A DNA stretch of 64,000 nt, from NCBI RefSeq assembly GCF_001447995.1, contig NZ_LDPE01000001.1, positions 1,364,001 through 1,428,000 on the forward strand, written 5' to 3'. Positions 1 to 64,000 of this stretch are shown here, one piece after another (positions within the stretch are counted from its first letter, which is position 1; every line of letters begins with the position of its first letter). The translations under genes and the position numbers were made by a program. The DNA is from Maribacter dokdonensis DSW-8 (GTDB taxonomy: Bacteria; Bacteroidota; Bacteroidia; Flavobacteriales; Flavobacteriaceae). The notes beneath the pieces are model-generated. The model was not told the DNA's origin. It saw only the letters and a list, made by a program, of their open reading frames with translations, and searched no databases.

Positions 1-115
1 GATTTTAGAAAAAAACTTAATGCTTGAAAAACTAAGGTAATGAACTTTTTCTGGGTCTAACAGAAACAAAAGAGGTCTAATAAAAAGCCTGTACATGTAT
101 ATATTTTAGAAGCCG

Positions 116-123
116 CAAAAATA
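116..123 (-). promoter_or_regulatory. Minus-strand -7 promoter box at left edge
   Basis: Read on the minus strand this is TATTTTTG followed by CGGC, matching the Bacteroidota -7 consensus TAnnTTTG. It points left out of the window, so the gene it serves starts beyond position 1. No ORF of useful length lies in 1-157. No TTTG is seen at the -33 distance. Confidence 0.4.
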
Positions 124-157
124 CAAACTGTAAATGAGAAAGTTAAGTAATAGTTTA

Positions 158-604
158 TCAGTTTTTGTCAACAATGCTATCGGTATATACCATTGGAACA
201 ACTACATAAGGTGAACGGTATGCCTGTTTACACAAAGATTGGTACAATTCATATTGTTTGGAGTTGAACAATGTCAACATCCGTTTATCTATCATAGCCT
301 GTACCCTACCCATGCTATCCATTACACTTTTATATTTATCTGCAAGCTGTCTTAATTCTGTTTCGCTACTTTGTGGATGCCTCTCTTTAACATTTTGTAA
401 TTCATTATTCAAAACATCGTTTCTATACTTTAATTCTGCACTAAAACTTACCAGTTTTTCATGTTGCATTTCGTTTAACTGAAATATTTCAGAAATAATT
501 GAATCATTGGTAACACCAACCCCTAAAACGCAATCTGCCTGTGAATGTACCCTAGCACTTATCAAAATAATTACGGACCATATTATATACCTAAATCTTT
601 TCAT
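158..604 (-). CDS. Small exported helical protein, unknown function
   Basis: I do not recognise a named family. The protein has 148 residues if started at the ATG at 604. A longer reading begins with GTG at 613 and adds three residues, but the ATG directly precedes a good signal peptide (MKRFRYIIWSVIILISARVHS). After cleavage the mature part is mostly charged and helical, with N-E-M-Q-H-E-K and Q-A-M-I-D-K-R stretches. That pattern resembles Spy/CpxP-like periplasmic proteins, a loose structural likeness only. It is transcribed away from pepT, with 72 bp between the two starts. A periplasmic location is inferred from the signal peptide. Confidence 0.6.
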   Translation of the reverse strand: MKRFRYIIWSVIILISARVHSQADCVLGVGVTNDSIISEIFQLNEMQHEKLVSFSAELKYRNDVLNNELQNVKERHPQSSETELRQLADKYKSVMDSMGRVQAMIDKRMLTLFNSKQYELYQSLCKQAYRSPYVVVPMVYTDSIVDKN

Positions 605-676
605 GATTACCACTATAGAATCTAACGTTTACCAATTTACAATTTATAAGCTTATTTTTGATAAAACCATTTTACA

Positions 677-1900
677 ATGCAGCATATAATTGACCGTTTT
701 ATTAGCTATGTCACTATAGATACGCAAAGCGATTCTTCATCTAATACCACACCAAGCACAAAAAAACAATGGAATCTGGCAAACAAATTAGTTGATGAGC
801 TACGTGCAATAGGATTAACCGATGTCACAATTGATGACAATGCATATATTATGGCAACCCTGCCATCTAATGTAGACCACCAGGTACCTACCATAGGTTT
901 TATTGCGCATTTTGACACATCACCAGACTTTTCTGGCTCCAATGTAAAGCCACAGGTAATTGAAAATTATGACGGAAAGGATATTATCTTAAATAAGGAA
1001 AAAGATATTGTGCTCTCTTCATCATATTTTGATGATCTCTTACAATACATAGGGCAAACCATTATTACCACAGGTGGCACTACACTTTTAGGTGCAGATG
1101 ATAAAGCAGGTATTACTGAAATAGTAACTGCAATGGAGTATTTGATAAACAATCCGGATATTAAACACGGTCCAATTAGAATAGGATTTACTCCGGATGA
1201 AGAAATAGGTAGAGGCGCACACAAATTCGATGTTGAAAAATTTGGTGCAGAATGGGCCTATACAATGGATGGAAGCCAAATTGGCGAATTGGAGTATGAA
1301 AACTTTAATGCTGCGGGTGCTAAAATTACCGTTAGTGGCAAAAGTGTGCACCCTGGCTACGCAAAAGGAAAAATGGTTAATGCCCTACTCATTGCAAATT
1401 ATATTATAAGTGAATTTCCAAAACATGAAATACCACAAGAAACAGACGGCAGAGATGGCTTTTTCCATATACATCATATAAACGGTGAAATTGAGCATGC
1501 AACTGTAGAGCTTATCATTAGAGACCATGATCTAAAGCGATTTAATGAGCGTAAGCAGTTAGTGCAAGATATTGTTAAAAGGTATAACAATGAATATGAT
1601 AATTGTATTGAACTAGAATTGAAGGATCAATATTTTAATATGAAAGAAAAGGTAGAGCCTGTTTTTCATATTGTAGAAACCGCGAAAAAAGCTATGGAAG
1701 ATATAGGCATAAAACCTATAATTAAACCAATAAGGGGCGGTACAGATGGATCACAACTAAGTTACATGGGTTTACCATGCCCTAATATTTTTGCTGGCGG
1801 ACATAACTTCCATGGAAAATATGAGTACGTACCCGTAGAAAGCATGCAAAAAGCAGTGGAAGTCATTGTGCGTATTTGCCAATTAACAGCAAATCAATAA
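677..1900 (+). CDS. pepT: Peptidase T (tripeptide aminopeptidase)
   Basis: A cytoplasmic zinc aminopeptidase of the M20 family that removes the N-terminal residue from tripeptides. The 407-residue length is normal for PepT. Metal-binding motifs are in order: GFIAHFDTSPDF (His about 78, Asp 80), LGADDKAGI (Asp about 141), FTPDEEIGRG (Glu 175-176) and the late AGGHNFHGKYEYVP histidine. The middle of the protein is the usual dimerisation domain (VSGKSVHPGYAKGKMVNA). No signal peptide is seen. The gene is followed after 4 bp by the DUF1801 gene, so the two are probably co-transcribed. The ATG start gives the typical N-terminus MQHIIDRFISYV. Confidence 0.95.
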   Translation: MQHIIDRFISYVTIDTQSDSSSNTTPSTKKQWNLANKLVDELRAIGLTDVTIDDNAYIMATLPSNVDHQVPTIGFIAHFDTSPDFSGSNVKPQVIENYDGKDIILNKEKDIVLSSSYFDDLLQYIGQTIITTGGTTLLGADDKAGITEIVTAMEYLINNPDIKHGPIRIGFTPDEEIGRGAHKFDVEKFGAEWAYTMDGSQIGELEYENFNAAGAKITVSGKSVHPGYAKGKMVNALLIANYIISEFPKHEIPQETDGRDGFFHIHHINGEIEHATVELIIRDHDLKRFNERKQLVQDIVKRYNNEYDNCIELELKDQYFNMKEKVEPVFHIVETAKKAMEDIGIKPIIKPIRGGTDGSQLSYMGLPCPNIFAGGHNFHGKYEYVPVESMQKAVEVIVRICQLTANQ

Positions 1901-1904
1901 CAGT

Positions 1905-2504
1905 ATGGACAGGCAAGAAAAAATAGATAATTTCTACAATGAAGAACATCAATATAAAACTGGTGTAGCTATTTTAAGAAAGCTTGCTTTAGCTTGTAAA
2001 TTAAAAGAAACATATAAGTGGAGCTTCCCTACGTATACAACACAAGACAAAAATGTTATTGCCATTTGTAAATTTAAGTCGCATTTTGGTATATGGTTCT
2101 TTAACGGCGTGTTTTTAAAGGACTCACACAAAGTATTGGAAAATGCACAAGAAGGAAAAACCAAGGCAATGCGGCATTGGAAGTTTTCTTCAACGTCTGA
2201 AATTGACCATAACGTTGTTGCAGCTTACATTCAAGAAGCTATAGTAAATCAAAAAAAGGGACTGGCATTAAAAGTGGAAAGAAAGCCCAAAACAAAAATT
2301 GTAATTCCTACCCACCTAGCTATTGCCATTGAACATAATGATGACTTAAAGACTGCCTTTAACAAATTAACCTATTCCAAACAAAAGGATTACGCCGAAT
2401 ATATTGCAACTGCAAAACAAGAAAAAACGAAACTATCTAGATTAGAAAAGATAGTTCCGTTGATATTAAATGGTTTAGGCCTTAATGATAAATACCGTAG
2501 ATAG
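1905..2504 (+). CDS. YdeI/OmpD-associated family protein (DUF1801)
   Basis: A cytoplasmic protein of 199 residues matching the DUF1801/YdeI family, whose biochemical role is not established. The N-terminal half carries the family pattern (KWSFPTYT, ICKFKSHFGIWFFNGVFLKD), and the C-terminal half has the YdeI-type lysine-rich region ending YAEYIATAKQEKTKLSRLEK, followed by a short tail. It sits 4 bp behind pepT on the same strand and converges with the oxidoreductase gene, whose stop is 6 bp away. No functional link to PepT is evident from the sequence. The family assignment is fairly sure; the role is unknown. Confidence 0.8.
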   Translation: MDRQEKIDNFYNEEHQYKTGVAILRKLALACKLKETYKWSFPTYTTQDKNVIAICKFKSHFGIWFFNGVFLKDSHKVLENAQEGKTKAMRHWKFSSTSEIDHNVVAAYIQEAIVNQKKGLALKVERKPKTKIVIPTHLAIAIEHNDDLKTAFNKLTYSKQKDYAEYIATAKQEKTKLSRLEKIVPLILNGLGLNDKYRR

Positions 2505-2510
2505 TTCTTT

Positions 2511-3860
2511 TTATAATTTAGGTAGGTTCCAACCATTATGATAGTTAGCCTTTAAAAACTGGTTTGCTTCTTCATTTTTAAATTTACCGGCCATTGGATC
2601 CCAGTAAATTCTATTACCGGTTTTAAAGGCCACATTACCCATATGTGAAACCAAAGCGGCATCATAACCCACTTTAATTGGTGCATTTAGTTTAGCGTTA
2701 TCCCTACTTTTTACCGCTTCTATAAAATTCTGGGTATGCAGATCCAACCCATTGAATTCACCTTTGGTATGTGAAACCGCTTCTAGCTTAGGAATACCAT
2801 CTTTACCCCAGCCCTGAAATTCAGTTTCAGGTATTACTTCCCAGCCACCTCTATCAACAACCAGAGTACCATTATTACCTATAAATGCTATTCCATGATT
2901 TCTACCATAGTTACCACCGTCAATGCCCGTGGCATGCTCCCAAAGAATAGAGAAACCATCATATTCATATACCGTTTGTAAAGTATCTGGTGTTTCAGAG
3001 GCATCATTGGGATAAGCAAACTTACCGCCCAAGGCCATCACAGATTTTGGTGTACCGGCTTTCATACCATACAACGCATAATCCATAAGATGTACGCCCC
3101 AATCTGTCATTAAACCACCGGCATAATCCCAAAACCACCTGAAATCGAAATGAAATCTATTTTTATTAAATGCCCTATCGGGAGCCGGACCCAACCACAT
3201 TTTATAATCTACCCCTTTAGGAACTGGAGCATCGGCTACTACGGGAACAGGTTTCATCCAACCTTGGTATGCCCATGCTTTTGCCAAGCGTATTTCTCCT
3301 AACGCACCAGAATGCACATATTTAATGGCATCTACAAAATGCGGTTGACTACGCTGCCATTGGCCTATTTGCACCATTCTATCCCTAGACTCCACAAAGT
3401 CCAACATAATATTGGCTTCTTCAACAGAATTAGCAATTGGCTTCTCACAATAAACATCTTTACCCGCTTGTAATGCATCTGTTAACTGTAGGCAATGCCA
3501 ATGATCTGGCGTACCAATAATAACGACATCTATATCTTTATTCTCATATAACTTTCTATAATCACTATACCATTTTGGTTTTTTGATTCCCGCCTTTTCA
3601 AGATCAGCTGTTCTTTCCCTTAATACATTTTCATCTACATCACACAATGCTATGACATTAATATCACTCATTTTCAAAAAAGAGCTTAAGTCAGAGAAAC
3701 CCATACCCTTACAGCCTACCAAACCAACATTGATAGTGTCGTTGGCGCCCACCTTCCTACACATCATTGATAACATCTCCATAGGGAACATAAATGATGC
3801 TCCTGTCATTACCAATCCTGCGGTGCCTTTTCTAATAAAATTTCTTCTGTTGTGTAGCAT
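2511..3860 (-). CDS. Gfo/Idh/MocA family oxidoreductase, Tat-type signal
   Basis: An NAD(P)-dependent sugar or polyol dehydrogenase-like protein, 449 residues. The N-terminus has a twin-arginine signal (RRNFIRK then a hydrophobic stretch), so export in folded form by Tat is likely. The Rossmann fold starts at NVGLVGCKGMG (about residue 40), and the conserved YCEKPIA motif (about 135) is the family's cofactor and substrate lysine region. The C-terminal part contains WFWDYAGGLMTDWGVHLMDY, typical of the exported Bacteroidota GFO_IDH_MocA subgroup. The substrate cannot be told from sequence. It is a single gene, with a terminator hairpin between it and yajC upstream. Confidence 0.88.
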   Translation of the reverse strand: MLHNRRNFIRKGTAGLVMTGASFMFPMEMLSMMCRKVGANDTINVGLVGCKGMGFSDLSSFLKMSDINVIALCDVDENVLRERTADLEKAGIKKPKWYSDYRKLYENKDIDVVIIGTPDHWHCLQLTDALQAGKDVYCEKPIANSVEEANIMLDFVESRDRMVQIGQWQRSQPHFVDAIKYVHSGALGEIRLAKAWAYQGWMKPVPVVADAPVPKGVDYKMWLGPAPDRAFNKNRFHFDFRWFWDYAGGLMTDWGVHLMDYALYGMKAGTPKSVMALGGKFAYPNDASETPDTLQTVYEYDGFSILWEHATGIDGGNYGRNHGIAFIGNNGTLVVDRGGWEVIPETEFQGWGKDGIPKLEAVSHTKGEFNGLDLHTQNFIEAVKSRDNAKLNAPIKVGYDAALVSHMGNVAFKTGNRIYWDPMAGKFKNEEANQFLKANYHNGWNLPKL

Positions 3861-3908
3861 GTTGTTGTTTTAAGTGTAATTAAATATACCACATTTAGGC
3901 AAAAAAAA

Positions 3909-3936
3909 ACACCGATGTTTCCATCGGTGTTTTTTA
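3909..3936. terminator. Bidirectional rho-independent terminator
   Basis: The stem is ACACCGATG/CATCGGTGT with a short loop, an A-run on the left and a T-run on the right. It can end transcription in either direction. It follows yajC on the minus strand and so closes the nusB-DUF1573-yajC run. Confidence 0.85.
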
Positions 3937-3953
3937 TGTGAATTCAGAAATTA

Positions 3954-4241
3954 TTATTTTTTTTCTGGAGCATTTAATTTATTGCTCATTTCCATGGATA
4001 TGGCAGACCTATCAAATTTTAACTTTCCGGCCATTGTTTCCAAAACACAAGAGAAATCCTTATCATTTAAATCCACTACTTTTCCGTGCAGACCACTTTT
4101 GGTAATAACACGATCACCACGTTTTAACTCTGCCGAAAATTTCTTTTCATCCTTTTGTCTTTTCATTTGAGGTCTGATCATAAAAAAATATGCGACCACA
4201 AAAATCAAAATCATCGGAAGAAACTGCCCTATATCACCCAT
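3954..4241 (-). CDS. yajC: Preprotein translocase subunit YajC
   Basis: A small inner-membrane accessory of the Sec translocon that associates with SecDF. At 95 residues the length is normal. There is one N-terminal membrane helix (FLPMILIFVVAYFFMIRP), followed by the diagnostic MIRPQMKRQKDEKKF junction and the small soluble domain with RGDRVITKSGLHGKVV. It is last in a minus-strand run behind the DUF1573 lipoprotein (24 bp gap) and nusB, an order I know from other Flavobacteriaceae. A strong terminator follows. Confidence 0.93.
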   Translation of the reverse strand: MGDIGQFLPMILIFVVAYFFMIRPQMKRQKDEKKFSAELKRGDRVITKSGLHGKVVDLNDKDFSCVLETMAGKLKFDRSAISMEMSNKLNAPEKK

Positions 4242-4265
4242 CTTTGGTATATCTGTAATTTATAA

Positions 4266-4736
4266 TTATTTAACAGGTCCTAATGGAGCTGCTCCTTTTG
4301 GATTAACAAAAGCCTTTATTCTCAAAAGCTCAGAACCTTTTTCTGTGTTAGCCGTAACGGTAATAGTTTTAGTAACCTGGTTTTGACCAGATCCGTTAAA
4401 GTTCACTTTTAATTCACCTGATTCACCTGGAGCAATTGGCTCTTTTGGAGGATTAGGAACTGTACAACCACAACTACTTTTAGCATCTGTGATAATTAAT
4501 GGAGCGTTACCTGTATTAGTAAATTTAAAAACTGTTTCCTGTGCCGCACCTTGTTCAATTGTACCAAAATCATGCTCTGATTTCTCAAAAGACATTACCG
4601 GTACCGCTTTAGCTGCTTCATCTCTTACCGCTGCTTCCGCTACATTATCTGTTTTAATTTTACTTGAAGCATTGTCTTTGCAAGAAGTAAAAGCTACCAT
4701 TGATACAAGACCAACAATTAGAACTATTTTTTTCAT
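4266..4736 (-). CDS. DUF1573 domain lipoprotein
   Basis: A 156-residue secreted protein with a lipoprotein signal (MKKIVLIVGLVSMVAFTSC; lipobox Cys about 19). The single DUF1573 domain runs from about residue 50 to 145 and shows the family core FEKSEHDFGTIEQG, FKFTNTGNAPLIITDAKSSC and GCTVP. It is an immunoglobulin-like beta fold of unknown function, common in Bacteroidota. The gene lies between nusB (44 bp) and yajC (24 bp) on the same strand, so it is likely part of one transcript. No enzyme motif is visible. Confidence 0.88.
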   Translation of the reverse strand: MKKIVLIVGLVSMVAFTSCKDNASSKIKTDNVAEAAVRDEAAKAVPVMSFEKSEHDFGTIEQGAAQETVFKFTNTGNAPLIITDAKSSCGCTVPNPPKEPIAPGESGELKVNFNGSGQNQVTKTITVTANTEKGSELLRIKAFVNPKGAAPLGPVK

Positions 4737-4780
4737 ACTATATTAGATTTATCAATTAACTGTAAAATTATAAAATATTT

Positions 4781-5728
4781 TTATAATAGACCCCTACCCA
4801 TTTTGTTAAGCTTTCCTTCAGATTTGTATTCTTTAGTAAGCTTATCTAGTATTCCGTTTATGAAAATGCTACTTTTTGGAGTCGAGTATTCTTTGGCAAT
4901 CTCCAAATACTCATTAATGGTTACTCTTTCCGGGATTGAAGGAAAATGTAACAATTCACAAATTGCCATTTTCAAAAGTATACTATCTATGCCTGCAATA
5001 CGATCTTTATCCCAGTTTGGTGTTTTACCATCTATCTCTTTTTCCAATGCATCATTTTTCAACAACGTTCTAGACAATAACTGCATAGCGTAGGTCATGT
5101 CTTCATCATCCTTTAAAAGACTCGGCAAAAAGTATGAATCAGGATGAACTTGTTTTACCTTCTTCAAGTGTTTTAACAAAAACGTATTAACAATAGGAAT
5201 GTCATCTACCCAAGTTAACTTATCATCTTCGAAGTAATCATAAATTTTTTCGTTGGGGGCAATGATATTTTTGAACAAGGTCAATATCAATTCTTTGTCC
5301 GCAGCATAATCGCTTTCTGGTGTAGACATGTATTCCTTATACGTTTCGCTCTCTATAATATCTTTATAAATAAGCTTAACGTACTCTTCATTAAGGTACC
5401 AATTATCTAATTTCCTATTTGAAATTTCTTCCTCAAGTGTTTTGTTCTCAAGAATTTGCACCAATAATCTGTTCTTAACAAACTTCTTAGGATTTGGAAA
5501 TTCCTGCTTACCGTCACTAATATATTTTTTTGCGGAAAGAGAAATTTGTTCTGCCGCCCTTTTTTGTATTTCTACAAAAAGACTTAACCATAACAAGTAG
5601 AGCGTATAGGTATTCTCTATGCTTACTTTTAAAAACTTCTCTTGTCTCTGTAATGAATCATCTTTTGATTGAACGAGCGCATATATGCTCTGCATTACCT
5701 TAACTCTAATGTGCCTTCTTGTAAGCAT
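4781..5728 (-). CDS. nusB: Transcription antitermination factor NusB, long form
   Basis: NusB binds boxA RNA with NusE (S10) and supports rRNA antitermination. The NusB fold is recognisable at both ends: MLTRRHIRVKVMQSIYALVQ at the N-terminus and the C-terminal part with DSILLKMAICELLHFPSIP, VTINEYLEIAKEYSTPKS and FINGILDKL. At 315 residues it is about twice the length of proteobacterial NusB because of a central helical insertion (about 45-190). That is the usual Bacteroidota form rather than a fusion accident. It is first in the nusB-DUF1573-yajC run, with a TACCTTTG -7 box 39 bp upstream of its ATG. Confidence 0.92.
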   Translation of the reverse strand: MLTRRHIRVKVMQSIYALVQSKDDSLQRQEKFLKVSIENTYTLYLLWLSLFVEIQKRAAEQISLSAKKYISDGKQEFPNPKKFVKNRLLVQILENKTLEEEISNRKLDNWYLNEEYVKLIYKDIIESETYKEYMSTPESDYAADKELILTLFKNIIAPNEKIYDYFEDDKLTWVDDIPIVNTFLLKHLKKVKQVHPDSYFLPSLLKDDEDMTYAMQLLSRTLLKNDALEKEIDGKTPNWDKDRIAGIDSILLKMAICELLHFPSIPERVTINEYLEIAKEYSTPKSSIFINGILDKLTKEYKSEGKLNKMGRGLL

Positions 5729-5766
5729 TTTAAAGAACTTTTTTAATAAATTGATATTTAAAGCCG

Positions 5767-5796
5767 CAAAGGTAAGTATCTATTTAAAGGGTCACA
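5767..5796 (-). promoter_or_regulatory. nusB promoter (-33/-7)
   Basis: On the minus strand, TTG (5796-5794), a 19-bp spacer and TACCTTTG (5774-5767) precede CGGC. This is the classic Bacteroidota sigma-ABfr arrangement. The same TACCTTTGCGGC string occurs upstream of the immunophilin gene at 14855. Confidence 0.65.
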
Positions 5797-5852
5797 ACAG
5801 CAATCGTATTTATCTTAGCTTATTTATAACATATGGTTTTAGGTCAAAAAAC

Positions 5853-5860
5853 TATCTTTG
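5853..5860 (+). promoter_or_regulatory. -7 box for ABC exporter gene
   Basis: TATCTTTG matches TAnnTTTG, 37 bp upstream of the ATG at 5898. No clear TTTG is seen at -33. Confidence 0.5.
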
Positions 5861-5897
5861 ACCAAAGAAAACGATAATCTTCTTTTTTTAGCATTGT

Positions 5898-7649
5898 ATG
5901 AAAGAACTTAAACACCTAAATAAATACTTTAAAAAATACTGGTTTAAGCTTTTTCTCGGAATAATCATAACCATTATAGCCAGGCTTTTTCAATTGATCA
6001 TGCCTTCTTACGTGAACAACTCTATTACGGTAGTTGAGCAGTATATTAAAACGGAAATTGATAAATCTACCGCACAAGAACTATTAATGGAATATATTCT
6101 AATTATCGTAGGTGCTGCAATACTATCTGGTTTCTTCACTTTTTTAATGCGCCAATTGATCATTAACATTTCTAGATATATTGAGTATGATCTTAAAAAC
6201 GAAATATTTGACCATTACCAAAAGCTAAGTCTCAATTTTTATAAGAAAAATAGAACAGGCGATTTAATGAACAGGATCAGTGAAGATGTTAATGAAGTAC
6301 GTATGTATGCAGGTCCAGCAATTATGTATGGCATACAGACCTTAACATTGTTTGCTTGTCTGATACCGTTAATGTTTATAAAAGCACCCACTTTAGCTGC
6401 ATATACACTATTGCCATTACCTTTTCTTTCGGTCCTAATTTATCAAATAAGTAAAGTAATTCATAAGCGAAGTACCATTGTACAACAATACCTTTCTACC
6501 TTATCTACCTTTACACAAGAAATTTTTTCAGGAGTTTCCGTTATAAAAGCCTACGCATTAGAGCCACAGACCAATAGTGATCTTACTAAACTTGCCATTG
6601 AAGGCAAAGAGAAAAGTGTAAGTCTTGCTAAAGTGAATGCATGGTTTTTTCCATTAATGATACTTTTAATAGGTATTAGTAACATTTTGGTCATTTATAT
6701 AGGAGGTAAACAATACTTGGCCGGCGAAATTGAAGTAGGACTAATTGCTGAATTTATTTTATACGTAAATATGCTTACTTGGCCAGTGGCCATTGTTGGT
6801 TGGTTAACTTCAATAGTGCAAAGGGCAGCCGCAAGTCAAAAGAGGATAAATGAATTTCTAAACCAAGAGTCAGAAATAAAAAATAATCCTACCAACACCC
6901 TTACGATCAAAGGCAAAATTGAATTTAAAAATGCTGATTTCACATACCAAGACACCAATATTAATGCCATAAAAGACCTGTCGTTCACCATTAACGAGGG
7001 TGAAACCACAGCTATTATTGGTAAAACCGGTTCTGGTAAATCTACCATACTTGATTTGGTAGCCCGCTTATATGACACATCTTCCGGAGAGATATTAATA
7101 GACGACGAACCTATTAAAAATGTAGACCTTACCAATTTACGAGAATCTATTGGTGCCGTACCCCAAGACGCATTCCTATTTTCAGATAGCATTAAGAACA
7201 ACATTAAATTTGGTAAGGAGAATGCTACAGACGAGGAAATCATTGACATAGCAAAAGATGCCGTGGTACATGAAAACATAATGGGTTTCTCTAAAAAATA
7301 TGATACTATCTTAGGTGAAAGAGGTATAACATTAAGTGGCGGACAAAAACAAAGGGTTTCAATTGCCAGGGCATTAATTAAAAAACCTCAGATTTATTTA
7401 TTTGATGATTGCTTGTCTGCCGTAGATACGGAAACGGAAGAAGAAATATTGAATAACCTAAAAAAAGCATCTAAGAATAGAACTACATTAATTGTAAGTC
7501 ATAGAGTTTCTTCTGCCAAAAACGCGGATAAAATTTTAGTTTTAGATGACGGAAGACTTATTCAAGAGGGCACACATGATGAATTAAATTCACAAGAAGG
7601 CTATTATAAAGACCTCTACCACAAACAGCTCTCAGAGAAAGAAAGTTAG
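5898..7649 (+). CDS. ABC exporter, fused permease and ATPase
   Basis: A half-transporter of the MsbA/MDR type, 583 residues, working as a homodimer or heterodimer in the inner membrane. The transmembrane domain spans about 15-320 with six predicted helices. The ATPase follows, with Walker A IIGKTGSGKST (about 375), Q-loop VPQDAFLFS, signature LSGGQKQR, Walker B IYLFDDCLSAVD and H-loop VSHRVSSA. All catalytic residues are present. Substrate cannot be predicted; lipids or drugs are common for this group. It is a single gene divergent from nusB and is followed 65 bp later by the PUR-like gene. Confidence 0.92.
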   Translation: MKELKHLNKYFKKYWFKLFLGIIITIIARLFQLIMPSYVNNSITVVEQYIKTEIDKSTAQELLMEYILIIVGAAILSGFFTFLMRQLIINISRYIEYDLKNEIFDHYQKLSLNFYKKNRTGDLMNRISEDVNEVRMYAGPAIMYGIQTLTLFACLIPLMFIKAPTLAAYTLLPLPFLSVLIYQISKVIHKRSTIVQQYLSTLSTFTQEIFSGVSVIKAYALEPQTNSDLTKLAIEGKEKSVSLAKVNAWFFPLMILLIGISNILVIYIGGKQYLAGEIEVGLIAEFILYVNMLTWPVAIVGWLTSIVQRAAASQKRINEFLNQESEIKNNPTNTLTIKGKIEFKNADFTYQDTNINAIKDLSFTINEGETTAIIGKTGSGKSTILDLVARLYDTSSGEILIDDEPIKNVDLTNLRESIGAVPQDAFLFSDSIKNNIKFGKENATDEEIIDIAKDAVVHENIMGFSKKYDTILGERGITLSGGQKQRVSIARALIKKPQIYLFDDCLSAVDTETEEEILNNLKKASKNRTTLIVSHRVSSAKNADKILVLDDGRLIQEGTHDELNSQEGYYKDLYHKQLSEKES

Positions 7650-7714
7650 AAAATTGTTGTCGGATAGCGTTTTTTTTTTCATTTTTGATAGTATAACGAC
7701 ACTAAACATTAGAA

Positions 7715-8092
7715 ATGAGCGAAAGAGATTTATCAGATCAAGAAGAAATTCACTCCAAAGTTTTACGCGCAGGTAGAAGAACTTACTTTTTCGATGTAAG
7801 AAGTACAAAGGCTGGGGATTATTATTTAACGATTACAGAAAGTAAGAAATTTACGCATGACGATGGTTCATTCCATTACAAAAAACATAAAATATATTTA
7901 TACAAAGAAGACTTTGACGCTTTTAAAGAGAACGTTGAAGAGATGATGGATTTTATAATCAACGAAAAAGGATCTGAAGTAATTTCTGAAAGACACCAAA
8001 AAGATTTCAAAAAGGAAGAAATAGAAGGGCCCGTAGAAAAGACAACTACCAATACTTCTAGCTTTACAGATGTAAGTTTTGAAGATATCTAG
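7715..8092 (+). CDS. PUR-alpha-like DUF3276 nucleic-acid-binding protein
   Basis: A 125-residue protein of the DUF3276/PUR family, small single-stranded DNA/RNA-binding proteins related to eukaryotic PUR-alpha and found in Bacteroidota and spirochaetes. The PUR repeat spans about residues 12-90: KVLRAGRRTYFFDVRSTK, YLTITESKKF and KIYLYKEDFDAFKENVEEM. The C-terminal 30 residues are acidic, Ser/Thr rich and probably disordered. There is no signal peptide, so it is cytoplasmic. A terminator follows, converging with the acyltransferase gene. Confidence 0.88.
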   Translation: MSERDLSDQEEIHSKVLRAGRRTYFFDVRSTKAGDYYLTITESKKFTHDDGSFHYKKHKIYLYKEDFDAFKENVEEMMDFIINEKGSEVISERHQKDFKKEEIEGPVEKTTTNTSSFTDVSFEDI

Positions 8093-8113
8093 GTAAAACA
8101 AACCTTAAAAAAC

Positions 8114-8145
8114 AAAACGGTCCTTATGTATAAGGGCCGTTTTTA
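8114..8145. terminator. Terminator between convergent genes
   Basis: A 12-bp stem AACGGTCCTTAT/ATAAGGGCCGTT (one G-U pair) with a T-run on the plus side and an A-run on the other. It ends the PUR-like gene and can also serve the acyltransferase on the minus strand. Confidence 0.82.
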
Positions 8146-8162
8146 GTTTATAGTTATAAAAT

Positions 8163-9212
8163 TCAGTTTAGCCCTTTTTTAACGAACCATAAATTCAATA
8201 ATACCAAAACTACCAAAGCCGTTAACGCCACTTTAATAGAAAGTACCATAGACAACCCTACAAATAACAATAAAAGGTAAAGTGGGTATACTAACAAGAT
8301 AAATGCAAACCTGAACGTACCCATAAACTCCTTCTCCGGAACCTTTGGCATTAACCATTTATGCCACATTATAATCATCGGAAAATTTAATACGTTAAAA
8401 ACACTTCTTAACACCGATTTCCCTTTAGCAGTATTGGTTAAATCGCTTGAATTGGAAACTTCATTGGTATAATGCCTAATTTTATTGTTCACCTCTGTAG
8501 GATTTAAAAAGTCTACATTTTCTGTATTAAGAAGATTTACCATAGTATCATAATCTTGCTCTATTGGTATATGGGTAGTCAATTGTTTCAATTGTAAAGA
8601 AACTGCATTTTTTAAATTACGGCTGGTCATATTTAAATCATTGGCAACGTACATGCTTTTGGCAGATATTGCCTTACCATAATTGATAGCCACTTGATCA
8701 GGAAACTGATCGGCATGTTTATAATTCAATCCTACAGGAATTAGCATGATATCAACATCTGGGTATAGCTCAAAAGTTCTTATAAGTATTCTTGTGAAGC
8801 CTTTACTTAAAGGTCTCACTCTTCGTTGTAAATTATGATTTGCTTCCGGAAACAAAAGCAGTGCCTCTCCTCTACTCAAAATATCGGCACAAGAGTTGAA
8901 AATAGCATCATTGTTAGAAAGCGTATCTCTACCGTCTCGCATTCTATAAATAGGCAGCATTTGAAAATATGAGAAAATACCCTTTAATAGTTTACCCTTA
9001 AACACATCGGAACGCGTTAAAAAGTATGGTTTTCGATTACAGTCGGTAGCAATTAATAATACATCAATCAATGCACTTTGATGATTGGGCAAAAACATCA
9101 CCGGCTTATCCTTAGGGATATGCTCCAACCCGTATACCACTATTTTTTTATGATATCCATATAGTCCGGTTTTAATCACGGACTTTACCATTGAATAAAT
9201 AAATCCGCTCAA
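8163..9212 (-). CDS. Lysophospholipid acyltransferase family (PlsC-like)
   Basis: An inner-membrane glycerolipid acyltransferase of 349 residues. Motif I FLPNHQSALIDVLL (NHxxxxD, about 42) and motif III LLLFPEANHN (about 118) are visible, with a DVIMLIPVGLNY-like block after. Two hydrophobic segments lie near the C-terminus. The start is TTG at 9212, overlapping the stop of the upstream transporter by 4 bp (TTGA). An ATG seven codons later would also be possible, but the longer form fits the family's N-terminal length better. Substrate choice is unknown; phosphatidate synthesis or remodelling is the family norm. Confidence 0.85.
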   Translation of the reverse strand: MSGFIYSMVKSVIKTGLYGYHKKIVVYGLEHIPKDKPVMFLPNHQSALIDVLLIATDCNRKPYFLTRSDVFKGKLLKGIFSYFQMLPIYRMRDGRDTLSNNDAIFNSCADILSRGEALLLFPEANHNLQRRVRPLSKGFTRILIRTFELYPDVDIMLIPVGLNYKHADQFPDQVAINYGKAISAKSMYVANDLNMTSRNLKNAVSLQLKQLTTHIPIEQDYDTMVNLLNTENVDFLNPTEVNNKIRHYTNEVSNSSDLTNTAKGKSVLRSVFNVLNFPMIIMWHKWLMPKVPEKEFMGTFRFAFILLVYPLYLLLLFVGLSMVLSIKVALTALVVLVLLNLWFVKKGLN

Positions 9213-10129
9213 GCTATTGTTTCTTTAGCAACCGATTTTCTATTCCAAAAAGCGGCTAATATTAAACCTGAGACTATATGCCAAATACCCCAAAAAGCAG
9301 CAAGAAGTGCCATACCACCTAGACCGTCAAAAAAAGTAAATATCAACAAAAGTCCTAGACCAGAGTTTTGAATTCCCGTTTCTATAGTTATAGAACGTAT
9401 ACTATCCACAGGTAATTTAAAAAGTTTACCTATACCATAACCTGTTGTAAAAGCCAATAGATTATGGGCTAGAACTATCCAAAATACATATAGAATATAA
9501 TCCATAAAAATAATCCTGTTATTATATAGCGCAATGAAAACCAGACCTATAAAAAACACCAACGAAACAATCTTTAACTTTTTTGCGATTTTCAATGCTA
9601 ATTCAGGCATTTTGTAATTGATTAACATACCCAGTACAAGGGGCAAGCCCAACAATAAAAAGACCAATTTGAACATTTCTATAGATGAAATAGAAATTTC
9701 ATTAATTAGACTTGAACTTGGCTCATATAACATGGACCAAAAATGAAAGTTAAGCGGAGTCATAATTATGGCAAACATAGTAGCCATAGCCGTTAAACTT
9801 ACAGATAAAGCCGTATTGGCATTAGATAGATATGATATAAAATTAGAAATATTACCACCTGGGCATGCTGCCACCATAAACATACCTAAAGCTATACTGG
9901 GCAAAGGTTCTATTGCCAAGACCAACAAGAAGGTTATTGCCGGTAATACTAAAAACTGACTGATCAGCCCAGCAATTAAAGCTTTTGGCCTTAACCATAA
10001 AGGTTTAAAATCTGATACGGATATTTCTAAAGCAACACCGAACATGACCAAACCTAGAACGATGTTCATTACCCATAGTGAGCCTGAATCAAAGTTAATA
10101 TGTATGTTATCTAATATATTCTCAGTCAA
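9209..10129 (-). CDS. Bile acid:sodium symporter family transporter
   Basis: A BASS-family sodium-coupled carrier with 306 residues and nine to ten hydrophobic helices. The family core is seen in MFMVAACPGGNISNFISYLSNANTALS (here from about 82), which holds the sodium-binding crossover, and in TIETGIQNSGLGLLLIF near the C-terminus. The start is TTG at 10129; the next ATG, 20 codons on, would remove a conserved stretch before the first helix. The name reflects animal members, and in bacteria the substrate may be another organic anion or pantoate-like acid. It sits in a close minus-strand run with csaA (4 bp) and the acyltransferase (overlap). Confidence 0.88.
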   Translation of the reverse strand: MTENILDNIHINFDSGSLWVMNIVLGLVMFGVALEISVSDFKPLWLRPKALIAGLISQFLVLPAITFLLVLAIEPLPSIALGMFMVAACPGGNISNFISYLSNANTALSVSLTAMATMFAIIMTPLNFHFWSMLYEPSSSLINEISISSIEMFKLVFLLLGLPLVLGMLINYKMPELALKIAKKLKIVSLVFFIGLVFIALYNNRIIFMDYILYVFWIVLAHNLLAFTTGYGIGKLFKLPVDSIRSITIETGIQNSGLGLLLIFTFFDGLGGMALLAAFWGIWHIVSGLILAAFWNRKSVAKETIA

Positions 10130-10133
10130 AAAT

Positions 10134-10472
10134 TTAGGAAATTTTCAATCCGTTAGGTACTGTCATTTGAGGTTGCAGCAACACTACCGAACTGTTCTCT
10201 ACAGCACCCAATATAAGACATTCGCTCATAAAATTAGCTATTTGCTTTTTTGGAAAGTTGACAACAGCTATGACCTGAAGCCCTACGATATCTTCCTTAT
10301 CATATTTTTCGGTAATTTGAGCCGATGTTTTTTTAACCCCTATTTCAGGTCCAAAATCAATGTCTAATTTGAAAGACGGGTTTCTAGCTTCCGGAAAATC
10401 ATAGACCGCCGTTACAGTTCCGGTTCGCATATCAATTTTACTGAAATCTTCCCACGAGATTGTTGTTTCCAT
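10134..10472 (-). CDS. csaA: CsaA-type tRNA-binding protein
   Basis: A 112-residue stand-alone OB-fold protein of the CsaA / tRNA_bind family, thought to act as an export-related chaperone or tRNA-binding factor. Family blocks are FSKIDMRTGTV, ARNPSFKLDIDFG, KKTSAQITEKY and the C-terminal SECLILGAVENSSVVLLQP. Length and sequence are typical. Its ATG shares one base with the TAA of the upstream gene (TAATG), so translation is probably coupled. The BASS transporter gene starts 4 bp after its stop. Confidence 0.9.
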   Translation of the reverse strand: METTISWEDFSKIDMRTGTVTAVYDFPEARNPSFKLDIDFGPEIGVKKTSAQITEKYDKEDIVGLQVIAVVNFPKKQIANFMSECLILGAVENSSVVLLQPQMTVPNGLKIS

Positions 10473-10774
10473 TAAGTAAGTCTAAGTTTTTCAATTAAAT
10501 CTTTGGGCACATTACCTGCATACATACCGTAAGCATCTACCAATAACCCTTTTTCACCAGTACTGGTTTCAATCACATACAATATAGTATTATCATCTGG
10601 ATTACTCATACCCTCAAAACGATAAAATTTCACCACATCTAGCTCAGTAGCTTTATGAATTTTCTTTTTGCTCTTATTTTCTATACCTGCATCGCACAGA
10701 TTAAAATCTTCTGTATAACCTTCAGCCTGTAAAGCTTCTATTGCAACAGATAATGATACATATGACTTTTCCAT
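10472..10774 (-). CDS. Conserved hypothetical protein, 100 residues
   Basis: I recognise this as a small conserved flavobacterial protein, sometimes carrying a 'phosphoribosylpyrophosphate synthetase' label in databases. Nothing in the sequence supports that name: there is no PRPP loop, and the length is a third of a true Prs. The protein has an N-terminal helix (SLSVAIEALQAEGYTEDFNL), a VKFYRFEGMSNPDDNTILYV core and a final LLVDAYGMYAGNVP block. It is cytoplasmic by composition. It is translationally coupled to csaA (1-bp overlap) and heads the four-gene minus-strand run. Confidence 0.75.
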   Translation of the reverse strand: MEKSYVSLSVAIEALQAEGYTEDFNLCDAGIENKSKKKIHKATELDVVKFYRFEGMSNPDDNTILYVIETSTGEKGLLVDAYGMYAGNVPKDLIEKLRLT

Positions 10775-10863
10775 GATATTAAAATTTTAAGGATTATGAA
10801 TTATATAAAGTAAATACAAGCTCCATTAATTTGTTAACTTAGTACATTAAAATTTTAGTTGGT

Positions 10864-11418
10864 ATGGCAAGAACAGAAAGTAATATGTTGGCATTGGGAA
10901 CCGTAGCGCCAGAATTTAGTTTAATGGACACGGTTAGCGAAAAAACCATGAACCTTCATGCCATGAACGGTGAAGTTGGCACTCTAATAATGTTTATTTG
11001 TAATCATTGCCCATTTGTTATCCATGTAAACCCTGAAATAGTTAAAATGGCTAAAGAGTTCCAAAGCAAGGGTATTCAATTTATTGCCATTTCTAGTAAT
11101 GATGTTGAAAAATATCCAGAGGATGCGCCTCACTTTATGCGAATTAAGGCTAAAGCTGAAAATTATACCTTTCCATATCTTTATGACGAAGATCAGACAG
11201 TGGCAAAAGCTTACGATGCCGCTTGTACTCCAGATTTTTTTCTTTTTGACAATGAATTAAAATTGGTCTATAGAGGTCAGTTAGACGACTCTAGACCAGG
11301 TAATGGCTCACCACTAACCGGCATTGATTTGAGAAATGCAATGGAAAATCTCATTCACGGAAGAGAAATAAGTGCTATTCAAAAGCCAAGTATAGGCTGT
11401 AATATTAAATGGAAATAG
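10864..11418 (+). CDS. Thioredoxin-fold redoxin family protein
   Basis: A 184-residue soluble redoxin (AhpC/TSA-like fold). The active-site motif is CNHCPFV (CxxC, about residues 46-49), followed by the conserved VKMAKEFQSKGIQFIAISSND strand-helix and the cis-proline region CTPDFFLFD (about 122). Such proteins are common in marine Bacteroidota and are presumed thiol-disulfide reductants. No signal peptide is seen, so it is cytoplasmic. It is divergent from the csaA run and 32 bp upstream of a GNAT gene on the same strand. Confidence 0.88.
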   Translation: MARTESNMLALGTVAPEFSLMDTVSEKTMNLHAMNGEVGTLIMFICNHCPFVIHVNPEIVKMAKEFQSKGIQFIAISSNDVEKYPEDAPHFMRIKAKAENYTFPYLYDEDQTVAKAYDAACTPDFFLFDNELKLVYRGQLDDSRPGNGSPLTGIDLRNAMENLIHGREISAIQKPSIGCNIKWK

Positions 11419-11450
11419 GACAAGCTTAATCTTATACATCTATACCGTTG

Positions 11451-11978
11451 ATGAATATCGATATAACATTTCAAGAGTTGACCCCTGCATTGCATGATAT
11501 TTATATAAAAACAGGTATAACCTCTTACAATCAACACTATAGACACTTATGGCCAAATGGGGATACCACCACCTACATTGAACATAGTTTTACCAAAACA
11601 ATTTTAGAAGAGGAAGACAACAATAAAAATAGCGCTCTATATTTAATAAAATCAGGTATAGATTACGTAGGTCTTTTAAAGATTACTTTTCATAAAAACA
11701 TTAAAGGTTTAGAAGCTAAAGATGCGCTTTACCTAGATAAAATTTATATTCTTAAAGAATTTGCCGGTAAAGGTGTAGGTAACAAAAGCCTTAATTTTGT
11801 TGAAAGCATAGCCAAAAAGCTATCTAAAAAAGCGATCTTTTTGGAATCAATGCAGAAGGGACCTGCCTTACCATTCTATCTTAAGAATGATTTTGATATT
11901 GTTGCTGAAAGCACGGTACCCTTCAAAAATGTCATAGAGGAAGAAAAGCCAATGTTTCTTCTAAAAAAGATGATTTAA
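11451..11978 (+). CDS. GNAT family N-acetyltransferase
   Basis: A 175-residue acetyltransferase. The acetyl-CoA-binding block is LYLDKIYILKEFAGKGVGNKSLNFVE (motif A, R/Q-x-x-G-x-G/A form, about 98-125), followed by KAIFLESMQKGPALPFYLKNDF, which resembles the C-terminal GNAT strand. The acceptor is unknown. A TTG directly before the ATG gives an alternative start one codon earlier; the ATG is preferred. It converges with the DinB-like gene, with 4 bp between the stops. Confidence 0.85.
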   Translation: MNIDITFQELTPALHDIYIKTGITSYNQHYRHLWPNGDTTTYIEHSFTKTILEEEDNNKNSALYLIKSGIDYVGLLKITFHKNIKGLEAKDALYLDKIYILKEFAGKGVGNKSLNFVESIAKKLSKKAIFLESMQKGPALPFYLKNDFDIVAESTVPFKNVIEEEKPMFLLKKMI

Positions 11979-11982
11979 TCCG

Positions 11983-12519
11983 CTACCACCCCATTCTGTC
12001 GGCTAAACTTTTAATATGCGCAAAGTGATGGTTACTATGCCAAGCATATTTTCCAATATTCTCCGCTACAGATACATTTACATTACCATCTGGATGAATA
12101 TAGCTATTCTCCATATCTTCAGGCGTTAACCTCTTTAACAGGTACACCAACTTAGCATGAAGGGCCGTTAAATAGGAAAGAGATAAAGCAATAGGGGCAG
12201 TTCTGGCATCGATCAAATTACTCCATTCCTTTTCCTGATATACTTTGATCAAAGGTCTGTTCTCCGTTAAGGCCCATTTAAAACGTGTGTAGCTATGATG
12301 ATGACTATCTGCCATATGGTGTACTACTTGACGAACTGTCCACCCCCCTTCTCGGTAGGGAGTATCCAATTGTGTTTCAGAAAAATTATCTACTAGTGCA
12401 GACAGACGTTTTGGCAAGGTTTCCAATACCTCTATCCATTTACTTAAATCTTCATTTGTGATATTCTCCGGACACTCAAAGCGCCCGATGGGGTATTTTA
12501 ATTTATCAAGTTCTTCCAT
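11983..12519 (-). CDS. YfiT/DinB-like putative metal-dependent hydrolase
   Basis: A 178-residue four-helix-bundle protein of the YfiT (bacillithiol transferase-like) branch of the DinB superfamily. The metal-binding histidines appear in VRQVVHHMADSHHHSY (about 66) and in YAWHSNHHFAHIKSL near the C-terminus. The start MEELDKLKYPIGRFECPE is the typical YfiT N-terminus. In Firmicutes such enzymes transfer bacillithiol, and flavobacteria may use a related thiol, but the substrate here is not established. It is a single gene between two plus-strand redox genes. Confidence 0.85.
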   Translation of the reverse strand: MEELDKLKYPIGRFECPENITNEDLSKWIEVLETLPKRLSALVDNFSETQLDTPYREGGWTVRQVVHHMADSHHHSYTRFKWALTENRPLIKVYQEKEWSNLIDARTAPIALSLSYLTALHAKLVYLLKRLTPEDMENSYIHPDGNVNVSVAENIGKYAWHSNHHFAHIKSLADRMGW

Positions 12520-12627
12520 ACCCTAAAAGTAAAAATTTTAATAGACTTTTAACCCGAAAACTTTAGCCAAGGACATTTAATCTACTAATTTTATAGGATA
12601 AATTTAAACATCTAAAAATATACCATT

Positions 12628-13266
12628 ATGGCAACAATACGTTTAGGCGATAAAGCTCCAAATTTCACGGCAGATAGTTCTATGGGAACAATTAATTTAT
12701 ATGACTACCTTGGTGACAGTTGGGGTATTTTATTTTCACACCCTGCAGATTTCACCCCAGTTTGTACTACCGAATTGGGCACTGCTGCTAAATTCAAAGA
12801 TGAATTCGACAAAAGGAACGTTAAAATGATCGCGCTTAGTGTTGATGGTGCTGCATCTCATGCTGAATGGATCAAGGACATTAACGAAGTACAGAACACT
12901 GTGGTGAATTTCCCAATAATTGCAGATGAGGACAAAAAAGTTTCTGATCTATATGATATGATACACCCAAATGCGGATAACAATCTTACCGTACGCTCTG
13001 TATTCATCATTGCACCGGACAAGACCGTAAAATTAACGTTGACCTACCCAGCATCAACTGGTCGTAACTTTTATGAACTTTTAAGGGTAATAGATTCATT
13101 GCAACTAACAGCGTACCACAAGGTAGCAACACCAGCAAACTGGGAACAAGGTAAAGAGGTAGTTGTAAGTCCGGCTATAAGTACTGCAGATGCAAAAGAT
13201 ATATTTTCAAAGGGAGTAACAGAGGTCAAACCCTATTTAAGAATGACTCCAGACCCTACTGCATAG
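12628..13266 (+). CDS. 1-Cys peroxiredoxin (Prx6 type)
   Basis: A cytoplasmic peroxidase of 212 residues reducing H2O2 and organic hydroperoxides. The peroxidatic cysteine is in HPADFTPVCTTELG (about residue 48), and the partner Arg is in TYPASTGRNFYELLR. The long C-terminal domain (VATPANWEQGKEVVVSPAIS) places it in the Prx6 group; no resolving cysteine is seen. It stands alone on the plus strand in a neighbourhood of thiol enzymes, suggesting an oxidative-stress role. The ATG start gives the usual ATIRLGDKAPNFTADS. Confidence 0.94.
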   Translation: MATIRLGDKAPNFTADSSMGTINLYDYLGDSWGILFSHPADFTPVCTTELGTAAKFKDEFDKRNVKMIALSVDGAASHAEWIKDINEVQNTVVNFPIIADEDKKVSDLYDMIHPNADNNLTVRSVFIIAPDKTVKLTLTYPASTGRNFYELLRVIDSLQLTAYHKVATPANWEQGKEVVVSPAISTADAKDIFSKGVTEVKPYLRMTPDPTA

Positions 13267-13395
13267 GCATAAAAACAAGTTCATTCTCAATACATTAGAC
13301 GTCAATTATTAACCTTAAGATAACCTGTAAGAATTTAAGTAGTTAAACAAAAAAAAACTATCTTCGCACTTTAATTAATATTTAATTTTTCTATT

Positions 13396-13590
13396 ATGAG
13401 TAAAGGAACAGTAAAATTCTTCAATGATTCCAAAGGTTACGGATTTATCACTGAAGATGGTTCAAACGAAGATCATTTTGTACACATTTCTGGCTTAATC
13501 GATGAAGTTCGAGAAGGTGATGTTGTGGAATTTGAACTACAACAAGGTAAAAAAGGATTAAACGCCGTTAATGTGAAAGTAATTGACTAG
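13396..13590 (+). CDS. Cold-shock domain protein
   Basis: A 64-residue single-stranded nucleic-acid-binding protein with one cold-shock domain. RNP1 (KGYGFITEDG) and RNP2 (DHFVHIS) are intact, and the start MSKGTVKFFNDSKG is typical. It likely acts as an RNA chaperone. A strong terminator follows 28 bp after the stop, so it is monocistronic. No long 5' leader is evident: only about 130 bp separate it from the peroxiredoxin. Confidence 0.95.
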   Translation: MSKGTVKFFNDSKGYGFITEDGSNEDHFVHISGLIDEVREGDVVEFELQQGKKGLNAVNVKVID

Positions 13591-13617
13591 GTAACGATTT
13601 AACTTTTTTATAGTATG

Positions 13618-13648
13618 AAACCCGAACTTATTAGTTCGGGTTTTTTTT
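13618..13648 (+). terminator. Terminator after cold-shock gene
   Basis: Stem AACCCGAACT/AGTTCGGGTT with a TATT loop, followed by eight or more T residues. Confidence 0.9.
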
Positions 13649-13740
13649 ATTCTTTTTTTTTTAGATCCTACGCAACCTTTTAGGTAAATACATATCTATT
13701 GAATAAACAAGTCTGGTTCCCCTACCTTATACATGTATTT

Positions 13741-13827
13741 ATGACCACATTTTTGACCGTATTTTTAGTTCTGATGATTATTAACATCATTTTACTTTTA
13801 GGTAGTTTCGTTACTAGAAAAAAGTAG
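13741..13827 (+). CDS. 28-residue single-span membrane peptide
   Basis: ATG at 13741 to TAG at 13825-13827 encodes 28 residues: a short hydrophobic helix followed by a basic tail (FVTRKK), a positive-inside pattern for a one-pass membrane peptide. It is the only coding candidate in the 309-bp space between the cold-shock gene and the immunophilin gene. Its first 20 residues resemble the 59-residue protein at 29585: both begin M-x-TFLT-x-FLVL and keep the IN pair. No clear promoter is seen. The similarity between the two is the main argument that it is real. Confidence 0.45.
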   Translation: MTTFLTVFLVLMIINIILLLGSFVTRKK

Positions 13828-13838
13828 ATTACTAGAAC

Positions 13839-13884
13839 AAAAAAAACACCCATAATTTAAAATTATAGGTGTTTCATTATTTTT
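13839..13884 (-). terminator. Terminator of the immunophilin gene
   Basis: Interrupted stem AACACC-ATAATTT/AAATTAT-GGTGTT flanked by an A-run on the left (the minus-strand U-tract) and T residues on the right. It lies just past the minus-strand stop at 13900. Confidence 0.75.
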
Positions 13885-13899
13885 TTAAGTATTAGGTAA

Positions 13900-14832
13900 T
13901 TAACCTACCTTCATTAACTCTACATCAAAAATCAATGTAGCATTAGGAGGTATTACCCCACCTGCACCGGCAGAACCATATGCCAAGTCTGAAGGAATAA
14001 CAAATCGTGCCTTATCACCCACTTGTAATAAGGAGATACCCTCATCCCAGCCTGGTATTACCTGACCAATTCCTAATTGAAAATCAATTGGGGAATTACG
14101 CTTATAAGAAGAATCGAAAACTTGACCGTTTAAAAGTGATCCTTCATAATGTACAGACACTTTTTCTCCTTTTTCCGCTTTGGCGCCATCACCTTTCTGA
14201 ATCATTTTATAACGAAGACCGGATGCCGTAGATTCAAAACCTGCAGCAACCTTATCTAGTTCAGCTTCTTGTTTTGCCTTTTCTGCTGCCAATCTTGCTT
14301 CACCAGATGCATTGAAATCTTCAAAGGCCTTTAATGCATTCCACTTTTCAGCTTCATCACCTACCCTAACAATTTCTAAAGATTCAATTACATCATTTTG
14401 AGCAATTGCATCCACTACTTCTTGCCCAGCTGCTACATGACCAAATACAGTATGCTTATTATCTAACCAAGGTGTTGGTACATGAGTAATAAAAAACTGG
14501 CTTCCATTGGTTCCAGGACCTGCATTAGCCATAGAAAGCACCCCTGGAGTGTCATGTTTTAATTCTGGATGGAACTCATCATCAAATTTATATCCTGCAT
14601 CACCGGTACCGGTACCTTGAGGACAACCACCCTGAATCATAAAATCTGGAATAACCCTATGAAATTTTAAACCGTTGTAGTATGGCTCACCTTTAGCTTT
14701 AGCACTATTTTCTTTATCACCTTCTGCCAAAGCAACAAAATTACCTACGGTACCAGGTGTTTTATCATAAGTTAACTTAACTAGTATTTCGCCTTTACTT
14801 GTATTGAACTTGGCGTAAATTCCTTCTTCCAT
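13900..14832 (-). CDS. Dual-domain peptidyl-prolyl isomerase (cyclophilin-FKBP)
   Basis: A 310-residue fusion of two unrelated prolyl-isomerase folds. Cyclophilin occupies about 1-165 ([18 protein letters not shown] with the catalytic Arg, [22 protein letters not shown]). A charged helical linker of about 45 residues follows. FKBP occupies about 215-310 ([56 protein letters not shown]). Both active sites look complete. There is no signal peptide, so it should be a cytoplasmic folding factor. Such dual-family immunophilins have been described from Flavobacterium and apicomplexans. It is single-gene, with a TACCTTTG -7 box 22 bp upstream. Confidence 0.92.
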
Positions 14833-14854
14833 TATTGTATTTTTTAGTAAGCCG

Positions 14855-14862
14855 CAAAGGTA
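14855..14862 (-). promoter_or_regulatory. -7 box of immunophilin gene
   Basis: TACCTTTG followed by CGGC on the minus strand, identical to the nusB -7 element, with its edge 22 bp upstream of the ATG at 14832. Confidence 0.6.
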
Positions 14863-14942
14863 AAGAATTTTAACGGTTTGTACCTTTGACGGTCATTTTT
14901 GAAATTTACACTTTCCTTAATTTCACAAGCCCTAACCTAAAA

Positions 14943-16337
14943 CTAAAAGCCATAAGCGTCTACCAAATAAACTAAGCTTGCCATTGTTGCCGCACCCAAC
15001 TGTAGTTCTCGTCTATTTACATGTTCAAAAGTGTCGTTTTCTGCATGATGATGATCAAAATAACGTTGAGAATCAGGTCTTAGACCTGCCATTACCAGAC
15101 CATCTTTTTTTAGAGGTCCTATATCTGCACCAGCAAAACCTTTTTCAAAATAATGTACAAGATAAGGTTCGAACAAATTTTTCCATTTCAAGACCTTTTC
15201 GAAATTCTCTTGAGAGCTATCAAAGGTAAAACCTCTAGGAGTAAACCCACCCGAATCACTTTCTAAAGCAAAAATGTGTTTTTCATTATTTGAGATAGCA
15301 ACCTCAGCATATTTATTACCGCCTCGCAATCCGTTTTCCTCATTCATAAAAAGAACGACCCTAACAGTACGTTTTGGTTTGTATCCTGTTTTTTTGAAAA
15401 GATTTAAAACCTCCATACTTTGTACACAGCCAGCACCATCATCATGGGAACCGTCACCTAAGTCCCACGAGTCTAAATGACCGCCTACGACAATAATTTC
15501 CTCTGGCTTTTCAGAACCTTTTATTTCTGCAATTACATTATAAGATTCTACATCCTTGAACTGTTTACAATTCTGTTTGAAGTAGAAGTTAATTTCCGGA
15601 TTCAATTTTAAGGAAGTACTCAACATTTCTGCCGCATTGGTACTGATAGCTGCAGCAGGAATTCTCTCTGACTCTGGCTGATCACCATAGGTCATAGACC
15701 CCGTATGCGGAAAATCATCCAACCTTAAGTTCATTGAACGTACGATAACCCCCAACGCTCCGTATTTGGATGCCTCCAATGCCCCGGCATATCTCTGATC
15801 CACACAATTGGAATACGCTGTAAACGTATTAATTTCAGTAGCGTCCATTGGTCTGTTGAAAAAAACGATTTTTCCTTCAATTTTATCCTTGCCCAAGGTC
15901 GTTAACTGCTCAACACCCTCAACTTCAATAATATTGGCTTTTATTCCCTTTGGCGGGGTTGCCACCGAGCCACCCAATGCACAAATGGCAACATTTGTAG
16001 TTATACCCGGTGTTGTTTCAAAATAAGCAAATTCTGGAGTTCCTCTAACCCATTTTGGCACCAAGACAGGTTGCAACCACACCCGATCAACACCTAAAGA
16101 ATCTAACTGAGACTTTGTATAATCAACCCCTTGCTGAGCTTGCACGGACCCGGACAATCTACCCCCAATTTGGTTAGACAAATAATTTAACCACTCATAA
16201 CCTTTACCTTCGGTAAGTGCTAAATCATACATTTTTTTGATCTGTACCTCATCTTTACTCTGTGATTTACCCACAGCTATAAAAGCGATCATACATATTA
16301 GAGCTAGCTTACTGCTCACTTTGTAATTGTTCTTCAT
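14943..16337 (-). CDS. M28 family metallopeptidase, exported
   Basis: A secreted zinc exopeptidase of 464 residues resembling carboxypeptidase Q / plasma glutamate carboxypeptidase. The N-terminal signal ends near IAVGKSQS. Di-zinc ligands are visible: VVGGHLDSWDLGDGSHDDGAG (His and Asp, about 280-300), FMNEENGLRGG (Glu-Glu) and YFDHHHAENDTFEHV (last His). An inserted PA-like segment lies about 110-230. The ATG start lies inside the 3' end of the PPK2 gene (29-bp overlap); the signal peptide supports that start. It probably trims extracellular or periplasmic peptides. Confidence 0.9.
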   Translation of the reverse strand: MKNNYKVSSKLALICMIAFIAVGKSQSKDEVQIKKMYDLALTEGKGYEWLNYLSNQIGGRLSGSVQAQQGVDYTKSQLDSLGVDRVWLQPVLVPKWVRGTPEFAYFETTPGITTNVAICALGGSVATPPKGIKANIIEVEGVEQLTTLGKDKIEGKIVFFNRPMDATEINTFTAYSNCVDQRYAGALEASKYGALGVIVRSMNLRLDDFPHTGSMTYGDQPESERIPAAAISTNAAEMLSTSLKLNPEINFYFKQNCKQFKDVESYNVIAEIKGSEKPEEIIVVGGHLDSWDLGDGSHDDGAGCVQSMEVLNLFKKTGYKPKRTVRVVLFMNEENGLRGGNKYAEVAISNNEKHIFALESDSGGFTPRGFTFDSSQENFEKVLKWKNLFEPYLVHYFEKGFAGADIGPLKKDGLVMAGLRPDSQRYFDHHHAENDTFEHVNRRELQLGAATMASLVYLVDAYGF

Positions 16338-17190
16338 AGCTGTCTAAATTAGCCATTATTTTTTCGCTCAACATAGGCTCTTTAATATCTTTGTATTTTT
16401 TTAACGATTGCAATAAAATATTTGCAACAATTACACGGGTTGCCTTTTTATTATCCGCAGGAACTGCAAACCATGGTGCGTGTTCATGTGTAGTTTTACT
16501 TATAGCCTCTTCATAGCACTTTTGGTACACAGACCACAATTTACGTTCCTTTAAGTCTCCGGGAGAAAACTTCCAATGTTTTTCCTTGATAGCAAGTCTT
16601 CTTAATAAACGCTGTCTTTGCTCTTCTTTTGAAAGATTTAGAAAAAACTTAAATATCAATGTACCGTTTTCAGCTAAATGTCTTTCAAAATCATTGATTT
16701 GCTCAAACCTTTTATCCCAAAACTTTTGATCAATGTCTTCTACGGTATGTATACCGGGAATATGTTCATTTAAAATATACTCTGGGTGTACCCTAGTGAC
16801 AAGAACATTTTCATAATGGGTTCTATTGAAAACGCCAAATTTTCCCTTTGCAGGCAAGACCAAGTAATGTCTCCACAAGTAATTATGACTTAATTCCAAT
16901 TCAGTAGGCACCTTAAAACTATGAACCTCTACGCCACTTACGTTAAAGTCTTTGAACACCTCACGAATAAGGCTATCTTTCCCTGCTGTATCCATACCTT
17001 GTAGACATACTAAAATACTATACTTACCATGTGCGTAAATAGTATCTTGAAACTCCCCAAGCTCTCTTCTAACTTTAGATAAGTCTTTTTTTAACTCTTT
17101 ATCAGATTTACCAAAATCTTCAAATGTCTCATTTTCAGATATTTTAAAATCTTTAGTTGCTTTATATTTCTCTATATTTATATTATTCAT
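16309..17190 (-). CDS. ppk2: Polyphosphate kinase 2 family protein
   Basis: A cytoplasmic PPK2-family phosphotransferase, 293 residues, moving phosphate between polyphosphate and nucleotides. Walker A is LQGMDTAGKDSLIREVF (about 62-75), with the lid and Walker B region around VFNRTHYENVLVTRVHPE and the family block LRRLAIKEKHWKFSPGD. The one-domain form fits class I or III enzymes; whether it uses ADP or AMP cannot be read safely. The gene is upstream of, and overlaps by 29 bp, the M28 peptidase gene, so the pair is co-transcribed. Confidence 0.92.
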   Translation of the reverse strand: MNNINIEKYKATKDFKISENETFEDFGKSDKELKKDLSKVRRELGEFQDTIYAHGKYSILVCLQGMDTAGKDSLIREVFKDFNVSGVEVHSFKVPTELELSHNYLWRHYLVLPAKGKFGVFNRTHYENVLVTRVHPEYILNEHIPGIHTVEDIDQKFWDKRFEQINDFERHLAENGTLIFKFFLNLSKEEQRQRLLRRLAIKEKHWKFSPGDLKERKLWSVYQKCYEEAISKTTHEHAPWFAVPADNKKATRVIVANILLQSLKKYKDIKEPMLSEKIMANLDSYEEQLQSEQ

Positions 17191-17233
17191 ACTGAAATAT
17201 AAAATATTAAACCTACGAATACTAATAATTTAG

Positions 17234-17258
17234 AAAACTGTTAAAACTGTTAAAACTG
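17234..17258. repeat. Short tandem repeat TTAAAACTG
   Basis: Two complete 9-bp units and a 7-bp partial unit (AAAACTG) lie in the 192-bp gap between the divergent PPK2 gene and the 17383 gene. No promoter consensus is evident in this gap. It could be a simple slippage repeat or a binding site. Confidence 0.6.
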
Positions 17259-17382
17259 ATTTTACAGCTTTCCGTTTAACGTGATTGAACGGTATTGTAT
17301 CGAAAATAATATTTTCAATAGGGTAAAGCATATAAATTTATGCCTGTAAGGTCCCAACTCTTACACCCAAAAACACCTACTT

Positions 17383-18081
17383 ATGAAGAAAAATTTCATT
17401 TTTTTCTACACTATTGTTCTATTCTCCTTTCCCACATTTGCCAACAATGTGGAATGTGAGTATGCCAATTCAAACATGGGTTATGCAAAATCCCAAATAA
17501 CTGCCGCCCTACAAACACAAGACATCAACCAAGCCAGATTTTACGCCTACAAGGCTTTAAACGCCTTGGAAAAATCTAAAGAACAGCTGAATATTTGCGG
17601 TTGTAAATTTGCTAAAACCAGTATGTACGAGAATATAGAAGTACTTACCCTAGCAACAAGGTCAACAACTCTAGAAGGCACTATTAGCTACTTAAATGAA
17701 TCTATAGAACTGACCAATAACACTATTATGGTATTGGAATCTCACGATACGCATGACAGCGTGTATTCCAACGATGAATTATCTGTAAATACGACTACAT
17801 CTACTTCAAATACCAGCATTAAAAAAACACCAGAAAAAGGTAAAAGCCTTTTTGAAACTATAGACATCTCTTTAGAGAAATACAGACTCTCACTTAACAA
17901 GGTAGTTGAAAGTGTAAATTGTAAAGAGGCTACCGCATTTGCTACTAGAATTTATGAGGAATGCGAAGCTCAATTATTAAAACCTAATATTACAGAAGGA
18001 AGTAAATATTACAATTTACGCACCAAAGAGATAACCCAAGAAGCTTTGAACAGAATTGGTAATTGCTCTGCCGCTAAATAA
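17383..18081 (+). CDS. Exported protein of unknown function
   Basis: I do not recognise a named domain. The 232-residue product has a signal peptide (MKKNFIFFYTIVLFSFPTFA). Two helical regions are joined by a Thr/Ser-rich linker (about 120-155). Cysteines recur in both halves (VECEYANS, NICGCKFAKTS, VNCKEATAF, IYEECEAQ, GNCSAAK), suggesting disulfides in the periplasm. The repeated 'A-L-x-A-x-x' helices around ALQTQDINQARFYAYKALNA resemble a single TPR-like or helical-bundle repeat. It stands alone on the plus strand and converges with the response regulator, 4 bp apart. Confidence 0.7.
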   Translation: MKKNFIFFYTIVLFSFPTFANNVECEYANSNMGYAKSQITAALQTQDINQARFYAYKALNALEKSKEQLNICGCKFAKTSMYENIEVLTLATRSTTLEGTISYLNESIELTNNTIMVLESHDTHDSVYSNDELSVNTTTSTSNTSIKKTPEKGKSLFETIDISLEKYRLSLNKVVESVNCKEATAFATRIYEECEAQLLKPNITEGSKYYNLRTKEITQEALNRIGNCSAAK

Positions 18082-18085
18082 AAGG

Positions 18086-19249
18086 TTATTTACTAGCGAA
18101 CAATTTTACATCATCTTCTGAAACTTGTTGACCACCAAGAATTATTAGGCGTTCAACTACATTTCTAAGTTCACGAATGTTCCCGGTCCAATCATAGGCC
18201 TTAAGTAAATCAATAGCTTTACTAGAGAAGGTTTTACCTGCCATACCTTGCTCTTCAGCTATTTTCTTAGAGAAATGTTCTATTAACAAGGGAATATCAT
18301 CTCTTCTATCATTTAAACTAGGCACTTGAATCAATATCACTGCTAGTCTATGATATAGATCTTCTCTAAAATTACCCTCTTCAATCTCCTTTTTCAAGTC
18401 TTTATTCGTTGCCGCCACTACACGAACATCTACTTTTATATCCTTATCCGTACCTACACGAGAGATTTTACTTTCTTGAAGTGCCCTTAATACTTTGGCT
18501 TGAGCGGACAAACTCATATCACCAATTTCATCTAGGAAAATAGTTCCCTTATTGGCAGCCTCAAACTTACCCGCCCTATCTTTAACAGCAGATGTAAAAG
18601 CACCTTTTACATGTCCAAAAAGCTCACTTTCAATTAATTCTGAAGGTATTGCAGCACAATTAACTTCAATAAATGGTGCTGAACTCCTAGCGCTTTTCTC
18701 ATGTAACCAATGAGCTACAAGCTCTTTACCCGTACCATTTGAACCTGTAATAAGAACACGCGCATCAGTAGGCGCTACTTTTTCAATGATCTCTTTTATA
18801 ATGTTTATCTCATTACTTTCACCGATCATCTCATAATTCTTACTCACCTTTTTCTTTAGGTTTTTATTCTCAACGACCAAAACCTTACGATCCAAGGCAT
18901 TTCTTACGGTGGTAAGCAATCTATTTAAATCCGGTGGTTTTGAGATATAGTCAAAAGCACCTAACCTCATAGTATTTACAGCAGTATCTAAATCTCCATG
19001 CCCAGAAATCATAATGAAAGGAATTTCCGGTTTTATCTTTCTAGCCGCTTCCAATACTTCTACGCCATCCATTTTTGGCATTTTAATATCGCAAAGCACC
19101 AAATCATAGTCGTTGTTCTTTATGGTTTCCAATCCTCTTAATCCGTCTTCGGCCTCCTCTACTGAATAAGAGTCGCTTTCTTCAGATAAAATTTTAACCA
19201 ACACCCTTCTAATTGCCGCTTCATCTTCTATTACTAATATTTTTGACAT
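18086..19249 (-). CDS. Sigma-54 response regulator lacking a DNA-binding domain
   Basis: A receiver-AAA+ activator of sigma-54 RNA polymerase, 387 residues. The receiver covers about 1-120 (phospho-acceptor Asp 54 in LCDIKMPKMDG). The AAA+ module follows, with Walker A ITGSNGTGKE, the sigma-54 contact loop GAFTSA, Walker B TIFLDEIGD and the WTGNIRELRNVVERL arginine region. The protein stops soon after the AAA+ lid at DVKLFASK, with no room for the usual Fis-type helix-turn-helix. It is last in a five-gene minus-strand run behind the outer-membrane-type protein (9 bp gap). No sensor kinase gene is adjacent. Confidence 0.92.
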   Translation of the reverse strand: MSKILVIEDEAAIRRVLVKILSEESDSYSVEEAEDGLRGLETIKNNDYDLVLCDIKMPKMDGVEVLEAARKIKPEIPFIMISGHGDLDTAVNTMRLGAFDYISKPPDLNRLLTTVRNALDRKVLVVENKNLKKKVSKNYEMIGESNEINIIKEIIEKVAPTDARVLITGSNGTGKELVAHWLHEKSARSSAPFIEVNCAAIPSELIESELFGHVKGAFTSAVKDRAGKFEAANKGTIFLDEIGDMSLSAQAKVLRALQESKISRVGTDKDIKVDVRVVAATNKDLKKEIEEGNFREDLYHRLAVILIQVPSLNDRRDDIPLLIEHFSKKIAEEQGMAGKTFSSKAIDLLKAYDWTGNIRELRNVVERLIILGGQQVSEDDVKLFASK

Positions 19250-19258
19250 AACTGCTTT

Positions 19259-20143
19259 TTAAATTCCTATTCTAATTCCTGTTCTAAAGTAAAGTCCGGC
19301 CGCATCGTTCAACGTGAAAATATCTTCTCTTTCTTCGTTTCTTAATGCACTATTTTGATAGATGGATCTACCACCTATAAAGTAGACGGACATATCTTTA
19401 GTTATTTTATACTGATAACCTAATGTCAATAATAATGCCGTTGAAGACACATCAGTAGATAAATTGTTACCAGACAATAAAATATCGTTTTGAATATTGA
19501 CATAATATCCATCTAAAAATACTTCGGTTTGAAAAAAATGACCTTTCTTGGTAAAATATTTCATTCCTGATTTTGGTGCCCCCAATACATAAGACCAATT
19601 GGGGTGGAACCTTTTTTCATAATACACAAAAGGCAACGGAACGTCTATAGGAGAAGTGCCATTATATGAAATTCCTAAAACCAACATATATGGCTTTTCT
19701 ACATCCTTTACGTTTTTATATGCACCAACCGTATAGTTCATGTTAAAGTCATCTTCTTGTAGTTCTTCAACAAAATTAGATGACCACCTTGGTGTTACAA
19801 CACCTATTAGATTCCACTTTTCACTTAATTTATATAAATAAGCAAAATTTACATCCAACACGTGGAACTTGCTTAAATCGCCAGCATCCGGAAATAAATC
19901 ATCTGGCACCTCAAAATTATATCTGTTATATTCAGCCCCCAACACTACGTAATCTTTTTTATCACGGACCGCAAAGGGAACGTTGAGCACCAATTTTATA
20001 CGTGAAGTCTCTACCTCACCGCTATTTTCCGGCATCAACATATACTCTAACCTTAACACATCTGGCGTTTGAGAATAAAAGGGCTCAACAACAAACATCA
20101 TTAAACACAGAATTCCCAGGCAAGCATACTTATGCTTTATCAT
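19259..20143 (-). CDS. Outer-membrane beta-barrel-like protein (DUF6268-like)
   Basis: A 294-residue exported protein if started at the ATG at 20143, which opens a proper signal peptide (MIKHKYACLGILCLMMFVVE, cleavage near FYSQ). A longer reading to 20251 adds 36 residues before the signal and is unlikely. The mature part alternates aromatic and polar residues in many short strands and ends RTGIRIGI, which looks like a small outer-membrane barrel. It fits the DUF6268 kind of protein, though I hold that loosely. The start overlaps the MscS gene by 14 bp, so it belongs to the same transcript. Confidence 0.7.
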   Translation of the reverse strand: MIKHKYACLGILCLMMFVVEPFYSQTPDVLRLEYMLMPENSGEVETSRIKLVLNVPFAVRDKKDYVVLGAEYNRYNFEVPDDLFPDAGDLSKFHVLDVNFAYLYKLSEKWNLIGVVTPRWSSNFVEELQEDDFNMNYTVGAYKNVKDVEKPYMLVLGISYNGTSPIDVPLPFVYYEKRFHPNWSYVLGAPKSGMKYFTKKGHFFQTEVFLDGYYVNIQNDILLSGNNLSTDVSSTALLLTLGYQYKITKDMSVYFIGGRSIYQNSALRNEEREDIFTLNDAAGLYFRTGIRIGI

Positions 20144-21062
20144 CACTATTTGTATTTGATACATTGCTGTGTTGAAAAGGTGCCTGTTGATACAAATGAA
20201 CATCTCTTTGCGGAAAAGGAATAGAAATATTATGCTTTCTGAATTCAGCATCTATTTTATACCTTACTTCACTCTTTATTTTGGGATCTGTAAAGCTATC
20301 GGTAATGTAAAAATTAACAGCAAAAACTAGCGCCGAATCACCAAAATCTTCAAAAATAACAAATGGTTTTGGGCTTTTTAATATGCTTCTTTGCCCCTTA
20401 ATAACATCCAATAATATTTTGGTCACTAAATCAATATCACTACCGTAAGCTACACCAACACGTACCAACTCTCGTGTAGTTTTATGGTTTTGAGTATAGT
20501 TGTACACTATATCACTAATAAATTTGTGATTGGGAATTATGATCACCTTATCATCTCTGGTAATTGCCCTTGTGGTACGCAATTTAATTTCAAATACCTT
20601 ACCGACTTTATTGTCAATTTCAATGATATCCCCAACTCTTAAAGACTTGTCTACAATGATAAAAATACCACCAATAATATCCTGAAAAATTTCTTGTAAA
20701 GCCAGTCCAAGTCCGACGAATAAAGCAGCGGATGCCGTAATTAGAATGGTAATATCTATACCTGCAGCGCTCATAGTAAAAAGAATCACAACAACGTAGA
20801 CCAGATATTTAATAAACTTGAAAATACTGATAAACTTCAGCTTATCATCCATTTCCATTTTTCTGGTAAAAAATCTACGAATTGCTTGTAAAACCGTACT
20901 GGTAAGTAAAAAAGCTACCGTAAGCAGTAACAGAAGCCCTACAGTAATATGGATGGATTTTTCACCATCACCAAATTGATAGCCTAGGTCCAAGAATTTT
21001 TTAATGGTTCCCCAAACATCATCTTCTATTATTTCCTTTATTTTCTCTGTACCCTCCTGCAT
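20130..21062 (-). CDS. MscS-family mechanosensitive ion channel
   Basis: An inner-membrane tension-gated channel of 310 residues that would release solutes on osmotic downshock. Three hydrophobic helices lie at about 40-130. The pore-lining helix is rich in Gly and Ala (TASAALFVGLGLALQEIFQDIIGG). The beta domain follows with RVGDIIEIDNKVGKVFEI and the IIPNHKFISD motif. A cytoplasmic alpha/beta domain completes it (about 200-290). It shares one base with the stop of the ABC permease gene upstream and overlaps the next gene by 14 bp, so the whole run is probably translated in a coupled way. Confidence 0.92.
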   Translation of the reverse strand: MQEGTEKIKEIIEDDVWGTIKKFLDLGYQFGDGEKSIHITVGLLLLLTVAFLLTSTVLQAIRRFFTRKMEMDDKLKFISIFKFIKYLVYVVVILFTMSAAGIDITILITASAALFVGLGLALQEIFQDIIGGIFIIVDKSLRVGDIIEIDNKVGKVFEIKLRTTRAITRDDKVIIIPNHKFISDIVYNYTQNHKTTRELVRVGVAYGSDIDLVTKILLDVIKGQRSILKSPKPFVIFEDFGDSALVFAVNFYITDSFTDPKIKSEVRYKIDAEFRKHNISIPFPQRDVHLYQQAPFQHSNVSNTNSDDKA

Positions 21063-22408
21063 TATGACGAGTATTTAAGCCATTTATACAATTCTTTATA
21101 AGTAGGTTTTTTACCGTACATTAAAATTCCCACTCGGTAAATTTTTGCGGCAACCCAAACAATACCTATAAATGTACCTATTAAAATTAAAATAGATGTA
21201 ATCAATTGCCATAACGGTACACCACCTTCACCTATACCCCAAGGCAAACGCATTAACATAACAATTGGCGAGGTTAACGGAAAAAGAGAGAAAGCAACGG
21301 CTATTGGTCCGTTAGGGTTACTGAAAACCGAAAAGAAGCCAACATAAATAGCTAGCATTAACGGAAGTATTACCGGGAAAATGAATTGCTGTGTATCGGT
21401 CTCATTATCTACCGCAGCGCCAATTGCTGCATATATAGAACTATAAATTAAATAACCCAGAACAAAATAAATTATAAAAAACACTAGCATTGCTATAATC
21501 GGAATCTCAAAAATTTCTTGGGCATATAACTGTACATTTTGTGTAAGGGCATCTACATCTACATTTGCCCCGTTCACCATACCTGGAGCAACACCACCAC
21601 CTTTGGTTAAGCTCGCAGGATCAATATCAAAAATAGCCAAGCCAACTATCAATAATATTCCACCAGAGATAATCCAAATTCCAAATTGCGTAATACCCGC
21701 TAACGAGGTACCAATTATTTTACCCATCATTAAATGAAAAGGTTTCACTGATGAAATAATGACCTCAATTATTCTACTGGTTTTTTCCTCAATAACGCTA
21801 CGCATAACAAAACCACCATATATAATAATGAACATCATAATAAGGTAACCAAACGCCCCACCTATTATGGCCTTTATCTCATTGATACCTTTTACGTTCT
21901 GTGTACCATCAAAAGTTTCAATATTGATGGAATAATCGCGATCCATTTCAGCATATTCTTTGGGAGACACACCCAACTCACGCAATCTTTCTTGCCGTAA
22001 TCTGCTATTAATGGAAGATTCTAATTTATCTAATATGGTAGAGCTAGGAGCATCTTGGCTATAAAAAAAAGCTCTTTTTGCCACCTTCTCCAAACTAGAT
22101 TCGTTAGGCAAATAAATTAGACCGTAAAAACCCAAACTTAATGTAGAGTCTTTGGCCTGTGCTAGTGAGATGTTGTTAAAGTTGATGTATGATGTAGCTT
22201 CTGATGTTACAAATTCATTTGCAAAATATTCGCTTTCGTTCAATACACCTATTACCTTTTTATCATTGTCATTTAATTGCGTTAAATATGCAATCAACAA
22301 TATCATACCTACCATTAGAAAAGGGCTCAAAAAGGTCATAACCACAAAAGACTTATTGCGAACTTTGGCTATGTATTCTCTTTTAATAATTAGAGGTAAT
22401 TTATTCAT
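21062..22408 (-). CDS. ABC-2 type permease (NatB-like)
   Basis: Integral membrane subunit of an ABC-2 exporter, 448 residues from the ATG at 22408. The longer reading to 22480 runs inside the ATPase gene and is not needed. One helix near the N-terminus (FVVMTFLSPFLMVGMILLIA) is followed by a large extracytoplasmic domain (about 50-190) and then a C-terminal cluster of five or so helices, with the RSVIEEKTSRIIEVIISSVKP motif shared by NatB and YhaP proteins. Sodium or drug export is the family suggestion, not proven. The ATG overlaps the ATPase stop by 8 bp. Confidence 0.9.
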   Translation of the reverse strand: MNKLPLIIKREYIAKVRNKSFVVMTFLSPFLMVGMILLIAYLTQLNDNDKKVIGVLNESEYFANEFVTSEATSYINFNNISLAQAKDSTLSLGFYGLIYLPNESSLEKVAKRAFFYSQDAPSSTILDKLESSINSRLRQERLRELGVSPKEYAEMDRDYSINIETFDGTQNVKGINEIKAIIGGAFGYLIMMFIIIYGGFVMRSVIEEKTSRIIEVIISSVKPFHLMMGKIIGTSLAGITQFGIWIISGGILLIVGLAIFDIDPASLTKGGGVAPGMVNGANVDVDALTQNVQLYAQEIFEIPIIAMLVFFIIYFVLGYLIYSSIYAAIGAAVDNETDTQQFIFPVILPLMLAIYVGFFSVFSNPNGPIAVAFSLFPLTSPIVMLMRLPWGIGEGGVPLWQLITSILILIGTFIGIVWVAAKIYRVGILMYGKKPTYKELYKWLKYSS

Positions 22409-23339
22409 GAGCGATATTTTTGTTCTGAATAGTTTTAATAAAAATATCGTTTGCAGAAGGTATCGTCTCCTTAAACTCATTGACGTTTGCCCTTGAACCT
22501 AGAAATGATAGAATTTCCCTAGACTCATTTGAGGGTAGTTGCACCTCTAAATTCAACTGATTTTCCAGAACATCATATTGATGGTCAAGAATCTGAAATT
22601 TACTTTTCATCTCGTTCATCAACAATTCTTGATTATCCGTTTGTAAACCAATTTTAAAAATATTGTTTTTATATGCTTTTTTAATATCGGATAATTTACC
22701 GTCAAGTATTTTTTCGGATTTATGAATTAAGGCAATATGCTCACATAATTCTTCTACAGATTCCATTCTATGTGTTGAAAATATAATAGAAGTACCTTTA
22801 TCCTTTAAGCTTAGGATTTGCTCTTTAATGATATTGGCGTTGATAGGGTCAAAGCCACTAAAAGGCTCGTCAAAAATCAATAATTTGGGTTCATGAAGTA
22901 CCGTGACAACAAATTGAATTTTTTGGGCCATACCTTTAGAAAGCTCCTGAATCTTTTTGTTCCACCAATCACCTATCTCCAGTCTTTCAAACCAATACTT
23001 AAGCCGCTTTTTTGCCTCAGCTTTTGACAGTCCCTTTAATTGAGCTAAATACAATGCCTGCTCACCTACCTTCATGCTCTTGTACAGTCCTCGCTCTTCG
23101 GGCAGATACCCAATCTGTGCAATGTGCTCGGTTTTTAACAGCTCGCCGTCAAAATATACCTTACCCTGGTCAGGAAAAGTAATCTGATTAATAATACGTA
23201 TCAATGTAGTCTTACCAGCACCATTTGGTCCCAATAAACCATAAATACTATTCTTAGGAATTTCTAGGGAAACGTTTTTTAATGCCGTATGGCTCCCAAA
23301 CTGTTTGGTGACATCATTAGCTACCAAAATGTGACTCAT
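22401..23339 (-). CDS. ABC transporter ATPase (NatA-like)
   Basis: Cytoplasmic ATPase partner of the downstream permease, 312 residues. Walker A LLGPNGAGKTTLIRI (about 35-49), Q-loop IGYLPEERGLY, signature LSKGMAQK, Walker B LLIFDEPFSGFDP and switch His in FSTHRM are all present. The C-terminal 90 residues form the regulatory domain usual for NatA-type ATPases. It is first in the five-gene minus-strand run down to the sigma-54 regulator, with a TATCTTTG box 15 bp upstream of its ATG. Confidence 0.93.
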   Translation of the reverse strand: MSHILVANDVTKQFGSHTALKNVSLEIPKNSIYGLLGPNGAGKTTLIRIINQITFPDQGKVYFDGELLKTEHIAQIGYLPEERGLYKSMKVGEQALYLAQLKGLSKAEAKKRLKYWFERLEIGDWWNKKIQELSKGMAQKIQFVVTVLHEPKLLIFDEPFSGFDPINANIIKEQILSLKDKGTSIIFSTHRMESVEELCEHIALIHKSEKILDGKLSDIKKAYKNNIFKIGLQTDNQELLMNEMKSKFQILDHQYDVLENQLNLEVQLPSNESREILSFLGSRANVNEFKETIPSANDIFIKTIQNKNIAHE

Positions 23340-23353
23340 GTACTCAATTTCTA

Positions 23354-23361
23354 CAAAGATA
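23354..23361 (-). promoter_or_regulatory. -7 box of the NatA-to-regulator run
   Basis: TATCTTTG on the minus strand, just upstream of the ATG at 23339. No -33 TTTG is evident. Confidence 0.5.
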
Positions 23362-23444
23362 TTGAATTGTTTTGACCTGCTATACTCTTTATGATTCCTT
23401 TATACCAAACCAATTACAGTAGAGATAAGCATGAAACGAAGTGC

Positions 23445-23484
23445 CCTAAAAAGCAAAACCCACCCTTAATAAATCAAGGATGGG
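23445..23484 (-). terminator. Terminator of grpE-dnaJ
   Basis: On the minus strand CCCATCCTT pairs with AAGGGTGGG and is followed by TTTTGCTTTTT. It lies about 90 bp beyond the dnaJ stop. The rest of the 236-bp gap holds the NatA promoter. Confidence 0.7.
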
Positions 23485-23575
23485 AAAAAAATTGCTATGA
23501 AAAAGAAAATTAATATTGGTCGCCCAATATTATCTCAAATATACGTTTTTTATTTAATAACCAAATATTTAGAAA

Positions 23576-24694
23576 TTAAGAGAACATATCTTTCACTTTT
23601 TCAAAAAATGACTTATCAGATTTCTCCGGTCTAGGCTCAAAATTATCATTGCCTTGCATTTTTTCAAAGAACTCTTTTTGCTCTTTATTCAATTCTTTAG
23701 GTGTCCACACATTAACATGAACCAATATATCACCAGCTCCATATCCGTTTAAGCTAGTAATACCTTTACCTCGTAATCTCAATATTTTACCTGATTGTAT
23801 TCCTGGCTCTAATTTAATACGAACCTTTCCACCAACTGAATCTATTTCTTTAGATGTACCTAAAACCGCATCAGAGATACTTACATAAAGATCATAATGC
23901 AAGTTATCACCTTCTCTTTTTAATGTACTATGCTCTTGTGTTTCTATAGCCACTAACAGGTCTCCCGGCACCCCGTTACCCGGAGCATCGTTACCTTTGT
24001 TAGGAACCTTCAACTGCATACCTTCTTCTACACCGGCCGGAATATTAATAGATACCGTTTCTTCCACTACCTTTAATCCCTGTGCATCGGCATCACCAGG
24101 TTTACCGTCCAAAATCTGTCCACTACCGCCACAAGTACTACAAACTGCAGCTGTTTGCATTCTACCAAGTATGGTATTTTGAATTTTGGTCACCTGACCT
24201 CTTCCATTACACGTAGAACATGTTTTGTAAGTAACACCTTCTGCCTGTACTTTTCTTTTTACTTTAACTTTCTTCTCCACACCATTGGCAACTTCTTCCA
24301 AGGTCAAAGAAACCCTAATACGGAGGTTACTTCCTTTAACCCTTCTTTGACCGCCACCGCCGCCAAATCCACCAAAGCCGCCGCCGCCAAAAGCACCACC
24401 GAAAATATCACCAAATTGGCTGAAGATATCATCCATATTCATGCCGCCACCGCCAAAACCGCCGGCACCACCTTCAAAAGCTGCATGACCAAATTGATCA
24501 TAACGCGCTTTCTTATCTGCATCGCTAAGCACTTCATAAGCTTCGGCAGATTTTTTAAACTTCTCTTCGGCAGAACTGTCACCAGGATTTTTATCCGGGT
24601 GATACTGTAATGCTTTTTTACGATAAGCTTTCTTTATCTCTGCAGCAGTAGCGTTTTTACTAATGCCCAATACTTCATAATAATCTTCCTTCAT
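23576..24694 (-). CDS. dnaJ: Chaperone DnaJ with reduced zinc finger
   Basis: Hsp40 co-chaperone of DnaK, 372 residues. The J-domain has HPD at 32-34, and a Gly/Phe-rich stretch lies about 75-120 ([13 protein letters not shown]). The Cys-rich region contains only two CxxCxGxG repeats (CSTCNGRG and CSTCGGSG) instead of four; the outer pair that makes the first zinc site is replaced by [10 protein letters not shown] before and [10 protein letters not shown] after. This agrees with what I know of other flavobacterial DnaJ proteins. The C-terminal substrate domains are intact up to [11 protein letters not shown]. It lies 9 bp after grpE. Confidence 0.95.
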
Positions 24695-24703
24695 TCCAAT
24701 TAT

Positions 24704-25267
24704 TTAATTTCCTACTACTACTTTTGGATGCCTAATAATACGGTCACCTAACTTAAACCCTTTTTCGATGACGTCAATAACCTTTCCTTTCATCTTTTTG
24801 TCCGGAGCAGGTATTTGAGTAATGGCCTCGTGAATCTCTGCATCAAAAACATCACCTGCATTAACTTCAACCATCTCTAAACCTTTAGCTTTCAAGGTCT
24901 CTCTAAACTTGACATTTATTAACTCTACTCCTTTGAAAACCTCTTTATCGTCAGATTTAGCCAACTCTTTCATAGCTCTATCAAAATCATCCAACACAGG
25001 TAATAATGAAACTATAACTTCTTGACCTGCCGTTTTAAAAAGCTCCATACGTTCTTTAGAAGTACGTCTTTTATAATTTTCAAATTCAGCAAATAATCTT
25101 AAAAACTTATCCTTTTCTTTTGCAAGTTCTTCACTTAGCGTCTCTTCAACAGACTTTTCTTCCTCTACATTTTCCTTTTCATCTCCTGCCTTTTGCTCTT
25201 GTGTTTCGCCCTCTAAAAGCTCATCTTCCAAGAATTCTTCGTCCAAAGTGTTTTCTTTATCACTCAT
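24704..25267 (-). CDS. grpE: Nucleotide exchange factor GrpE
   Basis: Nucleotide exchange factor for DnaK, 187 residues from the ATG at 25267. An upstream extension to 25318 covers the promoter and is rejected. A long acidic, helical N-terminus (about 1-70, Glu-rich) is followed by the GrpE core: LRLFAEFENYKRRTSKERME, LLPVLDDFDRAM, and the C-terminal beta-wing with FDAEIHEAI and GFKLGDRIIRHPKVVVG. It is first gene of the grpE-dnaJ operon. dnaK itself is not in the window. Confidence 0.95.
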   Translation of the reverse strand: MSDKENTLDEEFLEDELLEGETQEQKAGDEKENVEEEKSVEETLSEELAKEKDKFLRLFAEFENYKRRTSKERMELFKTAGQEVIVSLLPVLDDFDRAMKELAKSDDKEVFKGVELINVKFRETLKAKGLEMVEVNAGDVFDAEIHEAITQIPAPDKKMKGKVIDVIEKGFKLGDRIIRHPKVVVGN

Positions 25268-25303
25268 AATTAATTGTAATTTAAATCGCTGTTTAAAAGC
25301 AGG

Positions 25304-25336
25304 CAAAAGTACTGCCAATTCTTTAAAAATGTCAAA
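25304..25336 (-). promoter_or_regulatory. grpE promoter (-33/-7)
   Basis: On the minus strand TTTG (25336-25333), a 21-bp spacer, then TACTTTTG (25311-25304), 36 bp upstream of the ATG at 25267. It lies inside the longer possible ORF reading, which supports the downstream start. Confidence 0.65.
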
Positions 25337-25351
25337 ATGTCACAAAAGAAT

Positions 25352-25378
25352 AAAAAAAAATCCGCCAAAAGCGGATTA
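25352..25378 (-). terminator. Terminator after TIGR01777 gene
   Basis: On the minus strand ATCCGC pairs with GCGGAT around a short loop, followed by a run of at least eight T residues. It separates the oxidoreductase from the grpE promoter. Confidence 0.8.
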
Positions 25379-25404
25379 TCTATCTAGGTAAGAAACTATT
25401 TTAT

Positions 25405-26367
25405 TTAAGAAACAAATTGCTTTGTCACATTACTTTTATCATCTACACACTTAGTACCACTATCATATATTGCACCTAGTGCTTGACATATATTCACATA
25501 ATTGAACACAAAACCTTCTTCTTCAATTTTTTTACTACTAACCCGCTGACTAGCGAATAATATATACGCCATTTTACCTAACACGGTGTACATTACAAAC
25601 TTGGGCACATTTGGCATAAACAAAGGTTGATCCAAAGCCTTTGCTATTTCTTTGATCATCTTGGCATTAGTCACCGGGTTGGGTGCCACTCCGTTATATA
25701 CACCCTTTAACCTATACTTTATAATATGTATAAAAATACCTGCCAAATCTGCAACATGAATCCAAGACTGCCACTGCTCTCCTGTTCCAAATGCGGAACC
25801 AACATAATATTTAACCGGTTTTGCCATTTCTGGCAATGCACCGCCATCTTTAGACAACACCAAACCAATTCTAACTTTAGCAACCGTTAGTCCAAGAGAT
25901 TTAAACTCGTTCGCCTTTTTCTCCCAAAGGCTAACCACTTCTCCTAAAAAACTATCATCAACATTAGTATTATCTTCTGTATAATAATGACTTAAAGAAT
26001 CTTGATAAATACCTATAGCGGATGCGGACACCAAGAATTTTACCGTATGGCCTTCACGCTCCAATAATGTTTTCCTAAGAAGTTCTAAGGTATTGACCCT
26101 ACTTTCAATAATTTCTTTCCTATAACTATTTGTCCACCTTTTAGAGATACTTGACCCTGCTAAATTGATAATGGTAGAAACCCCATCTAAGCAGTTGGCA
26201 TCTATTTCACCAGTAGTAGGATCCCAGAAATAGCCCTGATAGTTTTGTTTTGAAACAATTTTATTTTTTTGAGTAGTTAGGTAATTAACGGCATAACCTT
26301 TTTCATGGCATTGAGATACCAACTCGCTACCTACTAAACCCGTTGCACCTGTAATCAATACTTTCAT
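25405..26367 (-). CDS. TIGR01777 epimerase-like oxidoreductase (SDR39U1)
   Basis: An extended SDR-fold protein of 320 residues from the ATG at 26367, which starts MKVLITGATGLVGSELV; the reading to 26406 adds 13 unlikely residues. The NAD(P)-binding GxxGxxG (GATGLVG) is at the N-terminus, and family blocks are FWDPTTGEID, STIINLAGSSISKRW, VSASAIGIYQ (the usual YxxxK pair is replaced as in the family), GTGEQWQSWIHVADL and NGVAPNPVTN. Function is unknown; members are linked to cell division (YfcH/SulA-like) only by old naming. It is a single gene with a terminator. Confidence 0.88.
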   Translation of the reverse strand: MKVLITGATGLVGSELVSQCHEKGYAVNYLTTQKNKIVSKQNYQGYFWDPTTGEIDANCLDGVSTIINLAGSSISKRWTNSYRKEIIESRVNTLELLRKTLLEREGHTVKFLVSASAIGIYQDSLSHYYTEDNTNVDDSFLGEVVSLWEKKANEFKSLGLTVAKVRIGLVLSKDGGALPEMAKPVKYYVGSAFGTGEQWQSWIHVADLAGIFIHIIKYRLKGVYNGVAPNPVTNAKMIKEIAKALDQPLFMPNVPKFVMYTVLGKMAYILFASQRVSSKKIEEEGFVFNYVNICQALGAIYDSGTKCVDDKSNVTKQFVS

Positions 26368-26480
26368 GGAATAAAGATATTGCTTTTGATGCTCGCTGAT
26401 ATGCAATTTAATTTCGATTTAACATAAATGCAGAACCTATTGAATTTAAAGGCGTTAAAGTTTTACTAACACTATAAAAA

Positions 26481-27143
26481 TTATTGTTTTTTTGCCCTTA
26501 ACATTTCTCTTTTGCCAGGAGGTCCAGGTAACCTTTCTACCAAAAAACCAACTTCAAGCATGGCTCTTCTTACACTGCCTTTTGCTGCATATGTAACCAA
26601 ATAACCACCACTTTTCATTGCTTTGAACATAATTTCAAAGATTTCAACCGTCCACAGTTCCGGCTGTACCCTAGCTCCAAATGCATCAAAATAAACCAAA
26701 TCAAAAGCATTGCTTTTATTAATATCCTTGAAGAATTTTTGTTCCTTTGTTAGGCTGAAGTCTGCGGTTACCTCAACCAACTTTTCCCATGGAGATGTGT
26801 GCATTGTAGCAAATTCATCTTTCAAGGAATTTGCTTTCAACTGCTCTAAATAGTTTAGCTGGCCAAGTTCATCTTTAGAAACGGGATACGCCTCTACACC
26901 AGTATAATTAATCTTTAGGTTTCTTTTTTTGAATTCAATTAAAGTAATCAGTGCATTTAAACCGGTACCAAATCCAATTTCCAAAATATCTACCGTTGTA
27001 TTTTCAAATAAGTCTAAGCCAGAGTGTATAAATACATGATAAGCCTCTTGAATAGCACCGTGTTTTGAATGATACTGTTCTTGCCAATCTTTTATTTGAA
27101 TGGTCGTAGAACCATCAGCCGTTGTAATAATTTCCCTTTTCAA
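26481..27143 (-). CDS. mnmD: tRNA U34 5-aminomethyl methyltransferase MnmD
   Basis: A SAM-dependent methyltransferase, 220 residues, corresponding to the MnmC N-terminal domain as a stand-alone enzyme. It makes the mnm5(s2)U34 wobble modification of tRNA. Family signatures are EQYHSKHGAIQEAYHVFI, the SAM loop ILEIGFGTGLNAL (about 55-67), FDLVYFDAFGARVQPELW and GGYLVTYAAKGSVRRAM. The start codon is TTG at 27143, directly after the TAA of the DUF4920 gene and in the same reading frame. The N-terminus MKREIITTADGS is typical, so the TTG start looks right. Confidence 0.93.
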   Translation of the reverse strand: MKREIITTADGSTTIQIKDWQEQYHSKHGAIQEAYHVFIHSGLDLFENTTVDILEIGFGTGLNALITLIEFKKRNLKINYTGVEAYPVSKDELGQLNYLEQLKANSLKDEFATMHTSPWEKLVEVTADFSLTKEQKFFKDINKSNAFDLVYFDAFGARVQPELWTVEIFEIMFKAMKSGGYLVTYAAKGSVRRAMLEVGFLVERLPGPPGKREMLRAKKQ

Positions 27144-27623
27144 TTAATTTGGAACTAATACTCCAGAAGCCTCAAAACTGTAAGTTCTTTTTGGAGATGT
27201 TATTTGTGCTATCTCTTGAGCTGTTTTACCGCCATCTTTAGCATAATGTCTTTGATCATCAACACTCATTTCCTCAACGAATGCCATACCATTCAATACC
27301 ACTTCCTTTTCTAAAATATCAGCTGGCATAAAAAAACCGTAATCTTTAAAACGTACCATAGCTTGGTTTCCATCAGCTAGCTCAACGGTCATCCAACAGC
27401 CTTTAACTTTGCACACTTCTTTAACCTTGGTTTTAAATTGTAGCTGTAAAGAATCCGAAACAGGCATGGTGGCAAATTGCCTCATAACTTCATCTTTTTC
27501 ACTCAATGTAGTGACAGTAAACTCTTCACCGTAAAACTTTGAAGAAGTATTTGCATCATTTTGTTGTCCAAAACATGAAAAAATGCCAAATAAAAAGACA
27601 AGTAATATGTTAAATCCTTTCAT
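27144..27623 (-). CDS. DUF4920 domain exported protein
   Basis: A 159-residue secreted protein from the ATG at 27623; the reading to 27662 adds 13 residues before the signal peptide and is rejected. The signal MKGFNILLVFLFGIFSCFGQ may be a lipoprotein or ordinary Sec signal. The DUF4920 domain (about 45-145) shows KVKEVCKVKGCWMTVELADG and MVRFKDYGFFMPAD, with a CxxxGC motif that could bind metal or form a disulfide. The function is not known. It is upstream of mnmD with no gap at all. Confidence 0.85.
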   Translation of the reverse strand: MKGFNILLVFLFGIFSCFGQQNDANTSSKFYGEEFTVTTLSEKDEVMRQFATMPVSDSLQLQFKTKVKEVCKVKGCWMTVELADGNQAMVRFKDYGFFMPADILEKEVVLNGMAFVEEMSVDDQRHYAKDGGKTAQEIAQITSPKRTYSFEASGVLVPN

Positions 27624-27731
27624 AAATCTCAAAAATGTTGATATCCCTGCAAAACTGATCAATTTTAAAGAAAAAAAGAAGTGCTACTATGGATATTTGT
27701 TTAATTTTAATCAACTAAAGTTACGTATTTC

Positions 27732-28802
27732 ATGAGTATTGCAACGAAAGATATCATAGTAGAAAAAGTTAAAACTTCAAAAATTGACCAAGTTGATTTT
27801 GACAATTTAACCTTTGGTTCTGTATTTACTGACCATATGTTGGTCTGCACATATAAGAACGGAGCATGGGAAACACCTACAATAACTCCATACCAACCTA
27901 TAACACTTGACCCTTCTTCTAAAATTTTCCATTACGGACAATCTATATTCGAAGGTATGAAAGCATATAAGGACAAAAATGACGATGTCTTTTTATTTAG
28001 ACCGTTAGACAACTTTAACCGCTTAAATATTTCTGCAGAGAGAATGTGCATACCGCAGATTCCCGAAGACTATTTCATGGAAGGTTTAACTACACTGTTA
28101 AACTTGGATAAAGAATTTATACCAACAAAAGAAGGAGGTTCTTTATACATTAGACCTTTTATGTTCGCTTCTGGCAACGGATTTCATGCTTCCCCTGCAA
28201 ATGAATATAAGTTTATTATTGCCTGTGCTCCTTCTGGCGCATATTTTTCAGGTAAAGTAAAAGTTCTTATCGAAGAAAAATATTCAAGATCAGCTAATGG
28301 TGGTGTTGGTTTCGCAAAAGCAGGTGGTAACTATGCAGGGCAATTTTACCCAACCCAATTGGCTATTGAAAAAGGATACAACCAGGTAATCTGGACAGAT
28401 GACACCACTCACGAATATATAGAAGAGGCTGGTGCAATGAATATTTTCATTAGAATCAACGACACTTTATTGACCGCACCTACAAGTGATCGTATTTTAG
28501 ATGGTATAACCAGAAAGAGTATTTTAGAAATTGCCAAAAACCAAGGTATAAAGACCGAGGTAAGAAAAATTACTGTAAAAGAAGTTGTCGAAGCAGCTAA
28601 AGACGGTTCATTAAAAGAAATGTTCGGTGCAGGTACCGCTGCAGTAATATCACCAATTGCTGGATTTGGTTTTAGAGATACAGATTATGATCTACCAGAA
28701 TTAGATAATAGTTATGGTCAGCAATTAAAGAAAATCATTACTGATATCCAGTACAACAAGTCTGAGGACAAGTTTGGATGGCGCTTTAAAGTGAAAGCTT
28801 AA
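27732..28802 (+). CDS. ilvE: Branched-chain amino acid aminotransferase
   Basis: PLP enzyme of fold IV that transaminates Leu, Ile and Val with 2-oxoglutarate; 356 residues, the length of the BCAT type II group. Signatures include FHYGQSIFEGMKAYK (about 75), YIRPFMFASG, the PLP lysine in GFAKAGGNYAGQF (about 196) and EEAGAMNIFI, then LDGITRKSILEIA near 255. It is cytoplasmic. It stands as a single gene between mnmD and the MazG-like gene, with a terminator at its 3' end; no other branched-chain genes are in the window. Confidence 0.95.
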   Translation: MSIATKDIIVEKVKTSKIDQVDFDNLTFGSVFTDHMLVCTYKNGAWETPTITPYQPITLDPSSKIFHYGQSIFEGMKAYKDKNDDVFLFRPLDNFNRLNISAERMCIPQIPEDYFMEGLTTLLNLDKEFIPTKEGGSLYIRPFMFASGNGFHASPANEYKFIIACAPSGAYFSGKVKVLIEEKYSRSANGGVGFAKAGGNYAGQFYPTQLAIEKGYNQVIWTDDTTHEYIEEAGAMNIFIRINDTLLTAPTSDRILDGITRKSILEIAKNQGIKTEVRKITVKEVVEAAKDGSLKEMFGAGTAAVISPIAGFGFRDTDYDLPELDNSYGQQLKKIITDIQYNKSEDKFGWRFKVKA

Positions 28803-28820
28803 AAAATTAATTCATAATAA

Positions 28821-28848
28821 AAAGGGGGCAAATTGCCCCCCTATTTTA
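28821..28848. terminator. Terminator between ilvE and MazG-like gene
   Basis: GGGGGCAA/TTGCCCCC stem with an A-rich left flank and a TATTTTATTT right flank; usable from both sides. Confidence 0.8.
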
Positions 28849-29232
28849 TTTACTCAATATTTCATTAATATTAGGTTTAAAATAGTTAGGGCCTTTTAAA
28901 ACCTTACCATCTTCCCGGTAAATTGGCTTACCATCTTCACCCAACTTACTCATATTACTACGCTGTATTTCATTGAACACCTCTTCAATTTTGTATTGCA
29001 TGCCATGTTCTAGAATTGTACCACACAATATGTACAACATATCTCCAAGGGCGTCGGCAACTTCTACCAAATCATTATTTTGGGCAGCCTCTAAATACTC
29101 CTTATTCTCTTCGTCCATTAAATTAAAGCGCAACATATTCTTGGCTGGTCCTAAATCAGCAATCATTTCTTCAGAAACACCTAGACCAAAAGAATTATGA
29201 AATTCCTTTACTGCATTGATTTTGTTCTTCAT
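28846..29232 (-). CDS. MazG-like nucleoside triphosphate pyrophosphohydrolase
   Basis: A 128-residue all-alpha NTP pyrophosphohydrolase of the MazG / PRA-PH superfamily, perhaps a housecleaning enzyme. The metal-binding helices carry the ExxE-12-28-ExxD pattern: LMDEENKEYLEA and DLVEVADALGDMLYILCG (about 39-75). The C-terminus (NMSKLGEDGKPIYREDGKV) is the typical tail of phosphoribosyl-ATP pyrophosphohydrolase-like proteins, but the gene is not near his genes. It is cytoplasmic and divergent from the small membrane protein at 29278. Confidence 0.85.
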   Translation of the reverse strand: MKNKINAVKEFHNSFGLGVSEEMIADLGPAKNMLRFNLMDEENKEYLEAAQNNDLVEVADALGDMLYILCGTILEHGMQYKIEEVFNEIQRSNMSKLGEDGKPIYREDGKVLKGPNYFKPNINEILSK

Positions 29233-29253
29233 TTTTATTTTACCGTTTTAGGT

Positions 29254-29261
29254 TAGCTTTG
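29254..29261 (+). promoter_or_regulatory. -7 box for small membrane protein
   Basis: TAGCTTTG followed by CG, 16 bp upstream of the ATG at 29278; a very short leader is implied. Confidence 0.5.
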
Positions 29262-29277
29262 CGTAAAAATATAAAAT

Positions 29278-29466
29278 ATGTTTAGCACCGGACAAATCAT
29301 TTTTGCAATCGCTTTTGCCGTGGTTTTTACGATCATAATCATTATTTCTTACAAAAAAGACCTTGATTTTCATCGTAAAAATTTCAAAGGTGTTAAATGG
29401 ATCGGCATATCCTTTGCACTTTTCTTGATTTTACTACTATTTATAAAGTTTTTCCTAAAGGAATAG
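29278..29466 (+). CDS. Small two-span membrane protein
   Basis: A 62-residue hydrophobic protein with two predicted helices (about 8-24 and 42-59) joined by a basic loop (KKDLDFHRKNFKG), which should face the cytoplasm. No named family is recognised; similar short proteins are common in Flavobacteriaceae. A -7 promoter box lies just upstream. The next gene, also a short membrane protein, starts 118 bp later with its own promoter. Confidence 0.65.
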   Translation: MFSTGQIIFAIAFAVVFTIIIIISYKKDLDFHRKNFKGVKWIGISFALFLILLLFIKFFLKE

Positions 29467-29546
29467 TTAATTTTTTTCCTACACCACAAAAATTAACGTT
29501 TTCACAACAAAACGGTCAATATCCTCGTTTAATATACCAAATACCG

Positions 29547-29554
29547 TAATTTTG
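29547..29554 (+). promoter_or_regulatory. -7 box for 59-residue protein
   Basis: TAATTTTG followed by CG, 30 bp upstream of the ATG at 29585. Confidence 0.5.
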
Positions 29555-29584
29555 CGTTATTCATCTATAAAGGTGTAATAAATT

Positions 29585-29764
29585 ATGATGACATTTCTTA
29601 CAATTTTTTTAGTATTAGTAGGTATTAACGTTGCCTTGGTCGTAGTTAGCTTAATAAGTGTTTCTCAAAAAACGAAAACTTCTTCTCAAAAGCTATCCAA
29701 ACAACCAACTTCTGTTATTTACCCATTAGATTTACTTACAACCAGCTACAAGAAAGCCGTTTAG
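29585..29764 (+). CDS. 59-residue single-span membrane protein
   Basis: ATG at 29585 (a second ATG follows directly) to TAG at 29762-29764. The product has one N-terminal hydrophobic helix and a polar C-terminal tail rich in Lys, Ser and Thr (KTKTSSQKLSKQP) that ends TTSYKKAV. The first 20 or so residues resemble the 28-residue peptide at 13741 (shared TFLT-x-FLVL and IN). A -7 promoter box lies 30 bp upstream, and crcB begins 18 bp after the stop, so the two may be co-transcribed. No named family is recognised. Confidence 0.6.
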   Translation: MMTFLTIFLVLVGINVALVVVSLISVSQKTKTSSQKLSKQPTSVIYPLDLLTTSYKKAV

Positions 29765-29782
29765 TTTTTACCTTTATAAGGT

Positions 29783-30154
29783 ATGAAACAATTTATACTG
29801 GTTTTTTTAGGTGGGGGGTTCGGTAGTATATTAAGATATATTATATCTAAAAACCTTAACGCCTACTATTCAAATTTCTATTTAGGTACTTTTCTTGTCA
29901 ACGTAATTGGTTGTCTAATAATAGGTATACTTATAGGACTCTCCTTAAAGAACAATTACATTTCTGAAAATCAGACTTTATTATTAGCCACCGGATTTTG
30001 CGGAGGCTTTACCACTTTCTCTACATTTGCTTTAGAAAGCAATATCCTTTTAAAAGAATCTTCTCTACTTCAAACTTCATTATATATGGGGTTAAGTGTC
30101 GTTATAGGTGTCTTAGCCATCTCATTAGGTCTTTGGGTTTGCAAAATGTTATAG
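29783..30154 (+). CDS. crcB: Fluoride exporter CrcB (Fluc)
   Basis: Small fluoride channel that works as an antiparallel dimer, 123 residues with four hydrophobic helices. Signatures are FLGGGFGSILRYIIS at the N-terminus, FLVNVIGCLIIG (about 38) and ATGFCGGFTTFSTFALE (about 70), which holds the conserved Phe box and the central sodium site. No fluoride riboswitch is recognisable in the 18 bp before it or in the leader of the small gene upstream. It protects the cytoplasm from fluoride. Confidence 0.93.
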   Translation: MKQFILVFLGGGFGSILRYIISKNLNAYYSNFYLGTFLVNVIGCLIIGILIGLSLKNNYISENQTLLLATGFCGGFTTFSTFALESNILLKESSLLQTSLYMGLSVVIGVLAISLGLWVCKML

Positions 30155-30326
30155 AATTAACATTCACTAAGCACTATTTTATTTTTGTTCATTTTTTTAG
30201 GTATTTGCTCATTTTTTAAACAATCGTTAGATAATCACTCCTTTTTCTGACGATTATTCTACACACAGGTTAATTTCATCAATTCCATTTCTAGATATTG
30301 TCAAAATATATAACCATAAATAACAT

Positions 30327-30347
30327 TACCCTAAAATTTAAGGGGTA
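30327..30347. promoter_or_regulatory. Distal nitrogen-operon dyad
   Basis: An imperfect palindrome of the form TACCCTAAA-x-TTTAAGGGGTA. Its centre is 79 bp upstream of the first base of the glnK -7 box. A similar dyad lies at the same distance from the GSII promoter (47387-47408). Confidence 0.6.
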
Positions 30348-30379
30348 TATATTAAGATACTCGTAAAAATTACGCATGA

Positions 30380-30400
30380 ACCCCTAATATTTTTAGGGTA
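30380..30400. promoter_or_regulatory. Proximal nitrogen-operon dyad
   Basis: ACCCCTAA-N5-TTTAGGGTA, centred 26 bp upstream of the -7 box and so covering the -33 region, where no TTTG is found. The position suits an activator that replaces the -33 contact. It is 53 bp, about five helical turns, from the distal dyad. Confidence 0.6.
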
Positions 30401-30415
30401 ACAATGTTTTTAACA

Positions 30416-30423
30416 TATATTTG
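30416..30423 (+). promoter_or_regulatory. glnK-amt -7 box
   Basis: TATATTTG, 22 bp upstream of the glnK ATG at 30446. It lies inside a longer possible reading that begins at 30404, which rules that start out. Confidence 0.6.
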
Positions 30424-30445
30424 GCAATATCAAAAACTTATTCAA

Positions 30446-30784
30446 ATGAAAAAAATCGAGGCAATTATTAGAAAATCAAAGTTTGACGATGTCAAAGAAG
30501 CGTTGCACAGTATTGAAGTAAATTTCTTCAGTTACTGGGATGTAACAGGTGTAGGTAATGAAAAAGAAGGTCACGTTTACCGTGGTATCTCTTACAGTAC
30601 TACTGACATACAACGCAGGTACCTAACCATTGTAGTATCAGATGACTTTCTAGAAAAAACAGTTAATAAAATACTAGAGGCAGCTTACTCCGGTAATGTA
30701 GGTGACGGTAAAATATTTGTATCTGAAGTCCTTCAAGCATATAGAATAAGAACCAAAGAAGACGGTTTAGCCGGTATTAACTAA
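30446..30784 (+). CDS. glnK: PII family nitrogen regulator
   Basis: A trimeric signal protein sensing 2-oxoglutarate and ATP/ADP, 112 residues from the ATG at 30446. The start KKIEAIIRKSKFDDVKEAL, the T-loop with YRGISY (the tyrosine used for uridylylation in enterobacteria is kept) and the GDGKIFV signature near the C-terminus are all PII-like. It lies 30 bp upstream of amt, the standard pairing in which GlnK plugs the AmtB channel when nitrogen is ample. Two dyads and a -7 box precede it. Confidence 0.95.
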   Translation: MKKIEAIIRKSKFDDVKEALHSIEVNFFSYWDVTGVGNEKEGHVYRGISYSTTDIQRRYLTIVVSDDFLEKTVNKILEAAYSGNVGDGKIFVSEVLQAYRIRTKEDGLAGIN

Positions 30785-30814
30785 ATAAAATAACTAACTA
30801 AAAAACTAAACGAA

Positions 30815-32053
30815 ATGGACGCAGGATTATTTACAGCAAATAACGTATGGATGATGTTGGCTACCGCATTGGTATTCTTCATGCATACAGGTTTTGCCTT
30901 TTTAGAAATTGGCTTAACAAGACAAAAGAACACAATCAACATATTATTTAAGAATATCTTCATTATTACAGGTGGTTTACTTCTTTATTATGCATGGGGA
31001 TTCAACTTAATGTACCCAGGCTTTGAAGACGGAGATATGGGCTTATTAAAATTTGCAGGTTTTGGTATTGATGCCCCTGAAGGCGGTATGACACCTGACT
31101 ATGCAGATGGCGGCTACACATGGTGGACAGATTTTCTTTTCCAAGGAATGTTCGCAGCAACAGCGGCTACTATTGTATCTGGTGCAGTAGCAGAACGTAT
31201 GAAAATTGGAGCTTTCATGATATTTACAGTAATCTATGTTGGTTTGGTATACCCTATAGTAGGTGCTTGGAAATGGGGAGGCGGATTCTTGGATTCATGG
31301 GGATTCTATGATTTTGCAGGTTCTACATTAGTACACTCAGTAGGTGGATGGGCAGCTTTAGTTGCAATATACCTTTTAGGTTCTAGAATTGGAAAATTCG
31401 GTAAAGATGGTAAGCCAAACGCTATACCGGGTCACAGCATACCAATGGCTACCGCAGGTGTATTGATATTATGGTTAGGATGGTTTGGGTTTAACGGTGG
31501 TTCAGTATTATCCGCAGATCCAGAATTGACATCTTTAGTATTGGTTACTACAAGTTTAGCTGCAGCCGCTGGTGGATTTGGAGCAATGATCACCTCTACT
31601 ATTCTTTATAAGAACTTAGATTTAACTATGTTCTTGAACGGTATTCTTGGTGGATTGGTAGGTATTACCGCAGGAGCGGATTTAATGTCACCAAATGAAG
31701 CTGTAATCATAGGATTCATTGCCGGTATTATCATTGTAGGTGGTGTTGCCTTGGTAGACAAATTAAAATTAGATGACCCTGTAGGTGCTGTAGCAGTTCA
31801 CTTGATCTGTGGTATCTGGGGAACATTGGTTGTAGGTATCTTCGGTAGCATGGCTAGTGGAGCTCAGTTCATGACACAACTATACGGTGTATTGATCGTA
31901 GGTGGGTTCTGTATAGTAACCTCTGGTATTATTTTAGGAGTACTTAAAGCAACTATTGGTCTTAGAGTTTCTAAAGAAGAAGAAGTTGAAGGTTTAGATC
32001 TTCATGAGCACGGAATGGATGCTTATGCTGATTTCAGAATGAACCAACACTAA
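30815..32053 (+). CDS. amt: Ammonium transporter Amt
   Basis: Trimeric inner-membrane ammonium channel, 412 residues and eleven predicted helices. The family core includes FMHTGFAFLEIGLTR (helix 1), FQGMFAATAATIVSGAVAER, the pore histidines in GSTLVHSVGGWAAL (about 168) and VAVHLICGIWGTL (about 325), and GWFGFNGGS. The cytoplasmic tail KEEEVEGLDLHEHGMDAY is typical. It is second gene of glnK-amt and should be blocked by GlnK. A hairpin and then a porin gene follow. Confidence 0.96.
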   Translation: MDAGLFTANNVWMMLATALVFFMHTGFAFLEIGLTRQKNTINILFKNIFIITGGLLLYYAWGFNLMYPGFEDGDMGLLKFAGFGIDAPEGGMTPDYADGGYTWWTDFLFQGMFAATAATIVSGAVAERMKIGAFMIFTVIYVGLVYPIVGAWKWGGGFLDSWGFYDFAGSTLVHSVGGWAALVAIYLLGSRIGKFGKDGKPNAIPGHSIPMATAGVLILWLGWFGFNGGSVLSADPELTSLVLVTTSLAAAAGGFGAMITSTILYKNLDLTMFLNGILGGLVGITAGADLMSPNEAVIIGFIAGIIIVGGVALVDKLKLDDPVGAVAVHLICGIWGTLVVGIFGSMASGAQFMTQLYGVLIVGGFCIVTSGIILGVLKATIGLRVSKEEEVEGLDLHEHGMDAYADFRMNQH

Positions 32054-32060
32054 AAAAATA

Positions 32061-32084
32061 CGGAGCGTTTTGCAGAACGCTCCG
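32061..32084 (+). terminator. Hairpin after amt without strong U-tract
   Basis: Stem CGGAGCGTT/AACGCTCCG, 9 bp, loop TTGCAG, preceded by seven A residues but followed by TTACAT rather than a T-run. It is either a partial terminator or an mRNA-protecting hairpin between amt and the porin gene. Confidence 0.6.
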
Positions 32085-32153
32085 TTACATAACCTTTTCA
32101 ATAAATAAATTTCTCAAAATTAATTCATCCCATTAGGGATTAAATCAAAACTT

Positions 32154-33167
32154 ATGAAAACGATTATAAATACAAAGTACGTAAAAAATATTTTCGCATC
32201 AGGTCTTATGCTTTTTGCAGCTGCAGGTGTAGTAGCTCAAGAAGAGGAAGAGAAAAAAATAAGCATTAGTGGTTCTGTAGATGCTTATTACCAAACAAAT
32301 TTAAGTGCTTCTGATGCTACCCCTCAATCATTCGGTAGCTCATTTGCCAACGAATTAGGGTTTGCATTGGGTATGGCCAATATAGTTGCCGCTTACGAAG
32401 GCGAAAAGACCGGTGTAGTTGCAGATGTTGTATTTGGCCCTAGAGGTGAAGATGCTGTGGGTGGTTATAACCTAAATCAATTATATGCTTACTGGAATGT
32501 ATCTGATGCTACTACATTAACAATGGGTAGATTTAATACATACTTAGGATACGAAGTAATTTCTCCGGTAGGTAACTTTAACTACAGCACATCTTACTTG
32601 TTCTCTAGCGGACCTTTTTCTCATGTAGGTTTAAAGGCTGATTTTGCTTTATCTGATGATTTCAGTTTAATGTTAGCTATTATGAACGTAACCGATACCA
32701 ACAATAACTTAACTGGCGCATATTCTGCTGGAGCTCAATTGGGTTATTCAGGTCAGTACCTTAACTTCTACTACGATGGTGGTGAGGCTTTAGGTTTTGA
32801 AATTGATTATACAGGTGGTTTTGATCTTTCAGAAGATTTCTTCTTAGGGATAAATGCAGCATATGCTGATAACGATGGTGCAGGATTCTCAGGTGTAGCA
32901 CTATACCCACAATACGCTACATCAGACGACTTCTCTATAGGTTTAAGAGGTGAATATTTCGCAATTGACTTAGATGACCCAGCAATAGATAACCCTAACG
33001 TATTAGGATTAACTTTAACAGGGAGCTATACAGTAGAGAACTTAACCATTAAACCAGAAATCAGATTAGATTCTTGGGGTAATGATGTTGAGCCTTACTT
33101 TGATGCAGACGGCGCAGCTTCTAAAAGCTTATCTTCTTTCTTAGTAGCAGCCGTATACTCTTTCTAA
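32154..33167 (+). CDS. Outer-membrane porin, BBP2/OmpL-like
   Basis: A 337-residue exported beta-barrel protein with a signal peptide (LMLFAAAGVVAQ, cleavage about residue 28). The mature part has a long series of amphipathic strands such as VDAYYQTNLS, NQLYAYWNV and TLTMGRFNTYLGYE, and ends in a C-terminal Phe (AAVYSF), the usual barrel sorting signal. It matches the putative beta-barrel porin-2 (OmpL-like) family. It lies 100 bp after amt on the same strand with a hairpin between, so it may be transcribed by readthrough and let nitrogen compounds cross the outer membrane. That role is inference. Confidence 0.82.
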   Translation: MKTIINTKYVKNIFASGLMLFAAAGVVAQEEEEKKISISGSVDAYYQTNLSASDATPQSFGSSFANELGFALGMANIVAAYEGEKTGVVADVVFGPRGEDAVGGYNLNQLYAYWNVSDATTLTMGRFNTYLGYEVISPVGNFNYSTSYLFSSGPFSHVGLKADFALSDDFSLMLAIMNVTDTNNNLTGAYSAGAQLGYSGQYLNFYYDGGEALGFEIDYTGGFDLSEDFFLGINAAYADNDGAGFSGVALYPQYATSDDFSIGLRGEYFAIDLDDPAIDNPNVLGLTLTGSYTVENLTIKPEIRLDSWGNDVEPYFDADGAASKSLSSFLVAAVYSF

Positions 33168-33210
33168 GTTGTTGATATAATTAATGGTTGATTTTATAGT
33201 TTAAGTTTTA

Positions 33211-33240
33211 AAACCTCGGCAATACCTGCCGAGGTTTTTT
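33211..33240. terminator. Terminator after porin gene
   Basis: Stem AAACCTCGGCA/TGCCGAGGTTT with loop ATACC and a T-run on the plus side; it separates the porin gene from the convergent DUF1684 gene. Confidence 0.88.
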
Positions 33241-33249
33241 ATTTTCCCA

Positions 33250-33900
33250 TTAATGCTCAAAGGCTTTCACCCCTACTTTAATTTCTGTATCCAAATTATT
33301 GACCTTAGGCACAATTGGACAACTAAATTTTTTATTATAAGCGCAATAAGGATTATAGGCTTTATTGAAGTTCAAAATTATCTTATTGCCCTTGGGTATT
33401 CTTAAATCTAAATACCTACCACCCCCATACGTTTCTTCTCCGTTTGTATTATCTGTAAAAGGCAAAAACAAATAATCTTCATATTCCGCTTGCGTAATTA
33501 GTTCTGGCGATTGATAAATTTCCAATTCATGATCTTTTCCATTCAAGGTAAATTTAGCAATACCGTAAACCACCTCCGTTGATTCTCTACCTGTTGTTGT
33601 TGGCATTGAAAATGGTAAAGCTTCTGGCGTTCTTACAAGCTCCGCTTCTACTATGTAGTTGGTATCTGGCTCAAAGAAATCCAAAGACTCAAAATTAATT
33701 CTAAACCTATCGGGCAACGGTGAAGATTCAGGGTTTTTGAACTCAGCATTCAGCTCTTCTTGAAACAGCAAAATATCAGCTAGCTTATCTGACTTTGTTA
33801 TTGATTCAATGTTAGGTTTGGCATCATGATACTTTTTTTCTTGTCCGCAAGAAACCATTACACACAAAATCAATACTGCAATACTTATTCTCATATCCAT
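33250..33900 (-). CDS. DUF1684 domain lipoprotein
   Basis: A 216-residue lipoprotein (MDMRISIAVLILCVMVSCGQ, lipobox Cys 18). The DUF1684 core is recognisable: FLPFTDNTNGEETYGGGRYLDLRI and the C-terminal LNFNKAYNPYCAYNKKFSCPIVP with its conserved NPYCAYN and CP residues. Members are widespread in Bacteroidota and Actinobacteria; their function is unknown. A second ATG two codons in would also give the signal peptide. It is a single gene, divergent from the DJ-1-like gene. Confidence 0.88.
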   Translation of the reverse strand: MDMRISIAVLILCVMVSCGQEKKYHDAKPNIESITKSDKLADILLFQEELNAEFKNPESSPLPDRFRINFESLDFFEPDTNYIVEAELVRTPEALPFSMPTTTGRESTEVVYGIAKFTLNGKDHELEIYQSPELITQAEYEDYLFLPFTDNTNGEETYGGGRYLDLRIPKGNKIILNFNKAYNPYCAYNKKFSCPIVPKVNNLDTEIKVGVKAFEH

Positions 33901-33981
33901 TCATTTACATTTCAAAAATACAATATATTCATTGTAAGTTTTTCACATATAATCGTACTTTAGAAATCGAAAACAATTCAT

Positions 33982-34722
33982 ATGAAACTTAAATACCTTC
34001 TTATTCTTTTACCATTTATACTAGTTAGCTGCAATCAAAAGAAAGCTAAAAAAGAAACCACAGTGGTTAAAGAAACAAGACAATTACCAAAGCTAGAACC
34101 CAGTAATTATAATGTTGCTTTTCTAATAATGAAGGGAACGTTCAATACTGAATTCACAGCCCCATTCGATATATTTCAACATACAAAATTTAGAAAAGGC
34201 ATAAAGGCCATGAACACATTTACCGTAGCAAATACTTTAGAACCCATAACCACTTTTGAAGGTGTTCGCATTTTACCCGATTTTGACTACACTAAAGATG
34301 ATTTACCTAAAATAGATATATTGGTAGTACCTAGTGCGGAACATTCTATGGATAGTGACTTAAAAGATGAAGTCATGATCAACTTTATTAAACAAATAGA
34401 CAAGAGCGCGCTATATATGACCAGTCATTGTGACGGCGCCTTTCCCTTGGCAAAAGCTGGTATTTTAGATTCGGTAGCTTCAACAACTTTTCCCAGTGAT
34501 ATTGAAAATTACAAAGCCATGTTTCCTAATTTAGACATAAAGGACAATGTATTATTTGTTCATGACGGAAAATACATTACTTCTGCAGGAGGCGCAAAAA
34601 GTTTTGAAGCCGCTTTATATTTATGTGAAATACTATACGGAAAAGATATTGCCAAATCATTGGCAAAAGGTCTGGTCATAGATTGGAAATTGGAAGATGT
34701 ACCTCACGTTACCGTTCAATAA
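33982..34722 (+). CDS. DJ-1/PfpI family lipoprotein
   Basis: A 246-residue protein with a lipoprotein signal (MKLKYLLILLPFILVSCNQ, Cys 17) and a DJ-1/PfpI (type 1 glutamine amidotransferase-like) domain from about 45 to 235. The elbow cysteine is in YMTSHCDGAFPLAKAGIL (about 151), followed by the usual LFVHDGKYITSAGGAKSFEAALYL block. Most family members are cytoplasmic, so the lipid anchor is somewhat unusual and implies a periplasmic role. Its 3' end overlaps the convergent esterase-like gene by 14 bp. Confidence 0.85.
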   Translation: MKLKYLLILLPFILVSCNQKKAKKETTVVKETRQLPKLEPSNYNVAFLIMKGTFNTEFTAPFDIFQHTKFRKGIKAMNTFTVANTLEPITTFEGVRILPDFDYTKDDLPKIDILVVPSAEHSMDSDLKDEVMINFIKQIDKSALYMTSHCDGAFPLAKAGILDSVASTTFPSDIENYKAMFPNLDIKDNVLFVHDGKYITSAGGAKSFEAALYLCEILYGKDIAKSLAKGLVIDWKLEDVPHVTVQ

Positions 34723-36121
34723 CATCATATCTGGCACCTTTTAAATATTTTTCAACCATTTCATTGAATTCCGGCATAATCCTGAACAATGCAGTGTGTT
34801 CCAAAGAATATAACCCGCTTTTATCCGTATAACCAGTTTTAAGCAACTCTTCCAAGTAAAATAAGGCTGTACCGTAATCTTCCATTTTTGAACTAATTGA
34901 GATTACCTCTAAGTAAGCATTATAATCTTTTGGCGAAGTAATGGTCTTTAACATGTGTAATAAATTTAGTGCTTCATAATCTACCACATCTTCAGCTTCA
35001 ATAAAATCAATATTATCTGACACCAGAGCATTAATATACCCTCTTAACCTACTTGACATTTGCCGCTCATATAAATTAGAACTTTTATCCAATTTATTTA
35101 ATTCTTGCATTTGATAATTCCACCACCCAAGATTTGCATAATTATAGGTGATAATATCTTCTTCCAAATAGTAGTTATAATCTTCTTTGGTAAAAGATTC
35201 CTTCAAAAAATAACTGTTTTGACTTCTATTCGCCTGTCTATAATTAGAACTTCTTCTTAAGGTTTTCTGCGTAGCTTTTAGCGTATCTAAATCTACTAAT
35301 GGATTGAAAATCTTTTCCATATCTAACAATTGATATGTAGCTAAAAGAGGTTTTTGTTTGGAAATGTTGGAATTTGCCAAAGTCAAGAATCGATCATACG
35401 AAGAAGCCACCAAACTGCTATCCTTTTCCAAATGACCTTTTGCCATACTAGTAAGCGTCAACATTCTAAATGCATTAGCAATTAAGTCACCTTCTGGCAG
35501 CATACGATCTCCATCAAAGACTATTAATTCATTAGGAAACTTTAATTTATTGAGCAATTCCCTGCTATTCAACATCTCGGTAAAATTATAATCCTCCCTA
35601 TTCACAAGCCCTACGAACTGAAAAGGTTGCTTTGGATTTAAAATCTCAACATTACCAACCGACGCACCTATAGAAATTACTCCATTGATATTACGTACAA
35701 ATGTTGGCAAAATTGAAGCGAACATTGCACTACTACCAAAACCTGCAGTATACATACGATTTTTAGCTAAAGGGATGGTACTGATCACTGAATTGAACAT
35801 TCTATTCGCAATTAAAACATTTTCAGAAATGGAAAGCGAATCACTTATATTATCTGAACTAGCCAAAACATAGCCTTCTTGCTCAGCTGCACCCAGCAAC
35901 ATTGAAACGGCAGCCTTGCCCTTACCCTTTAAATCCATTACAAAGGCAACTGGCCAGGCTTTATTTACCTCAAAATTTGAAGGCAAATAGAGAGAGAAGG
36001 TTTCATTGACCGAATCATTAACAACTAAATTTTCTGAAATAGCACCTCTTAAAAGCCTTAATTCTTGAGAAAATATTGCCGTAGAGGTTAAAACGAACGT
36101 AAGAAGTAGTAATTTTTTCAT
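34709..36121 (-). CDS. Exported alpha/beta-hydrolase-like protein, altered nucleophile
   Basis: A 470-residue secreted protein (signal MKKLLLLTFVLTSTAIFSQ). The first half (about 20-240) resembles an esterase or PHB-depolymerase-like alpha/beta hydrolase: FSLYLPSNFEVNKAWPVAFV, then MYTAGFGSSAMFASIL where active relatives carry a G-x-S-x-G elbow such as GFSGG. Here the elbow reads GFGSS, so the nucleophile position seems changed. The second half (about 250-470) is helical and may be a TPR-like partner domain. Its substrate is unknown, and it may be a non-catalytic binding protein. Confidence 0.7.
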   Translation of the reverse strand: MKKLLLLTFVLTSTAIFSQELRLLRGAISENLVVNDSVNETFSLYLPSNFEVNKAWPVAFVMDLKGKGKAAVSMLLGAAEQEGYVLASSDNISDSLSISENVLIANRMFNSVISTIPLAKNRMYTAGFGSSAMFASILPTFVRNINGVISIGASVGNVEILNPKQPFQFVGLVNREDYNFTEMLNSRELLNKLKFPNELIVFDGDRMLPEGDLIANAFRMLTLTSMAKGHLEKDSSLVASSYDRFLTLANSNISKQKPLLATYQLLDMEKIFNPLVDLDTLKATQKTLRRSSNYRQANRSQNSYFLKESFTKEDYNYYLEEDIITYNYANLGWWNYQMQELNKLDKSSNLYERQMSSRLRGYINALVSDNIDFIEAEDVVDYEALNLLHMLKTITSPKDYNAYLEVISISSKMEDYGTALFYLEELLKTGYTDKSGLYSLEHTALFRIMPEFNEMVEKYLKGARYDVIER

Positions 36122-36250
36122 TATTTAATTTCTATCAAAAATCTAGCCAAAATATCTTAGAACCATTAATCACTAACTAATTTACCAATGATTACTAATT
36201 CCAAAATTAAATATCCATTAATAAATTGATAAAAGAGATTAAGATATTTA

Positions 36251-36700
36251 TCATTTAACTTTATGCATTGGGGCATTAGAAATTACTTGAGAAAGAACAA
36301 TATGAGTCCTTGTTTCACCATACTGTATTAATTGGTCGATAAACTTTTCTAGATGAAACTGATCTTTTAAAACAACTTCCATAACAATATTTTCGTTTCC
36401 GGTAATTCTGTAGCAATTAATAACCTCTTGCAAAGTAGGTACAACAGCTAAAAAAGGCTTCAATTTCCCCATAAATGCCCTTAAGGTTATAATCGCCTTT
36501 AATTGATGTCCGGTTAACGCGTGAGATACTGTAGCCTTATAACCATGTATGATACCAAGGTCCTCCATCTTCTTTACGCGCTCCGCCACTGCCGGTGCCG
36601 TGAGCCCAACCGTACGACCAATATTTGCAAATGACTCCCTTGCATTATCCTGCAATTGTTTTAGTATTTTCCAATTAAGCTCGTCTATCTTTGGATTCAA
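36251..36700 (-). CDS. Lrp/AsnC family transcriptional regulator
   Basis: A 149-residue feast/famine regulator. The N-terminal winged helix (NWKILKQLQDNARESFANIGRTVGLTAPAVAERVKKMEDLGII) is followed by the RAM ligand-binding domain with VVLKDQFHLEKFIDQLIQYGETRTHIVLSQVI. The start is TTG at 36700: an in-frame stop lies just upstream and no ATG precedes the helix-turn-helix. Amino acids are the usual effectors. Neighbouring genes give no clear target. Confidence 0.92.
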   Translation of the reverse strand: MNPKIDELNWKILKQLQDNARESFANIGRTVGLTAPAVAERVKKMEDLGIIHGYKATVSHALTGHQLKAIITLRAFMGKLKPFLAVVPTLQEVINCYRITGNENIVMEVVLKDQFHLEKFIDQLIQYGETRTHIVLSQVISNAPMHKVK

Positions 36701-36818
36701 AAGAATATAGTTTTAATTATTTATTATCAAAGGTAAATTTACAAATTACATTTAAAATCGATAGAAAATAATCAAATAACTAACGTAATTTTATATAACA
36801 CTAACAATACCCCACACA

Positions 36819-37208
36819 ATGGCATATAGAAGTTTAAAACATTTGCCTATTTATAGAAAAGCACTGGAACTCTGCACCATGAGTAGAGAGATTGCGTCAT
36901 ATGTATCTTTCAACAAAGATTTGGTACGCCTTTATGAATCAAAGAGCTTAAGAGACATCATGGCTAATTCTATTTTGACAGATGCCATTCTCATACCTCA
37001 AAAAATTGCACAAGTTGAATATTCTAATTGCAATAATGAACGTAAAGAAACCATTTCTTACATAAATATCATTATAAGAAACATCAACTCTTACTGCATG
37101 GGATTGGAAAAACATGGAGTAAAGGAGACTGAGTACATTAATCTTTTAAGAAAAGAGATCAAAAGTTTTAGAAAATCGTACAAGGCTTGGAAAGCTGACC
37201 ACCTATAA
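36819..37208 (+). CDS. Small helical protein, four-helix-bundle-like
   Basis: A 129-residue, basic, all-helical cytoplasmic protein. The order of helices and the IYRKALELCTMSREIA start loosely resemble the four-helix-bundle proteins of the 23S-rRNA intervening-sequence family, and IPQKIAQVE sits where that family has IPxNIAEG. The likeness is weak. Many Lys and Arg residues near the C-terminus (RKEIKSFRKSYKAWK) could bind nucleic acid. It stands alone between the Lrp gene and purU. Confidence 0.6.
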   Translation: MAYRSLKHLPIYRKALELCTMSREIASYVSFNKDLVRLYESKSLRDIMANSILTDAILIPQKIAQVEYSNCNNERKETISYINIIIRNINSYCMGLEKHGVKETEYINLLRKEIKSFRKSYKAWKADHL

Positions 37209-37266
37209 TTATCCTAAAAATCTTACACAACAACGTAATATAGTTATCATATTAAGGATTATGGTC

Positions 37267-37274
37267 TATTTTTG
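37267..37274 (+). promoter_or_regulatory. -7 box of purU
   Basis: TATTTTTG, 20 bp upstream of the TTG start at 37295. No -33 TTTG is seen. Confidence 0.5.
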
Positions 37275-37294
37275 ACATAAAAAATACCATACAA

Positions 37295-38146
37295 TTGAAA
37301 GCAACTATATTAGTCCATTGTCCTGATCAAGCAGGTATCATAAGTACCGTAACTGGTTTTATCCATAGCAATAAAGGCAACATCGTATACCTTGATCAGC
37401 ATGTTGATAAGCCTGCCAACGTATTTTTTATGCGAACGGTTGTTGAATTCCAAAATGACTTTTCAGATTTGGAACATTTTAAAACGTTATTCCAAAATGA
37501 GTTAGCTATTAGTTACAACATGGAATGGAGTCTACATACCGATGACAAATTACCCAGGATGGCCATTTTCGTATCTAAATACAACCATTGCCTTTATGAC
37601 CTATTAAGTAGATATCAATCTGGTGAGCTAGCCGTTGAGATTCCCTTTATACTCAGTAACCATAACGATTTAAGGTATATTGCAGAACAGTTTAACATAC
37701 CGTTCTATCACGTACCCTTTACTAAAGCCAATAGAGTTACGGCAGAGCAGGAGCAAATTGCAATACTTGAAAAACACGATGTAGATTTTATCGTTTTAGC
37801 TAGATACATGCAAATAGTCAGTGGCAACTTAATAGACAAATACCCTAACAAAATAATTAATATACACCATTCTTTCTTACCTGCCTTTGCCGGTGCTAAA
37901 CCCTATCATGCAGCATTTAAAAGAGGTGTGAAAATTATCGGTGCCACTAGTCACTACGTAACTGAAGAATTGGATGCCGGACCAATTATTGAGCAAGATG
38001 TTACTACAGTAACCCATTCTCACACAATAGAAGACTTTATCACAAAAGGTAGAGACCTTGAGAAGATTGTACTTTCTAGAGGAGTAAAATTGCATATTGC
38101 ACGCAAAACAATGGTCTACAACAATAAAACGGTCATATTCTCGTAA
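37295..38146 (+). CDS. purU: Formyltetrahydrofolate deformylase
   Basis: Cytoplasmic enzyme hydrolysing 10-formyl-THF to THF and formate, 283 residues. The N-terminal ACT domain (LVHCPDQAGIISTVTGFI) is followed by the formyltransferase-like domain with FILSNHNDLRY, YHVPFTKANR, FIVLARYMQI, the catalytic NIHHSFLPAFAGAKPYH (about 190) and GATSHYVTEELDAGPIIEQD. The start codon is TTG: the frame is open for about a dozen codons upstream but contains no ATG. It balances one-carbon pools. It is a single gene. Confidence 0.94.
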   Translation: MKATILVHCPDQAGIISTVTGFIHSNKGNIVYLDQHVDKPANVFFMRTVVEFQNDFSDLEHFKTLFQNELAISYNMEWSLHTDDKLPRMAIFVSKYNHCLYDLLSRYQSGELAVEIPFILSNHNDLRYIAEQFNIPFYHVPFTKANRVTAEQEQIAILEKHDVDFIVLARYMQIVSGNLIDKYPNKIINIHHSFLPAFAGAKPYHAAFKRGVKIIGATSHYVTEELDAGPIIEQDVTTVTHSHTIEDFITKGRDLEKIVLSRGVKLHIARKTMVYNNKTVIFS

Positions 38147-38180
38147 TTACTAAAGTAAAACCTATACATATTATACAATA

Positions 38181-38897
38181 ATGATTAAAAAAATTAGTTT
38201 GGCTTTCTGCATGATGCTCGCAATTTCATGCAATGAATTACAGCAAGTAGTAAATCAATTACCTACATCTACAGACACTGCTTTGAGCAATGAAACCATA
38301 GCAAATGGTCTAAAAGAAGCTTTAGATCAAGGTATAGAAAAACAGGTAAGCAAGTTAACCGCTACTGACGGTTTTTATAAAAATGAATTGGTCAAAATTC
38401 TATTACCAGAAGACCTACAAAAGGTAGATAAAACTTTACGCGATATAGGTTTAGGCAATTTGGCAGACGAAGGCTTAAAGGTTTTGAACCGTGCTGCCGA
38501 AGATGCTGTTGCAGAAGCTACACCTATTTTCGTAAATGCTGTAAAAGACATGTCATTCGCAGACGCAAAAAATATTCTTCTTGGCGAAAACAATGCTGCT
38601 ACTACTTATTTGGAAACAAAAACGAATACAGAGCTATATGCTAAATTCAATCCTGTAATCAACGAATCTTTTCAAAAAGTAGGTGCAGATAAAATTTGGA
38701 GTTCTATAATCACCAAATACAATTCAATCCCATTGACCAACAATGTAAACCCAGATTTAACAGATTATGTAACACAGGAGGCTTTATCAGGAGTTTATAA
38801 AATGATTGCTGTAGAGGAAGAAGAAATTAGAACAAAGTTCTCTTCAAGAACTACAGATGTCCTTAAAAAAGTATTTGCACTTCAAGATAAAAAATAG
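38181..38897 (+). CDS. DUF4197 domain lipoprotein
   Basis: A 238-residue lipoprotein (MIKKISLAFCMMLAISCNE, lipobox Cys 17). The DUF4197 domain fills the mature part and shows IANGLKEALDQGIEKQVSKL, ILLPEDLQKVDKTLRDIGL, LNRAAEDAVAEATPIFVNAV and DYVTQEALSGVYKMIAVEEEEIR. It is a mostly helical, periplasmic-facing fold of unknown function, common in Proteobacteria and Bacteroidota. It lies 34 bp after purU and may share its transcript. Confidence 0.88.
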   Translation: MIKKISLAFCMMLAISCNELQQVVNQLPTSTDTALSNETIANGLKEALDQGIEKQVSKLTATDGFYKNELVKILLPEDLQKVDKTLRDIGLGNLADEGLKVLNRAAEDAVAEATPIFVNAVKDMSFADAKNILLGENNAATTYLETKTNTELYAKFNPVINESFQKVGADKIWSSIITKYNSIPLTNNVNPDLTDYVTQEALSGVYKMIAVEEEEIRTKFSSRTTDVLKKVFALQDKK

Positions 38898-38976
38898 ATT
38901 TTCAACAACTTAAACAATAACTCAAAAATATATGCGTTAAAATTAAACAAAAGAATATTAAAGCATTCATTTTCAA

Positions 38977-39008
38977 TTTTTTGAGTTAGTTATTTTTTGA
39001 GTTAGTTA
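38977..39008. repeat. Perfect 16-bp tandem duplication
   Basis: TTTTTTGAGTTAGTTA occurs twice head to tail, followed by GTTAATAA. An inverted partner (AACTCAAAAA, about 38919) lies just after the DUF4197 stop, so the region could form a long AT-rich hairpin. Confidence 0.8.
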
Positions 39009-39015
39009 GTTAATA

Positions 39016-39044
39016 AAAACCGGTGGGAGCATCGGTTTTTTTAT
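39016..39044 (+). terminator. Terminator after DUF4197 gene
   Basis: Stem AAACCGGTG/CATCGGTTT (one G-U pair) with a GGAG loop and seven T residues. Confidence 0.78.
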
Positions 39045-39090
39045 TTTAACACTTAAAGACTACATCTTAATAAATCAATGTTAAAGCACT

Positions 39091-39912
39091 TTAGATTGTT
39101 TTTTGACCGCCCAAATATGCAATTACCTTCTCATTAAAAAATACTGGTCGTTCCACATTTACAACATGACCACAGTCTTCAACCACCACTAATTGCGAAC
39201 TTTTATGCAAAGAAACAATTTTGCGAATGCTGGGAAGAAATAAATAATCTTCTTCTCCCATGACATATAATGTAGGTATGTTGATATCTGCAGACCTAAA
39301 AAAGCGTAATAATGGATTAATTTCCGATGTTAGCTTAAACCATCTTATAAACTCTTTTTGATATAGCTTTTTTGCCTCACGAACAAAAAGCGACCTAGAC
39401 TCCTTATGATTTTTATTTGGCATTATAATAAAAGCAAAGAACTTGTATAACCATAGATAAGGCACGATCGATTTAAATATGATACCAAGTTTTATCAATA
39501 TTTGAGATCTAAGGTTCAATTTCATTATAGCACCGCCCATAACCATACTTTCAACCCGATCAGGATGGTTCTCCGCTAAATTCCGTATTAAAATAGTACC
39601 TAATGATATCCCTACAAAATGAGACTTTTCTATACCTTCTTGATCAATAACCTCAACAATATCGTTAGTAATAACATCAAAGGTGTACTTTTCATTAAAA
39701 ACATTTTTTAAACTAGACTTAGAATTCCCATGCCCTCTTAAATCTAATAGCAATACGTTAAAGTGTTTCTTAAATTCTCGTATTTGTTTGAACCATATTG
39801 AAGAACTACCTCCTGCACCATGTACAAATGTCACCCATTCAGTAGCTGTTTTATGATGATACGTAATATAATGAAGCACAGGTTTGTATTTAAAAAAAGT
39901 TGTAATGTACAA
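39091..39912 (-). CDS. Alpha/beta hydrolase
   Basis: A cytoplasmic serine hydrolase fold, 273 residues. The oxyanion strand FVHGAGGSSSIW (about 29-40), the nucleophile elbow GISLG (about 98-102), the LLLDLRGHGNSKSS strand, a late Asp (GEEDYLF) and the His in EDCGHVVNVERP are all present, so it should be active. The start is TTG at 39912; an in-frame stop lies shortly upstream and no ATG is available before the hydrolase core. The substrate is unknown. It is a single gene. Confidence 0.85.
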   Translation of the reverse strand: MYITTFFKYKPVLHYITYHHKTATEWVTFVHGAGGSSSIWFKQIREFKKHFNVLLLDLRGHGNSKSSLKNVFNEKYTFDVITNDIVEVIDQEGIEKSHFVGISLGTILIRNLAENHPDRVESMVMGGAIMKLNLRSQILIKLGIIFKSIVPYLWLYKFFAFIIMPNKNHKESRSLFVREAKKLYQKEFIRWFKLTSEINPLLRFFRSADINIPTLYVMGEEDYLFLPSIRKIVSLHKSSQLVVVEDCGHVVNVERPVFFNEKVIAYLGGQKTI

Positions 39913-40073
39913 TGTATATATAGTTTTTCACAATCTGTTTAAGATTTTAAAAAATCACTTAGAACACGCTATCTTTTAAATTATCACAGGTGTATTTGTT
40001 AAAAAAAAGACATATTACCTATAAATTAGATGTACAGCTACACATACACACATCCAAAACCTGAATCTGAACG

Positions 40074-40081
40074 TATATTTG
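40074..40081 (+). promoter_or_regulatory. -7 box for 63-residue protein
   Basis: TATATTTG, 21 bp upstream of the ATG at 40103. The 190-bp gap before it contains nothing else I can name. Confidence 0.5.
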
Positions 40082-40102
40082 TAAGAAACTAAAACCAGGA
40101 TT

Positions 40103-40294
40103 ATGGAAAAGCAATATTGCAAGGTAGGGACAGTAACACCAATGGAAGCTAATACAGACATAATAAGCTTATTGGAGTATCAATATCAAATGTTTTTAGA
40201 CAAAGCTTCTAACATGCAAACCAATACCCAGTTGGGAGAATTTTTTGAATCCAAAGCCCAGAAAATCAAAAAAACTTTAGAAGACCTAGTTTAG
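40103..40294 (+). CDS. 63-residue protein of unknown function
   Basis: A small soluble protein with one long amphipathic helix in the first half (NTDIISLLEYQYQMFLDKAS) and a lysine-rich second helix (FFESKAQKIKKTLEDLV). No family is recognised. A -7 promoter box is well placed upstream, which supports it as a real gene. Its 3' end overlaps the convergent pyrF by 9 bp. Confidence 0.6.
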   Translation: MEKQYCKVGTVTPMEANTDIISLLEYQYQMFLDKASNMQTNTQLGEFFESKAQKIKKTLEDLV

Positions 40295-41107
40295 TCTTTG
40301 GAGCTCTATTTTCATAGCTTCTTGTAACTCTTTAGCTTTTTTTCTAGCAGCATCTGTAAAATCCTCCTGGTCAGATGCATAGATAATTCCGCGTGAAGAA
40401 TTAATAAGTAGTCCAACATCTTTTGTCATACCATATTCACAAACATCTACTAAACTACCGCCTTGGGCACCAACTCCAGGCACCAATAAGAAGTTATTAG
40501 GTATTATTTGACGAATTTCCTTCAGATATTCAGCCTTTGTGGCACCCACAACGTACATTAAATTCTCTGCCCCTTTGTAGGTAGTAGAAACCGATAATAC
40601 CTCTTTATATAGCTCTCTATCTCCAATCTTTTTAGTTTGAAAATCAAAAGCACCACCATTTGACGTTAAGGCAAGTAAGATGGTATGTTTATCCTTGAAT
40701 TCCAAAAATGGTTCAACCGAATCTTTGCCCATATAAGGAGCAATTGTGATGGAATCAAAATTTAAATCTTCAAAAAATGCCTTCGCATATCTTGTAGACG
40801 TATTACCTATATCACCACGTTTAGCATCTGCAATGGTGAAAATTTCAGGATAATTCTTATTTAGATACTTTATCGTTTTTCGCAAAGCAGACCACCCCTG
40901 TACACCATAAGCTTCATAAAATGCTATGTTAGGTTTATAAGCCACACATAAATCATGTGTGGCATCAATAATTGCTTTGTTAAACTCAAAAATAGAATCT
41001 TCTTCCTCCAACAAAAAAGGTGGAATTTTCTCTAAGTCGGTATCTAAACCTATACACAAAAAGGATTGTTTTTTATGAATTTGGGCAACCAATTCCTGGG
41101 TAGTCAT
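40286..41107 (-). CDS. pyrF: Orotidine 5'-phosphate decarboxylase
   Basis: Last step of UMP synthesis, 273 residues, of the longer type 2 OMP decarboxylase group. Motifs are FLCIGLDTDLEKIP at the N-terminus, the catalytic TIADAKRGDIGNTS (about 90), ITIAPYMGKDSVEPFL, LALTSNGGAFDFQ and LLVPGVGAQGGS. It is cytoplasmic. It follows prfA by 3 bp on the same strand, so the two are co-transcribed. Confidence 0.95.
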   Translation of the reverse strand: MTTQELVAQIHKKQSFLCIGLDTDLEKIPPFLLEEEDSIFEFNKAIIDATHDLCVAYKPNIAFYEAYGVQGWSALRKTIKYLNKNYPEIFTIADAKRGDIGNTSTRYAKAFFEDLNFDSITIAPYMGKDSVEPFLEFKDKHTILLALTSNGGAFDFQTKKIGDRELYKEVLSVSTTYKGAENLMYVVGATKAEYLKEIRQIIPNNFLLVPGVGAQGGSLVDVCEYGMTKDVGLLINSSRGIIYASDQEDFTDAARKKAKELQEAMKIELQRLN

Positions 41108-41110
41108 ATT

Positions 41111-42187
41111 TTAAAATATCTCAGAGGCTTCCCTCAATTTTTCGGTATTTTCTACAAAACTCAATTCATCTATTATTTTTTGGATATCTCCATCTATAAT
41201 ATTAGACAAATCATACAAGGTTAGACCAATACGATGATCGGTAACCCTACCTTGCGGGTAATTGTAAGTTCTAATTTTTGCAGAACGGTCACCACTACTT
41301 ACTTGAGAGTTTCGCTTTGCAGCATCTTCTTCTTGTTTTTTTGCCAATTCTAAATCATATAACCTAGAACGCAAAACCCTAAAAGCTTTGTCCTTATTCT
41401 TGTGCTGCGATTTTTGGTCCTGACATTGAGCCACTAAACCCGTTGGTATATGCGTTAAACGCACCGCGGAGTATGTAGTGTTTACAGATTGACCACCAGG
41501 ACCTGACGAACAGAAAAAATCTATACGTACATCTTTGGGATCTATTTGTACGTCAAAATCTTCAGCTTCGGGCAAAACCATAACCGTAGCGGCACTGGTG
41601 TGCACCCTACCCTGGGTTTCTGTCTGTGGAACCCTCTGTACACGGTGAACACCGGCTTCAAACTTTAAAGTTCCGTATACATCGGTACCAGATACTTCAA
41701 ACTGAATTTCCTTATAACCACCACTAGTACCTTCACTAAGATCAATTACATTTGTTTTCCAACCTCTACCCTCACAGTATTTAGTATACATTCTAAAAAG
41801 GTCACCGGCAAAGATACTAGCCTCATCACCACCAGTTCCTGCTCTGATTTCTACTACGACATCCTTAGCATCTTCAGGATCTTTTGGTATCAACATCAGT
41901 TTAATATCCTCTTCCAGCTTTGGCAGAGCCCCTTTGGCCTCTTCCATTTGCATCTTGGCCATTTCAAGCATTTCTTCATCACTACCATCGGCAATGATTT
42001 CCTCAGCTTCGGCAATATTATTGGTAAGCTCAAGATATTCTTCTCGCTTATCCATTAAGTCTTTAAGATCTTTATATTCTTTAGTAAGCTTTACATATTT
42101 ATCTTGATCAGATATAATATTCGGTTGAATTATAAGGTCGGAAACCTCATCAAAACGTTGTTTTACTATGTTTAATTTTTCTATCAT
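41111..42187 (-). CDS. prfA: Peptide chain release factor 1
   Basis: Class I release factor reading UAA and UAG, 358 residues, normal length. The GGQ loop is in [18 protein letters not shown] (about 231), the stop-codon-reading region follows the [16 protein letters not shown] and [19 protein letters not shown] blocks, and the coiled N-terminal domain covers about 1-100. In the anticodon-mimic region a P-x-T motif is not as clear as in E. coli, but overall identity is not in doubt. It is first gene of prfA-pyrF. Confidence 0.96.
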
Positions 42188-42295
42188 ATGCTTACTTCAC
42201 TTGTATGGCAAATTTACAATAAAATTACAGACACTTTAAAGTGATTATCGTGGGAAGAAATAATTAAAAAACGAGCACCTAGGTTTTTGAAATAC

Positions 42296-43282
42296 TTAGT
42301 TTAGCAGAATGCCATTACTCTTGTGCATTTTATTGGCGCTATCCACAATAATAACCTCTGTATCTCCAAGTTGATTTATAAGAGCCAAACCTGCATCTAA
42401 CCCCATTACAAAGATGGATGTTGCCAAGGCATCTGATAACTCCGCACTTTTTGCAAATACCGATACACTGTTGATACCCGTAGCGGGAAAACCTGTTTTA
42501 GGATCTAAAATATGGGTGTATTTTTTATTGCCCGACATGATAAAATTACCGTCACTGGCCGTTGTTGCCACAGACGACTCAAGAATTGGAATCCATGATG
42601 CAATACCACCTTTTAAATCTGGATTCATAACCCCAATCAACCATTTATCACCTGTAACTTTGGTACCCCAAGTGGTAATATCACCATTTAAATTTATAAT
42701 ACCGGCCTTAACATCCTTTGACACCAATAACGCCTTTGCCTTGTCTGCAGCAAACCCCTTTCCAATACCACCAAAAGAAATTTTCATTCCTTTTTTCTTT
42801 AAAAAAACAGTTTGATCCTTATTGTTCAAAACAATATTCTTATACCCTATTCTAGATTGCACCGCCTCTACGTTTGCCTTAGAAGGTAAAGACTGCATTG
42901 AACCATCTAATTTCCATACATCTTTAAGTGCAGTGAATGTTATATCAAATGCACCGTTGGTAATTTCAGAAATTTGAATAGAACGCTCTATGAGCTTGTA
43001 TAGTTCCCAACTTACGTGAACTGGCTTAATACCGGCATTTCTATTAATCAAACTTGTTTCAGAGTCCTGATTCCAGGAAGAAATCAACTTCTCAATTCTT
43101 TGAACTTCGGCCAAAGCTTCCTGTATATAAATGTAACCCAACTCCTCATCTACCGAAACTACCGTAATGTCAAAATCACCGCCCATTACCTCGTAAGACT
43201 TCTTTACGGTAACGTACTTTTTATCTTGACCATACGAAATGTAGGTCAACATAACTATTAATAAGGCACTGATATACTTCAC
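42296..43282 (-). CDS. apbE: FAD:protein FMN transferase ApbE
   Basis: Exported flavin transferase of 328 residues that attaches FMN to Thr or Ser in partner proteins such as NqrB, NqrC and RnfG. A signal peptide (YISALLIVMLTYISYG) opens the protein. Family blocks are VMGGDFDITVVS, GAFDITF, ISFGGIGKGFAADKAKALL, AGIINLNGDITTWG, VATTASDGNF and the metal-binding ELSDALATSIFVMG (about 285). The start codon is GTG at 43282. A Rieske-type gene lies 87 bp upstream on the same strand. Confidence 0.93.
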   Translation of the reverse strand: MKYISALLIVMLTYISYGQDKKYVTVKKSYEVMGGDFDITVVSVDEELGYIYIQEALAEVQRIEKLISSWNQDSETSLINRNAGIKPVHVSWELYKLIERSIQISEITNGAFDITFTALKDVWKLDGSMQSLPSKANVEAVQSRIGYKNIVLNNKDQTVFLKKKGMKISFGGIGKGFAADKAKALLVSKDVKAGIINLNGDITTWGTKVTGDKWLIGVMNPDLKGGIASWIPILESSVATTASDGNFIMSGNKKYTHILDPKTGFPATGINSVSVFAKSAELSDALATSIFVMGLDAGLALINQLGDTEVIIVDSANKMHKSNGILLN

Positions 43283-43369
43283 TTACTTTCTCTAGTTGGG
43301 GGTCAATTTTATCATCAAAGAATAATAAGTTAGGTTGGTGTTGTTGGTTTTAGAATTGTAATATGATCA

Positions 43370-43813
43370 TTACTCAAAAACTCGTAAAATATCACCTTCA
43401 AGTGAAGTATTGTATATTTTTAACGCTCTTGAAGTACTGTTAGGAATTTCATTTAAAGGAGTACCGGTCTGAGAAAACTTTGATCCGTGCACATCACAGT
43501 AAAAAATACCACCTTCTTGATTTACAAATCTTACCTGATCATATTGCTCATGACTGCAGATTTGCGTAGCGGCAACAAATTCACCTTCAAGATTTCTAAC
43601 TACAACAACAAGATTTTTTAAAATAAATCCGCCATTATTTGCCAATTTAGCAGCCTCGGAAGAAGTAAGATCAATAGTGAAATCTACATTGGTTGGTGGC
43701 GTAACAATATCTCCTTCAACTTCATTGTCCTTGGAACAACTGCCCAAGCAAGGAAACGTTATTGCAAATGCAGCACCCGCACCCAGAGTTCGTAAAAATT
43801 CTTTTCTTTCCAT
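43370..43813 (-). CDS. Rieske [2Fe-2S] protein, exported
   Basis: A 147-residue protein with a short signal region and a possible lipobox (FPCLGSCSKDN). The Rieske centre is CSH (about 89-91) with YCDVHGSKF (about 110), giving the C-x-H and C-x2-H cluster ligands. The size and lack of other domains suggest a small periplasmic electron carrier rather than a bc1 subunit. It is on the same strand as apbE, whose product matures flavoproteins; a shared redox role is inference. Confidence 0.88.
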   Translation of the reverse strand: MERKEFLRTLGAGAAFAITFPCLGSCSKDNEVEGDIVTPPTNVDFTIDLTSSEAAKLANNGGFILKNLVVVVRNLEGEFVAATQICSHEQYDQVRFVNQEGGIFYCDVHGSKFSQTGTPLNEIPNSTSRALKIYNTSLEGDILRVFE

Positions 43814-43865
43814 AGCAAGATAGGTTTATACAAAAAGAACGATTTATTTACATTAATCGTATGTT

Positions 43866-45044
43866 TTAATACACAAAGGTGCCGTACTTACTGGAAATTG
43901 TTAATTTTTTAGAATCCGATGCCTCTACCTTACCTATAATTTTAGCATTTACGCCAAAACTCTTAGATATTTCAATAATATCACCTGCGATATCTTCAGG
44001 AAGATAAATCTCTAGTCTATGACCACAATTGAAAACCTTATACATCTCTTTCCAATCTGTACCAGACTGTTCTTGAATTAATTGAAAAAGAGGTGGCACA
44101 TCAAATAAGTTATCCTTGATGATATGAAGGTCATCTACAAAATGAAGAATTTTGGTCTGTGCCCCTCCACTACAATGGATCATACCATGAATTTGATCAG
44201 GGCTATATGTAGAAAGTATTTTTTTTACGATCGGTGCATATGTCCTTGTTGGCGACAACACTAATTTACCGGCATTAATTGGAGAATTCTCAACATCATC
44301 CGTTAATTTCACCTTTCCTGAATACACCAAATCTTCTGGCACCTCAGCGTCAAAGCTCTCAGGGAATTTTTCTGCCAAATAATTGGAGAACACATCATGA
44401 CGTGCAGAGGTGAGTCCGTTACTTCCCATACCGCCATTATACTCTTTCTCGTATGTTGCTTGACCAAAAGATTCTAGACCTACAATAACATCGCCGGCCT
44501 TAATATTGGCATTATCGATCACCTCACTTCTTTTCAATCTAGCAGTAACCGTAGAATCTACAATAATTGTTCTTACCAAATCCCCAACATCGGCAGTTTC
44601 ACCACCGGTAGAATGAATAGTGATACCAAACTCACCCAAGTCGTTTATCAACTCTTCCGTTCCATTGATTATAGCTGAAAGCACCTCACCCGGAATCTTA
44701 TTTTTATTTCTGCCAATAGTAGATGAAAGCATAATGTTGTCAGTAGCCCCAACACAGATTAAATCATCTATGTTCATGATCAAGGCATCTTGCGCAATAC
44801 CTTTCCAAACGGAAATATCTCCCGTTTCTTTCCAGTACATATATGCCAACGACGACTTTGTACCCGCCCCATCTGCATGCATGATCAAGCAATACTCTTT
44901 GTCTCCTGTCAAATAATCAGGAACTATTTTACAGAAAGCCTTAGGAAAAAGACCTTTATCAATATTCTTTATAGCATTGTGCACGTCTTCTTTAGAAGCT
45001 GACACGCCCCGTTGCTGATATCTTTCATTGCTAGGTGTTGACAT
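43866..45044 (-). CDS. purM: Phosphoribosylformylglycinamidine cyclo-ligase (AIR synthase)
   Basis: Fifth step of purine synthesis, ATP-dependent ring closure to AIR, 392 residues from the ATG at 45044. A longer reading to 45077 covers a -7 promoter box and is rejected. Family motifs are ERYQQRGVSASKEDVH, HADGAGTKSSLAYMYW, IAQDALIMNIDDLICVGA, TIHSTGGETADVGDLVRTI and HGMIHCSGGAQTKILHF. It is longer than E. coli PurM, as is usual in Bacteroidota. It is cytoplasmic and a single gene. Confidence 0.93.
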   Translation of the reverse strand: MSTPSNERYQQRGVSASKEDVHNAIKNIDKGLFPKAFCKIVPDYLTGDKEYCLIMHADGAGTKSSLAYMYWKETGDISVWKGIAQDALIMNIDDLICVGATDNIMLSSTIGRNKNKIPGEVLSAIINGTEELINDLGEFGITIHSTGGETADVGDLVRTIIVDSTVTARLKRSEVIDNANIKAGDVIVGLESFGQATYEKEYNGGMGSNGLTSARHDVFSNYLAEKFPESFDAEVPEDLVYSGKVKLTDDVENSPINAGKLVLSPTRTYAPIVKKILSTYSPDQIHGMIHCSGGAQTKILHFVDDLHIIKDNLFDVPPLFQLIQEQSGTDWKEMYKVFNCGHRLEIYLPEDIAGDIIEISKSFGVNAKIIGKVEASDSKKLTISSKYGTFVY

Positions 45045-45059
45045 AACTAAAATTTGAAA

Positions 45060-45067
45060 CAAAAATA
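45060..45067 (-). promoter_or_regulatory. -7 box of purM
   Basis: TATTTTTG on the minus strand, 15 bp upstream of the ATG at 45044; it fixes the choice of start. Confidence 0.5.
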
Positions 45068-45141
45068 AGGGAATCATTAAAACTGCAACCTTAGTTCAGC
45101 TTAATAATTCCCCATTTTTTTTTAATAATTAAAGACTAGGC

Positions 45142-47340
45142 TTATTCAATGAACAACAATTCCCTATACTTGGTCAATGGCCATAAGGTATTGTCCATTA
45201 ATTTTTCCAACTTATCACTATGTGATCTAATTTCAGAAAAATATGGTTTTACATCAAAGCAATATGACTTTGCCTTCTTTTTTGTGTCTTTAAGAGCATT
45301 TGCCTTCTTTCTTGCATCTGCCATGGCATCAACCATTTTCTTAATGCTTACTACATGCTCTGCAATTTCTTCTATCATGGTCAATTGCCCTTCAGTGAAT
45401 TTTTTATGTGCCGCTCCATAAATTTCCTTAAGTCCAGACACATTTTTAATCAGCTTATTTTGATATTCCAATGCTGACGGCAAAATATACCCGTAAACCA
45501 ATTCATTATACACCCTACCCTCTATCTGTAGGTGCATAATATAATTCTCCAGATCCACTTCTTGTCGGGCGCCCACTTCAACCTCACTCATTACATCCAT
45601 AGATTCAAAAAGTGCAATACTGTCTTTTGATGTCAAGACCTCTAGAGCTTCTGGAGTATTTTTATTGTTACTTAATTTTCTTCGTTTAGCTTCGTTTTCC
45701 CATTCAACACTATAGCCATCACCGTCAAAACGAATTCGTTTGGATGTTTTTATATATTCACGTAGTACATTAAAAACAGCTTCGTCTTTTTTAAGGTTCT
45801 TCTTGTCTACTAGTGCATCTACCTCTTTCTTAAAATCTTTTAATTGCTTTGCAACAATAGTATTTAAAATGGTCATTGGCTTGGCACAATTGGTCTTGGA
45901 ACCAACGCCACGCATTTCAAATTTATTACCTGTAAATGCAAAAGGTGAAGTTCTGTTTCGATCGGTATTATCCATCAATATTTCTGGAATTTTACCTACT
46001 ACGTTCAGCTTAAGTTCTGTTTTTTCCTCTGGAGACAATTTTCCTTTGGATACCCCTTCAAGCTCATCTAAAACATTACTTAATTGAGTACCTACAAAAA
46101 TTGAAAATATTGCTGGTGGAGCTTCGTTTGCCCCCAGCCTATGATCATTACTTGCCGAAGCTATTGAAGAACGCAAAAGTTCTTCATAAGTATCTACCGC
46201 TTTAATGGTGTTAATAAAAAAGGTCAAAAACTGTAAGTTCTTCATTGGTGTAGAACCGGGACTAAGAAGATTTACCCCGGTATTGGTCTGTAGAGACCAG
46301 TTATTATGCTTACCCGACCCATTGATCCCAGCAAATGGCTTTTCATGGAACAGCACTTTAAAATGATGTTTATCCGCAATCTTATCCATCACATCCATCA
46401 ATAGAAGATTATGATCAATTGCCAAATTTGCTTCTTCAAAAACAGGAGCCAGTTCAAACTGATTTGGGGCAACTTCATTGTGCCTGGTCTTTACAGGTAT
46501 ACCCAATTTTGTGCATTCTTTTTCTAAATCGCTCATAAAACTCAGCACACGACTAGGTATAACCCCAAAATAATGATCATCTAATTGTTGTCCTTTTGCA
46601 GGAGTTTCGCCCACCAAAGTACGACCGGTCATCATAATATCCGGTCTAGAATGTGCAAGAGCTTTATCGATCAAAAAATATTCTTGCTCCCAACCTAAAG
46701 TTGCGTTGACCTTGGTAACGGTTTTATCAAAATATTTAGCTACTGCGGTTGCCGCTTCATCCACTGCACCCAATGCTCTTAACAATGGAGCTTTATTATC
46801 TAAAGCTTCACCCGTATACGAAACAAATATTGTAGGTATACATAAAGTAGTACCATATATGAATGCGGGCGAAGATGGATCCCAAGCCGTGTAGCCCCTA
46901 GCCTCAAATGTATTTCTTATGCCCCCACTTGGAAAACTAGATGCATCTGGTTCTTGCTGCACCAATTGACCACCACCAAACTTTTCTAAAGCCGTACCAT
47001 CTGGCATAAGATCAAAGAAGGCATCATGTTTCTCAGCAGTTGAACCGGTTAAAGGCTGAAACCAGTGGGTATAATGAGTGGCTCCCATTGAAATTGCCCA
47101 ACCTTTTATGGCCTCTGCGACTTGATCTGCAATTTTTCTGTCGATCTTAGAACCAGAATCCATAGCTCCTTTCAATCCTTCAAAAGCATCTTTGGTTAGG
47201 TATTGCAACATCTTTTTTTCATTGAACACGTTGACACCGAACAAGTCAGACCTTCTTCCATTTTCCTGAATAGCGATGGCATTTCTATTTTGACTTTCTT
47301 TTATTGCTGTAAATCTTGAGGACATCATACCTAAATTCAT
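45142..47340 (-). CDS. glnN: Glutamine synthetase type III
   Basis: ATP-dependent glutamate-ammonia ligase of the large hexameric GSIII class, about 732 residues. Signatures include the N-terminal RRSDLFGVNVFNEKKM, MGATHYTHWFQPLTGSTAEKHD, LGWEQEYFLID, NQFELAPVFEEANLAIDHN, FAGINGSGKHNNWSL and NRTSPFAFTGNKFEMRGVGS. The reading frame extends to a GTG at 47352. The ATG at 47340, or the paired ATGs at 47328 and 47325, are better starts because the minus-strand -7 box sits at 47352-47359. It is divergent from GSII across a 176-bp regulatory gap. Confidence 0.96.
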   Translation of the reverse strand: MNLGMMSSRFTAIKESQNRNAIAIQENGRRSDLFGVNVFNEKKMLQYLTKDAFEGLKGAMDSGSKIDRKIADQVAEAIKGWAISMGATHYTHWFQPLTGSTAEKHDAFFDLMPDGTALEKFGGGQLVQQEPDASSFPSGGIRNTFEARGYTAWDPSSPAFIYGTTLCIPTIFVSYTGEALDNKAPLLRALGAVDEAATAVAKYFDKTVTKVNATLGWEQEYFLIDKALAHSRPDIMMTGRTLVGETPAKGQQLDDHYFGVIPSRVLSFMSDLEKECTKLGIPVKTRHNEVAPNQFELAPVFEEANLAIDHNLLLMDVMDKIADKHHFKVLFHEKPFAGINGSGKHNNWSLQTNTGVNLLSPGSTPMKNLQFLTFFINTIKAVDTYEELLRSSIASASNDHRLGANEAPPAIFSIFVGTQLSNVLDELEGVSKGKLSPEEKTELKLNVVGKIPEILMDNTDRNRTSPFAFTGNKFEMRGVGSKTNCAKPMTILNTIVAKQLKDFKKEVDALVDKKNLKKDEAVFNVLREYIKTSKRIRFDGDGYSVEWENEAKRRKLSNNKNTPEALEVLTSKDSIALFESMDVMSEVEVGARQEVDLENYIMHLQIEGRVYNELVYGYILPSALEYQNKLIKNVSGLKEIYGAAHKKFTEGQLTMIEEIAEHVVSIKKMVDAMADARKKANALKDTKKKAKSYCFDVKPYFSEIRSHSDKLEKLMDNTLWPLTKYRELLFIE

Positions 47341-47351
47341 TATTAATTTCA

Positions 47352-47359
47352 CAAAATTA
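47352..47359 (-). promoter_or_regulatory. -7 box of GSIII gene
   Basis: TAATTTTG on the minus strand. A transcript starting just downstream would have a leader of about 20 bases if translation begins at 47325-47328, or almost none from 47340. Confidence 0.45.
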
Positions 47360-47386
47360 CGTTCTATAAATATAAATATGATAAAA

Positions 47387-47408
47387 TACCCGACAAAAAT
47401 TAGGGGTA
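47387..47408. promoter_or_regulatory. Nitrogen dyad in GSII/GSIII intergenic region
   Basis: TACCC-N11-GGGGTA, 22 bp, with a right half (TTAGGGGTA) close to that of the glnK distal dyad. Its centre is about 78 bp from the GSII -7 box and roughly 40 bp from the GSIII -7 box, so it could serve both. Confidence 0.6.
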
Positions 47409-47437
47409 CATAGAAATAAATTTAATTTTTACAGATT

Positions 47438-47448
47438 TACCCCCTTAA
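47438..47448. promoter_or_regulatory. Nitrogen dyad half-site near GSII promoter
   Basis: TACCCCCTTAA, one half of the dyad, about 32 bp upstream of the GSII -7 box. No matching GGG half follows. Confidence 0.45.
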
Positions 47449-47474
47449 AAATTCATACAGATTGATAAAAAACA

Positions 47475-47482
47475 TATTTTTG
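47475..47482 (+). promoter_or_regulatory. -7 box of GSII gene
   Basis: TATTTTTG, 34 bp upstream of the ATG at 47517, without a TTTG at -33. Confidence 0.55.
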
Positions 47483-47516
47483 TTGGTAACTTATTTTAAA
47501 TTATAACGAGCACATT

Positions 47517-48533
47517 ATGAGCAAAACAAAATTAGAATACATCTGGTTAGATGGATATTTTCCAACCCAAAACATGAGAAGCAAGACCAAAGTGGTTAAT
47601 GACTTTGGTGGTAAATTAGAAGATTGCCCAATGTGGTCTTTTGATGGAAGTTCAACGCGCCAGGCCGAAGGTGGTTCTTCTGACTGTTTGCTTAAACCAG
47701 TTGCAATCTACCCTGATCCAGCAAGAAAGGACGGATACTTGGTAATGACAGAAGTACTTAATGCAGATGGTACGCCTCACGTTTCTAATGGTAGAGCTAC
47801 TATTGATGATGACGATAATGATTTCTGGTTCGGATTTGAGCAAGAATATTTCATCATGGATACTGCTACTGAATTACCTTTAGGTTTCCCAAGAGGTGGT
47901 TACCCAGCTCCACAGGGAATGTACTACTGTTCAGTTGGTGGTAAAAATACACACGGTAGACATATTGTAGAGGAGCACGCAGATCTTTGTATTGCTGCTG
48001 GTCTTAACTTTGAAGGTATCAATCAAGAAGTTGCTTGTGGTCAATGGGAGTTTCAATTGTTCGCTAAAGGTGCAAAATTAGCCGGTGATGAATTATGGGT
48101 AGCACGTTACTTATTGGACAGACTTACTGAGTCTTACGGATACTATATTGAGTACCACCCAAAACCATTAGGTAAAGATATGGATTGGAACGGTTCTGGT
48201 ATGCACGCAAACTTCTCTAACACTACGTTAAGAACTTGTGGAGACCAAGCAACTTACGAAAAAATATGTGAGGCATTTAGACCAGTAGTTAAAGAACATA
48301 TCTCTGTATATGGTGAGTTTAACGATCAACGTTTAACAGGTTTACACGAAACTGCTGCTATTACAGATTTCAGCTTCGGTATTTCTGATAGAGGAGCTTC
48401 TATACGTATTCCTATCGCAACGGTAGAAAGCGGATGGAAAGGATGGTTAGAAGATAGAAGACCAGCATCTAATGGTGATCCATATAAAATTGCAGGTGTT
48501 ATCGTTAAAACGGTAAAATCAGCTAAGGTTTAA
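47517..48533 (+). CDS. glnII: Glutamine synthetase type II (eukaryotic-like)
   Basis: A second glutamine synthetase, 338 residues, of the short GSII class known from eukaryotes, rhizobia, actinomycetes and many Bacteroidota. Signatures are EYIWLDGYFPTQNMRSKTKV, the beta-grasp MWSFDGSSTRQAEGGSSDC, FGFEQEYFIMD (metal Glu), QWEFQL, KDMDWNGSGMHANFS and ISDRGASIRIP. There is no adenylylation-site tyrosine loop, since this class is not controlled that way. It is divergent from GSIII with a shared dyad, and a strong terminator follows. Confidence 0.95.
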   Translation: MSKTKLEYIWLDGYFPTQNMRSKTKVVNDFGGKLEDCPMWSFDGSSTRQAEGGSSDCLLKPVAIYPDPARKDGYLVMTEVLNADGTPHVSNGRATIDDDDNDFWFGFEQEYFIMDTATELPLGFPRGGYPAPQGMYYCSVGGKNTHGRHIVEEHADLCIAAGLNFEGINQEVACGQWEFQLFAKGAKLAGDELWVARYLLDRLTESYGYYIEYHPKPLGKDMDWNGSGMHANFSNTTLRTCGDQATYEKICEAFRPVVKEHISVYGEFNDQRLTGLHETAAITDFSFGISDRGASIRIPIATVESGWKGWLEDRRPASNGDPYKIAGVIVKTVKSAKV

Positions 48534-48561
48534 TACCAAATTAATTGTAGATTATATATTA

Positions 48562-48596
48562 AAAATGCCCTGAACATGTTCAGGGCATTTTTTTTT
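48562..48596. terminator. Strong terminator after GSII gene
   Basis: A 14-bp perfect palindrome AAATGCCCTGAACA/TGTTCAGGGCATTT with a long T-run on the plus side and an A-run on the other; usable in both directions. Confidence 0.92.
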
Positions 48597-48615
48597 GCAT
48601 TCTCCGAGTCAGAAA

Positions 48616-49554
48616 CTATCCTATGGTAAAATATACAAAAGCAAGATATACGCCTAACAGTACCACTCCATCTCGCCAACCCAATCTTAATCCTTTAGGA
48701 ATAAAAACCAAAGGAAGAACAAGAAAGGAAATACCCAACAACCAAAAAATGTCATTGGTCAATAATCCTTGATCCATAACGGAAATAGGCGTAATTATAG
48801 AAGTAATACCTAACACGGCCAAGAGGTTAAAAATATTAGAACCTATTAAATTCCCTAAGGAAATTGCTTTTTCTTTTTTGATAATAGCTATGATCGATGC
48901 CGCTAACTCAGGTATACTTGTACCTACAGAAACTATCGTAATTGCTATTACACGTTCACTAACACCGAATGCTGTAGCCATACCTACTGCTCCACTGATT
49001 AGCAGCTCAGAACCGCCCCAAAGTGCCCCACCACCTAATCCTAAGAACAAGGCTGTCTTATAGGTTGGCAACATTACATCTGGCTCGTCTTCCCCATCGA
49101 TAACAGCAGGTTTTTGAAATCGTAATAAATACACCAAGAATACAAATAGGAAAATTACCATGACCACCCCTTCGTATTGCTGAAGAACTCCATCAAAATA
49201 GATAAAGAAAAAGAATAGTAAGGAAGCCAACATCATTACCGGCCAATCTGTAGTATAAAAGCTTTTGCTAACATCTATAGGTCCTAATAAAATAGTAATT
49301 GCAAGTACCAAACCTAAATTTGCGATATTAGATCCCACAACATTACCTAAGGCCAAATCAGGAAAACCATCTAAAGCTGCGTTAATACTTACAATTAGCT
49401 CAGGTGCAGAAGTTGCGAAAGACACAACCGTCATACCTATTACTATTTTCGGAATTTTTAATTTTAACGATAGATCTACCGCCGCCTTTAGCAACCAATT
49501 ACCCCCAGCTATCAACAAAACTAGTCCGGCAACAATAAATAAGAAATCTTGCAT
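48616..49554 (-). CDS. Calcium/sodium antiporter (YrbG-like, CaCA family)
   Basis: An inner-membrane cation exchanger of 312 residues with ten hydrophobic helices in two inverted halves. The two alpha-repeats are clear: SFATSAPELIVSINAA with LGNVVGSNIANLGL (about 47-85), and VGTSIPELAASIIA with LGNLIGSNIFNLLAV (about 210-250). An acidic cytoplasmic loop (DGEDEPD) lies between them. It likely exchanges Ca2+ for Na+. It is a single gene, converging with GSII. Confidence 0.93.
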   Translation of the reverse strand: MQDFLFIVAGLVLLIAGGNWLLKAAVDLSLKLKIPKIVIGMTVVSFATSAPELIVSINAALDGFPDLALGNVVGSNIANLGLVLAITILLGPIDVSKSFYTTDWPVMMLASLLFFFFIYFDGVLQQYEGVVMVIFLFVFLVYLLRFQKPAVIDGEDEPDVMLPTYKTALFLGLGGGALWGGSELLISGAVGMATAFGVSERVIAITIVSVGTSIPELAASIIAIIKKEKAISLGNLIGSNIFNLLAVLGITSIITPISVMDQGLLTNDIFWLLGISFLVLPLVFIPKGLRLGWRDGVVLLGVYLAFVYFTIG

Positions 49555-49620
49555 GTAAAGAATTTTAACAAATATAGATAGAACATTTTTTTGGACATAT
49601 GATAATTGACATCAATTGAA

Positions 49621-49676
49621 AACTAAAAATTTAGTTAAATAACTATTTTTATAGTTGTATAACTAAAAAAATAGTT
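49621..49676. promoter_or_regulatory. Three tandem BlaI-type operators
   Basis: Three 16-bp palindromes of the form AACTA-N6-TAGTT start at 49621, 49641 and 49661, exactly 20 bp apart, with 4-bp spacers. A near -7 box (TAATTTAG) follows at 49677. The layout ACTA-N6-TAGT is that of the known BlaI/MecI operators, so autoregulation by the adjacent repressor is likely. Confidence 0.8.
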
Positions 49677-49703
49677 TAATTTAGATGTATCAAAAGATAA
49701 GCA

Positions 49704-50063
49704 ATGGAAAAACTTACAAATAAGGAAGAAGAGATCATGAAAATTCTTTGGCGCTTAAAAAAAGCTTTTGTCAAGGAAATTATGCAAGAAATAACGGAAA
49801 ATAAGCCACATTATAATACCCTCTCCACTATTGTAAGAAACTTGGAAGAAAAGAAATTCGTAGGATTTACTGCCTATGGCAAAACACATCAATACCATCC
49901 TATCATAACCAAAGAAGCCTACTACAAAGCATATGTAAATGAAGACATGGTTGAATATTTTGACAATTCTTACAAGAACATTGTTTCTTTCTTTGCCAAA
50001 GAAGAAAAAATATCGGTAGACGAATTAAAAGAAATTATCAACCTTATTGAAAATGGAAAATAG
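49704..50063 (+). CDS. BlaI/MecI/CopY family repressor
   Basis: A 119-residue winged-helix repressor. The DNA-binding part is LTNKEEEIMKILWRLKKAFVKEIMQEI with YNTLSTIVRNLEEKKFVG (about 3-55), and the C-terminal dimerisation helices carry the region normally cleaved by the partner protease. It is directly followed, with no gap, by the M56 metallopeptidase gene, the standard BlaI-BlaR1-like pairing. Three operators lie upstream. In flavobacteria such pairs are common and are usually not linked to beta-lactamase; none is seen here. Confidence 0.93.
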   Translation: MEKLTNKEEEIMKILWRLKKAFVKEIMQEITENKPHYNTLSTIVRNLEEKKFVGFTAYGKTHQYHPIITKEAYYKAYVNEDMVEYFDNSYKNIVSFFAKEEKISVDELKEIINLIENGK

Positions 50064-51542
50064 ATGGAAACTTTTTGTTACTATTTGCTAAAGTCCGGAT
50101 TAGTACTTGGTCTCTTTTTTCTTTGCTATCAATTTTTGTTGAGCAGGGAAACCTTTTATACATTCAATAGATCTTTTCTGCTGTTAGGTTTGTTTACTTC
50201 TGTACTCTTTCCATTAATCTATATTACAAATACCATTACCCTACCCGTACAACACATAAGTGAGGCCACAAACAACATCATCTTGCCAAATGAACAAAAC
50301 AATTTTATTGGCAACTCCCCATTTAATATTGCCCTAGCAATTTATGGTATAGGAGCCAGCTTATTTTTAACGAAATTCCTACTTCAAATTTATAAGCTTA
50401 GAAAGTTAATACAAAGCGGAAATAAGAAGCATATTGATAGCATTAGCCATATTGTCACAACAGATAATGTAACCCCTTTTTCCTTCTTTAAAGCTATTGT
50501 TTACAATCCTAGTTTGCACGATAAAAAGGAACTTAAAAACATTATTTCGCATGAAGAGGTCCATGCTCAACAAAAACATTCATATGATGTAGTCTTCATG
50601 GAGATTTTCTTAGCACTGCAATGGTTTAATCCTTTTGCATGGTATTATAGAATTGCAATAAAACAAAACTTAGAATTTCTAGCTGATACAGACAACAAAG
50701 AAATAAAGCTCAATAAAAAAGATTACCAATACATACTGTTGAAACAGGCTGTTGGTCAGCAAAATTTATCAATCATAAATCCATTTTTTAATTCATTAAT
50801 CAAAAAGCGAATAGTCATGATCAATCAACAAAAATCAAAAAAAGTAAATGCAACCAAAAGTTTATTCATTCTACCTATGCTTGCATTATTTCTCATCAGT
50901 TTTAATACCAAAGAGGTGTATACCACCAATGAAAAAAATATTTCTGACAATACTATAGAAATACTTATAGACAAGAATACTACGGATGCTCAGCTGGTAA
51001 AAATCAAAAACGACTTGATCAAAGAAAGCTTTGATTTTTCTTATACCACGGTAAGAAATAAAAATTCAGAGATTCAAAATATATCTATAGAGATAAATGG
51101 TGGAAACAAAAACAAAGGTGAAGTCAGTAGCCGATTTAATTCAGCATCTGACAACGACACTATTGATAAAATTCATATCATTATAGATACCGATAAAAAC
51201 AGCATATTTATTAGTCATGTAGATGTAGCCCATAATATTACTTCAGTTAAGAAAACTAGTAACAGTAATAATAATCAGCAAATTTCAATTTCCACATCTT
51301 CATCTGGCGAATATGATTTAAAAGTTACTGAAGAAACCGATAATGGCTTCAAGTTCATATCTGGCAATGGTAACAAAGAACCATTATTTTTTGTTGACGG
51401 AAAAAAATGGGAGTCGAAAGAGGTATCAAATTTAGACCCGAATAAAATTGCTTCAATGAATGTTATTAAAGGGCTAAGTGCTCAAGAGAAATATGGTGAA
51501 GATGGAAAAAACGGAGTTGTTGAAATTACATTGAAAAAGTAA
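50064..51542 (+). CDS. M56 (BlaR1-like) metallopeptidase with plug-like C-terminus
   Basis: A membrane sensor-protease of 492 residues. The N-terminal M56 domain has three or four helices (about 10-110) and the zinc motif ISHEEVHAQQKHS (HExxH, 163-167), with ALQWFNPFAW after it. A further helix (SLFILPMLALFLISF, about 270) precedes an extracytoplasmic region of about 210 residues. That region ends with LFFVDGKKW, IASMNVIKGLSAQEKYGEDG and NGVVEITLKK, the same pattern as the plug of TonB-dependent receptors. Its ATG directly follows the stop of the repressor gene. Confidence 0.9.
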   Translation: METFCYYLLKSGLVLGLFFLCYQFLLSRETFYTFNRSFLLLGLFTSVLFPLIYITNTITLPVQHISEATNNIILPNEQNNFIGNSPFNIALAIYGIGASLFLTKFLLQIYKLRKLIQSGNKKHIDSISHIVTTDNVTPFSFFKAIVYNPSLHDKKELKNIISHEEVHAQQKHSYDVVFMEIFLALQWFNPFAWYYRIAIKQNLEFLADTDNKEIKLNKKDYQYILLKQAVGQQNLSIINPFFNSLIKKRIVMINQQKSKKVNATKSLFILPMLALFLISFNTKEVYTTNEKNISDNTIEILIDKNTTDAQLVKIKNDLIKESFDFSYTTVRNKNSEIQNISIEINGGNKNKGEVSSRFNSASDNDTIDKIHIIIDTDKNSIFISHVDVAHNITSVKKTSNSNNNQQISISTSSSGEYDLKVTEETDNGFKFISGNGNKEPLFFVDGKKWESKEVSNLDPNKIASMNVIKGLSAQEKYGEDGKNGVVEITLKK

Positions 51543-51572
51543 AATCTGCGAATGCGTCTCTAATTAAAATCT

Positions 51573-51608
51573 AAAATCCGAAGAACTATTTACTTCGGAT
51601 TTTTTTTG
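51573..51608 (+). terminator. Terminator after M56 gene
   Basis: Stem AATCCGAAG/CTTCGGATT with loop AACTATTTA and eight T residues. Confidence 0.88.
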
Positions 51609-51898
51609 ACACATAATGAAAGTATTCAAAATTTGAATTTTCATCTACTTTTTCGTCTACAAAATAATCTTTCGATTAAAACCGCCCCTTCATTTCTTAC
51701 AATTATAAATCAAATAACACAATATGTTAACAATTTAAATATAAGATGTAGACATATTGTTTAAATTTAAAACAATTTCCATCATTTAACTTATAAATAC
51801 ATAGTCAATTGTATTAAAATAAGACCAATTTCTTGTTTAGGGAAATAGACTATAATATCTTGGTTGAACATTCAATAACCAACTAAATAATCGAAATC
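51609..51898. other. AT-rich intergenic region
   Basis: About 290 bp with no ORF or family RNA that I can recognise. It contains a 6-bp inverted repeat TTGGTT/AACCAA around an 11-base loop (51860-51882) just before the tiny ORF at 51899. A short unrecognised RNA cannot be excluded. Confidence 0.4.
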
Positions 51899-51967
51899 AT
51901 GATAGCCTTAATTAAACTTATAATCATCTTTATTTTCAGCTTAATTATAAATATGGTATTCTTATAA
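51899..51967 (+). CDS. Possible 22-residue hydrophobic peptide
   Basis: ATG at 51899 to TAA at 51965-51967 gives a peptide that is almost wholly Ile, Leu and Phe with one Lys near the start. It could be a small membrane peptide or chance in AT-rich DNA. There is no clear promoter and no comparison to support it. Confidence 0.2.
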   Translation: MIALIKLIIIFIFSLIINMVFL

Positions 51968-52045
51968 CCTGTAAGTTAAGATGTAAGCATAAGTGAGTTT
52001 TCTACCTTGTAGCATAATTATGTATTTTAGCATAAAACAGAAACC

Positions 52046-52198
52046 TTGAAAAATAAGTTCTATAAATTTATTGCCAAATTGAATAAGGCACTGCTTCCAT
52101 CTTATAGTAAACAACGACTAGATTTATCTAAGGCAAGTAAGTTACAGATGGCAATCATTGGTTGGCGCTATTTTATTACCACCAAAGCACTAGATTAA
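52046..52198 (+). CDS. 50-residue protein, small 'SsrA-binding protein' type
   Basis: A TTG start at 52046 and TAA at 52196-52198 give 50 residues: a basic helical start (KNKFYKFIAKLNKALLPSY), then LDLSKASKLQMAIIGWRYF and the end ITTKALD. I recall near-identical short proteins across Flavobacteriaceae, often labelled 'SsrA-binding protein' although they are far smaller than SmpB. Their function is unknown. The 3' end overlaps the convergent apt by 4 bp. The non-ATG start makes it easy to miss. Confidence 0.7.
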   Translation: MKNKFYKFIAKLNKALLPSYSKQRLDLSKASKLQMAIIGWRYFITTKALD

Positions 52199-52707
52199 TA
52201 TTTAAGTAAAGATTTTGCCTCATAGTCCTCTATTTTAGAAATACCTTCAAGAAAGGTTAACTCTATCAAAAAATTACACTGTACAATAGTACCTCCAAGT
52301 TTTTCTACCAATTTGCATGCAGCACTTGCCGTACCACCTGTTGCAAGAACATCATCATGAATCAATACCATATCACCTTTCTGTATACTATCCGTATGAA
52401 TTTCCAGAGTATCCGTACCATATTCTAAATCATAAGTTTCACTCAAGGTTGTAGAAGGTAATTTCCCTGGTTTACGAATTGGCACAAATCCTGCATTTAA
52501 TTTACTTGCTAGTATTGGACCAAAAATAAACCCTCTACTCTCCATCCCCACTACTTTGTCAATCTTTTGGCCGTTTACCAGTTGTGCCAATGCCTCTGTA
52601 GTTTTATTGAGCATTTCCGGGCTCTGTAACAGCGGAGTTATGTCCTTAAAAATGATTCCGTCTTTTGGAAAATTGGGTACATCTCTTATAAAGCTTTTAA
52701 AATCCAT
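52195..52707 (-). CDS. apt: Adenine phosphoribosyltransferase
   Basis: Purine-salvage enzyme making AMP from adenine and PRPP, 170 residues, usual length. Signatures are FPKDGIIFKDITPLL, VVGMESRGFIFGPILA, FVPIRKPGKLP and the PRPP loop MVLIHDDVLATGGTASAA (about 118-135). It is cytoplasmic. It is divergent from tRNA-Arg, with 75 bp between the two. Confidence 0.96.
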   Translation of the reverse strand: MDFKSFIRDVPNFPKDGIIFKDITPLLQSPEMLNKTTEALAQLVNGQKIDKVVGMESRGFIFGPILASKLNAGFVPIRKPGKLPSTTLSETYDLEYGTDTLEIHTDSIQKGDMVLIHDDVLATGGTASAACKLVEKLGGTIVQCNFLIELTFLEGISKIEDYEAKSLLKY

Positions 52708-52726
52708 TTAATATTCTCTTCTTAAT

Positions 52727-52757
52727 TTTGTGGTAAATGTAAAAAGAAATATATTTG
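52727..52757 (+). promoter_or_regulatory. tRNA-Arg promoter (-33/-7)
   Basis: TTTG (52727-52730), a 19-bp spacer and TATATTTG (52750-52757), the clearest full Bacteroidota promoter in the window, 25 bp upstream of the tRNA. Confidence 0.75.
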
Positions 52758-52782
52758 CACCCCGTTAAGGGAAACAAATAAC

Positions 52783-52856
52783 GGCCTCGTGGCGCAACTG
52801 AATAGCGCATCTGATTACGGCTCAGAAGGTTACAGGTTTGAATCCTGTCGAGGTCA
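52783..52856 (+). tRNA. tRNA-Arg (anticodon ACG)
   Basis: A 74-nt cloverleaf. The acceptor stem GGCCTCG pairs with CGAGGTC (one G-U pair), discriminator A. The D arm contains GCGC/GCGC, the anticodon arm TCTGA-TTACGGC-TCAGA reads ACG, and the T arm ACAGG-TTTGAAT-CCTGT is complete. The ACG wobble base would be converted to inosine to read CGU, CGC and CGA. CCA is not encoded. A promoter lies upstream and a terminator downstream, so it is a single-gene unit. No integrase or att duplication flanks it. Confidence 0.96.
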
Positions 52857-52860
52857 CTAC

Positions 52861-52892
52861 AAAAAGCTCCATTCTCATGGAGCTTTTTTTTA
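52861..52892. terminator. Terminator after tRNA-Arg
   Basis: AAAGCTCCAT/ATGGAGCTTT stem with a TCTC-like loop and eight T residues on the plus side. On the minus strand it also follows the old stop codon of the GH88 pseudogene. Confidence 0.88.
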
Positions 52893-54077
52893 TTTTTTGT
52901 TCTTAATCCTAAGCATCAATTCTAAAAAGTAGTAATCTGCGTAGTTGATAGACACATCCATCTCATCCTTTTTAGGCCAATTACCCGTACTATGTTTTAA
53001 GATAAAAGGAGCTTCTATTTCAGATGGCAAAAGATATGCTTCACTTTTTAAAGTTTTCAACACCTTTTTTGATTATTTCAAATAAGCCTTTTCATTAGTA
53101 AAATTTGCTAGTTCTACAAATGCAGAAGCTACAATGGTTGCAGCGGAAACATCCTTAATAGTATTTGGTATACTTGGATCGTTAAAATCCCAAAATGGAA
53201 TTCCGTCCTCCGATAAACTATTATGTTTTAAATAAAATTCCGCCGATTTCCTTGCCTGCTCTAAATAAACCGAATTGCCAGTATATCTATAGCACATTGT
53301 AAAGCCATAGATACCCCACGCCTGTCCCCTAGACCATGAAGAATTATCGTTATAACCTTGGTGCGTAACTTTATCTTTAGCCCTACCGGTAACGGTATCA
53401 TAGACTACAACGTGAAAACTGCTATTATCTTCCCTAAAATGATTTTTTAAAGTGGAATTGGCATGCTGCACAGCAATTTTATGAAATGTGCTATCACCCG
53501 ATATTTTAGTAGCCTCAAACAACAATTCTAGATTCATCATATTATCGATAATTACCGGAAACTCCCAAATATCCTTATTAAAGTCCCAAGAACGTATGCT
53601 ACCTACTTTAACATTAAACCTGGTCACCAATGTTGTTGCACTTTCTATAATTACCTCTTTATACTTTTCATTACCGGTCACCACATACCCTTCTCCAAAA
53701 CTGCAATATATTTTAAACCCCATATCATGGGTGCCATCATTATATTTTTCTTGTTCAATATAATCCGTTGTCTCCATTGCCTTGGATTTAAAGGCTGGCT
53801 TACCGGTTAATTTATACAATTGCCAGAGATTACCTGGGTAGAACCCACTTGTCCAGTCTTTTGAAGCTACTTTGAAAACTTTTTTGGTTTTAGGGTCATA
53901 ACTTCTTGGGATGGAAATGGAATCTATAGGATAATCTAAAAATTTCTGATATCGAATTTGCAGAAGAGAATCTGCCGATATACGTAGTATACCTTCTTTT
54001 TTGTGAGGTATTTCTTTGCAAGACAACGAAGCTAAAGCAATTAAAATACAAAAGCCTTTACACCATATTTTACTTAT
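52890..54077 (-). pseudogene. GH88 unsaturated glucuronyl hydrolase, broken
   Basis: The frame encodes a GH88-type enzyme (DWTSGFYPGNLWQLY, HDMGFKIYCSFG, VIIDNMMNLELL, SSWSRGQAWGIYGF), which removes unsaturated glucuronate left by polysaccharide lyases. It is damaged twice. An in-frame TAA at 53073-53075 cuts it after NEKAYLK, yet the same frame continues for 60 codons through the conserved end INYADYYFLELMLR to a TAA at 52890. At the 5' end the lipoprotein signal (ending ALASLSCKE) has no ATG, GTG or TTG before it: an ATA stands at 54077 where a start is expected. A TTG at 54026 would give a 317-residue protein lacking signal and C-terminus. Confidence 0.75.
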
Positions 54078-54086
54078 AGCAACATA

Positions 54087-55664
54087 TTAATTAGTACCTA
54101 GTAGCACATAAATTACTACTGTAATTATACACAACATTATTGCCATTGGTCTTGTGTATTGCCATTCTTTCATTTCTACATAATCATGATCTTCTTCTTT
54201 AAATGGTTGCCTATTAGGATAGAAATAGGAGACAATGAACATTACCAACATATTCAAGACAAATTCTATTCCCCAAATATGCACAAAATGAATATCTACT
54301 TTTAAGATAAAGGTTGTTAAAATATAGAAAGTCAAACCTATGACCAAAGCCACTTTTGCTGCTGTAGCGGAGATTTTCTTCAAAAAGAAACCTGCCAACA
54401 TAATTGACGCTATTGGTATAAAGAAAATTCCATTAAGCTGCTGTAAAAGTTGGTATAATCCATCTGGAGCATTTGCTACCATTGGCGCTACTAAGATGGC
54501 AAATACCGCAAGAATGGTCGATGTCAGTTTCCCTATCCTAACCAATTTTTTATCACTGCTTTTTTTACCAAAATGTCTTTTAAAAACATCTATACTGAAT
54601 ATGGTTGCAGCACTATTTAACACACTATTGAAAGTACTTAATACGGCACCCATTATTATTGCAGCAAATACACCAACAAAACCAATAGGCAGTACTTTCT
54701 TTACTAACTCCGGATATATCATATCTTGATTATTGTACATAGAATCCCCAAAATAATAGAAGGCAATTACTCCAGGTAGAATTATGATAATAGGTACCAA
54801 AATCTTTAAAACACCTGTATAGAGTAATCCTTTTTGAGCTTCGACCAAATTCTTGGCGCCTAACGCACGCTGAATTATCGTTTGGTTCATGCTCCAGAAG
54901 TACAACTGATTAATGATCAAACCTGTAAAAAGTACCTCAAACGGCAGAACTGAATCTTTAACTCCAATGACATTGAATTTCTCTGGACTATGGTTAAACA
55001 CCTTTGCCAAACCTAAAAACGGATTGCCATCACCAATACCTACCAGTGCTATAATTGGTATTGCCAGACCTCCAATTAACAATCCATATCCATTAATTGT
55101 ATCTGAAACAGCTACCGCTTTCAACCCTCCAAATATGGCATATATGGATCCTAAAACACCAATACACACAACAGTTATCCAGAGCCCCTCTTCTTTTGAT
55201 ACATCCAAAACTTCAGATATATTAAAAATACTCTCAATATTAATTGCTCCCGTGTAAAGAACAATTGGTAGTAATGTAACCACAAATGATATCATTAGGA
55301 ATAAAGCAACCAAAGTTCTGGTAGTACTATCAAACCTCTTCTCAAGATATTCTGGTATTGTAGTCAGTCCCATTTTTAAATACTTTGGAACAAAATAGAT
55401 GGCAGCAGCAACTAAAGCCAACGCCGAAGTTACCTCCCAAGCAATAATTATAAATCCATTTTTATAAGACGATCCGTTCATACCAATTAAATGCTCGGTA
55501 GAAATATTGGTCAATAACATTGATCCGGCAATAACAACACCGGTTAAACTTCTTCCGCCGAGAAAATAACCATCTTTAGAATCTAATTTTTCTTTTCTCA
55601 GTTTATACCATGAATAAATTGCTACAAAAGCTGTAAAGGCAATAAAAGTAATAGCGGTGTACAT
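54087..55664 (-). CDS. Sodium:solute symporter (SSS family)
   Basis: An inner-membrane sodium-coupled carrier of 525 residues with about 13-14 helices. It belongs to the YidK/SGLT-like branch: GYFLGGRSLTGVVIAGSMLLTNISTEH at the N-terminus (Na-site helix 1), EYLEKRFDS, VFGGLKAVAVSDTINGYGLL-like helix 5 region, MNQTIIQRALGAKN, and GAVLSTFNSVLNSAATIFSIDVFKRH (helix 8 Na site). Sugars or myo-inositol are plausible substrates given the neighbouring inositol oxygenase; that is inferred from context. It lies upstream of the GH88 remnant with almost no gap, and its stop codon is in the remnant's frame. Confidence 0.92.
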   Translation of the reverse strand: MYTAITFIAFTAFVAIYSWYKLRKEKLDSKDGYFLGGRSLTGVVIAGSMLLTNISTEHLIGMNGSSYKNGFIIIAWEVTSALALVAAAIYFVPKYLKMGLTTIPEYLEKRFDSTTRTLVALFLMISFVVTLLPIVLYTGAINIESIFNISEVLDVSKEEGLWITVVCIGVLGSIYAIFGGLKAVAVSDTINGYGLLIGGLAIPIIALVGIGDGNPFLGLAKVFNHSPEKFNVIGVKDSVLPFEVLFTGLIINQLYFWSMNQTIIQRALGAKNLVEAQKGLLYTGVLKILVPIIIILPGVIAFYYFGDSMYNNQDMIYPELVKKVLPIGFVGVFAAIIMGAVLSTFNSVLNSAATIFSIDVFKRHFGKKSSDKKLVRIGKLTSTILAVFAILVAPMVANAPDGLYQLLQQLNGIFFIPIASIMLAGFFLKKISATAAKVALVIGLTFYILTTFILKVDIHFVHIWGIEFVLNMLVMFIVSYFYPNRQPFKEEDHDYVEMKEWQYTRPMAIMLCIITVVIYVLLGTN

Positions 55665-55698
55665 ATGAATTTGGTTAGGTTTAAAATTAAAATGGAAA

Positions 55699-55736
55699 GC
55701 AAAAAAAATGCTCTAGTAAAAAATGCTAGAGCATTG
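55699..55736 (-). terminator. Terminator after MIOX gene
   Basis: AATGCTCTAG/CTAGAGCATT stem with an A-run on the left, which is the minus-strand U-tract. It separates MIOX from the symporter gene, so the two may be separate transcripts or linked by partial readthrough. Confidence 0.85.
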
Positions 55737-55758
55737 GCAAACTCAAATAATAATGAAA

Positions 55759-56637
55759 TTAAAAACTCAACTTTTCAGGTAAGTACTTTGCTACCAACTC
55801 TTTGTAATAAGGCAGTAATTTTTTAGCATCGGGTGGCACAGGTGCTTTTGAATATAGATCGTAGGGATTAAATTTTTTGACCCACTCGAACATTTCAATG
55901 TCCTTTGCGGTCATTAAGTGCGTGTAATCATTTTCTCTATGTTGAGAATAAAAAGAATGGTACCTGATCATATAAAGGGCAGGTTCCGGCAAGTAATCTT
56001 TCATTATTTGATAAAGATATTCATCATGTCCCCAACTCATCTTTACATTGTCCAAGCCACAATTTGGCTCGTAGATACCGTATTTTGTATTATATTTACT
56101 ATCAGTAGCATCAGGATTTGCGTTAAAAAATTCTGGATATACTATTTTATCGGAATAAGCACACCCAACAGGGAAGGTATCACCTACTACAGCCCATTGT
56201 GGTTCACCGAACAAACAAAGAATTTTTCCTAAATCATGAATAAAACCGGTAAGCACAAACCAATCTGGATGCCCATCTGCCCTTATTGCTTCAGATGTCT
56301 GTAATAAATGCTGTAGTTGGTCCAAATCTATATCTGGATCACTATCGTCTACCAATGTATTTAGAAAATCAACAGCCTCCCAAATTGACATTTCCTTCTT
56401 ATTGAACTGTAAAAATTCTTTCTCCTTTTCAACTACAAAATCATAGGTTTGAAATTGATGATTTATCCTATAAAATTCTTTGACCGTATCTATTCTTTCT
56501 GAGTCTACATAATTTCTAAACTCCTCTTTTTCTTTTGTGGTTTCTTCTGGATCAGGATATCTCTCTAATAAGTTATCTTCCCAATCATCAATATTATCCA
56601 TAGGATGATCTTGATTGTTGTTCAACGCTTTTTTCAT
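55759..56637 (-). CDS. myo-Inositol oxygenase (MIOX)
   Basis: A cytoplasmic di-iron oxygenase that cleaves myo-inositol to D-glucuronate with O2; 292 residues, matching eukaryotic MIOX in length. Conserved blocks are [44 protein letters not shown] (metal His-Asp), [33 protein letters not shown] (metal His), [11 protein letters not shown] (metal His) and [15 protein letters not shown]. All iron ligands appear present. MIOX is best known from animals and plants but also occurs in Bacteroidota. A pair of similar sequence elements lies upstream, and the HTCS gene comes before it on the same strand. Confidence 0.94.
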
Positions 56638-56681
56638 AAAAGTCGATATTAAAGTTTTTGAATAAGTTGATTTGTTGTAAT

Positions 56682-56748
56682 GATAGTACCACTATCTACA
56701 TGCAATTTATCATATTAATATAATAATTAGATGGATAATACCACCATA
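56682..56748. promoter_or_regulatory. Repeated dyad-like element upstream of MIOX
   Basis: A perfect dyad GATAGT-ACC-ACTATC (56682-56696) and an imperfect copy GATAATACCACCATA (56734-56748) start 52 bp apart, about five helical turns. They lie 45-111 bp upstream of the MIOX ATG. They are candidates for binding by the adjacent HTCS regulator. The 151-bp gap holds nothing else I can name. Confidence 0.45.
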
Positions 56749-56788
56749 AATATGGATTACATGCCAAACAATAAAAATATAAAAGATT

Positions 56789-59700
56789 CTATTTCAACAA
56801 TTTACTAGGAGGGAAACCAAATTGCTTCTTAAAACACCTACTAAAATAAAGGGGATCATTGAACCCTACTAAATTGGTGACTTCAGACACATTGTATTTC
56901 TTTGATCTTAACAGCTTAGCAGATTTCTTTAATCTAATGGTTCGTATAAATTCATTAGGTGCCAAATCTGTAAGCTCTTTTATTTTTCGGTATAGTTTTG
57001 AAGAGCTCATACCTAATTCTTGACATAAAACATTAGTAGTTAAGTCAACATCATCAATATGTTCTTCAATGATATTGGTTACTTGGTCCATGAGTTCCCT
57101 ATCAATTGGAGAATGGGTAAGTAAACCGACCTCACTTTCTACTTCATCAGAGAACTTTGCTTTGAGCTCTAAACGAGTTTTAATCGTATTTACAATTACA
57201 GATTTTAACAGCGATGGATCAAACGGCTTAACCAGGTATGAATCTGCACCAACATCATAGCCTTTGACTTTATCTTCATTCTCAGATAATGCCGTCAGTA
57301 AGATTACAGGTATATGACTAATAAACTCATCATTCTTTAGTTCATTGCAAAACTCTAGTCCGTCCATTATCGGCATCATTACATCTGCAACACATAACAT
57401 TGGTTTTATTTTTCTACAAAGCTGCAAGCCTTCTTCACCATTCTCTGCCTCGTACACCTTATAATAGGTAGATAAGTAATCAATAAGATATTTTCTTAGC
57501 TCGGTATTATCTTCAATGACTAAAATTTTATCTTTAATATCAGTATTGGTCGTCTTTCTTTTAATAGGAACAATCGTTTCTGGTTCACTAATTTCTTTGT
57601 TAGAAATAAACTCGAACACTTCTTTTTTAGAATAACTCTCCCTATTTATAGGAATTTCAACTGTAAATGTACTACCCTCATTGGGTTTACTCTCAACAAC
57701 TATGGTACCCTTATGTAATTCAACCAAAGATTTTACAAGAGAAAGACCAATACCGGAACCCGTATTATTTTCTTTACTATTTGTGGCTTGATAAAATCTT
57801 GTAAATATTTTTTCTTGACTTTTTAGTGGAATACCTATACCATCGTCACTTACTTCAATTACCAATGTATTTTCATCGTTCTCTTTAAGCTTAACGAACA
57901 AATCCACATGACCATATTTGTTGGTGAATTTGATGGCATTGGACAATAAGTTATATAAAATCTTATCAAATTTATCTCGGTCTATCCAACCAAAAAGATG
58001 TTCTACTTCGCTAATTATATTAAAATCTATTTGCTTGTTAAAAGCGAACTCTTTAAAAGAATCGAATGTATTTGTGGTGAACAATAATATGTCCGTTTTA
58101 GAAACTTTAAGCTTTAGTTCACCTGTTTGCGCTTTTCTAAAATCTAATACCTGATTGACTAAATTTAAAAGTCTACTGGCATTTTGATGAATTAAATTAA
58201 ATCTACTTTTTTGATAGTCACTACTGTTCTCATTACTTTCTTCCAACAATTGTTTTGCTGGTCCTAAGATTAATGTCAACGGTGTTCTTAACTCATGAGA
58301 TATATTGGTGAAGAATCTAAGTTTTTCATTGTTCAGTTTAATATCACGCTCTCTATTTACCTTTTCGGTAACCAATTCTTGCTTTAAGCGTAGCCTATTT
58401 TTCATTTCTTTTCTTATCAAATAAATTACCAAGACCAAAAATGCAAGAAATAGGATCAAAGCTTGATAGGTTAACCAAAAAGGAGGCTTTATGATAATGT
58501 TATATGAATTTACGTTACTCCAATAACCATCACTGTTGCTTGATTTTATTTTGAAAGTATATTCACCTGGAAACAGATTGGTGTATTGTACTGTTCGTGA
58601 ATTGCTAGAAGTTGATATCCAGTCTTCATCAAAGCCTTCTAACATATACTCAAAGCTGTTCAGTTTTTCTTTAACGTATGAAGGTGTAGAGAATTGAAGT
58701 GAAAAATTTCTATTTTTATACTCTAAGGTTACATTCTTAATATCGTTTACATCCTTAAGCAATGGAATTTGACCATTGATTTCCACACCTGGTTCTATTA
58801 CTTCATTTTGTATTTTAAACTCAGTAATTATAGGGGTTTTAGCTATTTTATTTTCACTTATAGCATGTGGAGAAAAATATATTATTCCGTTTTTACCACC
58901 TAAAAATATGTTTGAATCATCAAAATTGTAAAAACCACTAGAACTAAAAACATCTAATCTATTACCACTTTTTACATCATAAATATTATGACTCTTTAAA
59001 TTAGATTTCAACCTGGCAACACTATTACTATTCATGTTGAACCAAATATCACCGTTTGTATAAGTGAGCATATCTGTTATCCACTTGTCGGCAAGCTCAG
59101 AAGGTTCATCTAACGGCACAAATTCTTTGGTATTGAAATCAAATAAATTAAGTCCTTTTCTTGTTGCCGCCCATAAGCGACCTTCATGATCTAACATAAT
59201 ATCACTTACATTATCATGAAGTAAACCAGCATCTGAGGTTGACGATGATGTATAATATTCAAAACTATTTTTACCTTTTAAATAATTAACTACACCTGTC
59301 TCTGTAGCAAACCAAATACTGGAATCATTCTGTTTTACAATTTCATTTATTTGGTATCCCTTTAAAAATATCTCTGTATCTGTACCGTTTTTAAGTTCTG
59401 TTGTATTCAATATCAGAGCCCCTTCTCCAAAAGACCCTACTAACAGCTGATCTTTTGCATATGTTTCAAAAGCAAAGATTGGCGATTGCTCAAAGCCGAT
59501 ATTGAATTCTTTTGATCTATTTTTTTTATAATCATACACCAATAACTTTCCGTTCCAAAGGCCACAGTAAAATGTTACCCCATCAATGGAATAAATGCTT
59601 GCTATATCTTTTTGGTTGTTATACAAGGGTAAAAAGGCATCTTCATTCGAGATAAAAAGTCCATTATGTCTTGTGGCAACTACAACTTTACCATCATAAG

Positions 59701-60823
59701 TTTTACTAAAACCTCTAATTCTTGGAACTTGATTATTAATATGTAGTGAAATATCCTTATTGCTATTAAATTGATTTTCAAACGGATCATACTTATCTAA
59801 ACCATCTTCTGTACCGATCCATAACACTCCAGATGAATCAAAAAATAAGGCTGATACCAAATTATCTACCAAAGAAGTATCATCTGTCAATACTGAATAA
59901 TGCCACTTATATTCACCTTTGGCAATATCTTCCAATTGATTACAAACTAATAACCCACCTAATGTACCTACCCAATATTTGCCATCATCTGCCTGTGTAA
60001 CCGAAAGAAAATATGGACCCAACCCATCTCTGATCTCTGTATTTTCTATTTCCAGATTTACAAATTCATTTGACCCTTTGTTCAACTTATACAACCCTTC
60101 TCTAGTACCAATGAAGATATCTGACTTTGCATCTTCATATATAAAATTTAAATATGGATTTTTCTCTGTTGAATTTGGAATTGTAAGTGTATAAATATGT
60201 TTTTGGGAAATTTCACCCTTAGAATCTAACATTAATTTGGCTACACCGCCAGATTCGTAGCTACCGATCCAAATATTCCCATTTTTATCTTCAACAATTG
60301 CTTTTATGTAGTTGAAATTTTCAATTTGAACCTTTCTAAAAGTATTGGTCTCAACATGTAAGATATAGAGACCACTATTTTTTGTACCTACCCAAACTCT
60401 TTTAAACTTATCAACATAAACCGATCTTATTTCTCCTTCAGGAAGACTTTCACTATCGTTCCTATCAGGTAAATAGGTGTTAAACTTATGAGTATCCGTT
60501 TTGTATATTGAGAGTCCAACTCTTGTACCTATCCATAAATTATTAGAGTCCTCATCTAGAGATAAGGCCGTTATATCATCATTGTGCAGTTTAGACCCAT
60601 CGTTAGAAGAGCTTAGGTAAGATTTAAACTCATAACCATCAAATCTATTTAGACCGGCAAATGTACCCAACCATAAAAATCCATGCTTATCTTGAACAAT
60701 ATGCCTAACAGCATTATGAGACAACCCACTGTCATCATTATAGTGCTCAAATTTTATATCTTGAGCAGTTACGCTTGTTGCTAATAAAATGATTAAGATA
60801 AATATGCTGAAAACATTTCGCAT
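56789..60823 (-). CDS. Hybrid two-component system sensor-regulator (HTCS)
   Basis: A 1344-residue one-protein signalling system. The signal peptide is at 1-20. A periplasmic two-bladed propeller of Reg_prop repeats follows (about 25-680; recurring WIGTxxGL and LWxGT patterns), then a Y_Y_Y domain (about 690-780) and a membrane helix (ALILFLAFLVLVIYLI). The kinase has phospho-acceptor His in FFTNISHELRTPLTLILG and ATP-binding DDGIGIP and GSGIGLSLV. A receiver (VADVMMPIMDGLEF) and a C-terminal AraC helix-turn-helix (about 1240-1344) complete it. HTCS proteins sense glycan breakdown products; here glucuronate- or inositol-related ligands are likely from context. Confidence 0.95.
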   Translation of the reverse strand: MRNVFSIFILIILLATSVTAQDIKFEHYNDDSGLSHNAVRHIVQDKHGFLWLGTFAGLNRFDGYEFKSYLSSSNDGSKLHNDDITALSLDEDSNNLWIGTRVGLSIYKTDTHKFNTYLPDRNDSESLPEGEIRSVYVDKFKRVWVGTKNSGLYILHVETNTFRKVQIENFNYIKAIVEDKNGNIWIGSYESGGVAKLMLDSKGEISQKHIYTLTIPNSTEKNPYLNFIYEDAKSDIFIGTREGLYKLNKGSNEFVNLEIENTEIRDGLGPYFLSVTQADDGKYWVGTLGGLLVCNQLEDIAKGEYKWHYSVLTDDTSLVDNLVSALFFDSSGVLWIGTEDGLDKYDPFENQFNSNKDISLHINNQVPRIRGFSKTYDGKVVVATRHNGLFISNEDAFLPLYNNQKDIASIYSIDGVTFYCGLWNGKLLVYDYKKNRSKEFNIGFEQSPIFAFETYAKDQLLVGSFGEGALILNTTELKNGTDTEIFLKGYQINEIVKQNDSSIWFATETGVVNYLKGKNSFEYYTSSSTSDAGLLHDNVSDIMLDHEGRLWAATRKGLNLFDFNTKEFVPLDEPSELADKWITDMLTYTNGDIWFNMNSNSVARLKSNLKSHNIYDVKSGNRLDVFSSSGFYNFDDSNIFLGGKNGIIYFSPHAISENKIAKTPIITEFKIQNEVIEPGVEINGQIPLLKDVNDIKNVTLEYKNRNFSLQFSTPSYVKEKLNSFEYMLEGFDEDWISTSSNSRTVQYTNLFPGEYTFKIKSSNSDGYWSNVNSYNIIIKPPFWLTYQALILFLAFLVLVIYLIRKEMKNRLRLKQELVTEKVNRERDIKLNNEKLRFFTNISHELRTPLTLILGPAKQLLEESNENSSDYQKSRFNLIHQNASRLLNLVNQVLDFRKAQTGELKLKVSKTDILLFTTNTFDSFKEFAFNKQIDFNIISEVEHLFGWIDRDKFDKILYNLLSNAIKFTNKYGHVDLFVKLKENDENTLVIEVSDDGIGIPLKSQEKIFTRFYQATNSKENNTGSGIGLSLVKSLVELHKGTIVVESKPNEGSTFTVEIPINRESYSKKEVFEFISNKEISEPETIVPIKRKTTNTDIKDKILVIEDNTELRKYLIDYLSTYYKVYEAENGEEGLQLCRKIKPMLCVADVMMPIMDGLEFCNELKNDEFISHIPVILLTALSENEDKVKGYDVGADSYLVKPFDPSLLKSVIVNTIKTRLELKAKFSDEVESEVGLLTHSPIDRELMDQVTNIIEEHIDDVDLTTNVLCQELGMSSSKLYRKIKELTDLAPNEFIRTIRLKKSAKLLRSKKYNVSEVTNLVGFNDPLYFSRCFKKQFGFPPSKLLK

Positions 60824-60884
60824 GTTTTGTTTTAAATGTTTGAGTTTGGTTAGTTATAAATGTACTAAAGCTACAAATAACAGT

Positions 60885-62783
60885 TTATTCTAGACCGTTA
60901 AGGCGTTTCTTTTCAATAGTCCCAGCTTTTACATCTATTATAAAATGATCTGATGGTTTGCCGTTACTACTTTTCTCGAAAATATATGACCACAACCTGT
61001 AAGCGCTATCATCAGATTGTTTTAATTGACTACATAAAAATTCGTACTGTTTTAAACGAGCTTTTCCAATATCGGCAAAGGCCAATTCATCTGCGCTTCT
61101 TAAGCGATAAAAATCATATATCATGTCAAAACCCGTCCAGGCCTTAAAATCACCTCTAGATAAATTGGCGCTATTAAAACTATTATCAAGATCATCGTTT
61201 TGAGCCATTAAAAGCTCTTCACCTGTTTTATGTATAAAAGATTCAACAAATTTTTGAGACCAATCATTTGGCAAAAAACGAAGCCTAACCAATTCCTTTA
61301 AATGCCATTGTGTAAAATCTCTATAATTCTCAGCTGTTAAAATGTCTTTATTCCAAATTTCAGTAGTCTGCGTATTTTGTAAATAATTATATTCCTCCTC
61401 GTATAAGGAAAATAGACTATTGAATTTTTCAGCTTTTTCAATAACAACGGTCTCCACTTCAAACTTGGTTTTAGAATGTATCGTTAATATCTTATAACCA
61501 GGTGCGTATGCAGCTAATGACGGAGTTTGAATATTGTATAAAGTGTTACCTTTTGTACTTGTTCTTACACCAGTATCATTAATATGCATATGACCACCAA
61601 AATGAATTTCAATACCTGCATCTGCAAATAACTCTGCCACTTCCTCTTTTGGCACTCGGTGTAGTTGCATTTTCGATTCACCAAAAAAATGTTTCATTTC
61701 ATCTGAAGCATTGTCATTAAAATCAACCATGGGATAATGACTAAAAGCAATTAAAACCTTGTTCATTTTTTCAGCCTTTTCTGATACTTTTTTCACCCAA
61801 TCTATTAAATGTCTTTTTTGTAAAAGCACATTATTGTACCCTGTACTTGCACTTTGAAAATCATTGACATTTTCTGATACGCCAGATAATTTATTTTTTG
61901 GAACATAAACATTGGCATCTAATGCCAATAGCCAAAGGCCTTCGATTGGCTCTACTAGATAACTTGCATCTGGGTGTTTATTAAACGCATCGATCGCATA
62001 GGTTCTATTTTCCAATGAAGACGCTTGCTCTGCCTTGTTAAACGTATAACCTTGATAAGAGTAATCTGAAAATGGAGTTTCCCAATACACGTAATCTTTT
62101 TGTGGATAAAAACCAAAAGCAGCCATTTCATTTAAAATATCTTGGTATCCCCACTTTTGAATTTCCGAGGTAATAATTGGGGTAAGCCGCCCAGCTACAG
62201 TATCCTTTATATTTTCAATTGAACTGGTAATTATCTGTTCCTTTCCCCCAATACCCAAAAAATCGGTCTTACCGGCATCGTGCGCAAAGGGTTTTACAGG
62301 ATCATGATTTCCTGTTGTAGCAAAAAATAAAATATCATGCTCGTCGGTATAGCGTTGTAAAATTCTACGCAAACCCTTAACATGTACGGGTTGGCCATCA
62401 TCACTAAAATCACCTGGCAATGCAACTAATTTAATTCCCCTTTTTACAATGTCATCTAGCGCTTCAATAAAGGCAAAATAATTCTCATTGAATATTCTGG
62501 TAGATTGTAATTGTGCATTCATAGTACGAATGTTTACAAAATCATCGGTTTTAGGGTTTTTAATTCCTTTGTAATCTACATCTTCAAATTGCGCATAGAT
62601 ATCTTGAAAATGTGCATCTGCAATAAATGCAATTTTCACTTCTTCAAATTCTTCTTCCTTTCCAGTACTACAAGAAAGCATCAAAAATAGCAAAGCAACA
62701 TACAGAAATCTATATTGCTGGCTAATTCTAGATTGAATTATTTTTTGACCGTTTCTTTCGGAAAGGCATAGCTCTTTTTCCAT
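60885..62783 (-). CDS. Metallophosphoesterase lipoprotein
   Basis: A 632-residue exported phosphoesterase. After an unusually long polar leader (about 25 residues) comes a lipoprotein signal (FLYVALLFLMLSCSTG, Cys about 38). The calcineurin-like core is complete: IAFIADAHFQ (DxH), ALPGDFSDDG (GDxxDD), TTGNHDPV (GNHD), IAFSHYPMVD and FGGHMHIND (GHxH). The C-terminal 200 residues are helical and not recognised. The ATG at 62783 lies 46 bp inside the GH115 gene; no later ATG before the signal exists. Its substrate is unknown; a phosphorylated sugar or inositol phosphate would fit the locus but is speculation. Confidence 0.85.
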   Translation of the reverse strand: MEKELCLSERNGQKIIQSRISQQYRFLYVALLFLMLSCSTGKEEEFEEVKIAFIADAHFQDIYAQFEDVDYKGIKNPKTDDFVNIRTMNAQLQSTRIFNENYFAFIEALDDIVKRGIKLVALPGDFSDDGQPVHVKGLRRILQRYTDEHDILFFATTGNHDPVKPFAHDAGKTDFLGIGGKEQIITSSIENIKDTVAGRLTPIITSEIQKWGYQDILNEMAAFGFYPQKDYVYWETPFSDYSYQGYTFNKAEQASSLENRTYAIDAFNKHPDASYLVEPIEGLWLLALDANVYVPKNKLSGVSENVNDFQSASTGYNNVLLQKRHLIDWVKKVSEKAEKMNKVLIAFSHYPMVDFNDNASDEMKHFFGESKMQLHRVPKEEVAELFADAGIEIHFGGHMHINDTGVRTSTKGNTLYNIQTPSLAAYAPGYKILTIHSKTKFEVETVVIEKAEKFNSLFSLYEEEYNYLQNTQTTEIWNKDILTAENYRDFTQWHLKELVRLRFLPNDWSQKFVESFIHKTGEELLMAQNDDLDNSFNSANLSRGDFKAWTGFDMIYDFYRLRSADELAFADIGKARLKQYEFLCSQLKQSDDSAYRLWSYIFEKSSNGKPSDHFIIDVKAGTIEKKRLNGLE

Positions 62784-64000
62784 CCTCCTAAATCTATCAA
62801 CACTTGATCAATTAATACTCCAGGATCTACCATCCATATTTTCAATGTATGTTTTCCTGCCTTATTTACAATTTGTTTTACCGTTTGTATTGATGCGTTT
62901 CTAAGTACATTCTGTTTCCATTCCTCACTTCGACCTTTGGTTTCAAAATTCACAAAAACCGGTGTAGCATCATCAATAGCAATTGCACAGCGAACTCCTA
63001 TTCCAGCAAATGGGGCATGGGTGGGTACCGCTTGTATATTCACATCTACCTCACCAAAATTAAATGTATAAAAATCATATTCCAAAACCGGACTATTCGC
63101 TTTTATTTCCTCTAAATCTACCAAAGGCGTTGAAGTTCTAGGCAGTGCAGTTATGACCTTATTGGTATAGCCCATACCTTCGAATAACTTCCAATTTGCC
63201 TCTTTACCTTCTTTCTTTCTTGTAAAGTTTTCGGCATGTATAGATACATAACCCTTATCCTCAACAAAACCGTTGTAGTTTTTTAATGCCTCGAATTTAG
63301 GATTGTAAGCAGATACACCAATGGTAGTAGTTTTACCTTCTGATATAAATTCAATAGCACTATTCACCTTATAACTCGGAGGAATCAACTGAAAATCGTG
63401 TCCTAGCGGAGCTTCTTTTTTATTCTCGCCTTGGGGAACTTTACTCCAATCTATACTCACCCAAATACGTTTTTCCAAATTATCAGAATTTAAGGTTCCT
63501 TTATTTTCTGACAAGCGAATCCAATCTGATTTAGGTTTTGCTTCCCAATTAACCGTACCCTTACCATTTGCAAAAACATCAATATAAAAAACACTCTTAG
63601 TATAGCTATTAAAAACAGGAAGTACATCTGCATAGCTATTAATTACCTTATCATTAACCTCCATCTGATACCCTTCTAAAGCTAAACCTAAGCTAGCATT
63701 TTCACTGTTAAGAACGGTAAATGTTGCAGGTTTTGCAAACACCGGAAGAAAACGAGGAGCCATCGTCATAATATGGTTCCATTTACCATTTTTAAGCACT
63801 GTATTGTAGTAATCGGTCTCTTCAATGATTCGATTATAAGCTTCTTTTGATAATACGCTAAAAGTATTCGCACTTTGCCTACCTTGTTTAGCTGTAAATT
63901 GGTTCTTAAAACTATACAACCACTTCTGATTTAATTTAGAAGCACCAATAACCGGGTAATACACCAATTGATAAAAAGCATCTTTTCTATACATTGGTAT
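62738..64000 (-). CDS. GH115 alpha-glucuronidase, C-terminal part (cut by window)
   Basis: The last 420 or so residues of a GH115-type xylan alpha-1,2-glucuronidase; the frame is open through the window end, so the catalytic N-terminal half lies outside. Visible parts are the end of the catalytic domain (AFYQLVYYPVIGASKLNQKW), a helical segment and the C-terminal beta-sandwich domains (WIRLSENKGTL, GYVSIHAENFTRKKEGK, FNFGEVDVNIQAVPTHAPFAG, IWMVDPGVLIDQVLIDLGGW). It would release (4-O-methyl)glucuronic acid from glucuronoxylan outside the cell or in the periplasm. Its 3' end overlaps the phosphoesterase gene by 46 bp. Confidence 0.88.
   Translation of the reverse strand: MPMYRKDAFYQLVYYPVIGASKLNQKWLYSFKNQFTAKQGRQSANTFSVLSKEAYNRIIEETDYYNTVLKNGKWNHIMTMAPRFLPVFAKPATFTVLNSENASLGLALEGYQMEVNDKVINSYADVLPVFNSYTKSVFYIDVFANGKGTVNWEAKPKSDWIRLSENKGTLNSDNLEKRIWVSIDWSKVPQGENKKEAPLGHDFQLIPPSYKVNSAIEFISEGKTTTIGVSAYNPKFEALKNYNGFVEDKGYVSIHAENFTRKKEGKEANWKLFEGMGYTNKVITALPRTSTPLVDLEEIKANSPVLEYDFYTFNFGEVDVNIQAVPTHAPFAGIGVRCAIAIDDATPVFVNFETKGRSEEWKQNVLRNASIQTVKQIVNKAGKHTLKIWMVDPGVLIDQVLIDLGGWKKSYAFPKETVKK

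What the first reader, a model, noticed from the sequence alone, without database searches (positions are those of the whole stretch)
47340..47517. Same dyad and spacing between divergent GSIII and GSII genes
The 176-bp gap carries TACCC-N11-GGGGTA centred about 78 bp from the GSII -7 box, nearly the same distance as the glnK distal dyad (79 bp), plus a half-site nearer the promoter. Two unrelated glutamine synthetase classes thus appear wired to the same signal as ammonium uptake, 17 kb away. This would be a nitrogen regulon without NtrC.
Basis: partly seen in the sequence, partly recalled or inferred. Interest (0 to 1): 0.8.

Follow-up and report, generated by a model that had tools for sequence, protein, structure and literature searches.

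The report
Flavobacterial nitrogen regulon with unidentified regulator
A short mirror-symmetric DNA signal, set in pairs a fixed distance apart, marks the main ammonium-uptake and assimilation genes of flavobacteria, pointing to a shared nitrogen switch whose controlling protein is not yet known.

Summary
The dyad is where stated; 0 of 20,000 shuffles of the gap reach its score. Refined, the element is ACCCTA-N6/7-TAGGGT. In 76 of 80 named relatives GSIII and GSII are divergent, and 60 of 77 gaps, the window's included, hold a dyad of 15 bits or more. A model trained only on GS and glnK sites gave, in 26 congeneric genomes, 49 places at E<=0.02: 13 before glnK-amt, 18 (plus 1 at a contig end) before alanine dehydrogenase, 8 between the GS genes, 2 before gltB, 7 elsewhere. 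The window's genome has a site at all four loci. A second half-site follows 51-55 bp downstream, about five helical turns, and in GS and glnK mostly a -7 box TAnnTTTG 87-91 bp from the dyad. Most likely one factor, probably an activator, drives these promoters when nitrogen is limiting. Its identity is open: an Lrp/AsnC protein fits 11 of 12 motif-bearing genomes but is missing from G036. No expression data were available.

The parts
47387..47408 (.). Distal dyad shared by GSII and GSIII, TACCCGACAAAAATTAGGGGTA
   Evidence: 17.3 bits, 0 of 20,000 shuffles; dyads in the same gap of relatives
47437..47460 (+). Proximal half-site (ACCC starts at 47439, 51 bp after the distal ACCC)
   Evidence: spacing 51-55 bp in 61 of 77 GS regions
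47475..47482 (+). GSII -7 box TATTTTTG (TAnnTTTG type)
   Evidence: consensus from a passage of PMC7366714
47352..47359 (-). Candidate GSIII -7 box TAATTTTG, about 38 bp from the dyad centre
   Evidence: in relatives a box at 34-38 bp in 21 of 76 loci, otherwise scattered or none
45142..47340 (-). Type III glutamine synthetase (GSIII)
   Evidence: GSIII_N 255 bits, Gln-synt_C-ter 133 bits; start codon inferred
47517..48533 (+). GSII-type glutamine synthetase
   Evidence: Pfam Gln-synt_N and Gln-synt_C above cut-off; GlnII model 375 bits, below its cut-off of 500
30327..30347 (.). glnK distal dyad TACCCTAAAATTTAAGGGGTA
   Evidence: relatives
30379..30401 (.). glnK proximal dyad AACCCCTAATATTTTTAGGGTAA (N7 spacer), centre 52.5 bp from the distal one
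   Evidence: 20.7 bits
30416..30423 (+). glnK -7 box TATATTTG
   Evidence: relatives
30446..30784 (+). glnK, P-II family protein (ORF open from 30404)
   Evidence: P-II 78 bits
30815..32053 (+). amt, ammonium transporter
   Evidence: Ammonium_transp 382 bits
32154..33167 (+). BBP2 porin gene following amt, probably in the same operon (inferred)
   Evidence: BBP2 186 bits; a BBP2 gene with its own dyad upstream in G163

Best explanation
The GSIII-GSII gap is one promoter module of a nitrogen-assimilation regulon of Flavobacteriales. The cis element is a dyad, ACCCTA-N6/7-TAGGGT, paired with a second dyad or half-site 51-55 bp downstream on the same helical face and followed, at GS and glnK, by a TAnnTTTG -7 box. 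The regulon holds glnK-amt(-porin), GSII/GSIII, gltB and ald. SHOWN by sequence: the element, its phasing, its conservation and its gene set. INFERRED: a dimeric transcription factor binds both sites together; the proximal site, centred about 26 bp upstream of the -7 box (roughly -38 to -41), stands where a -33 element would be, so the factor is probably an activator contacting RNA polymerase; it acts when nitrogen is limiting. The regulator is not identified.
For: Divergent GSIII in 76 of 80 named GSII loci, best dyad of 15 bits or more in 60 of 77 gaps. In 26 congeneric genomes, 42 of 49 places at E<=0.02 are at glnK, ald, GS or gltB, one of the 42 by synteny at a contig end; ald and gltB were not in the training set. 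In 22 further genomes, 10 of 20 places at E<=0.1 are at glnK, amt, GSIII or a BBP2 porin, and they are 10 of the best 12. Same 51-55 bp spacing in three promoter groups. Own genome: sites at glnK, GS, ald and gltB.
Against: No expression or binding data. The loose pattern is not enriched. 4 of 80 GSII genes lack GSIII beside them and lack the dyad. Ald regions mostly lack an exact TAnnTTTG (17 of 20), and GSIII-side box distances scatter. No factor is present in every motif-bearing genome among the families tested. Several motif-bearing genomes rest on weak sites (L109 11.3 bits; G044 has no place at E<=0.1).
Confidence: 0.68

Rival explanations
1. Regulator is LrpC, an Lrp/AsnC protein (own genome G000:C1:168086-168562) that senses an amino acid such as glutamine and wraps DNA between phased sites.
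For: Present in 11 of 12 motif-bearing and 4 of 11 motif-lacking genomes (Fisher p 0.008, no correction for kinship); in G184 it is the only Lrp/AsnC matched; its recognition helix is alike in the copies read. A Sulfolobus Lrp is glutamine-responsive and binds before gltB at two sites (abstract and one section of PMC3584215).
Against: G036 has a dyad before GSIII but no Lrp/AsnC match at E<=0.001. LrpC is also in genomes without N-gene motif hits. No dyad found at the lrpC genes fetched. The GC-rich half-sites differ from the AT-rich Sa-Lrp sites.
Confidence: 0.28
2. Regulator is a Crp/Fnr-family activator working like cyanobacterial NtcA at about -41.5.
For: 5-N6-5 dyad geometry and a site overlapping the -33 region; 13 cNMP-binding-domain matches in the genome.
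Against: Of three HTH_Crp_2 types compared, none is in all motif-bearing genomes of a 19-genome set; the widest is missing from G046. G042 and G043 show only weak matches but are MAGs. Short Crp-like proteins outside that HTH model were not profiled. The N7 variant spacer is unusual for the family (recalled).
Confidence: 0.15
3. The regulon is real but the factor is a repressor lifted under nitrogen limitation.
For: Sites near the -33 region could block polymerase; the sequence data do not separate the two modes.
Against: A second site at about -91, fixed at five helical turns, is more typical of cooperative activation; no -33 element was identified. Inference only.
Confidence: 0.25
4. The inverted repeats are terminators, RNA hairpins or chance.
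For: 4 of 9 exact order-wide matches are not at N genes, and some look like terminators; the loose pattern is not enriched.
Against: Fixed distance to a second site and, at GS and glnK, to the -7 box; recurrence at the same gene sets; no Rfam match at the dyads in 29000-49000.
Confidence: 0.04

Closest known systems
NtcA regulon of cyanobacteria (CRP family)
   Same: One factor, one dyad at about -41.5, controlling nitrogen-assimilation genes (start of the abstract of PMC3898017 seen in listing).
   Different: Site GTAN8TAC is unlike ACCCTA-N6/7-TAGGGT; here sites come as a pair 51-55 bp apart; no NtcA orthologue identified.
NtrC/sigma54 nitrogen control of Pseudomonadota
   Same: Same target genes (glutamine synthetase, glnK-amt; partly recalled). 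A sigma54 survey ties glutamine synthetase mainly to Pseudomonadota (passages of PMC12316311).
   Different: TAnnTTTG promoters and no clear sigma54 sites. NtrC and RpoN presence not searched.
GlnR/TnrA (MerR family, Firmicutes; recalled)
   Same: A dedicated factor with a dyad at glutamine synthetase and ammonium-transport promoters.
   Different: Site TGTNAN7TNACA (recalled) is unlike this dyad; MerR proteins were not searched.
Sa-Lrp of Sulfolobus acidocaldarius (Lrp/AsnC)
   Same: Glutamine-responsive, binds promoter regions of ammonia-assimilation genes including gltB, two adjacent sites (PMC3584215, abstract and one section).
   Different: AT-rich degenerate sites 24 bp apart in an archaeon; here GC-ended dyads 51-55 bp apart.

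Membership tests
NtrC/sigma54 regulon | -24/-12 sigma54 promoter (TGGCAC-N5-TTGC) upstream of the genes | tested here: not met
   No region with fewer than 2 mismatches of 10; distributions like one shuffle for GS and glnK, but ald has more 3-mismatch matches (12 of 20 against 1) that I did not follow up
NtrC/sigma54 regulon | NtrC and RpoN genes present | not tested
   No search of the genome for these families was made
NtcA/CRP-type regulon | 16-bp 5-N6-5 dyad placed at about -41.5 | tested here: inconclusive
   CCCTA-N6-TAGGG in about 74%, N7 in about 23%; proximal site about 26 bp upstream of the -7 box; start sites not mapped
NtcA/CRP-type regulon | A Crp/Fnr orthologue in every motif-bearing genome | tested here: not met
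   19 genomes, HTH_Crp_2 model, three types compared; short Crp-like proteins not covered
Lrp/AsnC regulon | An Lrp/AsnC orthologue in every motif-bearing genome | tested here: not met
   LrpC in 11 of 12; no match in G036
GlnR/TnrA regulon | TGTNAN7TNACA site and a MerR-family factor | not tested
   The conserved dyad found is a different sequence; MerR proteins not searched
A common nitrogen regulon (any factor) | One conserved cis element at the core nitrogen-assimilation genes | tested here: met
A common nitrogen regulon (any factor) | Joint expression response to nitrogen | not testable with these tools
   No expression data held

The most novel reading that the evidence does not exclude
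Flavobacteriales have their own general nitrogen-control system, with a regulator outside the NtrC, NtcA and GlnR/TnrA systems. It binds a phased pair of ACCCTA-N6/7-TAGGGT dyads and drives glnK-amt-porin, two classes of glutamine synthetase, glutamate synthase and alanine dehydrogenase.
Probability: 0.5. Interest if true: 0.78.

Novelty: new variant of a known kind. Interest (0 to 1): 0.66.

Why it matters
My paper searches turned up no description of a nitrogen-control regulon in Bacteroidota (open-licence PubMed Central only). The element, its spacing rule and a gene list make 'how do flavobacteria sense nitrogen' directly testable: a DNA pull-down or one promoter series would name the factor. 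That GSII and GSIII share one operator also bears on why two unrelated glutamine synthetases are kept side by side.

Tried and rejected
A symmetric 20-mer with up to 3 mismatches: 24 against 15, with many hits in coding DNA. ACCCC-N9-11-GGGGT in 40 genomes: little above its backward control in many of them, but hits picked from its capped list led to ald and gltB.

Autoregulated factor under the motif: none recognised by eye among the places examined. Three dyads of 15 bits or more (in L342, L356, L362) occur in the Lrp-search loci and one of 14.3 bits between two cNMP-protein genes (L188/L195); I did not study them singly. None at 14 bits or more in the lrpC loci fetched.

Regulator candidates weakened: the window's Lrp/AsnC gene (36251-36700), with no close orthologue in motif-bearing G126, G040, G041, G045 and G046; LrpB near ald, with no close orthologue in G047 and G044; the widest Crp type, missing from G046. 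MerR, Rrf2, LuxR/NarL and others were considered from memory of their sites and not searched. Rfam gave one sub-threshold match away from the dyads. Neighbourhoods of motif genes in other genomes showed no shared regulator gene by eye.

Rows dropped before counts: the 4 GSII loci without GSIII were left out of the 77-region GS set, and P-II matches L135-L140 out of the 24-region glnK set. Of 86 candidate sites 40, picked by hand mainly by score, made the model; 11 of the 40 are glnK sites of the same genus. The model search scored only the 150 best first-look candidates per genome. All genome-search searches were used.
Full report
WHAT IS THERE. The gap between the GSIII gene (minus strand) and the GSII gene (plus strand) carries TACCCGACAAAAATTAGGGGTA at 47387-47408. 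The glnK-amt operon 17 kb away carries TACCCTAAAATTTAAGGGGTA at 30327-30347 and a second dyad, AACCCCTAATATTTTTAGGGTAA at 30379-30401, whose centre is 52.5 bp from the first. In the GS gap the second site is only a half-site, with ACCC starting 51 bp after that of the distal dyad.

IS IT CHANCE? The loose pattern TACCC-N8-14-GGGTA is not enriched in the genome: 23 places against 21 for the backward pattern. Of the 23, 6 lie outside ORFs and 3 of those 6 are upstream of glnK, the GS pair and gltB. The GSII protein fetched 80 named loci (the best 80 of at least 592 relatives). In 76 a divergent GSIII lies upstream, and their gaps show ACCCCTAAAAAATAGGGGT-like dyads. ACCC-N10-14-GGGT occurs 50 times in the 77 GS regions and ACCC-N11-13-GGGT 34 times in the 24 glnK regions; in 50 mono-nucleotide shuffles of the whole set, spacers of 10-14 gave none. 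A two-half-site model fitted to these 101 regions gives half-site CCCTA (mostly preceded by C or A) with a 6-bp spacer in about 74% and 7 bp in about 23%; the best dyad is 15 bits or more in 60 of 77 GS regions. The 4 loci in which GSII has no GSIII beside it (L036, L049, L050, L102) show no dyad.

THE REGULON. A sequence-only model of 40 sites (29 GS, 11 glnK of the same genus) was run over 26 genomes of the genus (the 150 best first-look candidates per genome were scored). Merging strands by hand, 49 places reach E<=0.02: 13 upstream of glnK-amt (12 promoters, one of them with both sites), 18 upstream of alanine dehydrogenase (one of these genes, in G022, is split into two ORFs), 1 at a contig end where synteny implies ald, 8 between GSIII and GSII, 2 upstream of gltB, and 7 elsewhere, 6 of these inside ORFs and 1 about 30 bp before a gene that looks like obg by eye (one glnK place by coordinates). 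Genes in relatives were recognised by eye from their first residues. Ald and gltB were not in the training set, so their recovery is independent. The window's own genome has the element at glnK, at the GS pair, before ald (G000:C2:730185, about 133 bp before the ATG) and 289 bp before gltB (TACCCCCTCTTTAAAAAGGGGGTA, G000:C3). Family checks of own genes: gltB GATase_2 550 bits, ald TIGR00518 516 bits.

BEYOND THE GENUS. The exact pattern ACCCCTA-N6-TAGGGGT has 9 places in 196 genomes of the order, in 8 genomes, against 1 for the backward pattern. Of the 9, 1 is before glnK-amt, 2 before GSIII, 1 before ald, 1 about 376 bp before a BBP2 porin gene, and 4 are elsewhere. In 22 further genomes (15 of other families of the order, one of the same family, six reached through loci) 20 distinct places reach E<=0.1. 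Ten are at N genes: glnK twice in G047, GSIII and glnK in G184, two amt genes and a BBP2 porin in G163, GSIII in G036 and in G032, glnK in G026; ten are not. The porin counts as nitrogen-linked by inference only, because in the window it follows glnK-amt. Nine of the 22 genomes, G044 among them, have no place at that level.

ARCHITECTURE. The best half-site downstream of the distal dyad, sought over some 60 positions, lies 51-55 bp away in 61 of 77 GS regions (every one with a half-site of 5 bits), 52-54 bp in 18 of 24 glnK regions and 53-55 bp in 19 of 20 ald regions. Shuffled downstream DNA has such a half-site at any position in 9.05, 2.5 and 2.95 regions on average. From the start of the dyad chosen to the last exact TAnnTTTG is 87-91 bp in 44 of 47 GS regions measured and 17 of 23 glnK regions; in 6 glnK regions the proximal dyad was the one chosen (37-38 bp). 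26 of 77 GS, 1 of 24 glnK and 17 of 20 ald regions have no exact TAnnTTTG. TAnnTTTG is the -7 consensus reported for Bacteroides fragilis and confirmed in Flavobacterium johnsoniae (passage of PMC7366714). Five helical turns between sites and a proximal site near the place of a -33 element are what a factor touching RNA polymerase from one side would need. Activation is an inference; a repressor is not excluded. On the GSIII side a TAnnTTTG lies 34-38 bp from the dyad in 21 of 76 loci, and elsewhere or nowhere in the rest. No region has a sigma54-type site with fewer than 2 mismatches of 10; GS and glnK show no excess over one shuffle, while 12 of 20 ald regions have a 3-mismatch site against 1 of 20 shuffled, which I did not follow up.

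WHICH FACTOR? Not settled. The geometry suggests Crp/Fnr, but of three HTH_Crp_2 types compared in 19 genomes none covers all motif-bearing ones. The window has an Lrp/AsnC gene between glnK and the GS pair (36251-36700), but several motif-bearing genomes lack a close orthologue. A second lies about 2 kb from ald and has no close orthologue in G047 and G044. A third, LrpC, is present in 11 of 12 motif-bearing genomes and in 4 of 11 without N-gene motif hits (Fisher p 0.008, no correction for kinship); in G184 it is the only Lrp/AsnC matched. G036 counts against it: a dyad before GSIII and no Lrp/AsnC match. One motif-bearing call, G040 (L109), rests on a weak site (11.3 bits); without it p is 0.012. 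Other factor families were not profiled.

COMPARISON. Functionally this works like the NtcA regulon of cyanobacteria or GlnR/TnrA of Firmicutes: one factor, one dyad, the ammonium-assimilation genes. It is not shown to be a member of either. No paper on a Bacteroidota nitrogen regulon was found in the searches named, which cover open-licence PubMed Central papers only. Of the papers cited I saw: PMC7366714 one passage, PMC12316311 and PMC12304020 passages, PMC3584215 abstract and one section, PMC3898017 the start of the abstract in a listing.

VERDICT. The cis-regulatory signal and its gene set are well supported by sequence (that part alone about 0.93). The reading as a nitrogen-responsive regulon driven by one activator is the best explanation (0.68). 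The regulator's identity is open.

Noticed in passing
window 36251-36700 (-): An Lrp/AsnC-family regulator gene lies between glnK-amt and the GS pair; similar genes lie about 8 kb from glnK in G148 and about 7 kb from GSIII in G069.
   Followed up: partly
L170:7092-7562 (-), own genome G000:C2:733294-733761: A second, strongly conserved Lrp/AsnC gene lies about 2 kb from alanine dehydrogenase, seen whole or in part in the seven ald loci read.
   Followed up: partly
window 49704-51542 (+): A BlaI/MecI-like repressor followed by a BlaR1-type M56 membrane peptidase with a weak, below cut-off match to a TonB plug domain near its end, just downstream of the GS pair.
   Followed up: no
L382, L387, L405, L406 (genome G163): Two ammonium-transporter genes and a BBP2 porin gene at three separate places each have a dyad upstream; in the window the porin follows glnK-amt, so an outer-membrane channel may belong to ammonium uptake.
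   Followed up: partly
window 30446-30784 (+): The P-II protein is far below NCBIfam cut-offs for classical P-II (79 bits against 202), so it may be a divergent type.
   Followed up: no
upstream regions of ald in the genus: 12 of 20 have a sigma54-like site with 3 mismatches of 10, against 1 of 20 in one shuffle.
   Followed up: no
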